DNA from: Rhodoferax sp.
GTDB lineage: Bacteria > Pseudomonadota > Gammaproteobacteria > Burkholderiales > Burkholderiaceae_C
Length of the DNA: 64,000 nucleotides
Assembly (NCBI RefSeq): GCF_013297935.1
Contig: NZ_JAAFIX010000001.1
Span: 310,001-374,000 of the forward strand
Reading direction: 5' to 3'
In this document: positions 1-64,000 of the stretch, in pieces
Numbering within the stretch: position 1 is the stretch's first letter
Layout: each line of letters begins with the position of its first letter
Translations under genes and position numbers: made by a program
The notes under the pieces: generated by a model
The model's input: the letters and a program-made list of their open reading frames with translations, nothing else
What the model was told of the DNA's origin: nothing
The model's database searches: none

Positions 1-831
1 GCGGGTGGTGGCCACCACGTCGGAGGTCATTTGCCACACCGTGGGTAGCGCTTCCAGGTGGAACAAGTGGGGCACCTTCACGCTGAAAGGCTCCGCCACG
101 CGCGAGAGGTCGTTGCGGATCAAATCCACAATCATCACGTTCTCGGCCTGCTCTTTGGGGGTGCTGCGCAAGCGCTCGGCGTTGGCGCTGTCTTCGTCAG
201 GGGTGGCGCCACGAGCGGCGGTGCCTTTCATGGGGCGGCCCAGAATCTGGTGGCCGTCCCAGTCAAAAAACAGCTCGGGCGACACCGAGAGCACCTGCTC
301 GTCGCCGGTGTCGATAAAAGCGCCATAGCCCCGGGGCTGCGAACGCCGCAGTGCCGAAAAGTAGGCCCAGGCACTGCCCGTGACCGACGATGCAAAAGGC
401 GCCTCCAGCTGGGCGGTGTAGTTGAGCTGGTAAAAATCGCCCGCCGCAATAGCCGCGTGGATGCGGGCCATGTTGGCGTCAAACGTGTCCCGCTGGATGC
501 GCGGAGTCCAAGTCACCTGGGGCTCTGCGGCCAGTGACGGCGCGGTGCTCTCGGCCAAGGGCTGCGCATGCACCCCGAACCACACCAGGGGCCCCTCGGC
601 CGGGTGCACTTGCAAGGCAGCATCGAAAGCCGGCGCCGCCTCGTAGCGCACATAACCCACACACCACAAGCCCTGGCGGCTGAGGGCGTCCACTTGCTGC
701 AGGACTGGCTTGACTTCGTCCAACGTGCGGGCCACCAGCACCTGTTGCGGCTCGCCGAACGCGTGGCGCGTGGCGGCCCGGCCAGGGTGGTGGGGGTCCG
801 CAAACTCCAGCAGCGCGCGGGGAATCGTCAT
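1..831 (-). CDS. pabB: Aminodeoxychorismate synthase component I (PabB), 3' end outside window
   Basis: This is the chorismate-binding subunit that aminates chorismate to 4-amino-4-deoxychorismate for folate synthesis in the cytoplasm. The frame is open from an ATG at 829-831 to the left window edge (277 codons), so the C-terminal part is missing. Recognisable family segments are YQLNYT, the conserved FFDWDG and GRPMKGTAARG blocks, the ENVMIVDLIRNDLSRV block, and LEALPTVWQMTSDVVA near the edge. The IRNDL and MKGT segments belong to the chorismate-binding domain and separate PabB/TrpE enzymes from unrelated proteins. PabB is preferred over TrpE because the protein starts almost directly with a short N-terminal domain, but TrpE-like paralogues cannot be fully excluded. 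It runs in the same direction as the transglutaminase-like gene upstream at 868-2019, with 36 bp between them. Confidence 0.85.
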   Translation of the reverse strand, partial: MTIPRALLEFADPHHPGRAATRHAFGEPQQVLVARTLDEVKPVLQQVDALSRQGLWCVGYVRYEAAPAFDAALQVHPAEGPLVWFGVHAQPLAESTAPSLAAEPQVTWTPRIQRDTFDANMARIHAAIAAGDFYQLNYTAQLEAPFASSVTGSAWAYFSALRRSQPRGYGAFIDTGDEQVLSVSPELFFDWDGHQILGRPMKGTAARGATPDEDSANAERLRSTPKEQAENVMIVDLIRNDLSRVAEPFSVKVPHLFHLEALPTVWQMTSDVVATTR

Positions 832-867
832 AGGCAAGGATGGCTCAGGGGCTCGGTGGGTTCAGGC

Positions 868-2019
868 TCAAGCGCTTAGTTCTTTGGCGCTGATTTGGTA
901 CTTGAAGTCGTCCGGCGCGTAAGAGTCGAGGCGACCGGCTGCGGTTTCTGCGGCGGGGTACATAAAAAAGCCCAGCTTGGGGCCGCTGGACTGGGGCAGC
1001 ACCACATCGTGGGCCACGTTGTAGGCCATCCAGTTACCTTCCCAGCCCCCAAACAGGCCCTTGTTCACCGGGGCCACCAGCGGGTTGCTGGCGGACTTGA
1101 TCCACTCTTGGGTCTCCTGGCGCATGACCTTGGCCACGTCGGCCGGGTCCATGCCCACCCAGCCGTAGCCTTTGAGGTAGACCTCGGCACGGCAGTGCTG
1201 CGCACCCTTGAGGCTGGCCGAGTTGCCGCCCAGCTCGCGGTAGCCGAAGGCGCTAGGCGCCACGCGCAGGCCATACACATCGCGCGCGGGCACGCCAACG
1301 GCGCGGCACAGGCCCACAAACAAGGCGTTCAGGTCGGCGCACTTGCCGCCCAGGTTGTTGGTCTCCAGCATGGTTTTGATGTCGCCCTCGCCGCAGCCGC
1401 GCACTTTGGGTTCGCGGAAGGTGTTGGTCACGATCCAGTCGTAAATCTTTTGCACCTTTTCCACATCGGTCTTGGCGCCACGGGTGGCCTCTTGGGCGGT
1501 GGTGCGCACAATGCCGTCCATCGGCAACAAATCGGTAGGCTGGGTCCAGAACTTCAGGGTGGCGGCGTCTTCGGCCACCGCAGTCTTCTGGCTCCAGTCC
1601 TGGGCGCGGCTGCGGGTGCGGATGCGGCTGGTCAGCTCCACAAAGGGTTTGGCCTGGTCAGCGGCAAAATCCACAAACAACATGCGGGCGCCGGTGGTGT
1701 TGTCGTCTTCCATGCGGGCGGTGCCGTTGCTGGAGTAGCTGCTCTCCAGCGACTGCTGCCAATCGCTGTTGACTGAAGGCACGGGCAACCACAGGCGGGT
1801 GCCGCCTTGGGGCTTGGCCATATCGACGCGGGTGGTGACTTCAAAGGTGCGCCATTCGGCGGGCTTGGGGCTGAACTGGCGTGTGGCCACAGGCACTGTT
1901 TGTGCAAAATTGATAGTAGGTAGCGCAGTACCTACGAGGGCTAGAGCCGAATTTCGCATAAATTTGCGGCGCGCAGACGAAGCGGTGGCGCGGGTGGCTG
2001 GGCTGGTGTGTGTGGTCAT
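868..2019 (-). CDS. Tat-exported transglutaminase-like domain protein
   Basis: This 383-residue protein has a transglutaminase/protease-like core. The N-terminus carries a twin-arginine signal (ARRKFMRNSALALVG, residues about 17-31) followed by a hydrophobic stretch and an Ala-Gln cleavage region, so it is predicted to be exported folded to the periplasm. The papain-like triad is visible: Cys in GGKCADLNALF (about residue 228), His in GAQHCRAEVYLKGYGW (about 275) and Asp in GMDPADV (about 291). Family members are found in cell-wall or peptide processing, but no substrate can be named from sequence. Part of the signal-peptide-coding region (1905-1948) matches a short interspersed repeat found elsewhere in the window, suggesting that the element inserted into the gene and was kept in frame. 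It is divergent from dinG. Confidence 0.8.
   Translation of the reverse strand: MTTHTSPATRATASSARRKFMRNSALALVGTALPTINFAQTVPVATRQFSPKPAEWRTFEVTTRVDMAKPQGGTRLWLPVPSVNSDWQQSLESSYSSNGTARMEDDNTTGARMLFVDFAADQAKPFVELTSRIRTRSRAQDWSQKTAVAEDAATLKFWTQPTDLLPMDGIVRTTAQEATRGAKTDVEKVQKIYDWIVTNTFREPKVRGCGEGDIKTMLETNNLGGKCADLNALFVGLCRAVGVPARDVYGLRVAPSAFGYRELGGNSASLKGAQHCRAEVYLKGYGWVGMDPADVAKVMRQETQEWIKSASNPLVAPVNKGLFGGWEGNWMAYNVAHDVVLPQSSGPKLGFFMYPAAETAAGRLDSYAPDDFKYQISAKELSA
1905..1948 (-). repeat. Interspersed AGCCC/GCGC/ATAG element inside a signal-peptide coding region
   Basis: Read on the minus strand this stretch gives GGCTCTAGCCCTCG, then TGCGCT, then CTATCAATTTT. That is the same order of blocks as the copies at 25016, 33746 and 46060. 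It encodes residues about 24-38 of the Tat-exported protein in frame. The match is by eye and allows several mismatches. Confidence 0.45.
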
Positions 2020-2124
2020 CTATAGAACGCTCAAAAGGTGCTGCTTCGGCAAAGGCGCGATTATCCCCTGCTCCCTGTATATTCAGCGCTCCCGCCCCAC
2101 CTGGCCCTACGGGCCCACCTCCCC

Positions 2125-4284
2125 TTGAGCGCCGACTTTTCCACCCTGCCCCCCGCCAGTGCCACGCTGGCCCGCCACGCCCTGCATGCTTTTGAGCAGG
2201 TGGTGGGCAGCACCAGCGGCTTTCGTGTCCGCCCCGGCCAGCACCAGATGGCCGAAACCGTGGCCGCCACGCTGGCCCAGGCCGACATCGGCGAGCACCC
2301 CAATCCCACCAAAGCCATTGCGGTCATTCAGGCCGGCACCGGCGTGGGCAAAAGCGCGGCCTATGCCAGCACCGCCATAGCCATGGCGCTGGAGCGCAAA
2401 ACGCGCGTCATCATCAGCACCGCCACGGTGGCGCTGCAAGAGCAGCTCATGACCAAAGACCTGCCTGCGCTGGTCCGCAGCATGAACCAGCCCTTTGCCT
2501 ACGCCCTGGCCAAGGGCCGGGGCCGCTATGTGTGCAAAGTGAAGCTGGAGCGGCTGGTCGGCAGCGGTGCCGCAGAAGACGATTTGTTTGACGACGACCT
2601 GCCCCAGCCCAAAGTGAGCGCCCTGTCGCAAGAGGCCATCGAAGAGCGCCGCCAAGCCCTGTTTGAGAGCATGGCCCACAAGCTGGCCGTGGCCACTTGG
2701 GACGGCGACCGCGACAGCCTGGCCGACACACCCGACCCGCGCGACTGGTCGGCCGTGGCCGCCGAGCGCCACACCTGCACCGCCCGCCACTGCCCGCGCT
2801 ACAAGGAGTGCAGCTACTACAACGCCCGCACCAAACTGGCTGAGGCCAATGTCATCGTGGCCAACCACGACCTGGTGTTGGCGTCTTTAGGCATGAAGAC
2901 CCTGCCCGACCTCGACAACTGCCTGGTGGTGTTTGACGAAGGCCACCACCTGCCGGCTGTGGCGCTGGACCAGTTCTCCAGTGCCATGGACTTGAGCAAC
3001 CTGCGCTGGCTCGACAAGCTGCCAAAAACCATGAACGACGTAGCCGGCAAGCTGGCCCTGCACTTGGGCGAAGACGTGCAGACCGTGACCAGCCAGCTCA
3101 AAGGCGCCCTCACCTCCGTGGCCCGCATGGCCATGGACTTGGTGTGGGCCCACACCGGCCAGGACACTCACGGCGGCGGCAAAGACGGCACCTTGCGCTT
3201 TGCCATGGGCCTGCTGCCCGAGGCACTGCACGAGCCGGTGCGCCAAATTCAGGCGCAGGCCACCGGCCTGTCCAAAGCGCTGGAGGCGCTGGGCGTGGAC
3301 GTGAAGGCCATCGCTAAAGACGACCCCAGCCAGGCCGTGCTGTGCGCCCAGCTCTATGCCCAGCTGGGCGGCATTGCGCCGCGCTTGGGCAGCCTGGTGA
3401 GCACCGCCAACCTGCTGCTGGAGCATGGCGAGCAGCCGCTGGCCAAGTGGCTGCAAGCCGAGAGCGAGAGTGGCTACCTCACCATGACCGCCCACGCCTG
3501 CCCCATCGTGCCGGGCGATTTGCTGCGCCAGTTTTTATGGAGCCAGGTGCGCGGCGCCATTGTGACCAGCGCCTCGCTCACCAGCTGCGGCAGCTTTGAC
3601 TACTTTTTGAAAGAAGCCGGCCTGTCGAACAAACCCTATGTCACTGCGCTGGAAGTGGCCAGCCCTTTCAACTACGCCAAGCAGGGCAGCCTGACCGTGG
3701 TGCACACCCGCACCGAACCCAAACAGGCCGACGCCTACACCGCCGAGATGGTGCGCGCGCTCATGGAAGACATCGAGCAAGTGAAACGCGGCGCACTGGT
3801 GCTGTTCACCAGCCGCGCCCAAATGCGCGCCGCATCCGACGCCGTGCCCGGCCACATGATGGACATGGTGCTGGTGCAAGGCACCCAGTCGCGCACCCGC
3901 CTGCTGGCCGCGCACGCCGAGCGCGTGGAGAGCGGCTTACCCAGCGTGCTGTTCGGCCTGCAGAGCTTTGGCGAAGGGCTGGATTTGCCCGGCGCCCTGT
4001 GCGAAACCGTGTTCATTGCCAAGCTGCCCTTCGCCCCACCCAGCGACCCGGTGGACGAAGCCCGTGCCGAGTGGCTGCGCAGCGTAGGCCGCGACCCCTT
4101 CAACGAACTGGTCATCCCCGCCACCGGCGTGAAACTGCTGCAATGGACCGGCCGCGCCATCCGCACCGAAGACGACCGCGCGCAAGTGATTTGCTACGAC
4201 AAGCGGCTGACGCAAACGAGTTACGGCAAGCGGATGCTGGCGGGCTTGCCTGCGTACAAGTTGGGGACGCGGGCGTTGGGGTGA
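2125..4284 (+). CDS. dinG: ATP-dependent DNA helicase, DinG/XPD family
   Basis: This is a superfamily 2 5'-3' helicase of about 719 residues, with a role in repair and in resolving R-loops or G-quadruplexes. Motif I is GTGVGKS, motif II is DEGH in VVFDEGHHLP, motif V is QSFGEGLDLPG and motif VI is QWTGRAIR. Cysteines in YVCKVK, TCTARHC and YKECSYY are spaced as expected for the 4Fe-4S cluster of DinG/XPD enzymes. A GTG at 2038 in the same frame would add 29 residues (LLRQRRDYP...) that look like translated intergenic DNA, so the TTG at 2125 is preferred. Neither start has a strong ribosome-binding site. It is divergently transcribed from the transglutaminase-like gene, and no convincing LexA box is present between them. 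Confidence 0.85.
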   Translation: MSADFSTLPPASATLARHALHAFEQVVGSTSGFRVRPGQHQMAETVAATLAQADIGEHPNPTKAIAVIQAGTGVGKSAAYASTAIAMALERKTRVIISTATVALQEQLMTKDLPALVRSMNQPFAYALAKGRGRYVCKVKLERLVGSGAAEDDLFDDDLPQPKVSALSQEAIEERRQALFESMAHKLAVATWDGDRDSLADTPDPRDWSAVAAERHTCTARHCPRYKECSYYNARTKLAEANVIVANHDLVLASLGMKTLPDLDNCLVVFDEGHHLPAVALDQFSSAMDLSNLRWLDKLPKTMNDVAGKLALHLGEDVQTVTSQLKGALTSVARMAMDLVWAHTGQDTHGGGKDGTLRFAMGLLPEALHEPVRQIQAQATGLSKALEALGVDVKAIAKDDPSQAVLCAQLYAQLGGIAPRLGSLVSTANLLLEHGEQPLAKWLQAESESGYLTMTAHACPIVPGDLLRQFLWSQVRGAIVTSASLTSCGSFDYFLKEAGLSNKPYVTALEVASPFNYAKQGSLTVVHTRTEPKQADAYTAEMVRALMEDIEQVKRGALVLFTSRAQMRAASDAVPGHMMDMVLVQGTQSRTRLLAAHAERVESGLPSVLFGLQSFGEGLDLPGALCETVFIAKLPFAPPSDPVDEARAEWLRSVGRDPFNELVIPATGVKLLQWTGRAIRTEDDRAQVICYDKRLTQTSYGKRMLAGLPAYKLGTRALG

Positions 4285-4543
4285 CCGGGGCTCGGGTCGC
4301 GGCTTTCGGGGACTGGCAGGAATCGACCCATTTCAGTCCGAATAACTAAGGAATTCCGCGCATAAAGGCCGACGTTCAGTGATTTCCGCAACGACGTACA
4401 GAGCGGCTCATGGAAAACCAATATTCGACCTGTTCTTCAACTTTCCCATAGTCTGTATAGGAACGGCGCTAGGCTGTCTGAGCTGGGCCAGTTCGAAACC
4501 CTAATGTTGCGCTGTGTTTCCCCCAATCGAGTGAGAATCGTCC
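4285..4543. other. Intergenic stretch with no recognisable gene
   Basis: Between dinG and the collapsed island copy I see no coding pattern, tRNA, inverted repeat or transposase trace that I can support. It marks the left transition from GC-rich core DNA to the AT-richer island. Confidence 0.4.
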
Positions 4544-4622
4544 ACGCAGGAGCACTCGCGCAAGCGCCCTCCACCAGAAAAATCGCATCACCCCACGGAT
4601 GCAGCCACGAGCGAAGCGAGAT
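4544..4622 (-). pseudogene. Scar of the ABC-type binding protein signal peptide (second copy)
   Basis: This aligns without gaps to the first codons of the intact binding protein at 9216-9294 (constant offset 4672). The reading resembles its signal peptide: SLRSWLHPW followed by IFLVEGACASAPAW, against SPRRWLRPW and IFLLGAGFGNAPALA. The ATG has become ATC (4620-4622) and homology stops at about 4544. It shows that the duplicated locus once extended past the aldolase into the next gene. Confidence 0.6.
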
Positions 4623-4655
4623 ACCGGCCTATCGGAGAGACGCAGACGGCAGCGC

Positions 4656-5231
4656 CTAGTGCCAGCGAATATTGAAGCGATCTTCCAGCGTCTGGACCTG
4701 CTCTGGTGCCAGTGGTGCAGTTCGCCCGTGGGACCAGCAATACAGCTTGGCGGTCTCTTCTAGTTCCTCCAAGACCGCCATGGCCTGTGCTGGCGAGCGG
4801 TGCCATACGTTGGGGCCAAGTCGCTCCAACATCACTGCGTGTAGCCCGATTCCGGCATTGGCATACGCCTCTATGCACTGCCCGACCGTGCCGGCCACCT
4901 CAGTAGAGCCCGGAAGCCCATAACGGATCAAAGGCACGCGCCCCACCTTCATCACAAAGTACGGTGTGAGTGCGGGGAGCAACTCTTGCCACTGAAACTT
5001 GCCACAGCTCAAGCCCACATCGCCCATGGAAAGAGAAACGCTGTAGCTGCTGTGCGTATGTATTACGCACCGAACCTGAGGGTCGCTTGCCCTTGTGGAT
5101 TCATAAATTTTGCGGTGCAATGCAATGGTTTTGCTAGGAACATCGCCCGCTACATACTCCCCCTGTGCGTCGAGCAGCGAAAGGCGTTCCGGCTTCAAGA
5201 AGCCTAAGCAAGCGTCAGTCGGTGTTATCAG
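4656..5231 (-). pseudogene. 5'-truncated class II aldolase/adducin gene (second copy)
   Basis: This is a diverged copy of the aldolase at 9325-10041. About the first 45 codons are missing: recognisable homology starts at LITPTDACLGF (5231) and runs to the stop. Upstream of that point the sequence abruptly becomes the GntR gene fragment. A TTG at 5198 could give a 180-residue product, but it would lack the N-terminal helix and GNISVR segment of the fold. It shares with the full copy the loss of the catalytic Glu (PSKTIALH) and of the NHG His (LERLGPNVW). Many third-position differences from the full copy show it is older than the adjoining identical block. Confidence 0.75.
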
Positions 5232-5475
5232 GTAGACCCCGCATGCCGCGTCGAGGAATCACCTCCACCAAACCCTCTTTGGCCAAACGAATCAGAGCCT
5301 CACGCACAGGCGTACGGCTCATACCTAGCTGCAGTGCGATTTCTTGCTCTAGCGCCTGAAAACCAGGTGCCCACACGTTGTCTAGGATTCGACGACGCAG
5401 CCCTTGATACGCGGCATCGACCATATTGACCGGGTCTTCTTTGGCTTGTAAGTCTTGAGACATAGATGCTTTCAA
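5215..5475 (-). pseudogene. GntR regulator reduced to its winged-helix domain
   Basis: Codons 1-79 are identical to the intact regulator at 16763-17461, covering the complete GntR winged helix (SRTPVREALIRLAKEGLVEV). After RRGMR the frame runs into aldolase DNA, adds GLPDNTD and stops. The whole FCD ligand/dimer domain is gone. The start is TTG 5475 or ATG 5463, and the TTG overlaps the SMP-30 stop as in the intact copy. It may be a dead remnant or an expressed HTH-only peptide. The junction (5229-5237) has a short shared CAGGTAG, consistent with a microhomology deletion. Confidence 0.75.
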
Positions 5476-6209
5476 ACAGAACCGGGATAGTTCCAGTGGG
5501 TCGGTGCAACACCCTGTACCGGCATGGCGATTTTCAAAATTGACTGGCCCAGCAAGCAGCCGAGGTAGGCCTCGCGCAATTGCGGACCGGCAAATGCAAT
5601 GCTGGAAATGTTCTTAAGGTGTCGGCTTTTGACGCCGTCCAGATGGGGGCGGTCCATCGTGCTGCTTTGGTAGGCAGCCTCCACCCATGCCAAGTGGTCT
5701 GGGTCCACATCCTGAATGTGCACCGTCTGGCGTCCGTCTGGGGTCACATGTATCAGACTGTTGCTCACAATACTGACGACCCACACGCCGCCCTCAACGT
5801 CAAGCGCGAGTCCATCGGGAAACACGCCTGGACCAAACTCCGCGACAACTTGCTTAGTACCCAGACTACCGTTCTCCGCAATAGCGAATCGAGAGAGGCG
5901 CCGTGTAAATGTCTCATTCACATAGAGCCACTCGCCGGCGGCATCGACCACACACTCATTGGTGTAGCCCAAACCATCCGCGACGATGCGGGCGCCTTTG
6001 GCATCCATCATCACCACGAACCCGTCATCGCAGGTCTTGCGGTAGCCCAGGGACCGCGGCGTCAGCCGCGTACTCACCGTGATCCAAAAACGCCCTTGCC
6101 GGTCTTCGACTACATAGTTGGTCGGCGGCAAGTCGACGCCGTCCACGGTCTGCAATACAGGGCGGGTTTGACCATCTCGGTCCAACCGGTACACGCCACC
6201 GCGCTCAGC
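5238..6209. repeat. 972-bp block identical to 17224-18195
   Basis: All reading frames compared across this block give identical products in the two copies. The block covers the GntR HTH region and most of the SMP-30 gene, at a constant offset of 11,986. On the left, identity breaks at the GntR/aldolase junction. On the right it breaks sharply at 6210 (18196), after which the SMP-30 N-terminal codons differ at many third positions. This is the signature of recent duplication or gene conversion. Confidence 0.8.
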
Positions 6210-6476
6210 ACCTAGGTGGGCAAGTAGAAATGCCCCATCTCGCAAGAGCGCAATACCGTTGGGTTTGAGCACTTCACCATCAACGGGACTACCTACGTAC
6301 AGCTGTTGTTGGCCGTTGGGCCCAATATGGGCTACGCCACCACGCCAGTCCGCCGTGAAGATGTCGCCACTGGCCGTAGCTAATACGCACTCTGGCCGCA
6401 CTAAGTCAGTACCTATCCAATCTTCGGGCCGAATCGGCTGCATTGGTTTCGTAGTACTAGCGGCAGGAATTTTCAT
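5472..6476 (-). CDS. SMP-30/gluconolactonase family protein, copy 1
   Basis: This is a 334-residue six-bladed beta-propeller lactonase, predicted to hydrolyse a sugar lactone to the free acid. Family features are the early metal-ligand Glu in DLVRPECVLAT, the NGIALLRDGAF and PTNYVVEDRQGRFWITVS blocks, YTNECVVDAAGEWLYVNET with the metal-binding Asn, and PDGLALDVEGGVWV with the catalytic/metal Asp. No signal peptide is seen, so it is cytoplasmic. The C-terminal three quarters are identical to the copy at 17458, while the first about 88 codons differ. A double operator lies 25 bp upstream of the ATG. Downstream it overlaps the truncated GntR gene by 4 bp. The gene itself appears intact and is probably expressed. 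Confidence 0.85.
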   Translation of the reverse strand: MKIPAASTTKPMQPIRPEDWIGTDLVRPECVLATASGDIFTADWRGGVAHIGPNGQQQLYVGSPVDGEVLKPNGIALLRDGAFLLAHLGAERGGVYRLDRDGQTRPVLQTVDGVDLPPTNYVVEDRQGRFWITVSTRLTPRSLGYRKTCDDGFVVMMDAKGARIVADGLGYTNECVVDAAGEWLYVNETFTRRLSRFAIAENGSLGTKQVVAEFGPGVFPDGLALDVEGGVWVVSIVSNSLIHVTPDGRQTVHIQDVDPDHLAWVEAAYQSSTMDRPHLDGVKSRHLKNISSIAFAGPQLREAYLGCLLGQSILKIAMPVQGVAPTHWNYPGSV

Positions 6477-6500
6477 AGCGAGTTAGCAAGGCAATTTCAT

Positions 6501-6528
6501 TTAATGTATTTGTTAACGTGTACGTTAA
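6501..6528. promoter_or_regulatory. Double GntR-type operator before SMP-30 copy 1
   Basis: Two overlapping 16-mers share a TTAA: TTAATGTATTTGTTAA (6501-6516) and TTAACGTGTACGTTAA (6513-6528). The arrangement and the 25-bp distance to the start codon match the site before the other SMP-30 gene. Perfect 17-bp outer arms (6488-6504 and 6525-6541) extend the dyad. Confidence 0.7.
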
Positions 6529-6626
6529 ATGAAATTGCCTTATTGGGGTTTACCCTTTTTGGGGTTCTGAGCCCGCCAGGCTTGCAAACCCTGTTCTTGA
6601 TTTTGATAGCAGGGGGCTTTTCCATA

Positions 6627-6646
6627 TACTGTTTATAAATACAGTA
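6627..6646 (+). promoter_or_regulatory. LexA (SOS) box
   Basis: TACTGTTTATAAATACAGTA matches the classical CTGT-N8-ACAG LexA site, including the flanking TA bases. It ends 19 bp before the ATG of the decayed imuA, so the SOS promoter has been kept although the gene is damaged. Confidence 0.8.
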
Positions 6647-6665
6647 AATTATTAGAGCCATTGCC

Positions 6666-7136
6666 ATGACTAGCGCTGCGCGCACCCAAGCTACTTCGGT
6701 AGACCTGCAGGCCCTGCATTCCGGGGTGTGGCGCGCCCATACGTTGGCGGATGCTACGCAGGCGGTTCACGCCACGGGGGAGGCGCTGCTGGACACCCAT
6801 TTGCCCGGCGGCGGCTGGCCGGTGGGGGCACCGCTGCCACCGTTAGTACCGGCTTTGCATACACAGGGTTTGGCAGTGCAGCGGGTGCAGGCCCCAGATG
6901 CAGCCCAATGCATATGGTCTGCTGACCATGCTCTGCGGTGTGCCGAAATAGATGTGCTGCTGTGGATGGGCTCAGAGCAGCGCGCCCATGGTACGCGCGC
7001 CGGCACCCGATACGACGCATTGCGTCTGAACCAACGGCAGCGGTTGCAGATGGCGGCGGTTGAGCACCAGACGTTGTTGTTTGCGTTTGGAGTGAGTCAA
7101 CCGCTAACAGCTAACAGACATAAAAGGCGCCTTTAA
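6666..7136 (+). pseudogene. imuA: Decayed imuA (SOS translesion-synthesis accessory protein)
   Basis: The 156-residue frame keeps the ImuA N-terminus (LHSGVWRAHTLADA, then ALLDTHLPGGGWPVGA) and then jumps to a late ImuA segment (PPLVPALHTQGL, DAAQCIWSADHALRC, RLQMAAVEHQTLLFAFGV). Roughly 40 residues of the RecA-like core normally lie between these, so an internal in-frame deletion is inferred. The last about 15 residues (SQPLTANRHKRRL) are unlike the family and run into the convergent DctP gene. ImuA normally works with ImuB and DnaE2 in SOS mutagenesis; neither gene is present here. A LexA box sits directly upstream. The gene lies between the two copies of the catabolic locus, suggesting the island inserted into an imuA-imuB-dnaE2 cassette. 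Confidence 0.65.
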
Positions 7137-8146
7137 GGACGCATCGCTTTGGCGTCCGCAAGGATCGCATCGACATCTGCCCCGTACACGGTGCGCGCAC
7201 GGGGATATACCCCTTCCATCGCTTGGCGAAATTGTTGACGATTAGGCACCACGACCTTTGCGCCGTCAGCTTTCATTGCGGCAATATTGGCTTCGTCGGC
7301 GTCACGGGTCAGCGTGCGGGACAGATTGCTGGCTTCTTGCCCCGCTTTCATAAACCGCTGCCGGTCGGCTGCGCTAAGCCGTTGCCACAGTGTCTCAGAC
7401 ATGACAAAGGGTATCGGGCTGTAGACATGCTGGGTTAGCACGATATTGGGGGCAACCTCATAGAAGCGCATGGAGCGAATGGTATCGACAGGATTTTCTT
7501 GGCCATCAACTGCACCAGACTGAATGGCGCTATACACATTCGTAATCGGCAACACCACCGGCTCGTAACCTATGGACTCCATGATCCACTTGATCATGTC
7601 GTTAGGGAAGACGCGTATTCTCTTGCCTTTTGCGTCTGCAGGTTGGTTTAGCGGCGTCTTAGTTGTGAAACTCCGAAAGCCGGCCTCCCAAGTTGCCAAA
7701 TAGCGAATGCCTTTTGCGGGAAGCTTGTCAAACTGCTTGGCCAACCATGTTGAGTTGTCATAAAGTCTCCATCCATGCTCATAGCTATCTACGAGGTAAG
7801 GCAAAGCCGTAAGATTCAACTCGTTCACCAAGCCTGCAAAGCTGCCGGTAGCACTGGTAGTAAAGTCCAATCGGCCTTCTGCCACTGCTTTCACATTTTG
7901 AGGGTCGTTGCCTAGTTGGCCCGAGTGGAACACCAGAATGCGGTAGCGGCCCCCGGTGTATTCTTCGACTTTCTGAGCGAAGGCCTCTGCAGCAGCATGG
8001 CGGGAGCCAGAGGGTGTGTCAGTGTGATTGAGTTTGAGTACAGTGACGGCGGGTTGAGCTTGAACCACTGGCGCGGCACTGGCCAGCACCGCTACCAATA
8101 GACGCGAAACCCAAAAAGAAACACTAATAAAATTACGATTGTGCAT
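7133..8146 (-). CDS. dctP: TRAP transporter substrate-binding protein DctP, second copy type
   Basis: This 337-residue periplasmic solute receptor has an N-terminal signal peptide (hydrophobic VSRLLVAVLASAAPVV, cleavage near VQA-QP). DctP hallmarks are LKLNHTDTPSGSRH at the mature N-terminus, the ligand-carboxylate Arg region GKRIRVFPND, and AIQSGAVDGQENPVDT. Family receptors bind organic acids or acid sugars through that Arg. It is the last gene of the minus-strand island series, 8 bp after the ABC-type binding protein, and has no membrane partners of its own. It may share the DctQM pair at 11.7-13.5 kb with the other DctP, from which it clearly differs. Its stop codon overlaps the decayed imuA. 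Confidence 0.88.
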   Translation of the reverse strand: MHNRNFISVSFWVSRLLVAVLASAAPVVQAQPAVTVLKLNHTDTPSGSRHAAAEAFAQKVEEYTGGRYRILVFHSGQLGNDPQNVKAVAEGRLDFTTSATGSFAGLVNELNLTALPYLVDSYEHGWRLYDNSTWLAKQFDKLPAKGIRYLATWEAGFRSFTTKTPLNQPADAKGKRIRVFPNDMIKWIMESIGYEPVVLPITNVYSAIQSGAVDGQENPVDTIRSMRFYEVAPNIVLTQHVYSPIPFVMSETLWQRLSAADRQRFMKAGQEASNLSRTLTRDADEANIAAMKADGAKVVVPNRQQFRQAMEGVYPRARTVYGADVDAILADAKAMRP

Positions 8147-8154
8147 AGTGGCTC

Positions 8155-9294
8155 TTACTGGCGAATGCGGCCATCGTCACCGACGATCGACATGTCAACA
8201 TAACGAGATCCTTCATGGTTGGCTGCGGAGAAGTCAATCCAGAATCCACCCAAGTCGTAGCGCCGCATGCTTTCCAAGGTTTTGGCAAGTGCTTTGGCGT
8301 CGACATCTCGGCCAGCTCGGCGTAGACCTTCGGCCAAAACTCGCGTAGCCACATAGCCTTCTAGACTGGCAAAGTTCATTCGCTCTAAATCAATACCCAA
8401 AGCAACAATCTGCTTCCTAAAGTCTTGCGCCACTGGCGTCTTGATGCGATAGGGGCTTGGCATTCCTTGGGCTATCGCTGTGCCTGAAGCAGCTGCGCCC
8501 AGTTGTTTAACCAACTGCTCAGCATTCACTGTAGAAGTGGCAAAAACCAATGACTTCAATCCCTTTCCACGAATGCCGGAAATGACCGCTCCAGCCACTG
8601 GCGTGTTGGCCACTAACAAAACCGCCTGAGGGTCAGCGGCGACGATCTGAGTAACAGCGGGCGCCACATCGACATTGCTAGACGGCAGCGCGACAACAGT
8701 CGCCGGTTTGAGTTGTCGCGCCGCGAGCATCTTTTGGGCTTGGTCCCACGCTTCGCGACCAAAGGCCTCATCTTCGTAGACAACTGCAATGCGCGTCGTG
8801 GCCATGGTTTGCATCTGGTCCAGTATGCGCGACACTTCGTCTTTGTAACCAGCCCGGATGTGAAACAACGCGGGGGTGATGCGGAACTCCGCCATGCCCG
8901 AGGTCACGCCAATGACAGGTACCCCCTTGCTTTCCAATAATTTGCTTTGTAGCACTGCGCTGATGTTCTCTGCTCCCCACATACCCAAGAAAGCCACAGG
9001 CTCATACTTTTGCAATATTTCCCGGGCGTGGCTAACGGTATCTTTGCTGCGGTACCCATCATCGCGCGATACCAAGCGCAGGCGGTTGCCATTCACTCCA
9101 CCTGTCATATTGATTTCGTTGAGCGCCACCGTGATACCCAAGTTGAAGTCGCGGCCTGCTTGAGCCAACGCTCCTCCAAACGGGGCCACCTGGGCGACCC
9201 AAACATCTTTCGCCAACGCAGGAGCATTCCCGAAACCCGCCCCCAACAGAAAAATCAAAACACTCCATGGACGTAACCACCTGCGAGGCGACAT
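8155..9294 (-). CDS. ABC-type branched-chain-amino-acid-like periplasmic binding protein (orphan)
   Basis: This is a 379-residue type I periplasmic binding protein of the LivJ/LivK (Peripla_BP_6) family. The signal peptide runs to about residue 29 (LIFLLGAGFGNAPALA-KD). The mature part has the family opening VAPFGGALAQAGRDFNLGITVALNEIN and NRLRLVSRDDGYRSKDTVSHAREIL. The usual LivHMGF permease and ATPase genes are absent from the window, so it must borrow a transporter or act as a sensor, for example feeding the chemoreceptor at 18.5-20 kb. It lies 30 bp downstream of the aldolase. A scar of a second copy is at 4544-4622. Confidence 0.85.
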   Translation of the reverse strand: MSPRRWLRPWSVLIFLLGAGFGNAPALAKDVWVAQVAPFGGALAQAGRDFNLGITVALNEINMTGGVNGNRLRLVSRDDGYRSKDTVSHAREILQKYEPVAFLGMWGAENISAVLQSKLLESKGVPVIGVTSGMAEFRITPALFHIRAGYKDEVSRILDQMQTMATTRIAVVYEDEAFGREAWDQAQKMLAARQLKPATVVALPSSNVDVAPAVTQIVAADPQAVLLVANTPVAGAVISGIRGKGLKSLVFATSTVNAEQLVKQLGAAASGTAIAQGMPSPYRIKTPVAQDFRKQIVALGIDLERMNFASLEGYVATRVLAEGLRRAGRDVDAKALAKTLESMRRYDLGGFWIDFSAANHEGSRYVDMSIVGDDGRIRQ

Positions 9295-9324
9295 ACTGGC
9301 CTTTCTGAAAAATGTTGAAGGCGT

Positions 9325-10041
9325 TTATTGCCAGCGAATATTGAAGCGATCTTCCAGCGTCTGGACCTGCTCCGGTGGCAGTGGTGCAGTTCGCCCGTGG
9401 GACCAGCAATACAGCTTGGCGGTTTCCTCCAGCTCCTCCAGCACCGCCATGGCCTGCGCTGGCGAGTGGTGCCATACGTTGGGGCCAAGCCGTTCTAACA
9501 TGACGGCGCGCAGCCCGATTCCGGCTTTGGCATACGCCTCGATGCACTGCCCGACCGTGCCGGCCACCTCAGGAGAGCCCGGAAGCCCATAAGGAATCAA
9601 AGGCACGCGCCCCACCTTCATCACAAAGTACGGCGTGAGCGCGGGGAGCAACTCTTGCCACTGAAACTTGCCACAGCTCAAGCCCACATCGCCCATGGAA
9701 AGAGAAACGCTGTAGCTGCTGTGCGTGTGAATCACGCAGCGAACCTGTGCGTCGACGACAGAGGCAGACGCATAAATTTTTCGATGCAACACAATGGTTT
9801 TGCTGGGAACATCGCCGGCCAAATACTCCCCCTGCGCGTCGAGCAGCGACAAGCGTTCGGGCCTTAAGAAACCCAAGCAGGCGTCGGTCGGTGTAATCAG
9901 ATAGCCACCCCCTTGCTCTACCGGCAGTCGCACACTGATATTGCCAGCTGTGGCGTGCACCAAACCGCGGTCGAACATACTTTTTCCAACACGGCATACT
10001 TCCTCGCGGATCGCATCGAGGCTATCCAACCAGTGGCTCAT
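9325..10041 (-). CDS. otnC: Class II aldolase/adducin family protein, OtnC-like
   Basis: This 238-residue protein aligns along its length with 3-oxo-tetronate 4-phosphate decarboxylases: HATAGNISVRL, LITPTDACLGFL, VIHTHSSYSVSLS with the first two zinc His, LTPYFVMKVGRVPLIPY, and the C-terminal EELEETAKLY. Two expected functional residues are changed. The catalytic Glu of the family (as in PTKE..LH, equivalent to FucA Glu73) is Thr in PSKTIVLH. The third zinc His (LANHGP) is Leu in LERLGPN. Both changes also occur in the truncated second copy, so they are not sequencing errors. It overlaps the kinase stop by 4 bp, indicating translational coupling. The substrate is probably a kinase-produced acid-sugar phosphate, but the chemistry is uncertain. 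Confidence 0.75.
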   Translation of the reverse strand: MSHWLDSLDAIREEVCRVGKSMFDRGLVHATAGNISVRLPVEQGGGYLITPTDACLGFLRPERLSLLDAQGEYLAGDVPSKTIVLHRKIYASASVVDAQVRCVIHTHSSYSVSLSMGDVGLSCGKFQWQELLPALTPYFVMKVGRVPLIPYGLPGSPEVAGTVGQCIEAYAKAGIGLRAVMLERLGPNVWHHSPAQAMAVLEELEETAKLYCWSHGRTAPLPPEQVQTLEDRFNIRWQ

Positions 10042-11342
10042 TGCAGCACTCCAAAACCGGCACTAAAAATATCCACGGCACCAAAATTTCCAGACTTCAA
10101 AAGTAAGTGCAGAGCGGGAAGATCACCTTCGGCAGGCACATGGCACCATGGCACCCCGGGCGCCACCGCCGGGCCGACCTGCAGCGTGTGAATCTGCAGT
10201 GCCTGAACACAAGCGCCCGAGGTTTCGCCACCTGCCACCAACAACTGACGCACTCCCAGGCGCACCAAGCCGCGCGCAATCTGGGCTAGTGCCGACTCCA
10301 ACATGCTTCCCAAATGCAGCGCACCCGAAGCGGACTGCGCGGTTTGTACTTGCTCCGGGCCTGCCGTCGAGTAAATCAACAGGGGTTGGCTCCCCACAAC
10401 CGTGGCAGCCCACTGCAAAGCCTGTTCAACTACCGGTTCTCCGGCGAACAATCGCGAAGGATCTATCTGGTACGCCGGGAGTCCTTGCTCCACAAAGTGG
10501 GCAACCTGCGCATTCGTCGCGACCGAGCAACTACCAGACACGACGGCCTGCGCCCCGCTAGGAGCGGGCAACCGAGCGTTCTGAGCCGCACGCAGACCGT
10601 GATTCTGCGGTATTCCAATTGCAAGCCCGGAGCCCGCAGTGACCAACGGCAAATCTCTAACGGCACACCCCAGATTCATCAGGTCTTGGTTGTCCAGCGC
10701 ATCAACCACCACGACCTCGATACCTTGCGCCTGCAAAGTCTGCAAGTTCGTTCGAATGGCATCTGGCCCCTGGCGGACCACGCCATAGTCAAGCAAGCCC
10801 ACTTTGCGGCTGCATTGCGCCTGAAGCACACGTTGCAAATTGGCATCCCGCATGGGAGTTAGCGGATGGTCTCGCATCCCAGACTCACTCAGCAGTACAT
10901 CGCCTACAAAGAGGTGTCCTTTGAACACTGTGCGCCCATTGGCAGGAAACGCGGGAGTGGCAATCGTCAACGAAGCACCACAGGCCTCCATCAGCGCATC
11001 GATCACCGGGCCAATATTGCCGCGCTGGCTGCCCGTATACACGCTATCGAAGGTAGAGCAGTATTTGAAATAGATTTGCTCTGCCCCATGCGCCTTCAGC
11101 CACGCCAAAGCCCGTAGACTTTGCTCCACAGCTTCTTGTGGTGGCAAGGTCCTTGACTTGAGGGCGATGACTACGGCATCGGCATTCACTACTGTCTCGT
11201 CCGCCGGAATGCCCATGGTTTGCACCACCCGCATGCCAGCCTCGGTCAGGTTGCTGGCCAAATCGGTGGCACCGGTAAAGTCATCGGCAATGCACCCTAA
11301 GCGCAATTTATTTCCGGGCTCTGAAAAACCAGACATCGCCAT
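10038..11342 (-). CDS. otnK: Four-carbon acid sugar kinase family protein (OtnK-like)
   Basis: This 434-residue protein has the two-domain DUF1537 kinase fold. The N-terminal substrate domain starts LGCIADDFTGATDLASNLTE and contains KYCSTFDSVYTGSQRGNIG and TPAFPANGRTVFKGHLFV. The C-terminal nucleotide-binding domain contains VVSGSCSVATNAQ and LLVAGGETSGACVQAL, the glycine-rich ATP-binding motifs. Known members phosphorylate 3-oxo-tetronate, D-threonate or D-erythronate. It is coupled to the downstream aldolase (ATGA overlap) and follows the ABM protein by 2 bp. The usual OtnI isomerase and OtnD dehydrogenase are not in the window, so the exact substrate is not fixed by context. Confidence 0.85.
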   Translation of the reverse strand: MAMSGFSEPGNKLRLGCIADDFTGATDLASNLTEAGMRVVQTMGIPADETVVNADAVVIALKSRTLPPQEAVEQSLRALAWLKAHGAEQIYFKYCSTFDSVYTGSQRGNIGPVIDALMEACGASLTIATPAFPANGRTVFKGHLFVGDVLLSESGMRDHPLTPMRDANLQRVLQAQCSRKVGLLDYGVVRQGPDAIRTNLQTLQAQGIEVVVVDALDNQDLMNLGCAVRDLPLVTAGSGLAIGIPQNHGLRAAQNARLPAPSGAQAVVSGSCSVATNAQVAHFVEQGLPAYQIDPSRLFAGEPVVEQALQWAATVVGSQPLLIYSTAGPEQVQTAQSASGALHLGSMLESALAQIARGLVRLGVRQLLVAGGETSGACVQALQIHTLQVGPAVAPGVPWCHVPAEGDLPALHLLLKSGNFGAVDIFSAGFGVLQ

Positions 11343-11344
11343 AG

Positions 11345-11656
11345 TTAATTTTTTTCCAACGATAGGGCGGGCGACAGGCGGTTGTAAACCTTAACTTCCT
11401 TGTTCTTCACCCAAGCCTGTGTCATTGTGTTGAACTCCACAAAATGCGGCGTAGCAAGATGGTGTTGAAAGTCTTGCGCGCTGTCATAGGCCTCGTACAG
11501 AAACACGGCACGCTCCTCAGCAGAGGATTCACATACGTCGAACTGCTTGCACCCGGGCTCTTCAGACAAGGACGAAGCAGCATTGGCGAGCATGGCGGAC
11601 ATGAACTCCGCATAGTGCGCAGGCGTAATTTCAAAGGTAACCGTAACGATGTACAT
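11345..11656 (-). CDS. ABM-domain (putative quinol monooxygenase/YgiN-like) protein
   Basis: This 103-residue dimeric alpha+beta barrel protein of the antibiotic-biosynthesis-monooxygenase family has the typical opening YIVTVTFEITPAHYAEF, the EPGCKQFDVCESS segment, FLYEAYDSAQDFQHHLATPHF and a final strand. Similar small proteins sit in sugar-acid clusters and may be epimerases/mutarotases or stress-related oxidoreductases; no activity can be assigned from sequence. It lies 3 bp after the TRAP large permease and 2 bp before the kinase, so it is clearly co-transcribed. Confidence 0.8.
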   Translation of the reverse strand: MYIVTVTFEITPAHYAEFMSAMLANAASSLSEEPGCKQFDVCESSAEERAVFLYEAYDSAQDFQHHLATPHFVEFNTMTQAWVKNKEVKVYNRLSPALSLEKN

Positions 11657-11659
11657 GCG

Positions 11660-12952
11660 TTATCCCCACTTTGCAATCATGCTGGGCAACCAGCTTGTAA
11701 GGCCTGGAACATAGGTCACCAGCAGTACGATGGTGAAGGTCGCAGCCATCATGACCCACAGGTGCTTGGTGATTTCGCCAATCGTCGCACTGGCTAACTT
11801 GGCAGCAACAAACAGCGTCCCCCCAACGGGCGGCGTGTATAGAGCAATCGCCAAATTGGCCGTCATGATGACGCCCATATGGACCAGGTCCATCTGGAAG
11901 GCAGCCGCCAAGGGTAAGAACAAAGGCGCAGCCATTAGCAACGCGGGGAGCGGCTCGATGAAGATGCCCAAGAGCACGAGCGCCACATTCAGCATGATCA
12001 AGAATACCCACTTCACATGCGCGACCGAGCCCACCCAGTCTGCCAATTGCATGGCAACTCCTTCGGCAGTAATGATCCACGCGAGTGCTCCTGTTGCTCC
12101 AATAACCAGCATCACTGTCGCACTGGTAATGAAGGCTTTTAACAGCAATTCGGGAATTTGCCGGTAAGACATGTCCTTGTACAAAAACATCGATACCAGC
12201 AAGCCATACACCACCGCTACAGCGGCAGCCTCCGTCGGTGTGAAGTAGCCCGACCAAATGCCACCGATGATGAACACGGGCATGAGCAGCGCTGGGCCTG
12301 CATCCAAACCAGCCACCCATATTTTTCGCAGCGAAGCGGGCTTCCCGCCCATGTCGACACCGGTGGAACGGCCGTGCCACATACATACCGCCACCAAGGC
12401 GGCGGCAGACAACAGCGCGGGCAGCAAGCCGGCCGACGATAGCGTACGCATAGACACACCAGAAACGAAGGCGTACACCAAGAACGGGATGGAAAGCGGC
12501 ATCAGCAACGCTAACGTACCGGATACAGCGACCAAAGCGGCGGCGAATCCCCTGCTGTAGCCACGTGCCAGCATGGCCGGAATGACCAAGGAGCCAATGG
12601 CAGCCGTATCGGCGATAGCCGACCCTGATACACCGCCGAACAGCAGGCAGGACATCACCGTAACCACACCCAAGCCGCCAGGCAGCCAGCCAAACAACAC
12701 ATTAGCGAACTCGACAATACGCTTGCCAACGCCGCCGTGGGCCAGCAGTTCACCCGTAAAGACAAACAAGGGAACTGCAATCAAGATAAAGGGCTCGACA
12801 CCACCGATAAACGAGAGGAACACGCTCTCAAGAGGGTAGGACATGCCATAGATAGTGACCACACCGACGGTGGTTGCCAATAGTGCCACCATCAGCGGAA
12901 TACCCGCCAACGCCAGCAAGAAGAAGGAACCAAAAATTACAAGCGACAACAT
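11660..12952 (-). CDS. dctM: TRAP transporter large permease DctM
   Basis: This inner-membrane protein of 430 residues has about 12 hydrophobic segments and family motifs such as GGVEPFILIAVPLFVFTGELL, GGVSGSAIADTAAIGS and GIFIEPLPALLM. It catalyses sodium-coupled uptake of the solute delivered by DctP. The ATG at 12952 is chosen because GAGGAAT precedes it. A longer frame to 13093 would overlap dctQ and add 47 non-hydrophobic residues with no family match. It lies 14 bp downstream of dctQ. Confidence 0.9.
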   Translation of the reverse strand: MLSLVIFGSFFLLALAGIPLMVALLATTVGVVTIYGMSYPLESVFLSFIGGVEPFILIAVPLFVFTGELLAHGGVGKRIVEFANVLFGWLPGGLGVVTVMSCLLFGGVSGSAIADTAAIGSLVIPAMLARGYSRGFAAALVAVSGTLALLMPLSIPFLVYAFVSGVSMRTLSSAGLLPALLSAAALVAVCMWHGRSTGVDMGGKPASLRKIWVAGLDAGPALLMPVFIIGGIWSGYFTPTEAAAVAVVYGLLVSMFLYKDMSYRQIPELLLKAFITSATVMLVIGATGALAWIITAEGVAMQLADWVGSVAHVKWVFLIMLNVALVLLGIFIEPLPALLMAAPLFLPLAAAFQMDLVHMGVIMTANLAIALYTPPVGGTLFVAAKLASATIGEITKHLWVMMAATFTIVLLVTYVPGLTSWLPSMIAKWG

Positions 12953-12966
12953 GGGATATTCCTCAA

Positions 12967-13500
12967 TCAATCGGCTGGATAACGTTGCTCGCGAGGTACC
13001 CCGCGCAGAATGAGCACTAGATCCCACAACAGAAACACTAGAATGCAAGCGGAGCCAACGGGAAGCGGCATGTACTGCCAGGCCATGGGCCATTCCAAGG
13101 TGGTCAACACCGTGCCCCAGCTCTCGTCAACAATGCGCAGGCCGTAATACAGTATGACCACCATGATCAGCGCGCAAAACGCTTGCACCGCAGCATCTGC
13201 CCATCGGCGTTTCGGGGGGCTGAGTTTGTCCAAAAACTCATTGATGCTCATGTGAGCGCCCCGCTGGGCGGCGGCAGCACCCCCCAGAAACGTCACCCAC
13301 ACCATCAAGAACTCACCCAACTCTGTGAGCCAGGCGAGATCTCGGCTCAGTGCGTGCAACACGACATTGATGAAAATCAATACCGCCAGCGCACCACCGA
13401 TGCCAATGACGCAGGTATCGATACACCGACTCAGCAGGCGAATCGCCATGGGAGCTGGTACCAACTGTGGTTTTACTTCTTCTATTTCAGCAAAGGACAT
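12967..13500 (-). CDS. dctQ: TRAP transporter small permease DctQ
   Basis: This 177-residue inner-membrane protein has four predicted hydrophobic helices. The central segment FLMVWVTFLGGAAAAQRGAHMSINEFLDKL is diagnostic of DctQ. It forms the transport complex with DctM and receives ligand from the DctP encoded 33 bp upstream. The N-terminal about 25 residues are polar (cytoplasmic). Confidence 0.88.
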   Translation of the reverse strand: MSFAEIEEVKPQLVPAPMAIRLLSRCIDTCVIGIGGALAVLIFINVVLHALSRDLAWLTELGEFLMVWVTFLGGAAAAQRGAHMSINEFLDKLSPPKRRWADAAVQAFCALIMVVILYYGLRIVDESWGTVLTTLEWPMAWQYMPLPVGSACILVFLLWDLVLILRGVPREQRYPAD

Positions 13501-13533
13501 GACAATCCACCTCTGTGCTTCGGTTGAAACGAT

Positions 13534-14532
13534 TTACTTCACGGCCTTGCGCACAGCGGCGGCGTCCGCCAGTACAGCGTCGACATCAGCACCGTACTTA
13601 TCACGTGCTTTGGCATACACCGGCTCCACAGCTTTGCGGAAGGCTTCGGTATTGGGCTTGCGGTTAACCTTGGCGCCCTTGGCTTCCATCTCGGCTAACA
13701 ACTTTTCGTCGTTGTCGCGAATCGCGTTGCGCTGGAACGGTGCTACCTCTTTAGCGGCCTTGGCAATCGCAATTTGGTCCTCGGGAGAAAGCTTTTGCCA
13801 TGTCTTCTCAGAGATTGCCAGAGGTGTCGGGCTGTAGACGTGATTGGTTAGGGTAACGTGGGGTGCTACTTCGTAAAACTTATTCGATGCAATGGTGTCA
13901 ATCGGATTTTCTTGCCCCGAGACAGCACCCTGTTGAATGGCAAGGTAGACCTCTGGTAGAGGCATGATCTGAATGCCGAACCCCATGGCCTCCAGTTGCC
14001 AGCGCATCATCTCGTTAGGAAAGGTACGCAGCTTCTTGCCCTTGGCGTCTTCCGGCGAGTTCAGCGGGTCACGGGTCGTCATGTTGCGAAAACCTGCTTC
14101 CCAAGTTGCGAGAAAGCGGAAACCTTTCTCGGGAGCCTTGGCAAACTGGGTTTGCAGCCACTTAGACTCGTCGTAAAACTTCCAGCCCTGCGTGTAACTG
14201 TCAATGATGAAAGGCATCATCATCAGATTCAGAGTTGGTATTTGTCCAGCGTACGAACCGGTTGCCGACACGGTGAAGTCAATACCACCAAGCGTGAGTT
14301 GTTCAATGTTTTTTGGGTCATTGCCAAGCTGACTGCAGCAAAACACGTTAACTTGGTAGCGACCTTGGGTGTAGTCCTTAACCTTTTTTGCAAATACTAC
14401 GGCGGCTGCATGACGGGCGCCAAATTGTTGATCGGTGTGACTGAACTTCAGCACGGTCTGGGACTGGGCTGCGCTGGCAAGCGTCGCTGCTGCCAGCGCC
14501 ACTGCGTAGCGAATGACGGTAAATTTCTTCAT
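13534..14532 (-). CDS. dctP: TRAP transporter substrate-binding protein DctP
   Basis: This 332-residue periplasmic receptor has a signal peptide MKKFTVIRYAVALAAATLASA cleaved near AQS-QT. Hallmarks are LKFSHTDQQFGARHAAAVVFAKKV, the Arg-containing GKKLRTFPNEMM and AIQQGAVSGQENPIDT. The ATG at 14532 has a strong AAGGAGACATC ribosome site 7-8 bp upstream. The frame continues to 14703 but that extension overlaps the preceding oxidoreductase gene. Mature Cys residues in VFCCSQLGND replace the usual aliphatic residues there, which is unusual for a periplasmic DctP. Confidence 0.9.
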   Translation of the reverse strand: MKKFTVIRYAVALAAATLASAAQSQTVLKFSHTDQQFGARHAAAVVFAKKVKDYTQGRYQVNVFCCSQLGNDPKNIEQLTLGGIDFTVSATGSYAGQIPTLNLMMMPFIIDSYTQGWKFYDESKWLQTQFAKAPEKGFRFLATWEAGFRNMTTRDPLNSPEDAKGKKLRTFPNEMMRWQLEAMGFGIQIMPLPEVYLAIQQGAVSGQENPIDTIASNKFYEVAPHVTLTNHVYSPTPLAISEKTWQKLSPEDQIAIAKAAKEVAPFQRNAIRDNDEKLLAEMEAKGAKVNRKPNTEAFRKAVEPVYAKARDKYGADVDAVLADAAAVRKAVK

Positions 14533-14578
14533 GATGATGTCTCCTTCTTGGTTGGTGAATGCCGAAGCAAGCTTCTTG

Positions 14579-15649
14579 TTACGAGAACTGAAACGAATGC
14601 AAATCAACCTTGCATCCTTGGGAATTCGATTCGTAGATGGCTTCCTGTACACGCAGGTTTTGCAGGTAATCGTGGGCGGTGTTCTCCAACGCGCACTCAC
14701 CACTTAGGCCGTCTAGTACATGGCGTTGCAACGCGCCACAGGCACCTGCGCCAAAGCTGTGGTCTTGGGGGGCTGCGTCATAAACATGCTCCACTTCGGG
14801 GCCGTGGTGGGGCTTCCAATGCAGAGCGCCAAAACCATCCAAACGCATCACGCCGGCGCTGCCCTCGAGCCACATTTCTCCAAACGTGCGACGGGGGTTA
14901 TTCGCGCTGTGGTCATTCAGACGATTGCCGTCAAAAAGGCCGACGCTTCGGTTGTCGAATCCGAACACGACAACTCCTGCGTCCTCACCCTGTATCACTG
15001 GATTTACACGGCGCAACTGCGCGTAAACGCTGGACACCTCCCCCATAAGGTACCTAAACGTGTCAACATAATGCACACCTGTCTCTGCCATCAACAAACG
15101 AGGCATGGTCTGGAAATAGGGTTGGCGGTCCATATACGCGTTCGGGCCTTGACCATCTCCTGGGCGTAGGCGGAAACTGATGCCGTGCAAGTCGCCAAAG
15201 TACCCCACGTCTATCAGTCGCTTTAACTCCCGATGCCACGGCATGAAGCGGAAGTTCTCATGCACGATCAGTGGGGTTCCATGCTGTGCGGCGGCGGCTG
15301 CAAAGCACTGGGCCTGCCGCACATCTGATCCGAACGGTTTCTGGCAAACAATCGGAATCCCCAGGGGGATCAATTGCTCTAGCAACTGCTCCTGGGCACC
15401 CGAGGGCGTTACCAAGTCAATTAGGTCCGGCTTGCCTTGCGCCAGCAGCGCGTCGACCGAATCGACCACTGCTTCTACGCCAAACTTGTTCGCCAGCACT
15501 TGGGCCCGCGCCAGATTCAAATCACACAAAGCACCTACCGTCACATTGGGGATGCGACTCCATCCGTCGAGGTGAAACTGGCTGAAAAATCCAGCACCTA
15601 CCATGGCCACGCGCCAAGGTTTAGAGGTGGGTTGTGCGAACCAGGTCAT
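14579..15649 (-). CDS. Gfo/Idh/MocA family oxidoreductase
   Basis: This 356-residue NAD(P)-dependent dehydrogenase is likely to act on a sugar, sugar acid or inositol-like polyol. The Rossmann domain has VAMVGAGFFSQFHLDGW, the catalytic Lys lies in QKPFGSDV (EKP motif with Gln in the first position), and the C-terminal domain has MAETGVHYVDTFRYLMG with the proton-relay His/Asp. No signal peptide is present. It starts 2 bp after the dehydrogenase gene and precedes dctP by 46 bp. In the pathway it could oxidise the imported sugar to the lactone that SMP-30 hydrolyses (inference). Confidence 0.85.
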   Translation of the reverse strand: MTWFAQPTSKPWRVAMVGAGFFSQFHLDGWSRIPNVTVGALCDLNLARAQVLANKFGVEAVVDSVDALLAQGKPDLIDLVTPSGAQEQLLEQLIPLGIPIVCQKPFGSDVRQAQCFAAAAAQHGTPLIVHENFRFMPWHRELKRLIDVGYFGDLHGISFRLRPGDGQGPNAYMDRQPYFQTMPRLLMAETGVHYVDTFRYLMGEVSSVYAQLRRVNPVIQGEDAGVVVFGFDNRSVGLFDGNRLNDHSANNPRRTFGEMWLEGSAGVMRLDGFGALHWKPHHGPEVEHVYDAAPQDHSFGAGACGALQRHVLDGLSGECALENTAHDYLQNLRVQEAIYESNSQGCKVDLHSFQFS

Positions 15650-15651
15650 GC

Positions 15652-16743
15652 TTACGCCTTGGACAAAGTCTGGACGATGGCGCGGGTCACAGCCACCGTG
15701 CCGTCTTGCCCACCAACCTCAAATGGACGCACGCTGCCCGCAGCAAAGACTTCTTGAACAGCTGCGTCAATCAGAGTGGCCGCATCTTGCAAGCGGGTGT
15801 CTCCAGTGCGGTCTGCCAGCCACTCCAACATCATGGCGGCGGACAGCACCATGGCAGTGGGGTTAGCTTTGCCTTGGCCTGCAATATCGGGTGCTGTACC
15901 GTGAGCTGGCTGAAACAGTGCATGTTTGTCGCCAATGTCGCCGGAGGGCGCCATGCCCATGCCGCCCACCAGGGCCGCAATTAAATCGGACAAGATGTCG
16001 CCGAACATGTTTTCTGTCACCAACACGTCATAGGTCCATGGCTTCATGACCAAGTTGAGTGCCATCGCATCAACGTAGGCGCTGTCAGTCTTCACCTCCG
16101 GGTGGTTCTGCGCAGTCGATTCAAAGATGCTGCGCCATAGAGCCATTGATGCAAACACATTGGCCTTGTCCACATTGGTCACCCGGCCAGCACGTCCGCG
16201 TTGGGCGGCGCGGCGCTCTGCCAGCTTGAAGGCGAACTCACAAATCCGCTTGGTGCCCTTGTGCGTGATTTGCATGGTGTCGTAAACACCGTCTTCGCGC
16301 GTCTCACCCCGGCCGCGTGCATAGAACAGGCCCTCCGTACTCTCACGCACCAACACCAAGTCGATCTCAGACGCTTTAGGGCTCGACAGGGGCGTAGGCA
16401 AGCCTTTGAAGGTACGGATGGGGCGCACACCAGCGTACAAATCAAAGTGAAACCGCAGGTCCAACTGCGGAATGATTTCGGTGCCGTCGGCACCTCGCAC
16501 ATGGGGCAGACCCATAGCGCCGAACAGAATCGCGTCAGCCGCGTCACAGACTTTGAGCGTGCTCTCAGGCAATGCTACGCCGCTATCCAAATAATGCTGC
16601 GCCCCGGCCTTCTGGTAGTCCAGTACCAAACGAATGCCTGTGCGTGCCTGCACTGCTTGCAGAACCTCTTGGGTCGCCTGCATGACTTCCGCACCGATGC
16701 CGTCACCCGGCAGTACGGCAATGTGGTATTGGCTCTTTGTCAT
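15652..16743 (-). CDS. Isopropylmalate/isocitrate/tartrate dehydrogenase family enzyme
   Basis: This 363-residue NAD-dependent beta-decarboxylating dehydrogenase is recognised by LPGDGIGAEVM at the N-terminus, substrate Arg residues around LDLRFHFDLYAGVRPIR, VRESTEGLFYARG, the metal-Asp signature TENMFGDILSDLIA and the NAD-binding HGTAPDIAGQGKANP. Its position in a sugar-acid cluster, not with leuCD, argues against leucine synthesis and for oxidation of a 2-hydroxy acid such as a tartrate- or malate-like intermediate. The ATG at 16743 is chosen over 16833 because the extra 30 residues would overlap the GntR stop. It lies 19 bp after gntR. Confidence 0.82.
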   Translation of the reverse strand: MTKSQYHIAVLPGDGIGAEVMQATQEVLQAVQARTGIRLVLDYQKAGAQHYLDSGVALPESTLKVCDAADAILFGAMGLPHVRGADGTEIIPQLDLRFHFDLYAGVRPIRTFKGLPTPLSSPKASEIDLVLVRESTEGLFYARGRGETREDGVYDTMQITHKGTKRICEFAFKLAERRAAQRGRAGRVTNVDKANVFASMALWRSIFESTAQNHPEVKTDSAYVDAMALNLVMKPWTYDVLVTENMFGDILSDLIAALVGGMGMAPSGDIGDKHALFQPAHGTAPDIAGQGKANPTAMVLSAAMMLEWLADRTGDTRLQDAATLIDAAVQEVFAAGSVRPFEVGGQDGTVAVTRAIVQTLSKA

Positions 16744-16762
16744 AGTGGTAAACCTGTTTTCC

Positions 16763-17461
16763 TTACATGTGTTGAAGACGGAATGTTTCAAAAATCTTGA
16801 GCAACTCGGTGCTGGCGCGCTGGCGGTGAACACGGTTTATCTCGCTGGCGCGGGCTGCATCGCCTTTGCGCAGGGCATTCACCAAGGCGGTGTGCTCCTG
16901 GGTGGAATGAATCGGCTTGGGACGCAGGCGCAGGGTGAACATGCGGGCGCGATGAGCGCGATCCCAGTAACTCATGACCGTGTCGGTCAGCATGCGATTG
17001 CCGGAGAGGCGAACCAGGCGTTCGTGGAACAACTCGTCAGCAACAGCCCACGCATCGAGGTCCCCAGCCTTGAGTGCGGCTTCCATCGAAGCGGTAGCCT
17101 CCTCAAGCGGAGCGAGCGAAGCGGCACTGGGCTTACTGCCAGCGAGTAATTCACACGCCATGCATTCCAGTGCTGTCAAAATTTCGTAGATTTCTTTCAT
17201 GTCTGTCGGCGAAACAGGTAGCACCCGCATGCCGCGTCGAGGAATCACCTCCACCAAACCCTCTTTGGCCAAACGAATCAGAGCCTCACGCACAGGCGTA
17301 CGGCTCATACCTAGCTGCAGTGCGATTTCTTGCTCTAGCGCCTGAAAACCAGGTGCCCACACGTTGTCTAGGATTCGACGACGCAGCCCTTGATACGCGG
17401 CATCGACCATATTGACCGGGTCTTCTTTGGCTTGTAAGTCTTGAGACATAGATGCTTTCAA
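16763..17461 (-). CDS. GntR-family (FadR/FCD) transcriptional regulator
   Basis: This 232-residue regulator has a winged helix at residues about 15-80 (SRTPVREALIRLAKEGLVEVIPRRGMR) and a C-terminal FCD all-helical ligand domain. The FCD domain shows the usual metal/ligand His set (ADELFHERLV, TQEHTALVNAL, EINRVHRQR). The start is TTG 17461, overlapping the SMP-30 stop, or ATG 17449. It is the probable binder of the TTAA...TTAA operators upstream of SMP-30 and of the chemoreceptor, with autoregulation through read-through from SMP-30. FCD regulators of sugar-acid clusters usually release DNA when the substrate or an intermediate binds. A copy lacking the FCD domain lies at 5215-5475. Confidence 0.88.
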   Translation of the reverse strand: MKASMSQDLQAKEDPVNMVDAAYQGLRRRILDNVWAPGFQALEQEIALQLGMSRTPVREALIRLAKEGLVEVIPRRGMRVLPVSPTDMKEIYEILTALECMACELLAGSKPSAASLAPLEEATASMEAALKAGDLDAWAVADELFHERLVRLSGNRMLTDTVMSYWDRAHRARMFTLRLRPKPIHSTQEHTALVNALRKGDAARASEINRVHRQRASTELLKIFETFRLQHM

Positions 17462-18195
17462 ACAGAACCGGGATAGTTCCAGTGGGTCGGTGCAACACCC
17501 TGTACCGGCATGGCGATTTTCAAAATTGACTGGCCCAGCAAGCAGCCGAGGTAGGCCTCGCGCAATTGCGGACCGGCAAATGCAATGCTGGAAATGTTCT
17601 TAAGGTGTCGGCTTTTGACGCCGTCCAGATGGGGGCGGTCCATCGTGCTGCTTTGGTAGGCAGCCTCCACCCATGCCAAGTGGTCTGGGTCCACATCCTG
17701 AATGTGCACCGTCTGGCGTCCGTCTGGGGTCACATGTATCAGACTGTTGCTCACAATACTGACGACCCACACGCCGCCCTCAACGTCAAGCGCGAGTCCA
17801 TCGGGAAACACGCCTGGACCAAACTCCGCGACAACTTGCTTAGTACCCAGACTACCGTTCTCCGCAATAGCGAATCGAGAGAGGCGCCGTGTAAATGTCT
17901 CATTCACATAGAGCCACTCGCCGGCGGCATCGACCACACACTCATTGGTGTAGCCCAAACCATCCGCGACGATGCGGGCGCCTTTGGCATCCATCATCAC
18001 CACGAACCCGTCATCGCAGGTCTTGCGGTAGCCCAGGGACCGCGGCGTCAGCCGCGTACTCACCGTGATCCAAAAACGCCCTTGCCGGTCTTCGACTACA
18101 TAGTTGGTCGGCGGCAAGTCGACGCCGTCCACGGTCTGCAATACAGGGCGGGTTTGACCATCTCGGTCCAACCGGTACACGCCACCGCGCTCAGC
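17224..18195. repeat. 972-bp block identical to 5238-6209
   Basis: This is the partner of the duplicated block in the collapsed locus. It covers the first part of gntR and the last three quarters of the SMP-30 gene. Confidence 0.8.
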
Positions 18196-18462
18196 GCCCA
18201 GGTGGGCCAACAAGAAAGCGCCATCTTTCAGCAGGGCAATGCCATTGGGCTTCAGCGCCTCTCCATCGACAGGGCTGCCGGTGTAGAGACGTTGCGCACC
18301 GTCCGCTCCGATGTGGGCCACCCCACCCCGCCAGTCTGCAGTGAAGATGTCGCCATGGGCTGTTGCCAATACACACTCCGGCCGCACAAGGTCAGTCCCG
18401 ATCCAGTCGGTGGGCTGGATCTGAGGCACGAGGTTGGCACGACGGTCAGCGGAGGTGTTCAT
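17458..18462 (-). CDS. SMP-30/gluconolactonase family protein, copy 2
   Basis: This is a 334-residue beta-propeller lactonase with the same motifs as the copy at 5472. From about residue 89 the two proteins are identical; before that they differ at scattered positions (MNTSADRRANLVPQIQPTDW here). The ATG at 18462 gives equal length and puts the double operator 25 bp upstream, exactly as in the other copy. A TTG at 18486 would lie at the operator edge and is rejected. It is the first enzyme gene of the intact operon and overlaps gntR. Confidence 0.87.
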   Translation of the reverse strand: MNTSADRRANLVPQIQPTDWIGTDLVRPECVLATAHGDIFTADWRGGVAHIGADGAQRLYTGSPVDGEALKPNGIALLKDGAFLLAHLGAERGGVYRLDRDGQTRPVLQTVDGVDLPPTNYVVEDRQGRFWITVSTRLTPRSLGYRKTCDDGFVVMMDAKGARIVADGLGYTNECVVDAAGEWLYVNETFTRRLSRFAIAENGSLGTKQVVAEFGPGVFPDGLALDVEGGVWVVSIVSNSLIHVTPDGRQTVHIQDVDPDHLAWVEAAYQSSTMDRPHLDGVKSRHLKNISSIAFAGPQLREAYLGCLLGQSILKIAMPVQGVAPTHWNYPGSV

Positions 18463-18486
18463 GGAGTGGTCGAGAAGCAAAATCAA

Positions 18487-18514
18487 TTAACGTATGCATT
18501 AATGTATACGTTAA
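18487..18514. promoter_or_regulatory. Double GntR-type operator before SMP-30 copy 2
   Basis: Two overlapping 16-mers share a TTAA: TTAACGTATGCATTAA (18487-18502) and TTAATGTATACGTTAA (18499-18514). Position and layout are the same as at 6501-6528, although the flanking DNA differs, which argues for functional conservation. Confidence 0.75.
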
Positions 18515-18540
18515 TTTCAACAACTAGCCTCGGGATTACC

Positions 18541-20079
18541 CTAGGAAACTCCCAACTTAAACACCGCAACCACCTGCACCAAATCCTGCGCCTGGCTCTT
18601 CAAGCTGCTCGCCGCAGCCGCCATCTCTTCCACCAGCGCCGCGTTTTGCTGGGTCGCTTGGTCCATCTGGCTGACTGCTTCTCCCACTTGGGAAACTCCT
18701 GCACTTTGTTCGTTGCTGGCGGCTGAGATTTCTCCCATGATGTCGGTCACCCGTTTGATGCTGGTGACGACTTCGGTCATGGTGGAGCCCGCTTTGTCTA
18801 CCAGGGCGGTTCCTTGTTCTACCCGCTCTACGCTGGTGCCAATGAGGGTTTTGATTTCTTTGGCAGCTTCGGCAGAGCGTCCTGCCAAGGAGCGGACTTC
18901 GGAGGCGACTACTGCAAAGCCTCTTCCTTGTTCTCCGGCTCGGGCGGCTTCTACGGCGGCGTTCAGTGCCAGGATGTTGGTTTGGAAGGCGATGCCGTCG
19001 ATGACGCTGATGATGTCGGCGATCTTTCGGCTGGATTCGTTGATGCCTTTCATGGTTTCAACGACTTGGCCGACGACTTCTCCGCCTTGGATGGCTACCT
19101 TGGAGGCATTCATGGCCAGTTGGTTGGCTTGGCGGGCGGAGTCGGCGTTTTGTTTGACGGTGGAGCCGAGTTCTTCCATGGAAGCTGCGGTTTCTTCCAG
19201 GGCGCTGGCTTGGCTTTCGGTGCGGGCACTCAAGTCGTGGTTGCCTTGGGCGATTTCGGCGCTGGCGGTGGCGACGGATTCGGAGCCGGTGCGGACCCGG
19301 GACACCACCTCGGCAAGGTTCTTTTGCATTCGATGCAAGGCTGCCAGCATGTCGGCCATTTCATTGCGCCCTTGTACTGCGATGTCTTGGGTAAGGTCAC
19401 CTCCAGAGATAGCCAGCGAAATGTGAACCGCCCTGCGCAGTGGGATCGTGATGGCCCGCACCAAGGAGCGGGCGAGCAATGCGCCGAGCAACACCGTCGC
19501 ACCAGCGACTCCGGCAAAAATCCACAGCCCCGTGTGAAACGATGCTTGCGCGTCCGAGTACTGCGTTTTGGCGCCTAGCAGTTCTTGATCTATCTGGAGA
19601 TTCACCGCTTCCCCAATGGGGGCAATGCTCTCATCCAGAGACTGCAACAGCAAAGACACCTTGAACATATCTGCTTGCGCCAAGGCAGCCACCAACTCCG
19701 TCACCGGCTTTTCTGACTTCGCCAACATCCCATCAATAGCCGCCACTCCCGCGGACTCCGCACGTAGCGCAGTTTTGTAGGCCGTCCACTCTTGTTGAGC
19801 GCTCAGCACACTGCTTTTTATGCGTTCCGCCGCTTGTGCAGGATCAACCAATCCGTTGGACACTTTGTTGGCCAAGTTCAATACCCCCTTGGTGTAGCCA
19901 TCGTTCAGCGACTTGAGTTGCTTCACAGGCAACAGATGCTGGGCATAAATCACCTCCACCGACCGGTTCGATCGCGTGGCTAGTGCTGCGCCCAAAAAAG
20001 CAACCAGCAAAACGGTAAGTGACAGGAAGCCAAAGCCCAGGGCAAGCCGTGTCGATATTTTGAGTGAATTGAATTGCAT
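18541..20079 (-). CDS. Methyl-accepting chemotaxis protein linked to the island
   Basis: This is a 512-residue transmembrane chemoreceptor. TM1 is about residues 12-34, followed by a periplasmic four-helix-bundle-type sensor to about 182, TM2 about 184-206, a HAMP domain, and a cytoplasmic coiled-coil with the invariant tip [33 protein letters not shown] split by the CheA/CheW-binding hairpin. There is no C-terminal NWETF-like CheR tether. The ATG at 20079 follows GGAGACACC; a longer frame to 20178 would run through the operator. A 28-bp palindrome 48 bp upstream carries the same operator core as the SMP-30 genes, so this receptor probably senses the island's substrate, directly or through one of its binding proteins. 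Confidence 0.88.
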
Positions 20080-20126
20080 GGTGTCTCCAAGACTGCTGAT
20101 ATGAATTTCTGGGGTTCCATTGAGTC

Positions 20127-20154
20127 TCGATATTAACGTATACGTTAATATCGA
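20127..20154. promoter_or_regulatory. Perfect 28-bp palindromic operator before the chemoreceptor
   Basis: The core TTAACGTATACGTTAA (20133-20148) is extended by TCGATA/TATCGA arms, giving a perfect 28-bp palindrome centred between 20140 and 20141. The core is the symmetric form of the motif found before both SMP-30 genes. Confidence 0.75.
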
Positions 20155-20296
20155 CAACTTCCTCAGATGTCGATTCAATGACCACGCGAGCGACAGCAGC
20201 CCACCCCGCCGGATCCATGACTCGCCGCACTTGGGAACGCGACAGCACGCACGGTAAGTGGATTCCTAGATTGAGGAAATCGAACTTGATCTAACG

Positions 20297-20470
20297 ACCT
20301 ACGGCACGCACACAATGCGCCGTACCAGAGCATCCTTGATCTACCGCCGTACCAAGAACCCTCAGGCAATGCAATTCCTCCTGGGGCACCTCAATCTGGA
20401 AAGCACGGTGCGCAAACCCTGCATCGAAGTGGAAGACGCCCTAGAGCTATCTCAACAGACTGAAATTTGA
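20297..20470 (+). pseudogene. C-terminal remnant of a tyrosine recombinase/integrase
   Basis: The frame TYGTHTMRRTRASLIYRRT, then QFLLGHLNLESTVR and IEVEDALELSQQTEI ends in TGA. This is the familiar C-terminus of a phage-type integrase (H-x-x-R as THTMRRT, then LLGH). The nucleophilic Tyr expected after STVR (STVRYLGIEV in relatives) is replaced by Lys-Pro-Cys (STVRKPCIEV), and the upstream part is out of frame or missing. It cannot be active. Its place at the island's right edge suggests integrase-mediated acquisition. Confidence 0.7.
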
Positions 20471-20641
20471 ACTCGTAGGGCGAGCTGCTGGTCAAGTGCA
20501 ATTCCCGGGCGCTACAAACCAGCCATTCGCCAGTACCCGCAACTGGCCCACAGCAGTAACCCTGCACAAAATTACCACTACGGAATGCTGTAGTACAAAC
20601 TCAATCCCGCAGAAAATAGTGCCTCCATCACCAAGGCTTCT
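20471..20641. other. Non-coding tail after the integrase remnant
   Basis: There is no gene here. The stretch forms the transition from island to core DNA. Its composition resembles DNA that follows such integrase genes, but nothing further can be supported. Confidence 0.3.
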
Positions 20642-20851
20642 GTGAACACTGCTCCCGCCCACGCTGACCTCATTGCCACCTATCTGCGCGCCAAGGCCGA
20701 GGCGGCGCATAAATTCAGCTTGATCCTTGCGGCGTCCCACAAAGGACCCAAGGCAATTCAGACGGCCACCGACACCGCTGCCAAGGCCGCCAAACGGCGC
20801 GATGCCTATGCCAAAAAGCTCAGCGCCCTGGGCGTGGAGCTCAAGGACTAA
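20642..20851 (+). CDS. Small Ala/Lys-rich hypothetical protein
   Basis: This 69-residue, strongly helical protein starts with GTG, with an AAGG about 9 bp upstream. The core (TYLRAKAEAAHKFSLILAAS, then TATDTAAKAAKRRDAYAKKL) is Ala/Lys-rich and basic. Codon third positions are GC-rich like the core genes. There is no recognised domain. Its 3' end overlaps the convergent SSB-like gene by 11 bp. It could be a spurious frame. Confidence 0.5.
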   Translation: MNTAPAHADLIATYLRAKAEAAHKFSLILAASHKGPKAIQTATDTAAKAAKRRDAYAKKLSALGVELKD

Positions 20852-21188
20852 GGTCGCCGCCCGCCTCTGCCATGCCCTGCTGTTTACGGGCTGCGTGGTA
20901 AGCGGTGAGCACTTGGGTAGCTACCAGGTCCAAGGCGGGCCGGGTGTTGCCTTGCTTGTCGGTCCAGACCTTGGGGGTGAGCGCACCGGCCACGGCCAGC
21001 GTGTCGCCGTCGTCCAGCGCCATCAGGGCGGCGCTGGCCTCGGCAGAAAAAGTAATCACGTTCACGATCAGGCTCTCGCCATCGCCCGCAGTGGCTTTGA
21101 CCTTGGCCAGCACGAAGCTGCTGCCGTTTTTGCCCTGGCGGGATTCGGCCAGACCCACCAAGTGGCCGGCTATGAGTCCGTCCATCAT
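20841..21188 (-). CDS. Single-stranded-DNA-binding (OB-fold) protein
   Basis: This 115-residue protein has an SSB/PriB-type OB-fold: GLIAGHLVGLAESRQGKNG, SSFVLAKVKAT and DTLAVAGALTPKVWTDKQG with the aromatic strand expected of SSB. It lacks the acidic C-terminal tail of the main replication SSB, so it is probably a secondary SSB-like protein. Its ATG overlaps the lipocalin stop by 4 bp, suggesting co-translation. Confidence 0.7.
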   Translation of the reverse strand: MMDGLIAGHLVGLAESRQGKNGSSFVLAKVKATAGDGESLIVNVITFSAEASAALMALDDGDTLAVAGALTPKVWTDKQGNTRPALDLVATQVLTAYHAARKQQGMAEAGGDLSP

Positions 21189-21748
21189 GGTTGCTCCTGA
21201 GGGCTGCGCTCCAGGCGCTGGGTGTCAAACCCTTGCCGGGCCAAGCGGGCCAACAGGGCCTGGTAGGCACCGGCCTCTACCTGCGGGCTGCGCGACAACA
21301 CCCACAAAAACTCGCGCTCCGGTTCGCTCACGGCCACCAACTGGTAATGCGGGTCGAGGTCTATCACCCAGTAGTTGCCCCACACCATGGGCAAAAAAGA
21401 CAGCCAAGCCGGGGCAAAGCGCACCTGCAGTTTGGGCGAGTCGGCAGGCCCCACTTGGCGTGCGGCGCCCAGGGCCTCGGTGGGCTGTCCGTCGGCGAGG
21501 GTGCAGCGGTTGAGGACTTGCACCGAGCCATCGGGCTGCGCCTGGTAGTCGGCCCGGGTGTTGCGGGCGCATTTCTTCTGGAATTTATTGGGGTACTTGG
21601 CAATTTCGTACCAGGTGCCCATGTAGCGCGGCAGGTCGAGCGAGGCAATCGGCTGCAGCGGGGGCACCGCTACCGGTGCCGCTTGCGCATGCGCGTTGCC
21701 CGCGCACAGGGCGGTGGCCAATAGGCCGAGAACATAGAGTTGTTTCAT
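21185..21748 (-). CDS. blc: Lipocalin family protein (Blc-like)
   Basis: This 187-residue exported lipocalin has a signal peptide (QLYVLGLLATALCAGNAHA) followed by the lipocalin signature RYMGTWYEIAKYPNKFQKKC and the later strand motif WVLSRSPQVEAGAYQAL. Relatives bind lipids or lysophospholipids in the periplasm or at the outer membrane. There is no lipobox Cys at the cleavage site, unlike E. coli Blc. The ATG at 21748 is chosen because the upstream extension lacks family features. It overlaps the SSB-like gene downstream. Confidence 0.85.
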   Translation of the reverse strand: MKQLYVLGLLATALCAGNAHAQAAPVAVPPLQPIASLDLPRYMGTWYEIAKYPNKFQKKCARNTRADYQAQPDGSVQVLNRCTLADGQPTEALGAARQVGPADSPKLQVRFAPAWLSFLPMVWGNYWVIDLDPHYQLVAVSEPEREFLWVLSRSPQVEAGAYQALLARLARQGFDTQRLERSPQEQP

Positions 21749-21783
21749 AGCGTGAGTATGCGGGGGCTGAAGGGGTGCGCGGC

Positions 21784-22143
21784 TCAGAGCGCATGGGCGC
21801 GAAGCTGATCCAGTGAAACGCGCTCCAGGGCCTTGGCGTGGGTGGCCTCCAGGTGCACCGGGGGTGCCACGCCGGCTTGCAAGGCTTCTAACCAGCGGTT
21901 CACACACAAGCACCAACGGTCACCGGGGCGCAGGCCCACAAATCGGTATTCGGGGCGCGGGGTACTCAGGTCGTTGCCGCGCAGCAAGGAGTAGGCCAAA
22001 AAGTCGGCGGTCACTTTGGCGCACACCACATGGGTGCCGTGGTCGTGGGCATCGGTGTTGCAGCAGCCGTCGCGAAAAAACCCGGTGAGCGGGTCAAACG
22101 AACAGGCTTGCAGGGCGGTACCCAACACATTCAGGGCAGACAT
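21784..22143 (-). CDS. DUF2237 family protein
   Basis: This 119-residue conserved protein carries the typical DUF2237 blocks: NVLGTALQACSFDPLTGFFRDGCC, DHGTHVVCAKVTADFLAYS, and GDRWCLCVNRWLEALQAGVAPPVHLEATH. The conserved Cys/Asp-rich segments suggest a possible metal site, but the function is unknown. The ATG at 22143 is preferred over a TTG at 22149. It lies 35 bp upstream of the lipocalin gene, in the same direction. Confidence 0.82.
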   Translation of the reverse strand: MSALNVLGTALQACSFDPLTGFFRDGCCNTDAHDHGTHVVCAKVTADFLAYSLLRGNDLSTPRPEYRFVGLRPGDRWCLCVNRWLEALQAGVAPPVHLEATHAKALERVSLDQLRAHAL

Positions 22144-22276
22144 TCTCAACTCGCTTTCTTAATGCACACAAAGGCCCCAAGGGCACAGGGAACGGGGTTT
22201 CCCGCAAGAATACGGGCACCGAATGCTGCCACACTGGCAAGCGACTTTTGTACTCACGGTTTTTCAGGACCTGCAC

Positions 22277-22453
22277 ATGGACAACGACGACGAACGCTGC
22301 TGCGGTACCGGCACCTGCATCATCAATGACGAGGGCCTGTGCTGGTGCGGCCAACAATGGAATGGCACCGCCATGTGCCGCCCGGGCACCGACCCGCAGG
22401 CCGCGCCGCAAGCCCAAAGCGCGGCCTCTCTCCCCGAGAGCGACGCACCATGA
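22277..22453 (+). CDS. Small Cys-rich conserved protein
   Basis: This 58-residue protein has five Cys in its first half (DDERCCGTGTCIINDEGLCWCG, then MCRPG), a spacing suggestive of a metal or Fe-S site, followed by a disordered Ala/Gln tail. It overlaps the next gene by ATGA, giving a three-gene coupled set with DUF3429 and TIGR03643. No function is known to me. The start is set at the ATG directly preceding the Cys-rich block. Confidence 0.6.
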   Translation: MDNDDERCCGTGTCIINDEGLCWCGQQWNGTAMCRPGTDPQAAPQAQSAASLPESDAP

Positions 22454-22899
22454 CCATCGCCACCCCTGCCAGCACGCCCCTGCCGCGCTGGGCCGCCCGC
22501 TTGGGTTATGCGGGCGCGCTGCCTTTTGTGGCGTTGGCCGTGGCGGTGTGGTGGGTGCCCGGCGCCTACCGCCACCACGCGGCACTGGCACTCTTGGCCT
22601 ATGGCGCCACCATTGCCAGCTTTATGGGCGCTATTCACTGGGGCCTGGCCATGCGCGAGGCTCTGACACCCCAGCCCGGCCCGTTTGTGTGGGGGGTGTT
22701 CCCCAGCCTAGTGGCCTGGGTGGCTTTGCTACTGCCGGCAGCACAAGGCATGGTCACACTGGCGCTGTTGCTGGGCATGTGCCTGGCGGTAGACCGGCGC
22801 AGTTACCCTGCCTATGGCTTGGCAGCGTGGCTGCCAATGCGCCTGCATTTAACGCTGGCGGCTGCTATGAGTTTGTTGGCCGGGAGCCTGGCCGCATGA
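22450..22899 (+). CDS. DUF3429 inner-membrane protein
   Basis: This 149-residue protein has about four to five hydrophobic helices. The conserved segment ATIASFMGAIHWGLAMRE is characteristic of DUF3429, and RSYPAYGLAAWLPMRLHLT is near the end. Function is unknown. Its start overlaps the Cys-rich gene and its stop overlaps the TIGR03643 gene (ATGA both times), so the three are translationally coupled. Confidence 0.82.
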   Translation: MTIATPASTPLPRWAARLGYAGALPFVALAVAVWWVPGAYRHHAALALLAYGATIASFMGAIHWGLAMREALTPQPGPFVWGVFPSLVAWVALLLPAAQGMVTLALLLGMCLAVDRRSYPAYGLAAWLPMRLHLTLAAAMSLLAGSLAA

Positions 22900-23159
22900 G
22901 CCGCGAGCACCTGCCCCTGAGCGAGTCCGATGTGTCGCGCATTGTGGAAATGGCTTGGGAAGACCGCACCGCGTTTGAAGCCATTGAGGCCCAATTCGGC
23001 CTGAACGAATCGGCCGTGGTGGACATCATGCGCGGCTACATGAAACCCAGCTCTTTTCGCATGTGGCGCAAGCGCATGGCAGGGCGGGCGACCAAGCACC
23101 TGGCCTTGCGCTCCCCCGAGGTGCAGCGCCACCGGGCCAGCCACACGCGCCAGGCATAA
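22896..23159 (+). CDS. TIGR03643 family protein
   Basis: This 87-residue basic protein has the family core SDVSRIVEMAWEDRTAFEAI, FGLNESAVVDIMRGYMKPSSFRMWRKRM, which reads like a helix-turn-helix-type fold with a basic C-terminal tail. The role is unknown. It is the last gene of the coupled trio. Confidence 0.8.
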   Translation: MSREHLPLSESDVSRIVEMAWEDRTAFEAIEAQFGLNESAVVDIMRGYMKPSSFRMWRKRMAGRATKHLALRSPEVQRHRASHTRQA

Positions 23160-23181
23160 AAAAAGGCCTGCAAGCAGGCCC
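23158..23181 (-). terminator. Rho-independent terminator of fpr
   Basis: The stem GGCCTGC/GCAGGCC (23165-23180) is followed on the minus strand by a run of T. It also abuts the stop of the convergent TIGR03643 gene. Confidence 0.7.
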
Positions 23182-23216
23182 GGATGGTGCGAAGCGGCCC
23201 GTGGAGGCCCTTGCAT

Positions 23217-23993
23217 TTATTGCTCGACGAAGGCGCGCTCCACCACGTAGTCGCCAGGCGTGGTGGTGTTGCCTTCCTTGAAGCCTTTGGCGTCCAAAAT
23301 TTCGCGCATGTCTTTGTTCAGGCCGGGGCTGCCGCAAATCATGATGCGGTCGGTAGCCGGGTCCAGCGGTGGCAGGCCCAAATCAGCCGGCAGCTGGTTG
23401 GACTCGATCAGCGTGGTGATGCGGCCTTGGTGCTCAAACGCCTCGCGGGTCACCGTGGGGTAGTACAGCATTTGCTTGCTGACCATTTCGCCCAGGAACT
23501 CGTGCTTTGGAAGCTCGTTTTTGAAGTAGTCGTAATAGGCCAGCTCTTTGACCTCGCGCACGCCGTGCACCACGATGACTTTTTCAAACTTCTCGTAGGT
23601 CTCGGGGTCGCGGGCCACGCTCAAAAACGGGGCCAGACCGGTGCCGCTGCCCAGCAAGTACAGGTTTTTTCCGGGCAAGAGGTAGTCGATCAGCAGCGTG
23701 CCAGTGGGCTTGCGGCCAATCACAATCTTGTCGCCGACCTTGATGTGCTGCAGCTTGGAGGTCAGCGGGCCGTCTTGCACCTTGATGCTCAAGAACTCCA
23801 GGTGCTCTTCGTAATTGGCGCTGACGATCGAATAGGCGCGCAGCAGCGGCTTGCCGTTGTCCTGCATCAGTCCGATCATGGTGAAGTGACCATTCGAGAA
23901 GCGCAGCGCGGGGTCACGGGTAGTGGTGAAACTGAACAAACGGTCTGTCCAGTGGTGTACGCTTAAAACTGTTTCTTCCAGAAATGCACTCAT
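23217..23993 (-). CDS. fpr: Ferredoxin-NADP(+) reductase
   Basis: This 258-residue FAD enzyme transfers electrons between NADPH and ferredoxin/flavodoxin. The FAD motif is RAYSIVSANYEEHLEFLSIKV, with GPLTSKL following. The NADP-binding part has LLGSGTGLAPFLSVARD, VVHGVREVKELAYYDYF and MICGSPGLNKDMREIL, and the C-terminus is YVVERAFVEQ. This is the bacterial subclass that lacks the C-terminal Tyr of plant enzymes. It has its own terminator. Upstream, an ATATCGATAT palindrome near 24096 may be regulatory but is unassigned. Confidence 0.93.
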   Translation of the reverse strand: MSAFLEETVLSVHHWTDRLFSFTTTRDPALRFSNGHFTMIGLMQDNGKPLLRAYSIVSANYEEHLEFLSIKVQDGPLTSKLQHIKVGDKIVIGRKPTGTLLIDYLLPGKNLYLLGSGTGLAPFLSVARDPETYEKFEKVIVVHGVREVKELAYYDYFKNELPKHEFLGEMVSKQMLYYPTVTREAFEHQGRITTLIESNQLPADLGLPPLDPATDRIMICGSPGLNKDMREILDAKGFKEGNTTTPGDYVVERAFVEQ

Positions 23994-24126
23994 GGGGGCC
24001 TTGCTTCAGGGTCTGACTGTGGAGCACCGCATCGGCCACAATGGCCTAGGGCGAAACCCTATATTGTAAAACTTCATACCCCTGAAGCTTGTTATATCGA
24101 TATTGATTTGAGTCATTAGCCAGCGC

Positions 24127-24483
24127 ATGTCCATCTCCACCGATTCCCACGCCCCCGACCTGCTGGTTGCCTGCCTCTGCGCCCAGTGGTGCGGCACCTG
24201 CAAAGACTACCAACCCTTGTTCACCGCGCTGCAAGCCGAGTTCGCCGGGGCGCGGTTTGTGTGGGTCGATGTGGAAGACGAGTCGGACTTGGTGGACCCC
24301 ATTGAGGTAGAAAACTTCCCAACACTGCTGGTCGCCCAAGGCCAGAGCGCCCGCTTTTTCGGCACCGTCACCCCGCACCTTGACACCTTGCGCCGCTTGA
24401 TCAGCACCAGCGCTGGCACCGACGCCCCCGCCGTCAAAGACGCCGAGGTGCAGGCCCTGGTTCAGCGCTTGCGCGCAGGCTGA
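24127..24483 (+). CDS. Thioredoxin-fold protein
   Basis: This 118-residue cytoplasmic protein has a thioredoxin-type active site in LCAQWCGTCKDYQPLF (CGTC instead of CGPC). The cis-Pro region is VENFPTLLVAQG. The C-terminal helix is present. It likely reduces or exchanges disulfides of partner proteins, but the target is unknown. The 3' end overlaps the convergent TlpA-like gene by 22 bp. Confidence 0.8.
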   Translation: MSISTDSHAPDLLVACLCAQWCGTCKDYQPLFTALQAEFAGARFVWVDVEDESDLVDPIEVENFPTLLVAQGQSARFFGTVTPHLDTLRRLISTSAGTDAPAVKDAEVQALVQRLRAG

Positions 24484-25007
24484 AGCAAGGGCCGCCAGAG
24501 CGCCTCGCCCTCGGCGCCCGCCCAGTCCAGCCCGCCGCGCACCGTGGCACGCGGAACGCCATGGCGGTCCAGCAACACGGTAGACGGGTAGATGCGCACG
24601 CCCCAGGCGCGGGCCGTGTCGCCCAGCGGGTCGCGCAGCACTGGCAAGCTCAAGGCCGTGGCTTGCACAAAGCGAGCAATCGTCTCCGGGCTCTCTTTTA
24701 GGTTGATGGTCAGCACTTGCAAGTGCGCCTGCTCGCGCGCCGCCAGGGTTTGCAAGGCCGGCATTTCGGCGCGGCAGGGCTCGCACCAGCTGGCCCAAAA
24801 GTTCAGCAGCACGGCCTTGCCGCGCAAGGACGCAAGGCTCCACGGCTGACCCGCTTGATCGACCGCTGGGAGCGCAGGCGCCGGGCGCTTGGCAGGCCAG
24901 GCCTGCACATCAAAGCCCGGGCCGCCCGCAGGCGCGCCTGCCGCCCACGCAGCGGGAGTGCAGGCGGTGGCCCAGAGTGAGAGCAGTTGGCGGCGCTGGA
25001 GTGGCAT
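24462..25007 (-). CDS. TlpA/ResA-like exported thiol-disulfide reductase
   Basis: This 181-residue protein has an N-terminal signal peptide (LLSLWATACTPAAWAAG) and a thioredoxin fold. The CxxC is in NFWASWCEPCRAEMPAL (CEPC), with cis-Pro in IYPSTVLLDRHG. It is expected to keep periplasmic thiols reduced, for example in cytochrome c maturation. No ccm/dsbD genes are nearby. The downstream gene is the convergent CGTC protein. Confidence 0.85.
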   Translation of the reverse strand: MPLQRRQLLSLWATACTPAAWAAGAPAGGPGFDVQAWPAKRPAPALPAVDQAGQPWSLASLRGKAVLLNFWASWCEPCRAEMPALQTLAAREQAHLQVLTINLKESPETIARFVQATALSLPVLRDPLGDTARAWGVRIYPSTVLLDRHGVPRATVRGGLDWAGAEGEALWRPLLQPARKR

Positions 25008-25015
25008 TTACAAGC

Positions 25016-25073
25016 AAAAAGAGCCGCTAGCCCACACAAAATGTGCGCCAGCAGCTCCTGATTTCATAGCAAT
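25016..25073 (+). repeat. Interspersed AGCCC/GCGC/AGCTCCT/ATAGCA element
   Basis: This intergenic copy carries GAGCCGCTAGCCC, then TGTGCGCC, then AGCAGCTCCTGATTTCATAG. Blocks and order are shared with copies at 33746, 46060 and 51633 and, inverted, at 1905 and 30727. Confidence 0.55.
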
Positions 25074-25097
25074 TGTGCTGTTGAGGGCGTTGTGCCT

Positions 25098-27749
<2,652 letters not shown>

Positions 27750-27831
27750 GACGGAGTTTCTTCGAGTGGTGGGTCAATAGAACCCGCTATTATCGCCGCA
27801 CCGTCCGGGCAATAAGGCGCCCAGTCCGTGC

Positions 27832-29250
27832 TTACAGGTGCTCAGCGCTCTGACCCACCAGAATCCGCTGATCCAGAAAGCGCCACAAGCGCTCGTCGGC
27901 GCAAAACGCCACGTTGAATCGCATCCAACCGGTGGGCCGGGGCTCTACCAGAAACAACTGGCCGGGCCCTAACATGATGCCTTCTTGGGTGCCCGCCTGA
28001 GACAGCACCGCACTGTCCGCAATATCCGGATGCCGGGCCCACAAGTACATGCCGGCCTCGGGCTCATGAAAAATCTCGAACCCCAGCCCCAGCAAACGGC
28101 GGCTCACCTGCCGGTGCGCCTCGCCCAGGCGGTCGCGCAACGACTTGAGGTGTTTGCGCCAACGGCCATCGGTAATGGCACCGAAGGTAATGCGCTCTGC
28201 AATGTCAGAAGACGTGAGCCCCGCAATCATCTTGAGCTGCACAAAGCGGTCGGAGAGCTCCGGCCGCGCCAGCAAATAGCCCACCCGCAGGTTCGGCGAA
28301 ATGGTTTTGGAATAGCTCCCCACGTACACCACGCGGCGCAGCTGGTCCAGGCTCGCCAATGTGGTGCGCGATGTAGCGTCCATGTCGGCGTAGATGTCGT
28401 TCTCCACCAGCACGAAATCGTGCATTTCTGCCAATTGCAGCAAGCGGTGCAACTGGGCTACCGAGGCCACCGAACACGTGGGGCTCTGCAAACGCGGCTG
28501 GGTGAAAAACACCTTGGGTTTGCGCGTGAGCAAAATGTTTTCAAGCGCTGCAAGGTCATAGCCGACGCCGGTGCGGGGCACGCCAATGACCTCCAGGCCG
28601 GCAAACCGCAACATGAACAGCAAGTTGGGGTAGCCGGGGTCGTCCACCAGCACCGTGTCACCGGGCTTGAGCAGGCAGCGGGCCACGAGATCCAGGCCTT
28701 GGCTGGAGCCATGGGTGAGCAGCACCTGCCCGGCATCTGCTGTGATCTGGTGCTCGGCCAGAGATTCCGCAATGATCATGCGCAGGGCCATGTGGCCGTA
28801 GGGCAGGCCATAGCCATCGAGTTCAGAGCCGTCGCTGGAGAGCTGGCGCATGCTGCGGCGCACGGCATCGCCAAACAGCCAATCGTGCGGCAGCCACCCG
28901 CAACCGGGCTTAAGCGGCAGGTTGCGATTCTCGAAAATCTGTTTGAGGTACCAGCTCGCATCAAAACGGGGCGTTTCGACTTCCCGAACCGTGGATCCCG
29001 GACTCGGGCTCTCTTCCCGCCGCTTGACGAAAAACCCGGAGTGGGCCCGCGACACCAACCAGCCTTGGGCCACCAGCCGGTCATAAGCCTCGACCACCGT
29101 GAACACGCTCACGTTGTGCCCCACCGCAAAGGCGCGGATAGAAGGCAGCTTGCTGCCGGGCTTGAGCACCTGCCCAGCGATCAACCCGCGCAGTCCATCC
29201 ACGATCTGGCTGACCAGGGGGGTGGCGATGTCGGGGCTGAGTGTGAGCAT
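27832..29250 (-). CDS. MocR/GabR-type regulator (GntR HTH fused to aminotransferase fold)
   Basis: This 472-residue protein has an N-terminal GntR winged helix (GQVLKPGSKLPSIRAFAVGHNVSVFTVVEAYDRL) and a fold-type I aminotransferase domain. The domain includes LTHGSSQGLDLVARCLLKPGDTVLVDDPGYPNL and the PLP-Lys region in VYVGSYSKTISPNLRVGYL. It is transcribed divergently from gabT, so it is probably the GABA/PLP-responsive activator of gabTD, as B. subtilis GabR is. Paired CTGTACAG/CTGCACAG elements lie in the intergenic region. Confidence 0.88.
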   Translation of the reverse strand: MLTLSPDIATPLVSQIVDGLRGLIAGQVLKPGSKLPSIRAFAVGHNVSVFTVVEAYDRLVAQGWLVSRAHSGFFVKRREESPSPGSTVREVETPRFDASWYLKQIFENRNLPLKPGCGWLPHDWLFGDAVRRSMRQLSSDGSELDGYGLPYGHMALRMIIAESLAEHQITADAGQVLLTHGSSQGLDLVARCLLKPGDTVLVDDPGYPNLLFMLRFAGLEVIGVPRTGVGYDLAALENILLTRKPKVFFTQPRLQSPTCSVASVAQLHRLLQLAEMHDFVLVENDIYADMDATSRTTLASLDQLRRVVYVGSYSKTISPNLRVGYLLARPELSDRFVQLKMIAGLTSSDIAERITFGAITDGRWRKHLKSLRDRLGEAHRQVSRRLLGLGFEIFHEPEAGMYLWARHPDIADSAVLSQAGTQEGIMLGPGQLFLVEPRPTGWMRFNVAFCADERLWRFLDQRILVGQSAEHL

Positions 29251-29306
29251 GGGGTGATCGTAATGCAGGCGGCAGGCGCTGAAAAACGCACCAATTTAGG
29301 GAAACT

Positions 29307-29332
29307 CTGTACAGGATTTTAGACCTGCACAG
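29307..29332. promoter_or_regulatory. Candidate direct-repeat site of the MocR regulator
   Basis: CTGTACAG (29307-29314) and CTGCACAG (29325-29332) are spaced 18 bp start to start between the regulator and gabT. MocR/GabR proteins typically bind direct repeats in the shared promoter. A further TGTACA occurs near 29355. Confidence 0.4.
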
Positions 29333-29422
29333 TGTCTCGAAACTTTCATCTGGGTGTACATGGTTGTTTAGCTAAAGCGTTTCTATAGTTCGGCCACTTG
29401 TTCAACAACACCGGAACTCTGT

Positions 29423-30715
29423 ATGCAAGCCGATCGCAAACTACTCAACGCTGCCCTGTATGCCCGCCGCCAAACTGCCGTTGCCCGCGGCGTCGGCCAG
29501 GCCCATGAGATTTTCATCAAGAACGCCAAAAACGCCGAGTTCTGGGACGTGGAAGGCCGCCGCTTTATCGACTTTGCCGGCGGCATTGCCGTGCTCAACA
29601 CCGGCCACCTGCACCCTGAGGTGATTGCAGCAGTGAAAGCCCAGCTCGACCTGTACACCCACACCTGCTTTCAGGTGATTGCCTACGAACCCTACGTCGA
29701 AGTGTGCGAGCGCTTGAACGCCATGGCCCCCGGCAACTTTGCCAAAAAGAGCTTGCTCTTGACCACCGGCGCCGAGGCCGTGGAAAACGCCATCAAGATC
29801 GCCCGCGCCCACACCAAGCGCCCCGGCGTGATTGCCTTCACCGGCGGCTACCACGGCCGCACCAACTTCACCCTGGGCCTGACCGGCAAAGTTGCGCCCT
29901 ACAAAATCGGCTTCGGCCCCTTCCCGGGCGAAGTCTTTCACGCCCTGTTCCCCAACGAACTGCACGGTGTGAGCGTGGCCGACGCCCTGCATTCGGTGGA
30001 ACTCATCTTCAAGAACGATGTGGAACCCGAGCGCGTGGCGGCTTTCATTGTGGAGCCGGTGCAAGGCGAAGGCGGCTTCTATGTCGCGCCACCCGAGTTC
30101 ATTGCCGGCCTCAAGGCCCTGGCGGACCAATACGGCATTTTGCTGATTGCCGACGAAGTGCAAACCGGCGCCGGCCGCACCGGCACCTGGTTCGCCTGCG
30201 AACAGTGGCCTGTGGCCCCTGACTTGATCACCACCGCCAAGTCACTGGCAGGCGGCTTTCCCCTATCCGGTGTGGTGGGCCGTGCCGACGTGATCGACGC
30301 CCCCGCCGCTGGCGGCCTGGGTGGCACCTATGCCGGCAGCCCCGTGGCCTGTGCCGCGGCCATTGCGGTCATGGACGCTTTTGTCAAAGAAAACCTGCTG
30401 GCCCGCAGCCAAGACATGGGTGCCTTGCTGGTGCGCGCACTCAAAGACATGGCCCACAACATTCCGGCCATCGGCGATGTGCGCGGCCTGGGTGCCATGG
30501 TGGCGATTGAGCTGTTTGAAGCCGGTGATGTGCACCGCCCCGACGCGGCCTTGACCAAGAAGGTGGTGGCCGAGGCAGCACGCCGCGGCTTGATCCTGCT
30601 GTCTTGCGGCACCTACGGCAACGTGATCCGCATTCTGGTACCGCTCACCGCCTCCGACGCACTGCTCGAAGAAGGTCTGGCCATTCTGGCCGACAGCTTC
30701 GCTGCGTCTGTTTGA
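29423..30715 (+). CDS. gabT: 4-aminobutyrate aminotransferase
   Basis: This 430-residue class III PLP enzyme converts GABA and 2-oxoglutarate to succinate semialdehyde and glutamate. Features are FWDVEGRRFIDFAGGIAVLNTGH, LLTTGAEAVENAIKIAR, FTGGYHGRTNFTLGLTGK, the PLP Asp in LLIADEVQTGAGRTG and the Schiff-base Lys in TTAKSLAGGFPLSGVVG. It is followed by gabD after 92 bp containing an interspersed element. It is controlled by the divergent MocR protein (inference). Confidence 0.95.
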   Translation: MQADRKLLNAALYARRQTAVARGVGQAHEIFIKNAKNAEFWDVEGRRFIDFAGGIAVLNTGHLHPEVIAAVKAQLDLYTHTCFQVIAYEPYVEVCERLNAMAPGNFAKKSLLLTTGAEAVENAIKIARAHTKRPGVIAFTGGYHGRTNFTLGLTGKVAPYKIGFGPFPGEVFHALFPNELHGVSVADALHSVELIFKNDVEPERVAAFIVEPVQGEGGFYVAPPEFIAGLKALADQYGILLIADEVQTGAGRTGTWFACEQWPVAPDLITTAKSLAGGFPLSGVVGRADVIDAPAAGGLGGTYAGSPVACAAAIAVMDAFVKENLLARSQDMGALLVRALKDMAHNIPAIGDVRGLGAMVAIELFEAGDVHRPDAALTKKVVAEAARRGLILLSCGTYGNVIRILVPLTASDALLEEGLAILADSFAASV

Positions 30716-30726
30716 CTGGCTAGGTG

Positions 30727-30789
30727 ACATGCTATTTCTTTCATAGCTGCCTGCGCATATTCCACGGGCGCTGGAAACCAATTTTTTTT
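30727..30789 (-). repeat. Interspersed element between gabT and gabD
   Basis: Read on the minus strand it gives CCAGCGCCCG, ATGCGCAGGCAGCTATGAAAG and AAATAGCA. It is the inverted form of the element at 25016. It lies in the gabT-gabD spacer and could affect mRNA stability. Confidence 0.5.
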
Positions 30790-30807
30790 ATGTATTGAGG
30801 AGACACC

Positions 30808-32280
30808 ATGTCTACATCGCCGCTTTCCCTTTTGAAAGACTCCAGCCTGCTCAAGACCGACGCGCTCATCAACGGCCAGTGGGTCGCGGGCGCCAGCCGC
30901 TTTGCAGCTACCGACCCGTCTAACGGCCAGCACTTGGCTGATGTGGCCAACCTCGGTGCCGCAGACGCGGAGGCCGCCATTACTGCTGCCAACGCCGCTT
31001 GGCCCGCCTGGAAAAGCAAGACCGCCAAAGAACGCAGCATCATCCTGCGCAAATGGTTCGACCTGCTCATGGCCAACCAGGAAGACTTGGCCCGCATCAT
31101 GACCGCCGAGCAAGGTAAGCCTTTTACCGAAGCCAAAGGCGAAATTGCCTATGGCGCGAGCTTTGTGGAGTGGTTTGCCGAAGAAGCCAAGCGCGTCAAC
31201 GGCGAGACCCTGCCCCAGTTCGACAACAACCGCCGCCTCATGGTCATCAAGCAGCCCATCGGCGTGTGCGCGGCGATCACGCCCTGGAACTTCCCGCTGG
31301 CCATGATCACCCGCAAGGTGGCACCTGCCCTGGCCGCCGGTTGCCCGGTCATCATCAAGCCCGCAGAGCTGACGCCTTTGACCGCGCTGGCAGCCGCCGA
31401 GCTGGCCATCCGCGCCGGCATTCCGGCCGGTGTGCTCAACATGATCACCGCCGACAGCGAGCAGTCCATTGCCGTGGGCAAGGTCATTTGCGCCAGTGAC
31501 GTGGTGCGCCACCTTAGCTTCACCGGCTCCACCGAAGTGGGCCGCATCTTGATGGCGCAAAGCGCACCCACCGTCAAAAAGCTCTCCCTGGAGCTGGGCG
31601 GCAACGCGCCCTTCATCGTGTTCGACGACGCCGATATCGACTCCGCCGTGGAAGGCGCCCTGGCAAGCAAGTACCGCAACGCGGGCCAGACCTGCGTTTG
31701 CGCCAACCGCTTCTATGTGCAGGCCGGTGTGTACGACCAGTTTGTGGCCAAGTTCGCCGCCCGGGTGAAAGCCATGAAGGTCGGCAACGGCTTTGAAGAC
31801 GGCGTGCTGCAAGGCCCGCTGATCGAAGACGCGGCGGTAGAGAAGGTCAAACGCCATGTGGCCGATGCTGTGGCCAAGGGCGGCAAAGTGGAAACCGGTG
31901 GCAATGCCCTGCAAGGCCAGTTCTTCGAGCCCACCGTGGTGTCTGGTGCGACGGCCGACATGCTGTGCGCCCGCGAAGAAACCTTCGGCCCCTTCGCCCC
32001 GGTGTTCAAGTTCCACACCGAGCAAGAAGCTATTGACGCGGCCAACAACACCGAGTTCGGCCTGGCCAGCTACTTCTACAGCCGCGACATCGGCCGCATC
32101 TACCGCGTGGGCGAAGCGCTGGAGTACGGCATGGTGGGCGTGAACGTGGGCATTCTGGCCACCGAACACGTGCCCTTCGGCGGCGTGAAGCAGTCCGGCC
32201 TGGGCCGCGAAGGTTCGCACTTCGGCATGGACGACTACATCGAGGTCAAGTACCTCTGCCTGGGCGACATCCAGAAGTAA
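30808..32280 (+). CDS. gabD: Succinate-semialdehyde dehydrogenase (NADP+)
   Basis: This 490-residue aldehyde dehydrogenase is the second GABA-degradation step. Conserved parts are ITPWNFPLAMITRKVAPALAAG, the cofactor glycine loop FTGSTEVGRILM, the general-base Glu in LELGGNAPFIVFDDADID, the nucleophile Cys in NAGQTCVCANRFYVQ and the late EETFGPFAPVF. A clear AGGAGACACC precedes the ATG. It lies in an operon with gabT and ends at a terminator at 32311-32333. Confidence 0.95.
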   Translation: MSTSPLSLLKDSSLLKTDALINGQWVAGASRFAATDPSNGQHLADVANLGAADAEAAITAANAAWPAWKSKTAKERSIILRKWFDLLMANQEDLARIMTAEQGKPFTEAKGEIAYGASFVEWFAEEAKRVNGETLPQFDNNRRLMVIKQPIGVCAAITPWNFPLAMITRKVAPALAAGCPVIIKPAELTPLTALAAAELAIRAGIPAGVLNMITADSEQSIAVGKVICASDVVRHLSFTGSTEVGRILMAQSAPTVKKLSLELGGNAPFIVFDDADIDSAVEGALASKYRNAGQTCVCANRFYVQAGVYDQFVAKFAARVKAMKVGNGFEDGVLQGPLIEDAAVEKVKRHVADAVAKGGKVETGGNALQGQFFEPTVVSGATADMLCAREETFGPFAPVFKFHTEQEAIDAANNTEFGLASYFYSRDIGRIYRVGEALEYGMVGVNVGILATEHVPFGGVKQSGLGREGSHFGMDDYIEVKYLCLGDIQK

Positions 32281-32310
32281 TTGACGTACTCGGCCCCCGC
32301 TTGGCCCACA

Positions 32311-32333
32311 AGCCCGCTCCGGCGGGCTTTTTT
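32311..32333 (+). terminator. Rho-independent terminator after gabD
   Basis: AGCCCGC/GCGGGCT stem with a TCCG loop and a T tract. Confidence 0.85.
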
Positions 32334-32380
32334 ACGCCTATTCATTTGCCGCAACAAACATAGCCTATGCAATTACAGCC

Positions 32381-32409
32381 TTGACAATATTTGCTTAGGC
32401 AATTAATAT
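32381..32409 (+). promoter_or_regulatory. Sigma-70 promoter with MarR-type operator, leaderless marR
   Basis: TTGACA (32381-32386), 17-bp spacer, TAATAT (32404-32409). The spacer holds TTGCTTAGGCAA, an imperfect palindrome likely to bind the MarR product; a related TAGCCTATGCAA lies just upstream (32361-32372). The ATG at 32417 is 8 bp after the -10, so transcription would start at or next to it. Confidence 0.7.
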
Positions 32410-32416
32410 TTACTGC

Positions 32417-32950
32417 ATGTCCAAACCAAAGACTCCGTTTTACAGCCCTGCCAACTACCAGCCGGAAGCCAGCGTGGGGTATTTGATGCGCAGCATCCTC
32501 AACCACGTCGCCCAGGCGGTGGACCGGGAGTTGGCCCACACCGACCTGACCAACGCGCAGTGGATTCCACTCTTCAAGCTCTACACCGGCAAAGCCTCTA
32601 CGGTGGCCGAACTGGCCCGCGCCTGTGAAACCGACACCGGCGCCACCACCCGCCTACTGGACCGCATGGAAGCCAAAGGCCTGTGCCAACGGGTGCGCTC
32701 TGAGCAGGACCGCCGCGTGGTCAACCTGGAGCTCACCCCCACCGGCAAAGCGGCTGCCAGCGACATCCCCCGCATCCTGAGCGATGTGCAAAACGCACAC
32801 TTAGAGGGCTTTAGCCCCGCTGAGTTTGAAGCTCTGCAGGGCTACCTGCGCCGCATTCTGGACAACGCCCAACGCATCAAGGCCGCCCACCAAGCCGGCC
32901 CCAATACCCCTGATACCCCCGACACCCCAACCGAAACTCCCCATGCTTAA
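32417..32950 (+). CDS. MarR-family transcriptional regulator
   Basis: This 177-residue winged-helix regulator (LTNAQWIPLFKLYTG, STVAELARACETDTGATTRLLDRMEAKGLCQRV, DRRVVNLELTPTGKAA) is the first gene of a drug-efflux operon and the likely repressor of it, as EmrR/MprA is for emrAB. The C-terminus has a Pro/Thr-rich repeat-like tail (NTPDTPDTPTETP). It overlaps the outer-membrane factor gene by 8 bp. It has probably no 5' leader. Confidence 0.9.
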   Translation: MSKPKTPFYSPANYQPEASVGYLMRSILNHVAQAVDRELAHTDLTNAQWIPLFKLYTGKASTVAELARACETDTGATTRLLDRMEAKGLCQRVRSEQDRRVVNLELTPTGKAAASDIPRILSDVQNAHLEGFSPAEFEALQGYLRRILDNAQRIKAAHQAGPNTPDTPDTPTETPHA

Positions 32951-34442
32951 CGCCACCCAACTCTCCCCCCGCACCCTGCGCTGGAGCCGCTTTGCCCTGA
33001 GTGCCGTGGCCATTGCGTCCCTGAGCGCTTGCGCCAATTTCTCGGGCATTTTCTCCAGCGCGCAGCCGGTGGCTGCCCAGAACGCAGGCCTCTCGGCGCA
33101 GGTCATTCCCGCCGACAGCGTGGCCCTAGACAGCCAATGGTGGAGGGCCTATGGCGACCCGCAACTAAACAGCCTGATCGACCAAGCCCTACACAACAAC
33201 CCCAGCCTGCGCGTGGCCCAGGCCCGGGTGCAACGGGTCATGGCGGGCATTGACAACGCCAATGCCGCCGGTGCGCCCCAACTCACTGCCGGGCTGGACG
33301 CCACCCGCCAGCTCTACACCCGCAACGGCCTGGTGCCCGCCCCGATTGCCGGCAGCGAGCGCGACATTGCCACCCTGCAAGCCACCGGCAGCTGGGAGCT
33401 GGACCTGTTTGGCAAAAACCGTGCCGCGCTAGACTCCGCCATCGGCCAAAGCCGCGCCGCCCAGGCCGACGCTCAGGCCGCCCGCATGCTGCTGGCCAGC
33501 AACGTGGCACGCAGCTACTTTCAGTGGATGAAAGTGCAAGGCCAGCTCGACGTGGCCCAGCGCACCCTGGCGCAGCGCGAGCAAACCCGCCAGCTGGTGA
33601 AAGACCGGCTGCAAGCCGGCCTGGACACCCAGTTGGAGCTGCAAACCAGCGAAGGCGCCCTGCCCGATGCACGCTTCCAGATCGAAGCCTTGAAGGAGCA
33701 AGAGGCCCTGCTGCTCAACAGCCTGGCCGCCCTCACTTCACAACAAAATAAGTCTCTAGCCCTCGCCAAACCTGCGCAAGCAGCTATCAATTCGATAGCA
33801 AATGCGCAAACCGGTGTGCAGGCCGTACCGCTGGACCTGCTGGGCCGCCGCGCCGATGTGGTGGCCGCACGCTGGCGCGCCGAGGCCGCCACCCGCGACA
33901 TGGACAACGCCAAGACCTTGTTCTACCCCAACATCAACCTGACCGCGTTTGCCGGCTTTTCGAGCATCGGCTTTGACAAGCTGGTGCAAAGCAGCAGCGC
34001 CCAATGGGGCGTGGGCCCGGCCATCCGCCTGCCCTTGTTTGAAGGCGGCCGCCTGCGCGCCAACCTCAAAGGCAAGGCAGCCGACCTCGACGCCGCTATC
34101 GAAACCTACAACGCCACCGTGGCCGATGCGGTGCGCGACGTGGCCGACCAACTCACCTCCACCCAAGCGATTGCGCGCCAGCAAACCGAGCAGCAAGCGG
34201 CCCAGCAATCTGCCGAAGCGGCCTACGCCATTGCCGTGCAGCGCTACGAGGCCGGGCTAGGCAACTACCTGAATGTGCTCAACGCCGAAACCGCCGTGCT
34301 CGCCCAGCGCAAGCTCGGCGTCGACCTGGCCGGCCGAAAGGTGGACACCCAGATCCAGCTGATCCGCGCCCTGGGAGGCGGCTTCAGCGATGCCGACATC
34401 GATGTTGCCAACAACGCTGTGAAGGCCACGGCGGCCCGTTAA
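32943..34442 (+). CDS. NodT-family outer-membrane efflux lipoprotein
   Basis: This 499-residue TolC-like outer-membrane factor has a signal peptide with lipobox (VAIASLSAC, lipidated Cys about residue 31). The family segments are WWRAYGDPQLNSLIDQALHNNPSLRVAQARV, GSWELDLFGKNRAALDSA, and later DLLGRRADVVAARWRAEAATRD. It forms the exit duct for the EmrAB-like pump encoded downstream. Residues about 268-286 (KSLALAKPAQAAINSIA) are encoded by an interspersed repeat, located in the loop between two duct repeats. The ATG at 32943 is set by the lipoprotein signal. Confidence 0.9.
   Translation: MLNATQLSPRTLRWSRFALSAVAIASLSACANFSGIFSSAQPVAAQNAGLSAQVIPADSVALDSQWWRAYGDPQLNSLIDQALHNNPSLRVAQARVQRVMAGIDNANAAGAPQLTAGLDATRQLYTRNGLVPAPIAGSERDIATLQATGSWELDLFGKNRAALDSAIGQSRAAQADAQAARMLLASNVARSYFQWMKVQGQLDVAQRTLAQREQTRQLVKDRLQAGLDTQLELQTSEGALPDARFQIEALKEQEALLLNSLAALTSQQNKSLALAKPAQAAINSIANAQTGVQAVPLDLLGRRADVVAARWRAEAATRDMDNAKTLFYPNINLTAFAGFSSIGFDKLVQSSSAQWGVGPAIRLPLFEGGRLRANLKGKAADLDAAIETYNATVADAVRDVADQLTSTQAIARQQTEQQAAQQSAEAAYAIAVQRYEAGLGNYLNVLNAETAVLAQRKLGVDLAGRKVDTQIQLIRALGGGFSDADIDVANNAVKATAAR
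33746..33801 (+). repeat. Interspersed element inside the efflux lipoprotein gene
   Basis: AAGTCTCTAGCCC, CTGCGCAAGCAGCTATC and TCGATAGCAAA follow in the same order as in the intergenic copies, but here in frame within coding DNA. The local base composition is lower in GC than the surrounding gene. Confidence 0.6.
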
Positions 34443-34496
34443 GCCCCACCCCGAACACTGACCAAACACTGACCGAACCTGATTGAAAGACACACC

Positions 34497-35768
34497 ATGA
34501 GCACACCCGCTACTGCCCCTATCGCCGCCAATCCAGCCGCCACTCCCGCTGGCAACCCAGCCCGCAAAAAGGCGCTGACCGCGCTGACCATCGTTGTGCT
34601 GTTGGGCCTGGCCTACGGCGGCTTTGAATATTTCGGAGCGCGCCACTCTGAAGAAACCGACAACGCCTATGTGCAAGGCAATGTGATCCAGATCACGCCC
34701 CAAGTGGGCGGCACCGTCACCGCCATCCTGGCGGACGACACCGACTTTGTGAAAGCCGGCCAGCCGGTGGTGAAACTCGACCCCGCTGATGCCAAGGTCG
34801 CACTCGACCAGGCCGAGGCCAACCTCGCCCAAGCCGTGCGCCAGGTGCGCACCCTGTATGCCAACAACGGCACCTTGTCGGCTCAGGTCACCGTGCGCGA
34901 GTCCGACATTGCCCGCGCCCAGACCGATATTGCCCGCGCCACCGACGACCTGAACCGCCGCCAGGCACTGGCCGGCAACGGAGCCGTGTCCAAAGAAGAA
35001 CTCAACCACGCCAAGTCACAACTGACCAGCGCCCAAAACGCGTTGGCAGCCGCCCAAGCCGGTGTGGCCGCAGCACGCGAACAGCTCTCCAGCAACCAGA
35101 CCCTCACCGAAGGCACCAGCATCGACAGCCACCCTAGCGTGGTGGCCGCGTCTGCCAAAGTGCGCGAGGCCTTTCTGGCCCTGCACCGCGCCGAGCTGCC
35201 AGCCCCCGTGGACGGCTATGTGGCCAAGCGCACCGTGCAACTCGGCCAACGCGTAGCCGCCGGTGCGCCGCTGATGGCCATCATCCCGCTCAACCAGCTG
35301 TGGGTAGATGCCAACTTCAAGGAAGTGCAGCTGCGCAACATCCGCATCGGCCAGCCGGTCAAGCTCACTGCCGACCTGTACGGCAAGAAAATGGAATACA
35401 AGGGCACCGTCTCCGGCCTGGGCGTGGGCACCGGTGCCGCCTTCTCCTTGCTGCCGGCGCAAAACGCCACCGGCAACTGGATCAAGGTGGTGCAGCGTGT
35501 GCCGGTGCGCGTGGCGCTGGATGCCGAGCAATTGGCCCAGAACCCGTTGCGCGTGGGCTTGTCCATGGAAGCCACGGTCGACGTGACCGACCAGAGCGGC
35601 AAATCGCTGGCCGATGCGCCGCGCACCGCCTCCGTCACCCAGACCGATGTGTACACCGTGCTGGACCAGCAAGCCAACGACGAAGTGCGCAAAGTGATTG
35701 CTGCCAACCTGGGCCGCGGCGCCAAAACCAACGTCCATGCCGCCGCCAAAACCGGCAATGGTGTGTAA
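34497..35768 (+). CDS. emrA: EmrA/HlyD-type membrane fusion protein
   Basis: This 423-residue periplasmic adaptor has one N-terminal TM helix (about 26-44, LTIVVLLGLAYGGFEYF). It continues with ETDNAYVQGNVIQITPQVGGTV and a lipoyl half-motif, a long coiled-coil hairpin (residues about 95-200), the second lipoyl half (APVDGYVAKRTVQLGQRV) and a beta-barrel domain. It connects the MFS pump to the NodT-type duct. It starts 54 bp after the OMF gene and ends 6 bp before emrB. Confidence 0.9.
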   Translation: MSTPATAPIAANPAATPAGNPARKKALTALTIVVLLGLAYGGFEYFGARHSEETDNAYVQGNVIQITPQVGGTVTAILADDTDFVKAGQPVVKLDPADAKVALDQAEANLAQAVRQVRTLYANNGTLSAQVTVRESDIARAQTDIARATDDLNRRQALAGNGAVSKEELNHAKSQLTSAQNALAAAQAGVAAAREQLSSNQTLTEGTSIDSHPSVVAASAKVREAFLALHRAELPAPVDGYVAKRTVQLGQRVAAGAPLMAIIPLNQLWVDANFKEVQLRNIRIGQPVKLTADLYGKKMEYKGTVSGLGVGTGAAFSLLPAQNATGNWIKVVQRVPVRVALDAEQLAQNPLRVGLSMEATVDVTDQSGKSLADAPRTASVTQTDVYTVLDQQANDEVRKVIAANLGRGAKTNVHAAAKTGNGV

Positions 35769-35774
35769 GACCCC

Positions 35775-37337
35775 ATGAGCTCACCCGCTGCTTACTCTGC
35801 GCCCGCGCCCCTGGAGGGATCGGCGCGCCTGTGGGGCACCATCGCATTGTCCGCCGCCACGTTCATGAACGTGCTGGACTCCTCGATTGCCAACGTGTCC
35901 TTGCCCGCCATTGCCGGTGACCTCGGGGTCAGCTCCAGCCAGGGCACCTGGGTCATCACCAGCTTTGGCGTGGCCAACGCGATTGCTTTGCCGCTCACCG
36001 GCTGGTTGTCACAGCGCTTCGGGCAAGTGCGTCTGTTCGTGACCAGCGTGTTGCTCTTTGTGCTCTCCAGCTGGTTGTGCGGCATTGCGCCCAACATGCC
36101 GTTTCTAATTGGTGCCCGCGCGCTACAAGGCTTTGTGGCCGGCCCCATGATGCCGCTGGCCCAAACGCTGCTGCTGTCCAGCTACCCTCCCGCCCTTGCG
36201 GGCCTGGCCATGGCGCTCTGGGCCATGACCACGCTGGTCGCGCCGGTGATGGGGCCGCTCCTGGGCGGCTGGATCACCGACAACGCGCACTGGGGATGGA
36301 TCTTCTTCATCAACGTGCCCATCGGCATCGTGGCCGGGTTCATCACCTGGAGCATCTTCCACAAGCGTGAGACGCAAACCCGCAAGCTGCCAATCGATAC
36401 CGTCGGCCTGGCACTGCTGGTGATTGCGGTAACCGCTATTCAAATGATGCTGGACTTGGGCAAAGAGCTGGATTGGTTTCACTCCAACGAGATCATTGCG
36501 CTCACGGTGCTCTCGGTAGTGGCTTTTGCCTTCCTGATTGCCTGGGAGCTCACGGACAAGCACCCGGTGGTGGATTTGAAGCTCTTCAAGGGGCGCAACT
36601 TTTTGACGGGCACCGTGGCCATGTCGATTGCCTACGGCCTGTTTATGGGCAACATCGTGCTGCTGCCGCTGTGGCTGCAAAGTTTCATGGGCTACACCGC
36701 CACCCAGGCGGGCATGCTGATGGCGCCGGTGGGGATTTTTGCCATTATTTTGTCGCCCATCATCGGCAAAAACATCGCCAAGTTCGACACCCGCCGCCTG
36801 GCCACCCTCGCCTTTCTGGTGTTTGCGCTGGTGCTGTGGATGCGATCGCACTTCAGCACACTGTCAGACTTCAACACCATGATGATTCCGACGCTGATTC
36901 AAGGCATTGCACTGGCGCTGTTTTTCATTCCGCTGACCAGCATCATTCTGGGTGGCTTGCCGGGCGACAAAATAGCTTCAGCCTCGGGTTTAAGCAGCTT
37001 CTGCCGGGTGTTGTTCGGCTCCTTCGGCACCTCGATCTCGGTGACCGTGTGGCAAGACCGCACCACCTTGCACCACGCCCAGCTCACCGAGATGATCAAC
37101 CGTGGCAGCACCGCCTCCAACAGTGCGCTGTCGGGCTTGAATGCCGCCGGTCTGAGCACCGAGCAGGCCCTGAGTCAGATCAACCGCATGATTGACCAGC
37201 AGGCCGCCACGCTGGCGGCCAACGATGTGTTCTACGCCTCGGCCTTGATCTTTATAGCTCTCATCCCGCTGGTGTGGCTCTCGCGCCCTGCCAAGGCTGG
37301 TGCCGGTGCGTCAGGCGCAGCGGCCGGTGCCCACTGA
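35775..37337 (+). CDS. emrB: EmrB/QacA-type DHA2 MFS drug transporter
   Basis: This 520-residue inner-membrane proton antiporter has 14 predicted helices. The DHA2 motifs are LDSSIANVSLPAIAGDL in TM1, SFGVANAIALPLTGWLSQRFGQVR (motif A), and APVMGPLLGGWITDNAHWGWIFFINVPIG (motif C and following). Together with the adaptor and outer-membrane lipoprotein it forms a tripartite exporter of hydrophobic drugs or aromatic compounds. It is the last gene of the operon, followed by a bidirectional terminator. Confidence 0.92.
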   Translation: MSSPAAYSAPAPLEGSARLWGTIALSAATFMNVLDSSIANVSLPAIAGDLGVSSSQGTWVITSFGVANAIALPLTGWLSQRFGQVRLFVTSVLLFVLSSWLCGIAPNMPFLIGARALQGFVAGPMMPLAQTLLLSSYPPALAGLAMALWAMTTLVAPVMGPLLGGWITDNAHWGWIFFINVPIGIVAGFITWSIFHKRETQTRKLPIDTVGLALLVIAVTAIQMMLDLGKELDWFHSNEIIALTVLSVVAFAFLIAWELTDKHPVVDLKLFKGRNFLTGTVAMSIAYGLFMGNIVLLPLWLQSFMGYTATQAGMLMAPVGIFAIILSPIIGKNIAKFDTRRLATLAFLVFALVLWMRSHFSTLSDFNTMMIPTLIQGIALALFFIPLTSIILGGLPGDKIASASGLSSFCRVLFGSFGTSISVTVWQDRTTLHHAQLTEMINRGSTASNSALSGLNAAGLSTEQALSQINRMIDQQAATLAANDVFYASALIFIALIPLVWLSRPAKAGAGASGAAAGAH

Positions 37338-37374
37338 GCCCAGCTACCTGCGCGGCGGTGGCCGCAGGCATAAA

Positions 37375-37400
37375 AAAAACGGGGCCGAGGCCCCGTTTTT
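37375..37400. terminator. Bidirectional terminator
   Basis: The stem ACGGGGCC/GGCCCCGT with A and T runs on either side serves emrB (+) and the convergent membrane-protein gene (-). Confidence 0.85.
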
Positions 37401-37419
37401 CTTTGGTGTTTGCAGCGTG

Positions 37420-37908
37420 TCAGCTCAGTTCCGGGCCCTGCGCTGTGGCAGTGCGGGTGTTGCGGTTTACACCGTTGTTCACCGACCAAGGGATAGAAGC
37501 AGCCCGGTCCAAGGGCGCCACTTTGGTCAACAACGCCTGCCAGAAAAAGCCGCTTTGGATCGCGATCACGGCAAACAGCATGTAGCTTTGCGAGCTGGAA
37601 GCCAACCAGAGGTTGTAGACCGGCATGAACACAAAGGGCGACACCAGCAAAGGCAGGCCGATGCGCAAAGCTTGCATAGACTCCAGCCCCTTGCCGAGGT
37701 TGAACAGGTCCCAGTAGTAGTTGGTAAACATGCCCAGCACCATCCAGCAACCCAGGTGCCATGCGTAAACAATGGCGTGGTTGCGCACCAGCAGAGTCAC
37801 CCAGGGCTGGGACCCCTCGTCCGCGTTCACGATAAACACCATGAACACCCCCGTGACCAAGAAGATCACGGCGTAAATGAACATCAAAAATTTAAGTGCT
37901 CTGGACAT
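37420..37908 (-). CDS. Four-helix inner-membrane protein of unknown function
   Basis: This 162-residue protein has four hydrophobic segments (LMFIYAVIFLVTGVFMVFIV, YAWHLGCWMVLGMFTNYYW, LPLLVSPFVFMPVYNLWL, and YMLFAVIAIQSGFFWQALL) and a polar C-terminal tail. I do not recognise the family. The ATG at 37908 starts just before the first helix; the frame upstream of it is Arg-rich and unlikely to be translated. It lies downstream of scoB on the same strand, 64 bp away. Confidence 0.65.
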   Translation of the reverse strand: MSRALKFLMFIYAVIFLVTGVFMVFIVNADEGSQPWVTLLVRNHAIVYAWHLGCWMVLGMFTNYYWDLFNLGKGLESMQALRIGLPLLVSPFVFMPVYNLWLASSSQSYMLFAVIAIQSGFFWQALLTKVAPLDRAASIPWSVNNGVNRNTRTATAQGPELS

Positions 37909-37972
37909 GTTTTCCCCGGGGTTAGATGCTGGGCCAATACTGCGCGTCATCTTACCCGCAAGAACCAGCGGC

Positions 37973-38611
37973 TCAGAGCAGCGGGACGCCGGTTTTCGCC
38001 TGCACCGCCTCGCGGGTGACACCCGGTGCCAGCTCCACGAGCTTCAGGCCTTCCGGGGTGACATCCATCACCGCAAGATCAGTGATGATGCGGTCCACCA
38101 CACCCACACCCGTCAGGGGCAAGGTGCAGCTGGGCAATATCTTCAGGTCCTCGGTGCCGTCTTTCTTTTTGGCCACGTGCTCCATGAGCACGATTACGCG
38201 CTTCACGCCGGCCACCAGGTCCATAGCGCCGCCCATGCCCTTGACCATCTTGCCCGGAATCATCCAGTTGGCCAGGTCGCCCTTGGCACTGACCTGCATG
38301 GCGCCCAGGATGGACAGGTTGATCTTGCCGCCGCGGATCATGGCAAAGCTCTCATGGCTGCCGAAAATACTGCTGCCCTTGATGGTGGTGACCGTTTGCT
38401 TGCCCGCATTGATGAGGTCGGCATCCACTTCGTCTTCGGTCGGAAAGGGGCCGATGCCCAGCATGCCGTTTTCGCTCTGCAGCCACACCTCTTTGTCGGC
38501 GGGCACATGGTTAGCTACCAGCGTGGGAATGCCGATTCCCAGGTTCACATAAAACCCGTCTTCCAGCTCGTGGGCTGCGCGGGCAGCCATTTGGTCTTGG
38601 TTCCAGCTCAT
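37973..38611 (-). CDS. scoB: 3-oxoacid CoA-transferase subunit B
   Basis: This 212-residue beta subunit of a family I CoA-transferase has [30 protein letters not shown] and the catalytic-Glu block [16 protein letters not shown]. The later parts are [30 protein letters not shown] and [15 protein letters not shown]. It transfers CoA between succinyl-CoA and a 3-oxoacid (acetoacetate or 3-oxoadipate). It starts 2 bp after scoA. The presence of pcaC 4 kb away makes a 3-oxoadipate role (PcaIJ) an alternative. Confidence 0.9.
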
Positions 38612-38613
38612 GG

Positions 38614-39321
38614 TCAGACTCCTGCTTTTTCAGTGATGGTGCGTTTTTCGATGCGCTTTTCAGGCTTGGCATTGAGCACGATGCGGTGCACATAAATGCC
38701 GGGCAAGTGCACCTGGTCGGGTGCGATGTCGCCGGTTTCCACGATCTCTTCGACCTCGACCACCGTGATCTTGCCGGCCATGGCCACCGCCGGGTTGAAG
38801 TTGCGCGCGGTAAAGCGGAACTGCAGGTTGCCGGACTTGTCGGCACGGTGTGCTTTCACCAGCGCCACATCGGGCACCAGGGCGCGCTCCATGACATAGG
38901 TCTCGCCATCAAACTCGCGCAGCTCTTTGCCGTCCGCCACGATGGTGCCCACGCCGGTTTTGGTAAAGAAGGCCGGTATGCCGGCGCCCCCGGCACGCAG
39001 CTTTTCGGCCAATGTGCCTTGGGGGGTGAACTCCAGCTCCAGCTCGCCTGCCAGGTACTGGCGCTCGAACTCTTTGTTCTCGCCCACATAGCTGGAAATC
39101 ATTTTTTTGATCTGCCGGGTTTCGAGCAATTTGCCGAGGCCAAAGCCGTCCACACCCGCGTTGTTGGAGATAGCCGTGAGGTTCTTGGCGCCACTGTCCT
39201 TGAGCGCTTCAATCAGCGCCTCGGGAATGCCGCACAGGCCGAAACCGCCTACCGCCAGCAACTGGCCGTCCTCTACGATGCCTTCAAGTGCCTTGGCGGC
39301 ACTGGGATAGATTTTGTTCAC
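38614..39321 (-). CDS. scoA: 3-oxoacid CoA-transferase subunit A
   Basis: This 235-residue alpha subunit has [22 protein letters not shown] (CoA-transferase signature 1), [17 protein letters not shown], and [28 protein letters not shown]. It pairs with ScoB. The promoter region is shared with the divergent PAS-LuxR regulator and contains a TACGTA inverted repeat. Confidence 0.92.
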
Positions 39322-39366
39322 TGCGCGTATCTCCTATGTAGATAGAAACAACATGACCGCTACGAT

Positions 39367-39388
39367 ACTACGTAACCACATACGTAGT
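39367..39388. promoter_or_regulatory. Inverted repeat, candidate site of the PAS-LuxR regulator
   Basis: ACTACGTA-N6-TACGTAGT has perfect 8-bp arms and is centred between the divergent scoA and regulator genes. Confidence 0.55.
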
Positions 39389-39433
39389 TTCTCGTAAAGC
39401 TTTTCCCGCATCCGCACCTGCTCCCGCTTTCCC

Positions 39434-39988
39434 ATGGACCTGGACTACCGCCAAGCCTTTGACCTCGCCCCGGTGGGCCTGGCGCTCTCGCGCAACCGCA
39501 CCATGATGGACTGCAACCAGCACCTGTGCGAAATGTTCGGCGCGAGCAAAGACCAGCTGGTGGGGCAGTCGTTTCAAGTGCTCTACCCCAGTGCCGACGA
39601 GTTCGAGCGCCTGGGCGCCCGCATGGCGCCGCTGCTCAACCGCAACGGAACCTATGCCGATGAGCGGATCATGAAGCGCCTGGACGGTCGTTTTAAAGGC
39701 GAAACCTTCTGGTGTCATGTGACCGGCCGGGCGCTCAACCCGAGCACCCCGCACGAGGCCGGTATCTGGACCTTTGAAGACCTGAGTGCGCGCCGACCGG
39801 TCAGCGCCGAACTCACCCCCCGCGAGCGCGAAGTCGCGGCCTACCTGCTGCAGGGCCAAACCTCCAAGCAGATCGGCAAAACCCTGGAAATCAGCCACCG
39901 CACGGTGGAGATTTACCGCGCCCGGCTGATGCGCAAGTACAAGGCGTCCACCACTGGCGACCTGGTGCACAAGCTGGCCACGCGTTAA
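39434..39988 (+). CDS. PAS-LuxR single-component transcriptional regulator
   Basis: This 184-residue protein has an N-terminal PAS domain (about 1-105: YRQAFDLAPVGLALSRNRTMMDCNQHLCEMFG, LVGQSFQVLYPS) and a C-terminal LuxR-type HTH (LTPREREVAAYLLQGQTSKQIGKTLEISHRTVEIYRARLM). There is no receiver domain, so it is a one-component sensor and not a response regulator. It is divergent from scoAB and likely controls these genes from the inverted repeat at 39367-39388. The ligand is unknown. Confidence 0.85.
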   Translation: MDLDYRQAFDLAPVGLALSRNRTMMDCNQHLCEMFGASKDQLVGQSFQVLYPSADEFERLGARMAPLLNRNGTYADERIMKRLDGRFKGETFWCHVTGRALNPSTPHEAGIWTFEDLSARRPVSAELTPREREVAAYLLQGQTSKQIGKTLEISHRTVEIYRARLMRKYKASTTGDLVHKLATR

Positions 39989-40011
39989 AAACCTGAAAAC
40001 ATCTAAATACT

Positions 40012-40058
40012 TGCATCATATTGGTGCAAACATTTGGAAAACGCACCAAAATAGTACG
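40012..40058 (+). promoter_or_regulatory. Two NtrC-like sites before a chemoreceptor
   Basis: TGCATCATATTGGTGCA (40012-40028) matches the NtrC consensus TGCACCA-N3-TGGTGCA at all but one position. CGCACCAAAATAGTACG (40042-40058) is a weaker second site. I see no good sigma-54 -24/-12 element between these and the gene. Confidence 0.4.
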
Positions 40059-40181
40059 CACAGAGCTCACAGACCCCAAGGGCGGAGCAATGCAATTTGG
40101 CAGACAGGGAGTCAGCGCACCCGCAGAGCATAGATGTACGGGCGTGGACCCCTTGTCCTAATTACAGGAGAGGTCACGCTT

Positions 40182-41777
40182 ATGAAATCCCCCACTATCG
40201 CGCGCCGGTTGCAATGGATCATTGGCATGCTCGGCGGCTTGTTGCTTGCAATAGGCGCGCTGGGGCTGACGGGCCTGTCGGCCTCCAACGCTTCACTAAA
40301 GACCGTGTATGAAGACCGGGTCATTGCACTCGGGCAGTTGGGCGAGGTCGCCCGCCTGTTGCAGCGCAACCGCAACTTACTGGCAGACTTTTTTGTCCCC
40401 CCGGGCATTACGGACCGGCAAGAACGACTGGCCGAGTTTGATGCCAACCTCCTTCAGCTCATGGAAACCTGGCAGGCGTACCAAGCCACCTACCTCACAC
40501 CTGAAGAGCAAACCTTGGCCCGCGGCTTTTTGCCGGTCTACAACAGCTTGCGGGTAGAAGGACTGCAAGCCGTGCGGGATGCCCTGGGTCGCGGGGACCT
40601 GGACACCGGAGCGCGCTTGTACCAGGAGAAGGTCAAGCCCCTGATGCCTGCGGCCATGGCGGTGCTGGCGCAGTTGGACCAGATTCAGTACCGCGTGTCC
40701 AAAGAAGAGTACGAAAGTGCACTCGACAGCTACGAAACAATGCGATGGATTTGCCTCTGGGCGATTGCCGGCGGGCTGGCAGCGGCCACTCTGCTGGGCT
40801 GGTACATGGTCCGCACACTGCACCGGCAATTGGGAGCCGAGCCCTCCGAGGTTCTGAGCATCACCAGTGCCGTTGCACGCGGGGACCTCACCAGCCACAT
40901 CCAGGTACCTCCCGACGCCCCGGAAAGCGTGATGGCCGGCATGGAACGGATGCAACTGGCACTGCAAACCATGGTGGGCACAGTGCGCGAAGGGTCTGAG
41001 AGCGTGGCCTCGGGGAGCAGCCAGATCGCCAGCGGCAGTGGCGACCTGTCCTCGCGCACCGAACGCCAGGCGAGCGCTTTGGAGCAAACCGCAGCCTCCA
41101 TGGAGCAACTGAGCGCAACCGTCCGGCAAAACGCAGACAGCGCGCAGGAAGCCTACCAACTGGCACACCACGCCGCAGGTCTGGCATCGGACGGCGGGCA
41201 GGTCGTCAGCGAAGTGGTGTCGACCATGCAAAAAATTGACGAGGCATCCCGCCGCATGGCGGCCATTCTCGGCGTGATCGACGGCATTGCGTTTCAAACC
41301 AACATCCTGGCACTGAATGCTGCGGTTGAGGCCGCGCGTGCGGGCGAGCAGGGCCGGGGTTTCGCGGTAGTTGCCAGTGAAGTCAGGTCACTCGCCGGCA
41401 GGAGCGCCGAGGCCGCCAAGGAAATCAAACTCCTGATTGCGGGCAATGTGCAGCACGTGGGAGCCGGCAGCCAGCAAGTGCAGCAGGCCGGTCTCACGAT
41501 GCACAGCATCGTGGAGTCCATCCGCCAGGTCAGCGAGCTGATGGACACCATTCGCTCTGCCAGCGCGGAACAAGCCTCTGGCGTCTCCCAGATCGGCGAG
41601 GCCGTGGGTCATATGGACCAGACCACCCAGCAAAACGCCGCCTTGGTGGAAGAAATGTCGGCTGCCGCAGCCAGCTTGAAAGCACGGGCGCAGCAACTGG
41701 TGCAGAGCGTAGCCGCGTTCAGGACCCGCGGCGGCGCCGGGGGCGGAGGCCACTTGCAACTGGAAAACCTCGCCTGA
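40182..41777 (+). CDS. Methyl-accepting chemotaxis protein (4HB-type sensor)
   Basis: This 531-residue receptor has TM1 about residues 10-32 ([20 protein letters not shown]), a periplasmic four-helix-bundle sensor to about 187, and TM2 about 188-207 ([22 protein letters not shown]). A HAMP domain and a class-typical signalling domain with [33 protein letters not shown] across the tip follow. The ATG at 40182 is preceded by CAGGAGAGG; an earlier in-frame start (40134) is less likely. Upstream NtrC-like sites suggest nitrogen-limited expression. The sensor domain is unlike the island receptor at 18541. Confidence 0.88.
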
Positions 41778-41798
41778 GCCACCCGCGGTCCCGCCGCA

Positions 41799-42248
41799 TC
41801 AAGCGCCCTGTAGTCGGATGCGCAGTTCGGCGTTTTCCTGCTCCAGCACCGCCATGCGTTGCCCGCTCACAGCGAGCTGCAGCAGTGCGGCCTGCAATTC
41901 GGCGGTCAGGCGCTCCACCTCTTCTGCCAGCGAGTCGGCCACCACGGTGACCCGCTCACGAGTTGCTACACGGGTGCCGGCGAGCTGAGTCGCCAACTGG
42001 TCCAACCAAGCCAAAACTTGCACCCGCGTGGTGTCTTTGTGCAAGGGGGTTTGCAGGGTGGCTTTTTTGACATCGGCCCGGCGGCAGAGTTCGGACTGGG
42101 TGACACGCCCGTGGTTGTAGGGGTAGACCCCTTGGTGGGCCGCAATATCAGCCTCAATGTCGGCCATGGCAGCGCGCAAGCGGGCCAAAGCGGCCGCCGT
42201 GCGGGGGTTGGCGTTGTCAGCGCAGGGCAAAAGGTGGGGTTGAGTCAT
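41799..42248 (-). CDS. Helix-turn-helix/coiled-coil hypothetical protein
   Basis: This 149-residue protein has an N-terminal part with a DNA-binding-like helix-turn-helix (TQSELCRRADVKKATLQTP) and a C-terminal half that is a long heptad-rich coiled coil (ERVTVVADSLAEEVERLTAELQAALLQL, ending RLQGA). This resembles KfrA/TnpC-like DNA-binding coiled-coil proteins, but the family is not certain. The start at 42248 is chosen because MTQP follows a poly-Phe stretch that is unlikely to be translated. Confidence 0.6.
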   Translation of the reverse strand: MTQPHLLPCADNANPRTAAALARLRAAMADIEADIAAHQGVYPYNHGRVTQSELCRRADVKKATLQTPLHKDTTRVQVLAWLDQLATQLAGTRVATRERVTVVADSLAEEVERLTAELQAALLQLAVSGQRMAVLEQENAELRIRLQGA

Positions 42249-42323
42249 GAAAAAAAACACAGCGGGTCGAAATGCTCCTGCAGTGTACTGAGGCTAGACT
42301 CCGCAGAATTTGAAAGACCCGAT

Positions 42324-42587
42324 ATGACCGACACCCCCACCACCGCCGCTTTTGAAACCGATGCTTGGCAAGCCCTCAAACAGCTGGGCGACGCTGCAGT
42401 GGCACAAGGCGGTTTGCCCGCTGTGCTGCAGATGTTCATCAGCGTGGTGACGTCTGCCGAAGAGGTCGCCCGCGTGAGCGAAGAAGCCGGCCACAGTGAC
42501 AGCATGACCAAGCAAGTGATCTCCGAGTGGCTCAGCACCCAATATGTGCCTGAAACGCTGTCGGAGCTCCAAGCCAACCAAGGCTAA
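42324..42587 (+). CDS. Small acidic conserved hypothetical protein
   Basis: This 87-residue protein is mostly helical and acidic (TDAWQALKQLGDAAVAQGGLP, VTSAEEVARVSEEAGHSDSMT). There is no signal peptide or recognised domain. It is divergent from the coiled-coil protein and overlaps the tail of the IclR remnant by 4 bp. Third-position GC supports it as a real gene. Confidence 0.6.
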   Translation: MTDTPTTAAFETDAWQALKQLGDAAVAQGGLPAVLQMFISVVTSAEEVARVSEEAGHSDSMTKQVISEWLSTQYVPETLSELQANQG

Positions 42588-42847
42588 ATCTGGTTGCGCA
42601 TGGCCCGCGCGGTTTCCTGCAGCACCGGCAGGACACGGCGCACGGCGTCTTCGGTACCCTCGTTCCCCATGAGCATGGTCACATTGAGTGCCCCATCACG
42701 CCGCCGTGCCAGTCGATCAGCGGCACCGCAACACCCCAGTAATTCAGCTCCAGCTGTTGCTCGGATACCGCCCACCCTTGCTGGCGGATACTAGCGAGCT
42801 CGACCCGCATGCGGTCTCTGCTGACAATGGAGTACTGCGTGTAGGCC
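42584..42847 (-). pseudogene. Frameshifted C-terminal fragment of an IclR-family regulator
   Basis: Directly after the pcaC stop the minus strand reads AYTQYSIVSRDRMRVELASI, then QQGWAVSEQQLELNY and GVAVPLIDWHGGVMG. It continues in another frame with ALNVTMLMGNEGTEDAVRRV, VLPVLQETARAMRNQI. Together this is the end of the IclR effector domain. One missing G in a G run near 42695 explains the frame change. The HTH and first half of the effector domain are absent, so the gene is truncated as well as frameshifted. Confidence 0.7.
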
Positions 42848-43255
42848 TTAAAGACTTGCGCCCACCACCTCGTTCGCACTGCGAAACGCTTCCACCGCCG
42901 TGGGCACCCCGCAATACACCGCGGCGTGCAGCAGCACCTCCTGAATTTCTTCGACCGTCGCACCGTTGTTCAAGGCACCGCGCACATGGCCCTTGAGTTC
43001 AATCTGTTTGCCCATGGCCGTGAGCATGGCCACGGTGATCAGGCTGCGGGTTTTCAGGTCCAGCCCCGGGCGCTGCCACACATCGCCCCAGGCAGCGCGG
43101 CTGATGTGTTCTTGGATGGGGGCGGTAAACGGCGTGGTCTTGGCCAGCGCGGCGTCTACGAAGGCATCGCCCATCACCTGCCGGCGGGTGGCCAATCCTG
43201 TCGCATAAGCATCCGGCCCGGCGGACTCAGGCAAGGGGGTTTGAGGGTCTGTCAT
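42848..43255 (-). CDS. pcaC: 4-carboxymuconolactone decarboxylase family (PcaC)
   Basis: This 135-residue AhpD-fold protein has LATRRQVMGDAFVDAALAKTTPFTAP, AWGDVWQRPGLDLKTRSLITVAMLTAMG, ELKGHVRGALNNGATVEEIQEVLLHAAVYCGVPTAVEAF. In the beta-ketoadipate pathway PcaC makes 3-oxoadipate enol-lactone. Other pca genes are not adjacent, apart from the IclR remnant and the CoA-transferase 3.5 kb away, so this may be a relic of a dispersed pca cluster. Confidence 0.85.
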   Translation of the reverse strand: MTDPQTPLPESAGPDAYATGLATRRQVMGDAFVDAALAKTTPFTAPIQEHISRAAWGDVWQRPGLDLKTRSLITVAMLTAMGKQIELKGHVRGALNNGATVEEIQEVLLHAAVYCGVPTAVEAFRSANEVVGASL

Positions 43256-43282
43256 CGGGGCTCCGAGGGGGAAAACCCGATG

Positions 43283-43375
43283 TTAGCCCGCGTGCCATTG
43301 CCCCAACTGGGATAGCAGTGCCACCAGGCCCATGCCGTTGATCACGATGCCGATGCTGGTTTTGATTTCTTTCAT
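43283..43375 (-). CDS. Possible 30-residue membrane microprotein
   Basis: An ATG at 43375 preceded by CAGGAGAAG opens a 30-codon frame with a single hydrophobic segment (IGIVINGMGLVALLSQLG). The ribosome site is convincing and the length is typical of small membrane peptides, but no homologue can be named. Confidence 0.35.
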   Translation of the reverse strand: MKEIKTSIGIVINGMGLVALLSQLGQWHAG

Positions 43376-43520
43376 GGTGCGCTTCTCCTGTACGTGGGCT
43401 GCGAGCTTGTTCGCAGTAGGATGAATACTAAAAACGATGACCGTTTGTGTAAATTCAATTAACAAAATCACACCGATAGTTTTTTTAAACAACCCGAACC
43501 ACCGACCCGACGGAGACACC

Positions 43521-44102
43521 ATGACCCCCAGCCCGCGCTACCCCCTCCCCGACCTCAACACCCTGCCCGAGGACCTGAAGGCCAAGATTTTGGAGGTGCA
43601 GGAAAAGTCAGGCTTCGTACCCCATGTTTTTCTGGCCTTCGCCCGCCGCCCTGCTGAATGGCGGGCGTTTTTTGCCTACCACGACGCCCTGATGCTGCGC
43701 GAGGGCTCCAGCCTCACCAAGGGTGAGCGCGAGATGATCATCACGACCACCAGTGCCGCCAACCAGTGCTTGTACTGCGTGGTGGCGCACGGCGCGATTC
43801 TGCGGATTTACGAGAAGAAGCCTTTGGTGGCCGACCAGGTGGCGGTGAACTACCGCAAGGCCGACATCAGCCCCCGCCAACGTGCCATGCTCGACTTCGC
43901 CATGAAGGTGTGCACCGAGAGCTACGCCGTCGAAGACGCCGACTTCACCGCCCTGCACGCCCACGGGTTTGACGATGAAGACATTTGGGACATTGCCGGC
44001 ATCACCGCCTTTTTCGGCCTCTCCAACCGCATGGCCAATGTGACCGGCATGTTGCCCAACCCCGAGTTTTACCTGCTGGGGCGCGTGCCCAAGGCCAAAT
44101 AG
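43521..44102 (+). CDS. AhpD-like peroxidase-related enzyme
   Basis: This 193-residue carboxymuconolactone-decarboxylase/AhpD-fold protein of the peroxidase-related family carries the redox motif NQCLYCVVAHGAILRIY (CxxC with following His). Other family parts are FVPHVFLAFARRPAEWRAFFAYHD, TKGEREMIITTTSAAN and FGLSNRMANVTGMLPNPEFY. It is expected to act on peroxides or related electrophiles in the cytoplasm. The ATG at 43521 is preceded by CGGAGACACC. Confidence 0.88.
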   Translation: MTPSPRYPLPDLNTLPEDLKAKILEVQEKSGFVPHVFLAFARRPAEWRAFFAYHDALMLREGSSLTKGEREMIITTTSAANQCLYCVVAHGAILRIYEKKPLVADQVAVNYRKADISPRQRAMLDFAMKVCTESYAVEDADFTALHAHGFDDEDIWDIAGITAFFGLSNRMANVTGMLPNPEFYLLGRVPKAK

Positions 44103-44140
44103 ACAGCGCAGCCTGCCCCCTCCCCAACACCCTGAGCCCT

Positions 44141-46045
44141 ATGCCACACCGCACATCGCCCTCCATGCCCTGTACCGCGCCGCTGGCCCTGCCCACGGCA
44201 TCCTCCACGCCGCCTGCCACCAGGCAGCGGTGGGCTGGCGGCGTTGTGGCCATCTCGCTCAGCCTGCTGTCGGCGTGCAGCACCGTGCCGGGCACCTTGA
44301 ACTACATCGCCCCACCGGCGCAGCCTGAAGCCGCGACCGGCAACACCGCCAAACCCGGCTGGGCCACCCGCCGCTACGCGGTGGCGGCAGCCAACCCCTT
44401 GGCCACCGACGCAGGGCGGCAGGTGTTGGCTGCAGGCGGCAGCGCCATAGACGCGGCCATTGCCGTGCAAATGGTGCTCGCTCTGGTGGAGCCCCAGAGC
44501 AGCGGCATCGGGGGCGGCGCATTTTTGCTGCACTTTGACGGCAAGGTGACGCAGGCTTTTGACGGGCGCGAAACAGCCCCAGCGGGTGCCACACCGGGCC
44601 TGTTTCTGGATGCCAGCGGCCAGCCCCTGAAGTTTGCCGATGCGGTGGTCGGCGGCCGCTCGGTGGGCGCGCCCGGTGCGGTCGCGATGTTGGCGCAGGC
44701 CCATGCCCGCCACGGCAAAATGCCCTGGGCGCAGCTGTTCCAGCCCGCCATTAGCCTGGCCACCCAGGGCTTTGCCATCAGCCCCCGCATGGCCGCACTG
44801 CTGGCCGCAGACCCCCACCTAAAGAAAGACCCGGTAGCCGCCGCCTATTTTTACGACAGCACCGGCAAGCCCTGGCCGGCCGGCCACCTGCTGCGCAACC
44901 CGGAGCTAGCCGCGGTGTTGCAAGGCATTGCTACGCGTGGCCCCTCGGGCCTGTTGCAAGGCGAGGTGGGTGAGGCCATTGCCCGTAAAGTGCAAAACCA
45001 CCCCACCAACCCGGGCAGCCTGAGCACCCGCGACCTGGCCACCTATCGCCCGCTGGTGCGCGAACCGCTGTGCTTTGACTACGACGCGGCAGCGCGCCCG
45101 GTGCGCATTTGCGGCATGCCGCCGCCAAGCTCGGGGGCGATTGCCATAGGCCAGATTTTGCGCATGCTGGACAGCACACCTGCCAGCACCCTGCCACTGG
45201 CCCAAGGCTTGCCCACCGCTGACTGGCTGCACCTCTACACCGAGGCCTCACGCCTTGCGTTTGCAGACCGGGGCCAGTACCTCGGCGACCCGGCTTTTGT
45301 GCAAGCGCCTGCCGGCAACTGGGCGAGCTTGTTGGCACCGGCCTACCTGCGCAGCCGCGCCGCGCAAATCGACAGCAGCCCCACCGGCAAGAGCATACAA
45401 ATGGCCCTGCCCGGCCAACCCGGCGGCACCCCCTTGAGCTACGCTCCCATGCCCGACCAGACCGAATACGGCACCTCCCATATCTCGGTGGTAGATGCCT
45501 ATGGCAACGCCGTGGCCATTACTACCACTATTGAAGACGCCTGGGGCTCGCGCCAGATGGTGAACCGGGGCGTGGGCCTGGCCGGTGGCTTTTTGCTCAA
45601 CAACCAGCTCACCGACTTCAGCTTCAGCCCCACCGGGGGCGACGGACGCCCGGTGGCCAACCGCGTCGAGCCGGGCAAGCGGCCGCGCTCCAGCATGTCG
45701 CCCACCCTGGTGTTTGACAAAGCCACCGGTGAATTGCTCATCAGTGGCGGCAGCCCCGGTGGGGCTTTGATCATTCATTTCACGGCCAAAACCTTGTACG
45801 GCATGCTGCACTGGGGCCTGAATGCCCAGCAGGCCATTGACTTGCCCAACTTCGGCTCGCTGAATGGCCCCACCCTGCTGGAGGCCAACCGCTTCAGCCC
45901 TGCCACCGTGCAGGCCCTCAAGAACCGCAGCCACACCGTGCTGGAGGTGCCTATGGCCAGTGGGTTGCAAGCCATAGAGCGCACCCCCACAGGATTTTTC
46001 GGCGGGGCGGACCCCCGGCGTGAAGGCATCGTGCTCGGCGACTGA
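44141..46045 (+). CDS. ggt: Gamma-glutamyltransferase
   Basis: This 634-residue secreted precursor cleaves gamma-glutamyl bonds of glutathione. The N-terminus has a signal with a lipobox-like LLSACSTVP, suggesting a periplasmic lipoprotein. The large subunit has RYAVAAANPLATDAGRQVLAAGGSAIDAAIA and the substrate-binding FDGRETAPA. The autoprocessing site and nucleophilic Thr are in TEYGTSHISVVDAYGNAVA (Thr about residue 448), and SPGGALIIHF follows. It begins 38 bp after the AhpD-like gene, so a shared glutathione/peroxide role is possible. Confidence 0.93.
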   Translation: MPHRTSPSMPCTAPLALPTASSTPPATRQRWAGGVVAISLSLLSACSTVPGTLNYIAPPAQPEAATGNTAKPGWATRRYAVAAANPLATDAGRQVLAAGGSAIDAAIAVQMVLALVEPQSSGIGGGAFLLHFDGKVTQAFDGRETAPAGATPGLFLDASGQPLKFADAVVGGRSVGAPGAVAMLAQAHARHGKMPWAQLFQPAISLATQGFAISPRMAALLAADPHLKKDPVAAAYFYDSTGKPWPAGHLLRNPELAAVLQGIATRGPSGLLQGEVGEAIARKVQNHPTNPGSLSTRDLATYRPLVREPLCFDYDAAARPVRICGMPPPSSGAIAIGQILRMLDSTPASTLPLAQGLPTADWLHLYTEASRLAFADRGQYLGDPAFVQAPAGNWASLLAPAYLRSRAAQIDSSPTGKSIQMALPGQPGGTPLSYAPMPDQTEYGTSHISVVDAYGNAVAITTTIEDAWGSRQMVNRGVGLAGGFLLNNQLTDFSFSPTGGDGRPVANRVEPGKRPRSSMSPTLVFDKATGELLISGGSPGGALIIHFTAKTLYGMLHWGLNAQQAIDLPNFGSLNGPTLLEANRFSPATVQALKNRSHTVLEVPMASGLQAIERTPTGFFGGADPRREGIVLGD

Positions 46046-46059
46046 GCGCCTATTTAGGC

Positions 46060-46118
46060 ATCAAATCGGTCTCTAGCCCATACAAAACATACGCATATAG
46101 CTATATTTTTGATACCAA
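46060..46118 (+). repeat. Interspersed element between ggt and dnaG
   Basis: ATCAAATCGGTCTCTAGCCC, ACGCATATAGCTATATTTTT and GATACCA follow in the standard order. It lies just upstream of the dnaG promoter region. Confidence 0.55.
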
Positions 46119-46182
46119 TGTAGCGCTCGCAACACTTCTCGCCTGCCCCTGAGCCCGGCGCGGGCTGCCTACAATCGCCCCC

Positions 46183-48210
46183 ATGGCCATCCCGCAAAGC
46201 TTCATCCAGGAACTCATCGCCCGTACCGATGTGGTGGAGATCGTGGGCCGCTATGTGCAGCTCAAAAAGGGCGGCGCTAACTTCATGGGCCTGTGTCCGT
46301 TTCACGGGGAAAAGTCGCCCTCGTTCTCGGTGAGCCCTGCCAAACAGTTCTACCACTGCTTCGGCTGCGGCAAAAACGGCAATGCCATCAGCTTTTTAAT
46401 GGACCATGCCGGCATGACCTTCATCGAAGCGGTGAAAGACCTGGCCGGTCAATACGGCATGGTCATCCCCGAGGAAGAAGGCAGCCCCCAGGACAAGGCC
46501 CGCGCCCAAGCGCAGCGGGAAAAACAGAACACCCTGACCAGCGTGCTGGAAAAAGCCGGCGAGGCCTACAAACGCGGCTTGAAAGAGTCGCCCCGCGCCA
46601 TCGACTACCTCAAAGGCCGTGGCCTCTCTGGCGAAATCGCCAAGCAATTCGGACTTGGTTACGCGCTCGAAGGTTGGCGCAGCCTGGCTAGCATCTTCCC
46701 GCAGTACGACGACCCCTTGCTGGTCGAGAGCGGCCTGGTCATCCTGCACGAGGCCGAAAACGGTGGCGAAGAGAAGCGCTACGACCGCTTCCGCGACCGG
46801 GTGATGTTCCCCATCCGCAATATCAAAGGCGAGTGCATCGGCTTTGGCGGCCGCGTGCTGGGCGACGAAAAGCCCAAGTACCTCAACTCCCCCGAAACTC
46901 CGGTGTTCAGCAAAGGCCGGGAGCTCTACGGCCTGTTCGAGGCCCGCAGCTCCCTGCGCGAGCATGGCTATGCGCTGGTCACCGAGGGCTATATGGACGT
47001 GGTGGCACTGGCCCAACTGGGTTTCCCCAACGCCGTGGCAACCCTGGGCACCGCCTGCACCAACGACCACGTGCAAAAGCTATTCCGCTTTACCGATGCG
47101 GTGGTCTTCAGCTTTGATGGCGACGGTGCCGGCCGCCGCGCCGCCCGCAAAGCGCTGGACGGCGCCCTGCCCTTTGCCACCGATGTGCGCAGCATCAAGT
47201 TTTTGTTCCTGCCCGCTGAGCACGACCCGGACAGCTTTATCCGCGCCTACGGCAAAGACGCCTTTGCCGACTACGTGAGCAAGGCCACGCCACTCAGCCG
47301 CTTTTTGATTGAAGCGGCCCAAGACGGCTGCGACCTCAGCACCGCCGAGGGCCGTGCCCGCATGTCCAGCCAGGCCAAGCCCTTGTGGAGCCAGCTGCCC
47401 GACGGTGCGCTCAAATTGCAGCTCTTGGGTGAAATAGCCCAGCTCGTGCAGCTCCCCTCCGCCGAGCTCGGCAGCCTGTGGTCAGGCAGCAGCGCCAAAC
47501 CTGCCGGCGAAGCGCCACGCCGCAAGCGCGAGGCCGCCCCCGCCGCGGCCAGTGGCTTCGAGGACGGCATGGGGGACGCTCCATTCTTTGACGACGAGGA
47601 GCCTGCCGGGTTTTCGGAACCCTGGGTACCGCAAGAAGAACGGAAAAAGAAAACCGAGTGGAAGAAAGAAGGCTGGACACCCCGTGCCAAAGGCGATGGC
47701 AAGTGGGAGGGCAAATGGCAAGGTAAAAACAGCAAATTCGGCAACCGCGAGCCCCGCCCCAGCGGGCCGCTGGCCAAACTCGACAGCCGCCCCGACCTGG
47801 CCGCGCGCATTTTGCTCAACCACAGCGAGCTCTGGGACATTCTCTCCAGCGAGGACCACGGTCTTTTGTGCCAATTGCCGCCCCCCCATGGCGAGCTGTT
47901 CACCTGGCTGGAGAGCCAGCTCCATGAGCACGGCCCGGTCTCGCGCGGCACCCTGAAAGAAGAAATTGTGGGCCACCCCGCAGAGGACCTGGTGCAGCGG
48001 CTGACCTCGGCCCCGGTGCTCGCGAGTGAGCCGCTGAGTGAGTCCGGCCCCGAATTGCGTGACTTGCTCAACCGGATGCTGCTCGACCAGATCGACGCCC
48101 GCATGCGCGCCCTGGCCACCGACCCCGCCAACCTGCCGGAACTCCGGGTCCTGATGGACCGCAAAAAAGAGCTCAGCAAATTGCTGCAGGCCAGTTCGGT
48201 TGACTCCTGA
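46183..48210 (+). CDS. dnaG: DNA primase
   Basis: This 675-residue enzyme makes primers at the replication fork. Zinc ribbon: CPFHGEKSPSFSVSPAKQFYHCFGCG. RNA-polymerase basic motif: RFRDRVMFPIRN. Toprim: LVTEGYMDVVALAQLGFPNAVATLGTA and FSFDGDGAGRRAARKAL. The C-terminal helicase-binding domain starts around residue 527. It is longer than E. coli DnaG because of a Lys/Trp/Glu-rich low-complexity linker (about residues 443-527) before the helicase-interaction domain. rpoD follows about 1 kb downstream but rpsU is not adjacent. Confidence 0.96.
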   Translation: MAIPQSFIQELIARTDVVEIVGRYVQLKKGGANFMGLCPFHGEKSPSFSVSPAKQFYHCFGCGKNGNAISFLMDHAGMTFIEAVKDLAGQYGMVIPEEEGSPQDKARAQAQREKQNTLTSVLEKAGEAYKRGLKESPRAIDYLKGRGLSGEIAKQFGLGYALEGWRSLASIFPQYDDPLLVESGLVILHEAENGGEEKRYDRFRDRVMFPIRNIKGECIGFGGRVLGDEKPKYLNSPETPVFSKGRELYGLFEARSSLREHGYALVTEGYMDVVALAQLGFPNAVATLGTACTNDHVQKLFRFTDAVVFSFDGDGAGRRAARKALDGALPFATDVRSIKFLFLPAEHDPDSFIRAYGKDAFADYVSKATPLSRFLIEAAQDGCDLSTAEGRARMSSQAKPLWSQLPDGALKLQLLGEIAQLVQLPSAELGSLWSGSSAKPAGEAPRRKREAAPAAASGFEDGMGDAPFFDDEEPAGFSEPWVPQEERKKKTEWKKEGWTPRAKGDGKWEGKWQGKNSKFGNREPRPSGPLAKLDSRPDLAARILLNHSELWDILSSEDHGLLCQLPPPHGELFTWLESQLHEHGPVSRGTLKEEIVGHPAEDLVQRLTSAPVLASEPLSESGPELRDLLNRMLLDQIDARMRALATDPANLPELRVLMDRKKELSKLLQASSVDS

Positions 48211-48234
48211 ACCTGCCACTCCATGCCGGTGGTG

Positions 48235-49035
48235 CTATTTCGCAGCCTTCATCAAATAGCGTTGGCGTAGCTGTTGGTAGCGGCCGTCGGCCTTGACCTT
48301 GGCAAGCGCCTGATCGAGCCGCTTGATGGTGTCCGGGTCGGTGCCCGGGTTCACGCCATACCAGTAGGCCGAGGACTCATCCAGCACCCAGACCGGTACC
48401 AGCAATGCGGGGTCCATGCCCAGGCTTTTGGCATGGTAGGCCGCCGCCCAATCCAAGGCCACCAGCAAATCAAAGCGCTTGGCCAAGAATTTGCGCATAT
48501 TGGTTTCATCATTGACCCCGAGCTCTAAGCCGCCCCCTGAAGGCTCATTGACAGACACCGCCGTGAATCCGGACTTTTCAAGCATTTTGGTAGCCGCCGA
48601 CTCCAAGGTGGAGCCGATCCGGTAGGGCCTTGCGTCCTCCAGACTTTTGATCACAATGTCGGGCCGGTCAGCCCAGCGGTACAGCAACACCCGGCGGGGG
48701 CTGATAGGCCCAATCCAGCGGAACAGGGCCTCGCGTTCGGGCGTGCGTACCATGGAGTACACCAGGGTATCGGGCTGGCGCAAGGCCTGGCCATAGGCCC
48801 GGGCCCAAGGCAGGACTAGCTTGCGAAGGGGGACGCCCGCCTCCGCGGCCACAAGATCCAGCAGTTCGGAGGCGAAGCCGGTCACGCGCCCCTCCAGCTC
48901 CATATTGAGGGGCGGGAGCTGCTCGGTCAGTGCCGTCAGCTCGGGCGGGGGTGCGGCAACGGCGGGTGACCCCGCCAGCAAGGCAGCACCACAGACCGCA
49001 AGGGCTGCCCAGGTTTTCTTGAGGGTAAAGATCAT
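48235..49035 (-). CDS. Periplasmic amino-acid-type binding protein (SBP_bac_3)
   Basis: This 266-residue exported protein has a signal peptide to about residue 27 (WAALAVCGAALLAGSPAVAA). The fold is that of bacterial solute-binding family 3 (MELEGRVTGFASELLDLVAAEAGVPL, TLVYSMVRTPEREALFRWIGPI, RPYRIGSTLESAATKMLEKSG). There are no permease genes beside it. Such single proteins often feed sensor kinases or unlinked ABC systems. It is inserted between dnaG and rpoD, which are usually close together, and is convergent to dnaG. Confidence 0.82.
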   Translation of the reverse strand: MIFTLKKTWAALAVCGAALLAGSPAVAAPPPELTALTEQLPPLNMELEGRVTGFASELLDLVAAEAGVPLRKLVLPWARAYGQALRQPDTLVYSMVRTPEREALFRWIGPISPRRVLLYRWADRPDIVIKSLEDARPYRIGSTLESAATKMLEKSGFTAVSVNEPSGGGLELGVNDETNMRKFLAKRFDLLVALDWAAAYHAKSLGMDPALLVPVWVLDESSAYWYGVNPGTDPDTIKRLDQALAKVKADGRYQQLRQRYLMKAAK

Positions 49036-49298
49036 CCAACGACTCTTGATTTTTTGAATAAGAACTATAATGACAGATTAGTTCGGCAAGAGCGACAGCA
49101 GCACCTCCGGGTCAGGCCACCGTGAAAGTTCATCACAACAGGCCACCTTACCGCAAGGACTGCATTCCAAATGATCGCCCTCCCATCTTGCCAATGGGGA
49201 ATCTGATTCCCTGCCTTGCCACTACATCGCGTGTTTGCGCAGCGTAGCCGGCACCTGTTCTGTTGTTTGTTAGTTTTTTGTTGACCCGAGGTTTCTGC

Positions 49299-51608
49299 AT
49301 GCCCGCTTCAAAATCCGCCAAGCCTGTTCAGCCTGCCAGCAAGGCCGCCGCCACACCCGAAAAGAAAGCCTCCTCAGTGTCCGTACCCAAATCCAAAGCC
49401 GCCCAGTTAAAAGAAGCCGCAGACGCGCTCCTCGCAGCCGCCGAAGCCCCTGCCAAGAAAAAGGCCGGTCGCCCGGCCAAAGCAGCGGCTGATGAAGCCT
49501 CGGCTCCCGCCAAAGCCGCCACCGGCGCCAAGCGCGGACGCAAACCCAAGGCGGCCGCGGAATCCAGCGGCGACGACATGGACATGTCGGACATTGAAGC
49601 AGACTTGGTCGGCGAACCCGAAGCCGCAGCAACCACCACCCCCACCGGTGAAAAGGTCAAGCCCCTGCGCATGAAGATCAGCAAGGCGAAAGAACGCGCC
49701 TTGATGAAGGAATTCGGCCTGGACGAAACCGTGTTGTCCGAAGAAGACATGGCCAAGCGCCGCGCGCGCCTCAAGGCCCTGATCACCCTGGGCAAGACCC
49801 GCGGCTACCTGACCCACGGCGAAATTTCCGACCACTTGCCCGACAAGCTAGTCGATGCGGAAACCCTCGAAGTCGTGATCTCCATGTTGAACGACATGGG
49901 CGTAGCGGTTTACGAGCAAACCCCTGACGCAGAAACCCTGCTGCTGAACAACAACGTGTCCACTGCGGCCACGGTGGAAGAAGCGGAAGAAGAAGCCGAA
50001 GCTGCCTTGTCCACCGTGGACAGCGAGTTCGGCCGCACCACCGACCCCGTGCGCATGTACATGCGTGAAATGGGTACGGTCGAGTTGCTGACCCGCGAAG
50101 GCGAAATTGAAATCGCCAAGCGCATCGAAGGCGGCTTGATGGACATGATGGAGGCGATCTCCGCATCGCCCGCCACCATCGCCGAAATCCTGCGCTTGGG
50201 TGAAGACATCCGCGAAGGCAAAGTGGTCATCACCACCATCGTGGACGGCTTCTCCAACCCCAATGAGGCCGACGACTATGTGGCCGAAGAAGACTTCGAC
50301 GAGTTCGACGAAGCCGACGACGACGACGGCAAGGGCGGCTCCAAAGCGCTGACTAAAAAGCTTGAAGAGCTGAAGAAGCAAGCCCTGGAGCGCTTCGACA
50401 AGATGCGCGAGCTGTTTGAAAAAGTGCACAAGGTGTACGACAAGGAAGGCTATGGCACGCCTGCCTACGTGAAAGCACAAAAGGCACTCAGCGAAGAGCT
50501 GATGACCATCCGCTTCACCGCCAAGGCGATTGAAAAGCTGTGCGACATGGTGCGCGCGCAGGTGGACGATGTGCGCAAGAAAGAGCGCGAGCTGCGCCGC
50601 ATCATTGTGGACAAGTGCGGCTACCCGCAAGAGCAGTTCATTGCGGACTTCAGCGGTCGCGACAAGGCGGGCAACAAGGTTGCCTCCAACCTACTGAACC
50701 TCAAGTGGATCGAAAAGCAGGCAACTTCCGGCAAGTCCTGGGCCGCCGTGATGGGCCGCAATATTCCGCCGGTGCAGGATCTGCAGCAAAAGCTGATCGA
50801 CTTGCAATCGCAAGTGGTCGTGCCTTTGGAGCAGCTCAAAGACATCAACAAGCGCATGAATGCCGGCGAGTACGCGTCCCGCGCCGCCAAGAAGGAAATG
50901 ATCGAGGCCAACTTGCGCCTGGTGATCTCCATTGCCAAGAAGTACACCAACCGCGGCTTGCAGTTCCTGGACTTGATCCAGGAAGGCAACATCGGCTTGA
51001 TGAAGGCCGTGGACAAGTTCGAATACCGCCGTGGCTACAAGTTCTCGACCTACGCCACCTGGTGGATCCGTCAGGCCATTACCCGCTCCATTGCAGACCA
51101 GGCCCGCACCATCCGTATTCCGGTGCACATGATCGAAACCATCAACAAGATGAACCGCATCAGCCGCCAGCACTTGCAAGAGTTCGGTTTTGAGCCTGAT
51201 GCCTCGGTCCTGGCTGAGAAGATGGAAATCCCGGAAGACAAGATCCGCAAGATCATGAAGATCGCCAAAGAGCCCATCTCCATGGAAACCCCGATCGGCG
51301 ACGACGACGACAGCCACTTGGGCGACTTCATCGAAGACGGCGCCAACACCGCCCCGATGGAAGCGGCCATGCAAGCCGGCCTGCGCGATGTGGTGAAAGA
51401 CATCCTCGACAGCTTGACTCCGCGCGAGGCCAAAGTGCTGCGCATGCGTTTCGGCATCGAAATGACCTCCGACCACACCCTGGAAGAAGTGGGCAAGCAG
51501 TTTGATGTGACACGCGAGCGCATCCGTCAGATCGAAGCCAAAGCCTTGCGCAAGCTCAAGCACCCTAGCCGCTCCGACAAGCTGCGCAGCTTCACAGACA
51601 CCCTGTAA
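49299..51608 (+). CDS. rpoD: RNA polymerase primary sigma factor (sigma-70)
   Basis: This 769-residue protein has an N-terminal about 125 residues rich in Lys/Ala/Pro (typical of Burkholderiales RpoD). Region 1.1 ([22 protein letters not shown]), an acidic non-conserved insert, and regions 2.1-2.4 ([60 protein letters not shown] in pieces) follow. Region 3 and region 4.2 ([32 protein letters not shown]) complete it. The ATG at 49299 is preceded by ACCCGAGGTTT. A longer frame to 49263 adds 12 hydrophobic residues and is unlikely. Confidence 0.96.
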
Positions 51609-51632
51609 AGCCCGCCGGCTTCATTTCAAGCC

Positions 51633-51690
51633 ATTTAGCGCCCCAGCCCACATGCAATGTGCGCGGGGCGCTATTTTTTTGATAGCAACC
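51633..51690 (+). repeat. Interspersed element serving as rpoD terminator
   Basis: AGCGCCCC (51637-51644) pairs perfectly with GGGGCGCT (51665-51672) and is followed by ATTTTTTT, so this copy forms a terminator hairpin. AGCCCAC, TGTGCGC and GATAGCAA are the element's shared blocks. Confidence 0.6.
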
Positions 51691-51730
51691 AACACCACAC
51701 CCCGATCTGCAAGATCGCCCTGTCCTTCGT

Positions 51731-52573
51731 ATGGCTCACGATACTCCCTACCAACTCGCCGGCGTCATGGGCTGGCCCGTCGCGCACTCGCGCTCTCCGG
51801 TCATCCACAACCATTGGATTGAGGAACACAAGCTGCGCGGCGCCTATGTCCTGTTGCCCGTGGAACCCTCCCGACTGGAACAAGCACTGCGTGCGTTGCC
51901 GGTTCTGGGAATCGCTGGCTGCAACCTGACCATTCCCCACAAAATCGACGCCATGACCATCGTCGACCATGTGGATGCGTTGGGCGCACGGATTGGGGCA
52001 GTCAACACCATTGTGGTGAACGCGGACGGCTCTTTGAGCGGCCGCAACACCGATGCCTATGGCTTCATCCAAAGCCTGTATGAAGCGCGCAGCCCGTGGA
52101 CCCCCGATAGCGGACCGGCCTGTGTGATCGGGGCAGGAGGTGCCGCGCGCGCTGTCGTAGTGGGTCTGCTGGATGAAGGTGTGCCCGAAATCCGGCTGAC
52201 CAACCGGAGTGAAGCTAAGGCGCACGACATGGCGCAAGAGTTTGGCCCTAGAGTCAAAGCCGTCGCCTGGTCTGAGCGCCATGCAGCACTGGAAGGTGCC
52301 GCATTACTTGTAAACACCACCAACCAAGGCATGCATGGTCAGCCCGCGCTGGACCTGCGCTTGGACGCACTGCCAATCACTGCACTGGTGTCCGATATTG
52401 TTTACGTCCCGATGCAAACACCTCTGTTGGCTGCAGCCGCCGCCCGCGGCAATCAAACAGTCAATGGGCTGGGGATGCTGCTGCACCAGGCGCGCCCTGC
52501 CTTTGAGGCTTGGTTCGGAGTCCTCCCGTCTGTGGGTCCCGAGCTACTGACCAAGATTCACGCGACGTTCTAA
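51731..52573 (+). CDS. aroE: Shikimate dehydrogenase
   Basis: This 280-residue NADPH enzyme reduces 3-dehydroshikimate. The substrate site is YQLAGVMGWPVAHSRSPVIHNHW with SRS, the catalytic Lys/Asp regions are CNLTIPHKIDAM and NTDAYGFIQSL, and the NADP loop is CVIGAGGAARAVVVGLL. The C-terminal part has NGLGMLLHQARPAFEAWFGV. It is preceded by the element-derived terminator of rpoD. Confidence 0.95.
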   Translation: MAHDTPYQLAGVMGWPVAHSRSPVIHNHWIEEHKLRGAYVLLPVEPSRLEQALRALPVLGIAGCNLTIPHKIDAMTIVDHVDALGARIGAVNTIVVNADGSLSGRNTDAYGFIQSLYEARSPWTPDSGPACVIGAGGAARAVVVGLLDEGVPEIRLTNRSEAKAHDMAQEFGPRVKAVAWSERHAALEGAALLVNTTNQGMHGQPALDLRLDALPITALVSDIVYVPMQTPLLAAAAARGNQTVNGLGMLLHQARPAFEAWFGVLPSVGPELLTKIHATF

Positions 52574-52646
52574 CGCACCCGCCCCTGGATGAGGGCCGCA
52601 CGCAGCGCGCCCTCCCCGGTCGCATGCCCTAAGGTGAAGAGCTGCG

Positions 52647-52928
52647 TCAGTTCGCGTTTTTGGCGCTGCGCTCGCCGACAAAACGGAACGCGAATGCGAT
52701 CGCCTCCTCCAGGGACAACTCAATCGCTTGGCGCTCCTGCTCCGTTAGATAAAACATCATGTCGACATCGTGGCGCACATAGCGGGCGGGTAAGCGGTTG
52801 AGGGCGACACACGCGACATCACCCAGCATGTCGTTGCTGTAGGCCGGGAAAAGCGCAGCCCGCTGCACGACTTCTTCAAAGACCAGGCGCTCGTAGTAGT
52901 TGTGAACTTGTTCGAAATTAAAGGTCAT
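52647..52928 (-). CDS. Late competence development ComFB-like protein
   Basis: This 93-residue ComFB-family protein has NYYERLVFEEVVQRAAL, CVALNRLPARYVRHDVDMMFYLTEQER. The Cys/RLPxxY/H block is family-typical and matches c-di-nucleotide-linked or zinc-binding members in other bacteria. No competence genes are close by. It is convergent to aroE. Confidence 0.8.
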   Translation of the reverse strand: MTFNFEQVHNYYERLVFEEVVQRAALFPAYSNDMLGDVACVALNRLPARYVRHDVDMMFYLTEQERQAIELSLEEAIAFAFRFVGERSAKNAN

Positions 52929-53062
52929 GACGGGGAATGCCTCCGTGTTGTCTGTGGATCAGGACTGCCGGATACCTTAGCACCGCCCGTGTGGCGTGGC
53001 AAGCACAGCGGCTTCACGGCCCGCAAGGGTCCGACGCCCTATTTACATACCTTAACAGCTAT

Positions 53063-53099
53063 GAAACTTGTAGCAGTCTGAAAACTGCGATATAGTTTC
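53063..53099. promoter_or_regulatory. Nested inverted repeats before the HxlR gene
   Basis: GAAACT-N4-GCAGT and ACTGC-N5-AGTTTC form two nested dyads about 70 bp upstream of the HxlR start, a plausible operator. The right spacer is one base longer than the left. Confidence 0.4.
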
Positions 53100-53166
53100 C
53101 GCTCCATTTCGGGAAATGCGGCCCAGCAGTCGCAATCCTATCCAGACACAGACAAAGGGCAAGGTA

Positions 53167-53478
53167 ATGAGTGCAAAAGAAACGGTCGCAGTCGGCCAAC
53201 TGTTGGAATTGCTGGAATCCCGCTACGCAATCCGCGTTTTGTGGGCCTTGCGCGACGGCCATGCCCAGACCTTCCGTTTACTCCAGGACAGCGTGGGCGG
53301 CATCACCCCCAACACCCTGAATACCCGAATCAAAGAACTCCGCGAAGCGAACCTGCTCACCCACGGCACAGACGGCTATGTCGTGACCGCAGCGGGTGCG
53401 GACTTGCTCAAGCGCCTTGGTGACCTGCAGGCTTTTGCCGTGAAGTGGTCGACCGCCCAGGCCAAAAAAGCCAAATAA
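53167..53478 (+). CDS. HxlR-type winged-helix regulator
   Basis: This 103-residue DNA-binding protein of the HxlR/MarR-like class has LLELLESRYAIRVLWALRDGHAQTFRLL, ITPNTLNTRIKELREANLLTHGTDGYVVTAAG. It lacks the usual N-terminal Cys of redox-responsive HxlR proteins. The ATG is preceded by GGGCAAGGTA. No obvious target gene adjoins it; autoregulation via the nested dyads is possible. It is followed by a strong terminator. Confidence 0.8.
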   Translation: MSAKETVAVGQLLELLESRYAIRVLWALRDGHAQTFRLLQDSVGGITPNTLNTRIKELREANLLTHGTDGYVVTAAGADLLKRLGDLQAFAVKWSTAQAKKAK

Positions 53479-53512
53479 GCGCTACCGGCTGCTCCGCAGC
53501 CGACGCCCCACC

Positions 53513-53539
53513 AGACAGGCTGTGCCTGTCTTTTTTTTT
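53513..53539 (+). terminator. Rho-independent terminator after the HxlR gene
   Basis: AGACAGGC/GCCTGTCT stem, TGT loop, run of nine T. Confidence 0.88.
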
Positions 53540-53593
53540 GGTCGGGCATAATTTAGGGTTTTTCCGGCCGCCAATGCCCCGTGCATTTGCGTG

Positions 53594-53616
53594 GCCAGCT
53601 CCTGTTTTTATAGCAA
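53594..53616 (+). repeat. Half copy of the interspersed element before the FKBP gene
   Basis: CCAGCTCCTGTTTTTATAGC matches the 3' half of the element at 25016 (CAGCTCCTGATTTCATAGC). It directly precedes the FKBP start region. Confidence 0.4.
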
Positions 53617-53628
53617 AAGGATTTGAAA

Positions 53629-53982
53629 ATGCCAACTACCGCCAGCGGACTCCAGTTTGAAGACACGATCGAAGGCAGCGGCGACGAGGCCAAAAAAGGC
53701 CAAAGCGTCACTGTGCATTACACCGGCTGGCTGTACAACGACGGCGTGCAAGGCGCCAAGTTTGACTCCAGCAAAGACCGCAACGATCCTTTCGTGTTCC
53801 ACCTTGGCGCCGGCATGGTGATCCGCGGTTGGGATGAGGGTGTGGCAGGCATGAAGGTCGGCGGGGCACGCACCTTGATCATTCCAGCCGCTTTGGGCTA
53901 TGGTTCCCGTGGCGCGGGCGGTGTCATTCCACCGAACGCAACCCTGAAGTTTGATGTAGAGCTCTTGGCTGTACGCGGCTAA
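53629..53982 (+). CDS. FKBP-type peptidyl-prolyl isomerase
   Basis: This 117-residue single-domain cytoplasmic prolyl isomerase has the FKBP core VTVHYTGWLYNDG, KFDSSKDRNDPFVFHLGAGMVIRGWDEGVAGMKVGG, and IPAALGYGSRGAGGVIPPNATLKFDVELL. All active-site aromatics of FKBP12 (Tyr, Phe, Trp, Tyr, Phe) can be located. It has no signal peptide. It is followed by the heat-shock operon. Confidence 0.93.
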   Translation: MPTTASGLQFEDTIEGSGDEAKKGQSVTVHYTGWLYNDGVQGAKFDSSKDRNDPFVFHLGAGMVIRGWDEGVAGMKVGGARTLIIPAALGYGSRGAGGVIPPNATLKFDVELLAVRG

Positions 53983-54041
53983 GAAAACCGTCGGAATTAC
54001 CCGACGCTCCGGGTGTCCCGTCGACATCCGGAAAACTCCCC

Positions 54042-54071
54042 CTTGAAACAAGGTTATGCGTCGCCATGTAT
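54042..54071 (+). promoter_or_regulatory. Sigma-32 heat-shock promoter of grpE
   Basis: CTTGAAA (54042-54048), 15-bp spacer, CCATGTAT (54064-54071): close to the CTTGAAA-N13-17-CCCCATNT consensus, 31 bp before grpE. Confidence 0.65.
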
Positions 54072-54102
54072 GGCGCAATCGCATTCAACCGGATAGAACC
54101 GT

Positions 54103-54666
54103 ATGTCTGATACTCCAAGCCCCTCCAGTCCATCCCCGGCCGCCGACGCAGCGCAAAGCCCCGAAGAAATTCTGGCCGCTGCCGCAGCCCATGAAGTGGA
54201 CGCTTTGACCCAAGCCCAAGCCGAACTGGCAACGCTGAAAGCCAAGAGCAGCGAACTCGCAGACCAGTTTCTGCGCGCCAAGGCAGAAGCAGAAAACGCG
54301 CGCCGCCGGGCCGAAGACGAAATTTCCAAAGCGCGCAAGTTCGCTGTGGAGAGCTTTGCGGAAAGCATGCTGCCTGTGGCAGACAGCTTGGAAGCCGGCC
54401 TGGTGATCAAGGACGCGACCCCGGAGCAAATCCGCGAAGGCGCAACGGCCACGCTGCGCCAACTGGTCGCCGCACTGGAGCGCAACAAAGTTATCGCCAT
54501 CGCCCCTACCGCCGGCACCAAGTTCGATCCACACCAGCACCAGGCCATCAGCGTGGTGCCCTCTGAGCATGAGGCCAACACGGTAGTCAGCGTGCTGCAA
54601 AAGGGTTACTCGATTGCAGACCGTGTCTTGCGCCCTGCTCTCGTTACGGTGTCAGCCCCCAAGTAA
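54103..54666 (+). CDS. grpE: GrpE nucleotide exchange factor
   Basis: This 187-residue DnaK cochaperone has a long coiled coil ([34 protein letters not shown]) then the beta-domain ([33 protein letters not shown]). The segment [19 protein letters not shown] is family-typical. It is first of the grpE-dnaK-dnaJ set and has a sigma-32-like promoter. Confidence 0.95.
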
Positions 54667-54709
54667 GGCCGGAGCCGGCTGAAACTCACCATTTTTTGGG
54701 TGTCGGGCG

Positions 54710-54736
54710 CTTGAAACCATCTTAGTAGCCCACACC
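54710..54736 (+). promoter_or_regulatory. Possible second sigma-32 promoter before dnaK
   Basis: CTTGAAA (54710-54716), 12-bp spacer, CCCACACC (54729-54736). The spacing is slightly short and the -10 imperfect. Confidence 0.35.
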
Positions 54737-54775
54737 TTATTCACATCTGAATTTTTAAGTTATCAGGAGCACACC

Positions 54776-56719
54776 ATGGGAAGAATCATTGGAATTGACT
54801 TGGGCACCACCAACAGCTGCGTCGCCATCATGGAGGGCAACACGCCCAAAGTGATCGAGAACGCCGAAGGTGCACGTACCACGCCCTCCATCATTGCTTA
54901 CCAGGAAGACGGCGAAGTGTTGGTCGGTGCATCGGCCAAGCGCCAATCGGTCACCAACCCCAAAAACACCCTGTACGCAGTGAAGCGCCTGATCGGCCGC
55001 AAGTTCACTGAAAAGGAAGTGCAAAAAGACATCGACCTGATGCCCTACACCATTGCAGCGGCCGACAACGGCGACGCCTGGGTAGAAGTGCGCGGCAACC
55101 GCATGGCACCGCAGCAGGTCAGCGCTGACATTCTCCGCAAGATGAAGAAGACTGCGGAAGACTACCTCGGTGAAGAAGTCACAGAGGCCGTGATTACGGT
55201 GCCCGCATACTTTAACGACGCCCAGCGCCAAGCGACCAAAGACGCCGGCCGTATTGCCGGTCTCGATGTCAAGCGCATCATCAACGAACCTACCGCAGCT
55301 GCCTTGGCCTTCGGTATGGACAAGAACGAAAAGGGCGACCGCAAGATCGCCGTGTATGACTTGGGCGGCGGCACCTTCGACGTATCCATCATCGAAATCG
55401 CCGATGTGGACGGTGAAAAGCAATTCGAAGTGCTGTCGACCAACGGCGACACCTTCCTGGGCGGTGAGGATTTCGACCAGCGCGTGATTGACTTCATCAT
55501 CTCCGAGTTCAAGAAAGAACAAGGCGTTGACCTGTCCAAAGACGTTTTGGCTTTGCAGCGTTTGAAGGAAGCCGCCGAAAAGGCCAAGATCGAACTCTCC
55601 AGCAGCTCCCAGACCGACATCAACCTGCCCTACATCACTGCAGATGCGTCCGGCCCCAAGCACCTGAACATCAAGCTGACCCGCGCCAAGCTGGAGTCTT
55701 TGGTGGAAGAGCTGATCGAGCGCACGATTGCGCCGATCCGCACGGCGCTGAAAGACGCAGGCGTTTCCGCATCTGAAATTCACGATGTGATTCTGGTCGG
55801 CGGCATGACCCGCATGCCCAAAGTGCAAGAAAAGGTCAAGGAATTGTTCGGCAAGGAACCCCGCAAGGACGTGAACCCCGACGAAGCCGTGGCCGTGGGT
55901 GCCGCGATCCAGGGTCAAGTTCTCTCTGGTGACCGCAAAGACGTGCTGTTGTTGGACGTGACGCCTCTGTCCTTGGGTATTGAAACCCTGGGCGGCGTGA
56001 TGACCAAAATGATCACCAAAAACACCACGATCCCGACCAAGTTTGCGCAAACCTTCTCAACCGCAGAAGACAACCAGCCTGCCGTGACCATCAAGGTGTT
56101 CCAGGGTGAGCGTGAAATCGCTGCAGTGAACAAGATGTTGGGCGAATTCAACCTCGAAGGCATCCCGCCAGCAGCGCGCGGCACACCCCAGATCGAAGTG
56201 TCCTTCGACATTGACGCCAACGGCATTTTGCACGTGGGCGCCAAAGACAAGGGTACCGGCAAGGAAAACAAGATCACCATCAAAGCCAACTCCGGCCTGT
56301 CGGAAGACGAGATCCAGCAAATGGTGAAAGATGCTGAACTGAATGCCGCTGACGACAAGAAAAAGCTCGAATTGGTGCAAGCTAAAAACGAAGCGGACGC
56401 CAACGTCCACAGCGTGAAAAAGAGCTTGACCGAATACGGCGACAAGCTCGAAGCCGGCGAAAAAGAAAAGATCGAGGCGGCCATCAAGGACCTCGAAGAC
56501 ACCCTGAAGTCTGACGACAAGGACGCCATCAAAGCCAAGAGCGATGCGCTGATGGCCGCCAGCCAGAAACTGGGCGAAAAAATGTACGCTGACATGCAAG
56601 CCCAGCAGGCTGCAGAAGGCGGAGCCCAGCCGGAGGCAGAAGCAGCCCAGGCTTCTTCCAAGCCAGCCCACGACGACAATGTGGTCGACGCGGAAGTCAA
56701 GGAAGTCAAAAAAGGCTGA
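54776..56719 (+). CDS. dnaK: DnaK (Hsp70) chaperone
   Basis: This 647-residue Hsp70 has the ATPase signatures [31 protein letters not shown] and [14 protein letters not shown]. The linker [19 protein letters not shown] leads into the peptide-binding domain and helical lid. The C-terminal tail is acidic ([12 protein letters not shown]). Its AGGAG ribosome site is 8 bp before the ATG. It is followed by a terminator at 56747. Confidence 0.98.
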
Positions 56720-56746
56720 GCCGGCTGACGAGCGCAGCACCACGAT

Positions 56747-56785
56747 GCCGCGTTGAACACCAGTAGGGGTTCAACGCGGCTTTTC
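56747..56785 (+). terminator. Rho-independent terminator after dnaK
   Basis: 12-bp stem GCCGCGTTGAAC/GTTCAACGCGGC followed by TTTT. It probably attenuates transcription into dnaJ. Confidence 0.85.
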
Positions 56786-56811
56786 TGTTGTAACCAGGCA
56801 CAGAGACACAC

Positions 56812-57942
56812 ATGGCCAAACGTGACTATTACGAAATTCTGGGCGTCAGCAAGACCGCCTCAGAAGAAGAAATTAAAAAGGCCTATCGCAAACTGGCGAT
56901 GAAGCACCACCCTGACCGCAATCAGGGTGATGCCGCCAAAGCTGCCGAAGAGAAGTTCAAAGAAGGCAAAGAAGCCTACGAAATGCTCTCGGACGCCCAG
57001 AAACGTGCCGCCTACGACCAGTACGGGCACGCAGGCGTTGACCCTAACCGGGGTGGCGGCGGCGGTGAGGGGTATGGCGGTTTTGCTGAAGCTTTCGGCG
57101 ATATTTTTGGCGATATGTTCGGCCAGCAGCGCGGTGGCGCACGCGGCGGACGTCAGGTCTACCGCGGCAGCGACTTGAGCTACGCGATGGAAGTGACCCT
57201 CGAAGAAGCGGCTCGCGGCAAAGACGCGCAGATCCGTATTCCCAGCTGGGACAACTGCGACACCTGCAAAGGCACCGGTGCTAAACCGGGCACCCAGGTC
57301 AAAACCTGCGGCACCTGCAATGGCGCGGGTACCGTGCAGATGCGGCAAGGCTTTTTCAGTGTTCAGCAGACCTGCCCGACTTGCCGCGGTACTGGCAAAG
57401 TCATCCCCGAGCCCTGCAATGCCTGCAGCGGTCAAGGCAAGATCAAGCGTCAGAAAACGCTGGAAGTCAAAATTCCGGCGGGTATCGACGGCGGCATGCG
57501 CATCCGCAGCGCGGGCAATGGTGAGCCCGGTACCAACGGCGGGCCACCCGGAGATCTGTATATCGAAATCCGGCTGAAGAAGCACGATATCTTTGAGCGC
57601 GACGGCGATGATCTGCATTGCTCTGTGCCCATCAGCTTTGTGACTGCTGCGCTGGGCGGCGAAATCGACGTGCCGACACTCGCCGGCAAGGCGGCGATCG
57701 ACATCCCCGAAGGTACCCAGACCGGCAAGCAGTTCCGACTGCGCGGCAAAGGCATCAAAGGCGTGCGCTCCAGCTACCCCGGTGACCTGTATTGCCACAT
57801 CACGGTAGAGACGCCGGTCAAACTCACCGAGCACCAGCGCAAGCTGCTCAAGGAATTGGATGAGTCGTTTAAAAAAGGCGGCAGCAAACACTCACCCACC
57901 GGTGACAGCTGGACCGACCGGTTGAAAAGCTTTTTTAGCTGA
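56812..57942 (+). CDS. dnaJ: DnaJ (Hsp40) cochaperone
   Basis: This 376-residue type I J protein has the J domain with HPD ([12 protein letters not shown]), then a Gly-rich linker with a GGGGG run. The zinc-finger region has four CxxCxGxG repeats ([36 protein letters not shown]), followed by the two substrate-binding domains. The order with grpE and dnaK is typical for betaproteobacteria. Confidence 0.97.
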
Positions 57943-57979
57943 TCCAAGTCAAACTCAGGGCTCGCCCTGAACACCACTA

Positions 57980-58019
57980 AAAGCCGCTCGGGTCTATAAA
58001 GGACCCGGCGGCTTTTTTT
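57980..58019 (+). terminator. Rho-independent terminator after dnaJ
   Basis: AAAGCCGC/GCGGCTTT outer stem with inner CGGGTC/GACCCG and a T tract. Confidence 0.85.
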
Positions 58020-58061
58020 GCTTGGTGGTGCACACCTTGGGCTCGCCGGGGAGTGAGCGTC

Positions 58062-59426
58062 ATGTCCGTCACCATTTCTTTTCTCGGCGGAGCAGGCACA
58101 GTTACCGGATCCAAATATTGGGTGCGTGCCGGCACGCAGAGCTTGCTGGTCGATTGCGGACTGTTCCAGGGTTACAAACCTTTGCGACTGCGCAATTGGG
58201 CCGCGAGCCCCCTGCAGCCGGACGACCTGGAGGCCATTCTGCTGACCCACGCCCACCTGGATCACAGTGGCTACCTCCCTTTGCTGGCGAGGGATGGATT
58301 CCGAGGGCCTGTGTTCTGCTCAGCGGGCACGAAAGATCTTTGCAAAATCTTGCTGCCGGACAGCGGACACATCCAGGAAGAAGACGCCTTGTTTGCCAAC
58401 CGGCATGGATTCTCAAAGCACACACCTGCCCTACCCCTGTACACACGTCAAAATGCCTTGGACAGCCTGGCCCTTCTCAAAGCTGTTCCGCAAAGACAGA
58501 CGTTCTCACCACTCCCGGGGTGGAAAGCGACGCTCCAACCTGCAGGACACATTTTGGGTGCGTCCAGCATCCTGCTCGAAGTCGGCGGCCGAAGGATCTT
58601 GTTTTCCGGCGATCTCGGAAGGCCGGACGACACCCTGATGAACCCACCGGACGCGCCCTCCAGAGCGGACACCATCCTCATCGAGTCCACTTATGGCGAC
58701 CGGCAACACCCCAGAGACAACCTGCTGTCCGAATTGGGTCCTGCGCTGCAGCGCTTGGCCGCCCGCGGTGGCGTGGCGGTGGTACCGGTATTCGCCGTGG
58801 GCCGTGCCCAAGCCTTTTTGTTGGCGATCGCGCAACTCAAAGAGCGTGGTGTCGTTCCTCATGCGCTACCGGTATTCCTCGACAGCCCGATGGCGGTGCA
58901 CACCACTCAACTTTTTCAGCAACATCCTGGAGCCCACCGTCTCAGCCCGCACGAAGTTCAATCATTGACTCACAGTGCCACTTTGATCAGCAGTACCGAC
59001 GAATCGAAGGCCCTGGCTTCACGCCACGGGCCTATGGTCATACTGTCCGCCAGCGGCATGGCAACCGGCGGCAGAGTACTTCATCACTTGGCGCATCATG
59101 CCGGTAACCACCGCAACATGATCCTGCTCACAGGCTTCCAATCACCCGGCACACGGGGTGCAACTTTGGCATCCGGCGCACGCTCCGTCCGGATTCACGG
59201 TAGAGATGTTGAAGTGCAAGCGGAGGTCGTGCAACTGCAGTCCGCTTCCGCCCACGCGGACTCCGGCCAACTGCTGGATTGGCTGAGGCAAGCGCCCCAA
59301 GCCCCTGACCAGGTGTACGTAGTACACGGCGAGGCGAGTGCTGCCGATGCGCTGCGCATCCGCATCGACCGGGAGCTTCACTGGCGGACTGTGGTCCCCG
59401 AACACGGCTCCACGTGGCCCGCGTAG
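58062..59426 (+). CDS. Metallo-beta-lactamase/beta-CASP RNA-processing nuclease
   Basis: This 454-residue predicted endo/exoribonuclease has the zinc-binding LTHAHLDHSGYLPLL (HxHxDH), GATGSK-like start GGAGTVTGSKYWV, GHILGASSILLEVGGRRILFSGDLG and the beta-CASP/KH-like tail with SASGMATGGRVLHHL and SAHADSGQLLDWL. Family members process or degrade RNA. The ATG at 58062 is chosen over a GTG at 58053. It stands alone between terminators and trhO. Confidence 0.9.
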   Translation: MSVTISFLGGAGTVTGSKYWVRAGTQSLLVDCGLFQGYKPLRLRNWAASPLQPDDLEAILLTHAHLDHSGYLPLLARDGFRGPVFCSAGTKDLCKILLPDSGHIQEEDALFANRHGFSKHTPALPLYTRQNALDSLALLKAVPQRQTFSPLPGWKATLQPAGHILGASSILLEVGGRRILFSGDLGRPDDTLMNPPDAPSRADTILIESTYGDRQHPRDNLLSELGPALQRLAARGGVAVVPVFAVGRAQAFLLAIAQLKERGVVPHALPVFLDSPMAVHTTQLFQQHPGAHRLSPHEVQSLTHSATLISSTDESKALASRHGPMVILSASGMATGGRVLHHLAHHAGNHRNMILLTGFQSPGTRGATLASGARSVRIHGRDVEVQAEVVQLQSASAHADSGQLLDWLRQAPQAPDQVYVVHGEASAADALRIRIDRELHWRTVVPEHGSTWPA

Positions 59427-59462
59427 CCTGCGGCACCGGTGTCAACGGGCACAATGGGGGGT

Positions 59463-60410
59463 ATGCCGAATACTGTTTACCTGACCGCAGCCTTTTACAA
59501 GTTTGTTGACCTCCCTGACTATGCCGCGCGCAAGGCACCACTTCTGGAGTTTTGTGAAAGCCGCCAGGTCAAGGGCATGATTTTGCTAGCCGAAGAGGGC
59601 ATTAACAGCACCATTGCAGGCCGGCCTGAGGACGTGCATGCCGTCCTGGCTTACCTTCGTGCGGACCCGCTGCTGGCCGACCTGCAACACAAGGAGTCTT
59701 TTTCCGAGAAGGCGCCGTTCTACCGCATGAAAGTCAGGTTGAAGAAAGAGATTGTGACCTTGCAGGTGCCAGGCATCAGCCCCACCAAAATGGCCGGTAT
59801 TTATGTCAAACCCCAAGACTGGAACGCACTCATCTCGGACCCGGATGTCGTTGTGGTCGATACCCGCAATAACTACGAGGTAGAGCTTGGCACTTTCAAG
59901 GGCGCCATTGACCCCCGTATCAAAAGTTTTGCGGAGCTACCGGCATGGGTGGCTCAGTCAGGACTTACGGGTTCGCCAGACAAAAAGCCCAAGGTCGCCA
60001 TGTTCTGCACCGGCGGCATACGCTGCGAAAAATCGACCGCCTACATGCGTGAGCAAGGCTTTGAGGAGGTTTACCACCTGGAGGGGGGCATTCTCAAATA
60101 CTTGGAAACCATTCCACAGGACCAAAGCCTCTGGCAAGGCGAGTGCTTTGTGTTCGATGAGCGCGTTTCCGTAGGCCATGGCCTCGCCCCCGGCCCACAC
60201 ACGCTCTGTCGCTCGTGCCGCCACCCTCTGCAAGCAGGGGCTACCGAATCCCCTCTGTTTGAAGCCGGCGTGAGCTGCCCCCGCTGCCATGCACACACCA
60301 GCGACGAGCAAAAAGCCAACGCAAGAGAGCGCCAACGGCAGTGGGAACTCGCAAAGCAGCGCCAGCAAGTGCACATAGGCGCAACCCTCGCCAAGCCGCA
60401 ATCCACCTGA
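59463..60410 (+). CDS. trhO: tRNA uridine(34) hydroxylase (rhodanese-like)
   Basis: This 315-residue protein of the TrhO/YceA family makes 5-hydroxyuridine at the wobble position of tRNAs. The N-terminal acylphosphatase-like domain has LLAEEGINSTIAGRPEDV. The rhodanese domain has VVVDTRNNYEVELGTFKGAIDP and the active-site loop MFCTGGIRCEKSTAYMREQGF. A C-terminal zinc-ribbon-like part (CRSCRHPL, SCPRCHAHTSDEQK) is present. The ATG at 59463 is preferred over a 59439 start. Confidence 0.93.
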   Translation: MPNTVYLTAAFYKFVDLPDYAARKAPLLEFCESRQVKGMILLAEEGINSTIAGRPEDVHAVLAYLRADPLLADLQHKESFSEKAPFYRMKVRLKKEIVTLQVPGISPTKMAGIYVKPQDWNALISDPDVVVVDTRNNYEVELGTFKGAIDPRIKSFAELPAWVAQSGLTGSPDKKPKVAMFCTGGIRCEKSTAYMREQGFEEVYHLEGGILKYLETIPQDQSLWQGECFVFDERVSVGHGLAPGPHTLCRSCRHPLQAGATESPLFEAGVSCPRCHAHTSDEQKANARERQRQWELAKQRQQVHIGATLAKPQST

Positions 60411-60420
60411 CAGGTCCGGA

Positions 60421-61080
60421 GTGAGCACCTTGAGTCTTCCGGTCCTCTACACCTTCCGCCGGTGCCCTTATGCCATGCGCGCCCGCTTGGCTATTCTGGC
60501 CAGTGGCACACGGGTCCAGTTGCGTGAGGTGGTCTTGCGCAACAAGCCTGCGGCGCTGATCGAGGCATCGCCCAAGGCCACCGTGCCGGTGTTAGTGCTA
60601 CCGGATGGTGAAGTTATCGAGCAAAGCCTGGACATCATGCATTGGGCCTTGCGCAGCCAAGACCCATGGGGGTGGCTGCCCACCACACCGCAAGCTGAAC
60701 AAAAGACTGCGGCGCTCATCCACCAGTGTGATGTGGACTTCAAACCGCTCCTGGACCGGTACAAGTACCCGAACCGCTTCGGTCTTGCTGACGGCTTGGT
60801 CCACCAGGCACATGGGGCCGTATTTCTCACGCAGCTGGACCAGCACTTGAACGATAGCCCCTTCCTGCATGGCCTCCATTGGGGCATGGCAGATACCGCA
60901 TTGGCACCTTTTGTCAGGCAATTCGCGCATACGGATAAGGCATGGTTTACGGCCCAAAACTGGCCTGCACTGGCACAGTGGCTGCAGGCCTTCGAAAGCT
61001 CTGAAACATTCACCCACTGCATGGAGGCCCACGCCCCGTGGCTGGAGGGCGATGCCCCCCTCATCTTTCCGATTCAGTAA
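60421..61080 (+). CDS. Glutathione S-transferase family protein
   Basis: This 219-residue GST has an N-terminal thioredoxin-like domain (LYTFRRCPYAMRARLAILAS, with CPYA; VPVLVLPDGEVIEQSLDIMHW) and an all-helical C-terminal domain. The CPYA motif relates it to glutaredoxin-2-like or omega-type GSTs that use Cys and not Tyr/Ser. The GTG at 60421 follows trhO by 10 bp, so they are probably co-transcribed. The substrate is unknown. Confidence 0.85.
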   Translation: MSTLSLPVLYTFRRCPYAMRARLAILASGTRVQLREVVLRNKPAALIEASPKATVPVLVLPDGEVIEQSLDIMHWALRSQDPWGWLPTTPQAEQKTAALIHQCDVDFKPLLDRYKYPNRFGLADGLVHQAHGAVFLTQLDQHLNDSPFLHGLHWGMADTALAPFVRQFAHTDKAWFTAQNWPALAQWLQAFESSETFTHCMEAHAPWLEGDAPLIFPIQ

Positions 61081-61271
61081 CCGATTTTCGCCACGCGACA
61101 CGGGCTTACAACTCGTTACCAGAAACCCCGCTCGCAAGCCTGTTTACAGTCAGCTAGGCGTCTTTAGCCGCTGCCAGTTTTCTCGGGGCCGTGAGATCAT
61201 TAAGGGTCATCTGCAACCCAATCTTTACGCAACACGGAACGCAAGTTTCCGGTTGTTCAACCCGTTGGCCC

Positions 61272-63653
61272 ATGAGCGCTTTTCAGTCATTAACTGCCGG
61301 CAACAGCACCCCCGAATCACGGGCCCGTGCTCAACGCCTGGTGCGCGCCATGATAGGAAAGACACTCGGCTTTTTTGAAGAGCGCGATACCGCCTGCATC
61401 AAACACCTGCGTGGTCATTTGTTGGATCTTGCCGACGGGAAGGTGCCGATGCTTCAAGGCCAGAACTTACGGGCGGCGTCCATGCTGCTGGACCGACAGC
61501 CCGACCGGTTTCTAAAGTCTTACCGTCAGCAACTCCAAGTTGCTCTGCAGGAAGAGGTCACCACCGTCTGGCCTCACATGTCTCAGCTGTCGGCACCGCA
61601 AGCCAGTGACATGGATACCCTCGAAGGCATGTCGTTCAGCCTGATTGACGTCGATGAGGTTCACCGCATCCTGCTGCTGGACCGGGTTGCCCAGCGCTTT
61701 AATTTGCAGTTTGAACCTTTGCTGACCCCCTTGTCCACCAAACTGGCGGCACTGGTGGGCGACGAGTCTGTGTCACTGTCCCAGAATCCGTTCCGGCCCC
61801 TGGTGCTACTCAAAGGTTTCATGCTGGGCTGGGAAAAGAGCGAGCTGGATCCGCAAGTCACAGAATCCTTGATCGATGCCCTGGAGCCCGCACATTTTGT
61901 CAATCTAGAGGGCTTGTACAAGGATCTGCTGGGTGTACTCACGCAAGCTGGCGTGCACGCAACGACCGTGCACCGCATCCGGAAGTCCCCCGAAGGCAGC
62001 TCCAACTTCGCCCCCCTGAGCGGACCGGCCAGCATCCAGCCCCACAGTGCTGCCGCGCCTCTGACAGCGCCAACACAAAACGGCGGCCCAGCCAGTAGAA
62101 CCATGGAGCTGCAGCCACCGCAAGCAGCCGGCCGTGCGGCCTGGCCCCAGTGGGCCGGCTCCGCACCCCAGTTGGTTCAACAGGTTAGGCAATTTTTGCA
62201 GCGTTTAGGGGTGGGCCGCTCTTCAGACGAGCAGGCGGACACCTTTGAATTTTCCGATGGAAGTCACGACATGTCGGGCTCCCAGGCGGGCCTGTCGATT
62301 CCTGCCGATCCCGCCTTGTTGCAGTACCTTGGCGCCATGCAGGCCGGTGCCGGACGTGGCTCTAGTTTTCAGTCTCTGGTGCCGGATGATGCCCAGGCCT
62401 CTGAGGGCGTTCACTCCAATGTCTTGCGCCACCTGCGGGACCAGCCCGCTTTCCAGGACGCCCAGGAACTGGACCGTGGAACCGTAGATGCTTTGGCCGA
62501 AGTGTTCGACTATGTTTTTGCAGATATGGCCATTCCGGCCGAGCTGAAGGTGGTGATCGGCAAGCTCCAGATTCCGGTACTCCGGGCCGCCATGATGGAC
62601 CGCGACTTTTTCCTCAGCGCAGAACATCCCGCCCGGAAACTGATCGACACCTTGGCCTCCGCCTCGGTGACCTGGACGCCGGAAAAAGGCGAGCACGATC
62701 CTCTCTATGTCCGGATTGAGTCAACCGTGCAAAGAGTGCTGCACGAGTTCAATGACGACCTCACGCTGTTTACTTTGCTTCTGGCTGAGTTCACAGAATT
62801 CCTGTTCGAGTGCGAACAACAGGCCGACAAACACATCGAGCCGGTTGCCGCGCGTGAAAACAACCAGGAGCAGTTATTCGCGGCCTTGGCCCATGCGGAT
62901 GAGGTGGTCCACGCCCGCATCAGTAACTTGCCGGCCCACCTGCCGCTCGCCCCGTTTCTCAAGCCTTTTCTGGCCCATCAATGGCGTGAAGTCATCGCCT
63001 TGGCCTGGATGACAGAAGACACCCACGCAGGCCATTGGAACAGCGTAGTCAGCACGATGGATCAGCTCATCTGGAGTACGCAGCCCAAAACCACGCCCCA
63101 AGAGCGGCAAGAATTGGTGGGGATCTTGCCGGACCTGGTTCGCACTCTTAACGCCGAACTGGACGGTATTGAGTGGGACGGTGAAGAACGCGGAAACTTC
63201 ACGCGTCGCCTGATTGCGACCCACATGCTGGCCATCCGGATGAAGGCCGCAATTCCCATGGACACGCAAGGAGCCGCCTTGGAAGAGACTGCAGGCGACC
63301 AGGCTATGCAAGCACTCGATGAGCGACGGGCCAGCAACCTTGCCGAGCAAGACCCCAAAGCGATGGACGATTTTGATGCCAACGCTCAGTTACTGACCCG
63401 GGGCGTGTGGTTCGAAAAAGTGCAGCCTGAATTGGCGCCCTTCCGCTGCCGCCTCAGCTGGGTCAGCCCGATGCGGACCCGGTTTTTGTTCACCAACCGT
63501 GAAGGCTTCGACGCTTTTGTACTCTCCGAGCGCGAGGTGGCCCAGATGCTACGTGACGGTGAACTGCAAATGCTGGATCAGGCGCCGATTGTGGAGCGCG
63601 CGCTCAACCGGCTCATGGCAGACAACGCGCCCGACCTGCAACTTCAAGCGTAA
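61272..63653 (+). CDS. DUF1631 family protein
   Basis: This 793-residue cytoplasmic protein of a family restricted largely to beta- and gammaproteobacteria has typical segments such as LRGHLLDLADGKVPMLQGQNLRAASMLLDR, SLIDVDEVHRILLLDRVAQRF, DYVFADMAIPAELKVVIGKLQIPVLRAAMMDRDFF and the C-terminal RGVWFEKVQPELAPFRCRLSWVSPMRTRFLFTNREG. That last part resembles a PilZ-like beta-barrel, so c-di-GMP sensing is possible. The middle (residues about 240-340) is low-complexity. The ATG at 61272 is chosen; an upstream frame from 61191 is unlikely. It is convergent to the last gene. Confidence 0.85.
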   Translation: MSAFQSLTAGNSTPESRARAQRLVRAMIGKTLGFFEERDTACIKHLRGHLLDLADGKVPMLQGQNLRAASMLLDRQPDRFLKSYRQQLQVALQEEVTTVWPHMSQLSAPQASDMDTLEGMSFSLIDVDEVHRILLLDRVAQRFNLQFEPLLTPLSTKLAALVGDESVSLSQNPFRPLVLLKGFMLGWEKSELDPQVTESLIDALEPAHFVNLEGLYKDLLGVLTQAGVHATTVHRIRKSPEGSSNFAPLSGPASIQPHSAAAPLTAPTQNGGPASRTMELQPPQAAGRAAWPQWAGSAPQLVQQVRQFLQRLGVGRSSDEQADTFEFSDGSHDMSGSQAGLSIPADPALLQYLGAMQAGAGRGSSFQSLVPDDAQASEGVHSNVLRHLRDQPAFQDAQELDRGTVDALAEVFDYVFADMAIPAELKVVIGKLQIPVLRAAMMDRDFFLSAEHPARKLIDTLASASVTWTPEKGEHDPLYVRIESTVQRVLHEFNDDLTLFTLLLAEFTEFLFECEQQADKHIEPVAARENNQEQLFAALAHADEVVHARISNLPAHLPLAPFLKPFLAHQWREVIALAWMTEDTHAGHWNSVVSTMDQLIWSTQPKTTPQERQELVGILPDLVRTLNAELDGIEWDGEERGNFTRRLIATHMLAIRMKAAIPMDTQGAALEETAGDQAMQALDERRASNLAEQDPKAMDDFDANAQLLTRGVWFEKVQPELAPFRCRLSWVSPMRTRFLFTNREGFDAFVLSEREVAQMLRDGELQMLDQAPIVERALNRLMADNAPDLQLQA

Positions 63654-64000
63654 TTGCGGGTCAACAGCGCATTTCTTGCGTCGACGTACTCCTGTTTGAG
63701 TCGTGCGATGAAGGCTCCGGCGGGTTGAATTTGATCGATAGCACCGATGCCCTGACCGCAACCCCAAATGTCTTTCCAGGCCTTGGCCGATGCACCGCCA
63801 AAGTTCATTTTGCTGGGGTCGCTTTCCGGCAGGTTTTCAGGGTCCAGGCCAGCGCTGCGGATACTCGGCGCGAGGTAGTTGCCATGCACTCCTGTGAACA
63901 AATTGCTGTACACAATGTCGTCGGAGTTGTTGTCCACAATGGCCTGCTTGTATTCCTGCGCGGCACGGGCCTCTTCGGTCGCGATAAAGGCGGAACCGAT
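63644..64000 (-). CDS. Nitronate monooxygenase-like flavoprotein, 5' part outside window
   Basis: The C-terminal 118 residues of an NAD(P)H-dependent flavin oxidoreductase/nitronate monooxygenase (TIM barrel with FMN) are visible. Visible parts are GSAFIATEEARAAQEYKQAIV, the FTGVHGNYLAPSIRSAGLDPENLP segment and KAWKDIWGCGQGIGAIDQIQPAGAFIARL. The frame is open to the window edge. It overlaps the DUF1631 stop by 10 bp (convergent). Confidence 0.85.
   Translation of the reverse strand: MGSAFIATEEARAAQEYKQAIVDNNSDDIVYSNLFTGVHGNYLAPSIRSAGLDPENLPESDPSKMNFGGASAKAWKDIWGCGQGIGAIDQIQPAGAFIARLKQEYVDARNALLTRNYA

Follow-up and report, generated by a model that had tools for sequence, protein, structure and literature searches.

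Atu1419 of Agrobacterium fabrum is a GntR/FCD regulator of the VanR group that binds the operator ATGTATACAT, a G of which is read by Arg45 of helix 3. The operator signature of GntR/FCD proteins is given as (N)yGT(N)xAC(N)y, and the metal site of Atu1419 consists of an Asn and three His, the roles of the residues being assigned in the same source (PMC7797058, in excerpt). The protein regulates a hydroxycinnamic acid region from palindromes 109-190 bp apart, with looping by a tetramer. In Escherichia coli NanR, several GntR-type dimers pack on adjacent sites of (GGTATA)3 operators (PMC8012715, in excerpt). With regard to chemotaxis, the genes for PcaY_PP and other Pseudomonas putida chemoreceptors are induced by a catabolised substrate, and a response to the receptor's own ligand is seen in many chemoreceptor genes; the mechanism of induction is left open in the portion of PMC6363813 consulted. 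Given that ligand-induced chemoreceptor genes have been described there, co-regulation of chemoreceptors with catabolic genes is known in kind, and it is the present instance, a chemoreceptor operator, that is new.

The locus described here would provide such an instance. A GntR/FCD repressor encoded in a catabolic gene cluster probably operates on one motif, through which it would control the catabolic operon, a second lactonase gene and a chemoreceptor gene, and from which it would be released by an inducer. In the open-licence literature, no listed title or abstract opening described this GntR-lactonase-chemoreceptor system, and no match to the letters of the motif was found.

The gene cluster and its GntR/FCD regulator

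The window, by which is meant the whole 64-kb stretch of DNA analysed, contains a run of minus-strand genes assigned by Pfam. It begins with an SMP-30/gluconolactonase-type lactonase as the first gene of the operon (positions 17458-18462) and continues with the GntR/FCD regulator P0001 (16763-17461), an enzyme of the isocitrate/isopropylmalate dehydrogenase family (15652-16833), a Gfo/Idh/MocA oxidoreductase (14579-15649), the DctP, DctQ and DctM components of a TRAP transporter (11660-14703) and an ABM-domain protein (11345-11656). These are followed by the 3-oxo-tetronate kinase OtnK (10038-11342), which scored 580 bits with NCBIfam model NF043035 against a curated cut-off of 350, and by an OtnC-like class II aldolase/decarboxylase (9325-10041), for which model NF043034 gave 200 bits against an OtnC cut-off of 250. 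Two extra solute-binding proteins, of the Peripla_BP_6 and DctP families, lie at the end of the operon (7133-9294). The OtnK score, the OtnC-like partner and the TRAP transporter resemble the OtnK/OtnC pathway of 3-oxo-tetronate catabolism, to which the cluster adds the isocitrate-family dehydrogenase, the SMP-30 lactonase and the Gfo/Idh enzyme. The substrate is likely to be a sugar acid with four carbon atoms, or else its lactone or precursor.

P0001 matched PF00392 with 60.2 bits (cut-off 27) and PF07729 with 95.2 bits (cut-off 24.3), and it aligned with the solved FCD regulators 3sxy and 3fms and with Atu1419. The helix stretch SRTPVREAL is the same in P0001 and Atu1419, and an Asp and three His were read by eye at the places of P0001 aligned with the metal sites of 3sxy/3fms and Atu1419. 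The sites found beside relatives of P0001 carry a YGTATACR core that fits the GntR/FCD operator signature. Likeness to Atu1419 comprises the SRTPVREAL winged helix, the FCD domain, a metal site of Asn or Asp with three His, and a palindrome with a YGTATACR core near a -10 box (PMC7797058, in excerpt). Agreement of the recognition helix and the core with those of a crystallised FCD regulator supports P0001 as the putative binder. Differences are the regulated region, the spacing of the palindromes (12 bp here) and the absence of any mention of a chemoreceptor in the excerpts of PMC7797058. NanR differs in that its operator is made of direct repeats, whereas the sites described below are overlapping palindromes with a common TTAA.

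A second SMP-30 gene (5472-6476, minus strand) is identical to the first copy in its 3' part and ∼70% identical in its 5' part. Behind it lie remnants (4656-5475, minus strand), recognised by Pfam and by comparison as a truncated GntR gene and an OtnC fragment, the latter ∼89% identical to its counterpart. The truncated GntR copy (5215-5475) ends after the winged-helix domain, with an open frame of 86 amino acids, and an inducer-blind DNA-binding fragment is conceivable. When compared in 30-bp blocks, positions ∼5240-6199 were identical to 17226-18185, after which identity dropped to ∼70%. This lactonase tract of ∼960 bp looks like the result of recent gene conversion.

Operator sites in the window and in the genome

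The window was scanned for the pattern TTAACGTATACGTTAA with up to three mismatches. Five matches were obtained (6501, 6513, 18487, 18499 and 20133), where shuffled sequences led to an expectation of 0.03. As the earlier note had proposed, the core before the chemoreceptor is part of a 28-bp palindrome without mismatch (20127-20154), which consists of two 14-bp arms with no further symmetry beyond and is located 53 nt 5' of the chemoreceptor ATG. The remaining matches form two overlapping pairs with an offset of 12 bp and a TTAA common to both members, one before each SMP-30 gene (18487-18514 and 6501-6528). Both the pairing and the shared TTAA had been described in that note; the distance to the ATG, put there at 25 bp, is 24 nt for both genes. 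Each pair as a whole is also palindromic over 28 bp, with one mismatched pair of positions at 18487-18514 and four at 6501-6528.

A weight matrix built solely from relatives, with the best sites of 29 loci as input, placed the window sites in its top five positions. Scores were 30.0 and 34.1 for the pair of the first lactonase, 33.3 for the chemoreceptor site and 19.4 and 23.0 for the weaker pair of the second lactonase, with 6.5 for the next best position. Given that unrelated palindromes picked genome-wide (L095-L099) also reach 22-26 with this matrix, some doubt attaches to the sites of the second lactonase by score alone; the chemoreceptor site is above this range. One of these palindromes, L095, was inspected more closely and sits between efflux-type and integrase-like genes, named by eye.

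In the own 3.6-Mb genome, TTAACGTATACGTTAA with at most one mismatch was found at three places, all at the cluster, and the reversed control at none, so that within its own genome the motif is not frequent at unrelated promoters. The looser pattern TTAAYGTRTRCRTTAA with at most two mismatches added a single place, C25:61892, and its reversed control gave three forward and five reverse matches. The palindrome at C25:61892 (L099, 9893-9908) has a matrix score of 26 and spans the codon at which a hypothetical gene is predicted to begin. Matrix scores did not exceed 9.2 at the other 24 of 25 chemoreceptor-type loci of the genome, defined by Pfam domain, or 0.2 at the eight other FCD-regulator loci. 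The stretches scored for these loci extended ∼1.5 kb past the matched domain, beyond which some promoters may lie; the motif scans cover the genome. A chance origin of the window sites was ruled out by the five matches against 0.03 expected, by their rarity in the genome and by the palindrome controls given below.

That the lactonase operators are alike merely through recent duplication, without selection, finds support in the identity of the two copies over about 5240-6199. The identical tract, however, stops inside the coding sequence; further upstream, the remaining coding part is ∼70% identical and the promoter flanks are less so. The operator pairs nevertheless agree at 22 of 28 positions, compared with 13 of 24 for the 24-nt leaders and 15 of 30 for the next 30 bp upstream, in agreement with the claim that the layout was kept despite diverged flanks, and the same 12-bp layout recurs in seven relatives. 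Because the operators have outlasted their flanks, simple duplication was dropped as the main account and has hardly any probability left to it. The promoter of the second lactonase is a paralogous copy in which the operators survived divergence of the flanks.

Occurrence of the site beside relatives of the regulator

In a first set of 28 loci encoding a relative of the GntR protein, the site was present in 24 with up to three mismatches. The loci spanned several bacterial classes, and the genera bearing the site include Hydrogenophaga, Polaromonas, Ramlibacter, Rhizobium, Marinomonas and Desulfofustis. A less redundant set of 36 loci combined 23 genomes of the family with 12 loci of the first set and the plasmid locus L114; of 34 plasmid records, two were examined and this one was counted. 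Excluded from the set were L007, L009, L010 and L014, whose contigs, to judge by their length, are also among the family loci (L009 without a site), L008 and L011, in which the site is present, and L020-L029, ten similar Rhizobium loci that all have sites. In this set the site was found in 28, 21 and 9 of the 36 loci with at most three, two and one mismatches, respectively. By comparison, 266 control palindromes with shuffled half-sites gave means of 0.7 (maximum 15), 0.07 (maximum 7) and 0.01 (maximum 2) in the same loci at these thresholds.

Eight loci lack a site with up to three mismatches. Three of them (L076, L078 and L091) are contigs broken off within SMP-30, and in two of the genomes behind them the 5' part of SMP-30 and the site were located on another contig (L155 and L090). 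For the other five the best matrix scores were 21-23 (L031, L032 and L092) and 14-16 (L017 and L094). Among the 23 other GntR-bearing genomes of the family, a site with up to three mismatches preceded SMP-30 or GntR in 20, two of these on a separate contig. The contig is cut in a further one (G186), another has a site with four mismatches before SMP-30 (G009) and the third has no site (G387).

Across the family, the GntR protein was found in 24 of 399 genomes and the site, with at most one mismatch, in 12 of 399. The site was present in 8 of the 24 genomes with the protein, the own genome included, compared with 4 of the 375 without it (Fisher p 2e-8). The reversed control at this threshold matched in 16 of 399 genomes, and with up to two mismatches 64 forward matches were obtained in 30 genomes against 42 for the control. 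Bare motif counts across genomes are uninformative, and weight attaches only to matches beside the cluster. For 4 of the 12 genomes, the matches (L037, L038, L043 and L044) had no cluster-protein match within the stretches fetched; L095 is a closer view of one of these four.

The gene behind the site is SMP-30 in most relatives. It is GntR itself in L030, L033, L080, L082, L083 and L114, and in L032 with four mismatches; in Rhizobium it is an ABC binding protein, as judged from the layout of L113. Given that the downstream gene varies, the site tracks the regulator and not one gene. The genome and its relatives, whose scanning the earlier note had proposed, thus yielded the site at three places in the own genome and at 24/28 and 28/36 relative loci. 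That the site follows the regulator's relatives across classes, before differing genes, strongly supports the binding by the GntR protein that the note had suggested, and the motif is, on this comparative evidence, strongly supported as the operator of the cluster's GntR/FCD regulator. The predicted operator, together with a likely class of ligand (four-carbon sugar acids), would apply to a GntR regulon that is found in several bacterial classes and of which the literature searches listed no description.

The paired layout is a real feature of these promoters. A partner site at exactly 12 bp and with a score above 12 was found in 9 of 35 promoters, comprising seven relatives and the two SMP-30 pairs of the window, whereas shuffled flanks gave a mean of 0.025 and a maximum of 1. 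In three promoters the partner site was at 18 bp. Dimers on such adjoining sites would resemble the packing of NanR. On plasmid pBB1 of Cupriavidus necator N-1 (L114, ∼11960-12000), 12-bp partner sites flank the operator on both sides before the GntR gene, and the whole forms an imperfect palindrome of ∼40 bp.

A second element resembling GGGTAAACCC lies 25 bp before both window pairs (18532-18541 and 6546-6555). In relatives, 13 of 31 promoters have, as a raw count, such an element with up to two mismatches, its distance upstream of the best site being 20-37 or 54 bp; L071, L072, L081 and L093 are among the relatives that have it. The pattern GGGTWWWYCC is barely enriched genome-wide (42 + 55 matches against 35 + 38 for the control); within the window 7 matches compare with 0.95. 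A scan with the sigma-70 consensus found no promoter for the chemoreceptor or for the other minus-strand genes in the two regions scanned. Both the second element, in relatives and at the window pairs, and the missing consensus promoter speak for a GntR protein that binds all sites as an activator or dual regulator rather than as a simple repressor. Against this, promoter-like boxes directly before the site were seen by eye, more clearly in L012 than in L015, L030 and L034, which is the position expected of a blocking repressor, and the GntR-family relatives Atu1419 and NanR repress (PMC7797058 and PMC8012715, in excerpt). Activation or dual regulation is accordingly regarded as improbable, and repression by the GntR protein is retained as the preferred reading.

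The chemoreceptor and its proposed regulation

The chemoreceptor gene (18541-20079, minus strand) encodes a methyl-accepting protein of 512 amino acids with a TarH/4HB-type sensor, a HAMP and an MCPsignal domain, each above its Pfam cut-off. A single-sequence prediction modelled the sensor as a four-helix bundle (pLDDT 81), with weak matches to Tsr, Tar, PcaY_PP and MCP2201 that all had E > 0.04 (PcaY_PP, 6s1a, E 0.34). The substrate of PcaY_PP is a different one, and its regulator presumably is too. The chemoreceptor operator has neither the 12-bp partner nor the GGGTWWWYCC element seen at the SMP-30 promoters. Upstream, a short open frame (20315-20470) resembles by eye the end of a tyrosine recombinase, with no Pfam match.

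Because a similar palindrome is used elsewhere, the chemoreceptor site might be read not by the GntR protein but by a MerR-family regulator, its likeness to the GntR sites being coincidental. The MerR-like protein P0005 is LiuR-like, LiuR being a regulator of branched-chain amino acid/acyl-CoA catabolism, and sites of the type TTGACGTNNACGTCAA are similar to that of the chemoreceptor, which fits the loose LiuR consensus TTNACGTNNACGTNAA. The own genome encodes a protein 65% identical to P0005 with a similar site before its gene, and in relatives such palindromes lie before genes whose translations were named by eye as acyl-CoA carboxylase-like (L176 and L177) and MerR-like (L180 and L182). LiuR-like sites, however, score 12-17 with the GntR matrix, whereas that of the chemoreceptor reaches 33. 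Variation of the sites at GntR loci extends to TTAATGTATACATTAA, without the ACGT half; these sites retain a central AT, which is absent from the LiuR-like site of the own genome. Moreover, the chemoreceptor adjoins the GntR cluster, and no branched-chain or acyl-CoA gene was found among the neighbouring open reading frames scanned. Given the worse fit to the matrix, the MerR-type protein was dropped as the main account; this assignment is very improbable, and the GntR protein is kept as the likely reader of the chemoreceptor site. The TTGACGTATACGTCAA-type palindromes of L176, L177 and L180-L182 would then belong to another regulon, whose site is easily confused with this one. The letters of the LiuR consensus are not given in the excerpts of PMC5045206 and PMC5343134.

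A chemoreceptor was beside the site in none of the relatives' loci examined. The same was true of 16 further match regions and of L149-L153 and L155, a subset of the two-mismatch matches in 30 genomes, in which no chemoreceptor match was found. In three Rhizobium loci a chemoreceptor lies ∼9-10 kb from the GntR gene, without the site. When up to 7 candidates per genome were scored, none of the other 398 family genomes gave a match to the sensor domain at E ≤ 1e-25. Among 60 further genomes of the genus, 9 contain twelve weaker relatives between them (24-47% identity); none of these relatives has the site, and their best motif match had 5 mismatches. These observations speak against the chemoreceptor being a conserved member of the regulon, and, since its operator is without counterpart in the relatives examined, conservation cannot vouch for the chemoreceptor site. 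Of 61 genomes of the genus, the own genome alone was found to encode the GntR protein, and the cluster was therefore probably acquired.

Sites that are rare, that accompany the regulator and that are paired before the lactonase genes make a GntR-repressed, substrate-induced chemoreceptor likely, as judged from the operator. We infer binding and repression by the GntR protein, the nature of the inducer and sensing by the receptor of the substrate or of substrate-loaded binding proteins. When substrate is lacking, GntR dimers would occupy the sites and block the SMP-30 - GntR - dehydrogenase - TRAP - OtnK/OtnC operon, the GntR gene itself included, and likewise the chemoreceptor gene and the second lactonase copy. 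The inducer, a sugar acid or lactone and probably a four-carbon acid or a precursor of one, would bind the metal-containing FCD domain and cause release of the DNA, and uptake, breakdown and the 4HB-type chemoreceptor would then be co-produced. The proposal supplies a concrete repressor-operator pair for chemoreceptor induction. The cell may produce its sensor solely when food is present, a wiring seen in no relative examined.

Taxis towards the substrate is plausible by analogy, chemoreceptors next to catabolic genes often sensing a substrate. The receptor could also be under GntR control and sense something else, such as the energy state or another acid, having merely been captured by the operator. 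Consistent with this, the own genome stands alone among 399 in its sensor domain at E ≤ 1e-25 and no weaker sensor relative in the genus has the site; conversely, many P. putida chemoeffectors raise the transcripts of their own receptors (PMC6363813, in excerpt). An unrelated ligand is considered possible without being the probable outcome. The common operator would also narrow the ligand search for this orphan chemoreceptor.

A more elaborate scenario, which is offered tentatively and is unlikely to hold in full, is that one lineage recruited the chemoreceptor into an acquired sugar-acid regulon through a single symmetrical GntR operator, with the substrate sensed through orphan solute-binding proteins and the catabolic operon governed by a graded, composite operator in which two palindromes overlap in a TTAA. 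Feeding would then induce the receptor together with the periplasmic proteins that carry its ligand, a positive loop by which general foragers become specialists. The solute-binding proteins encoded at 7133-9294, beside which no permease was found among the open reading frames scanned, are possible partners of the chemoreceptor. Pairs resembling these Peripla_BP_6 and DctP proteins were also observed in L008, L012 and L073.
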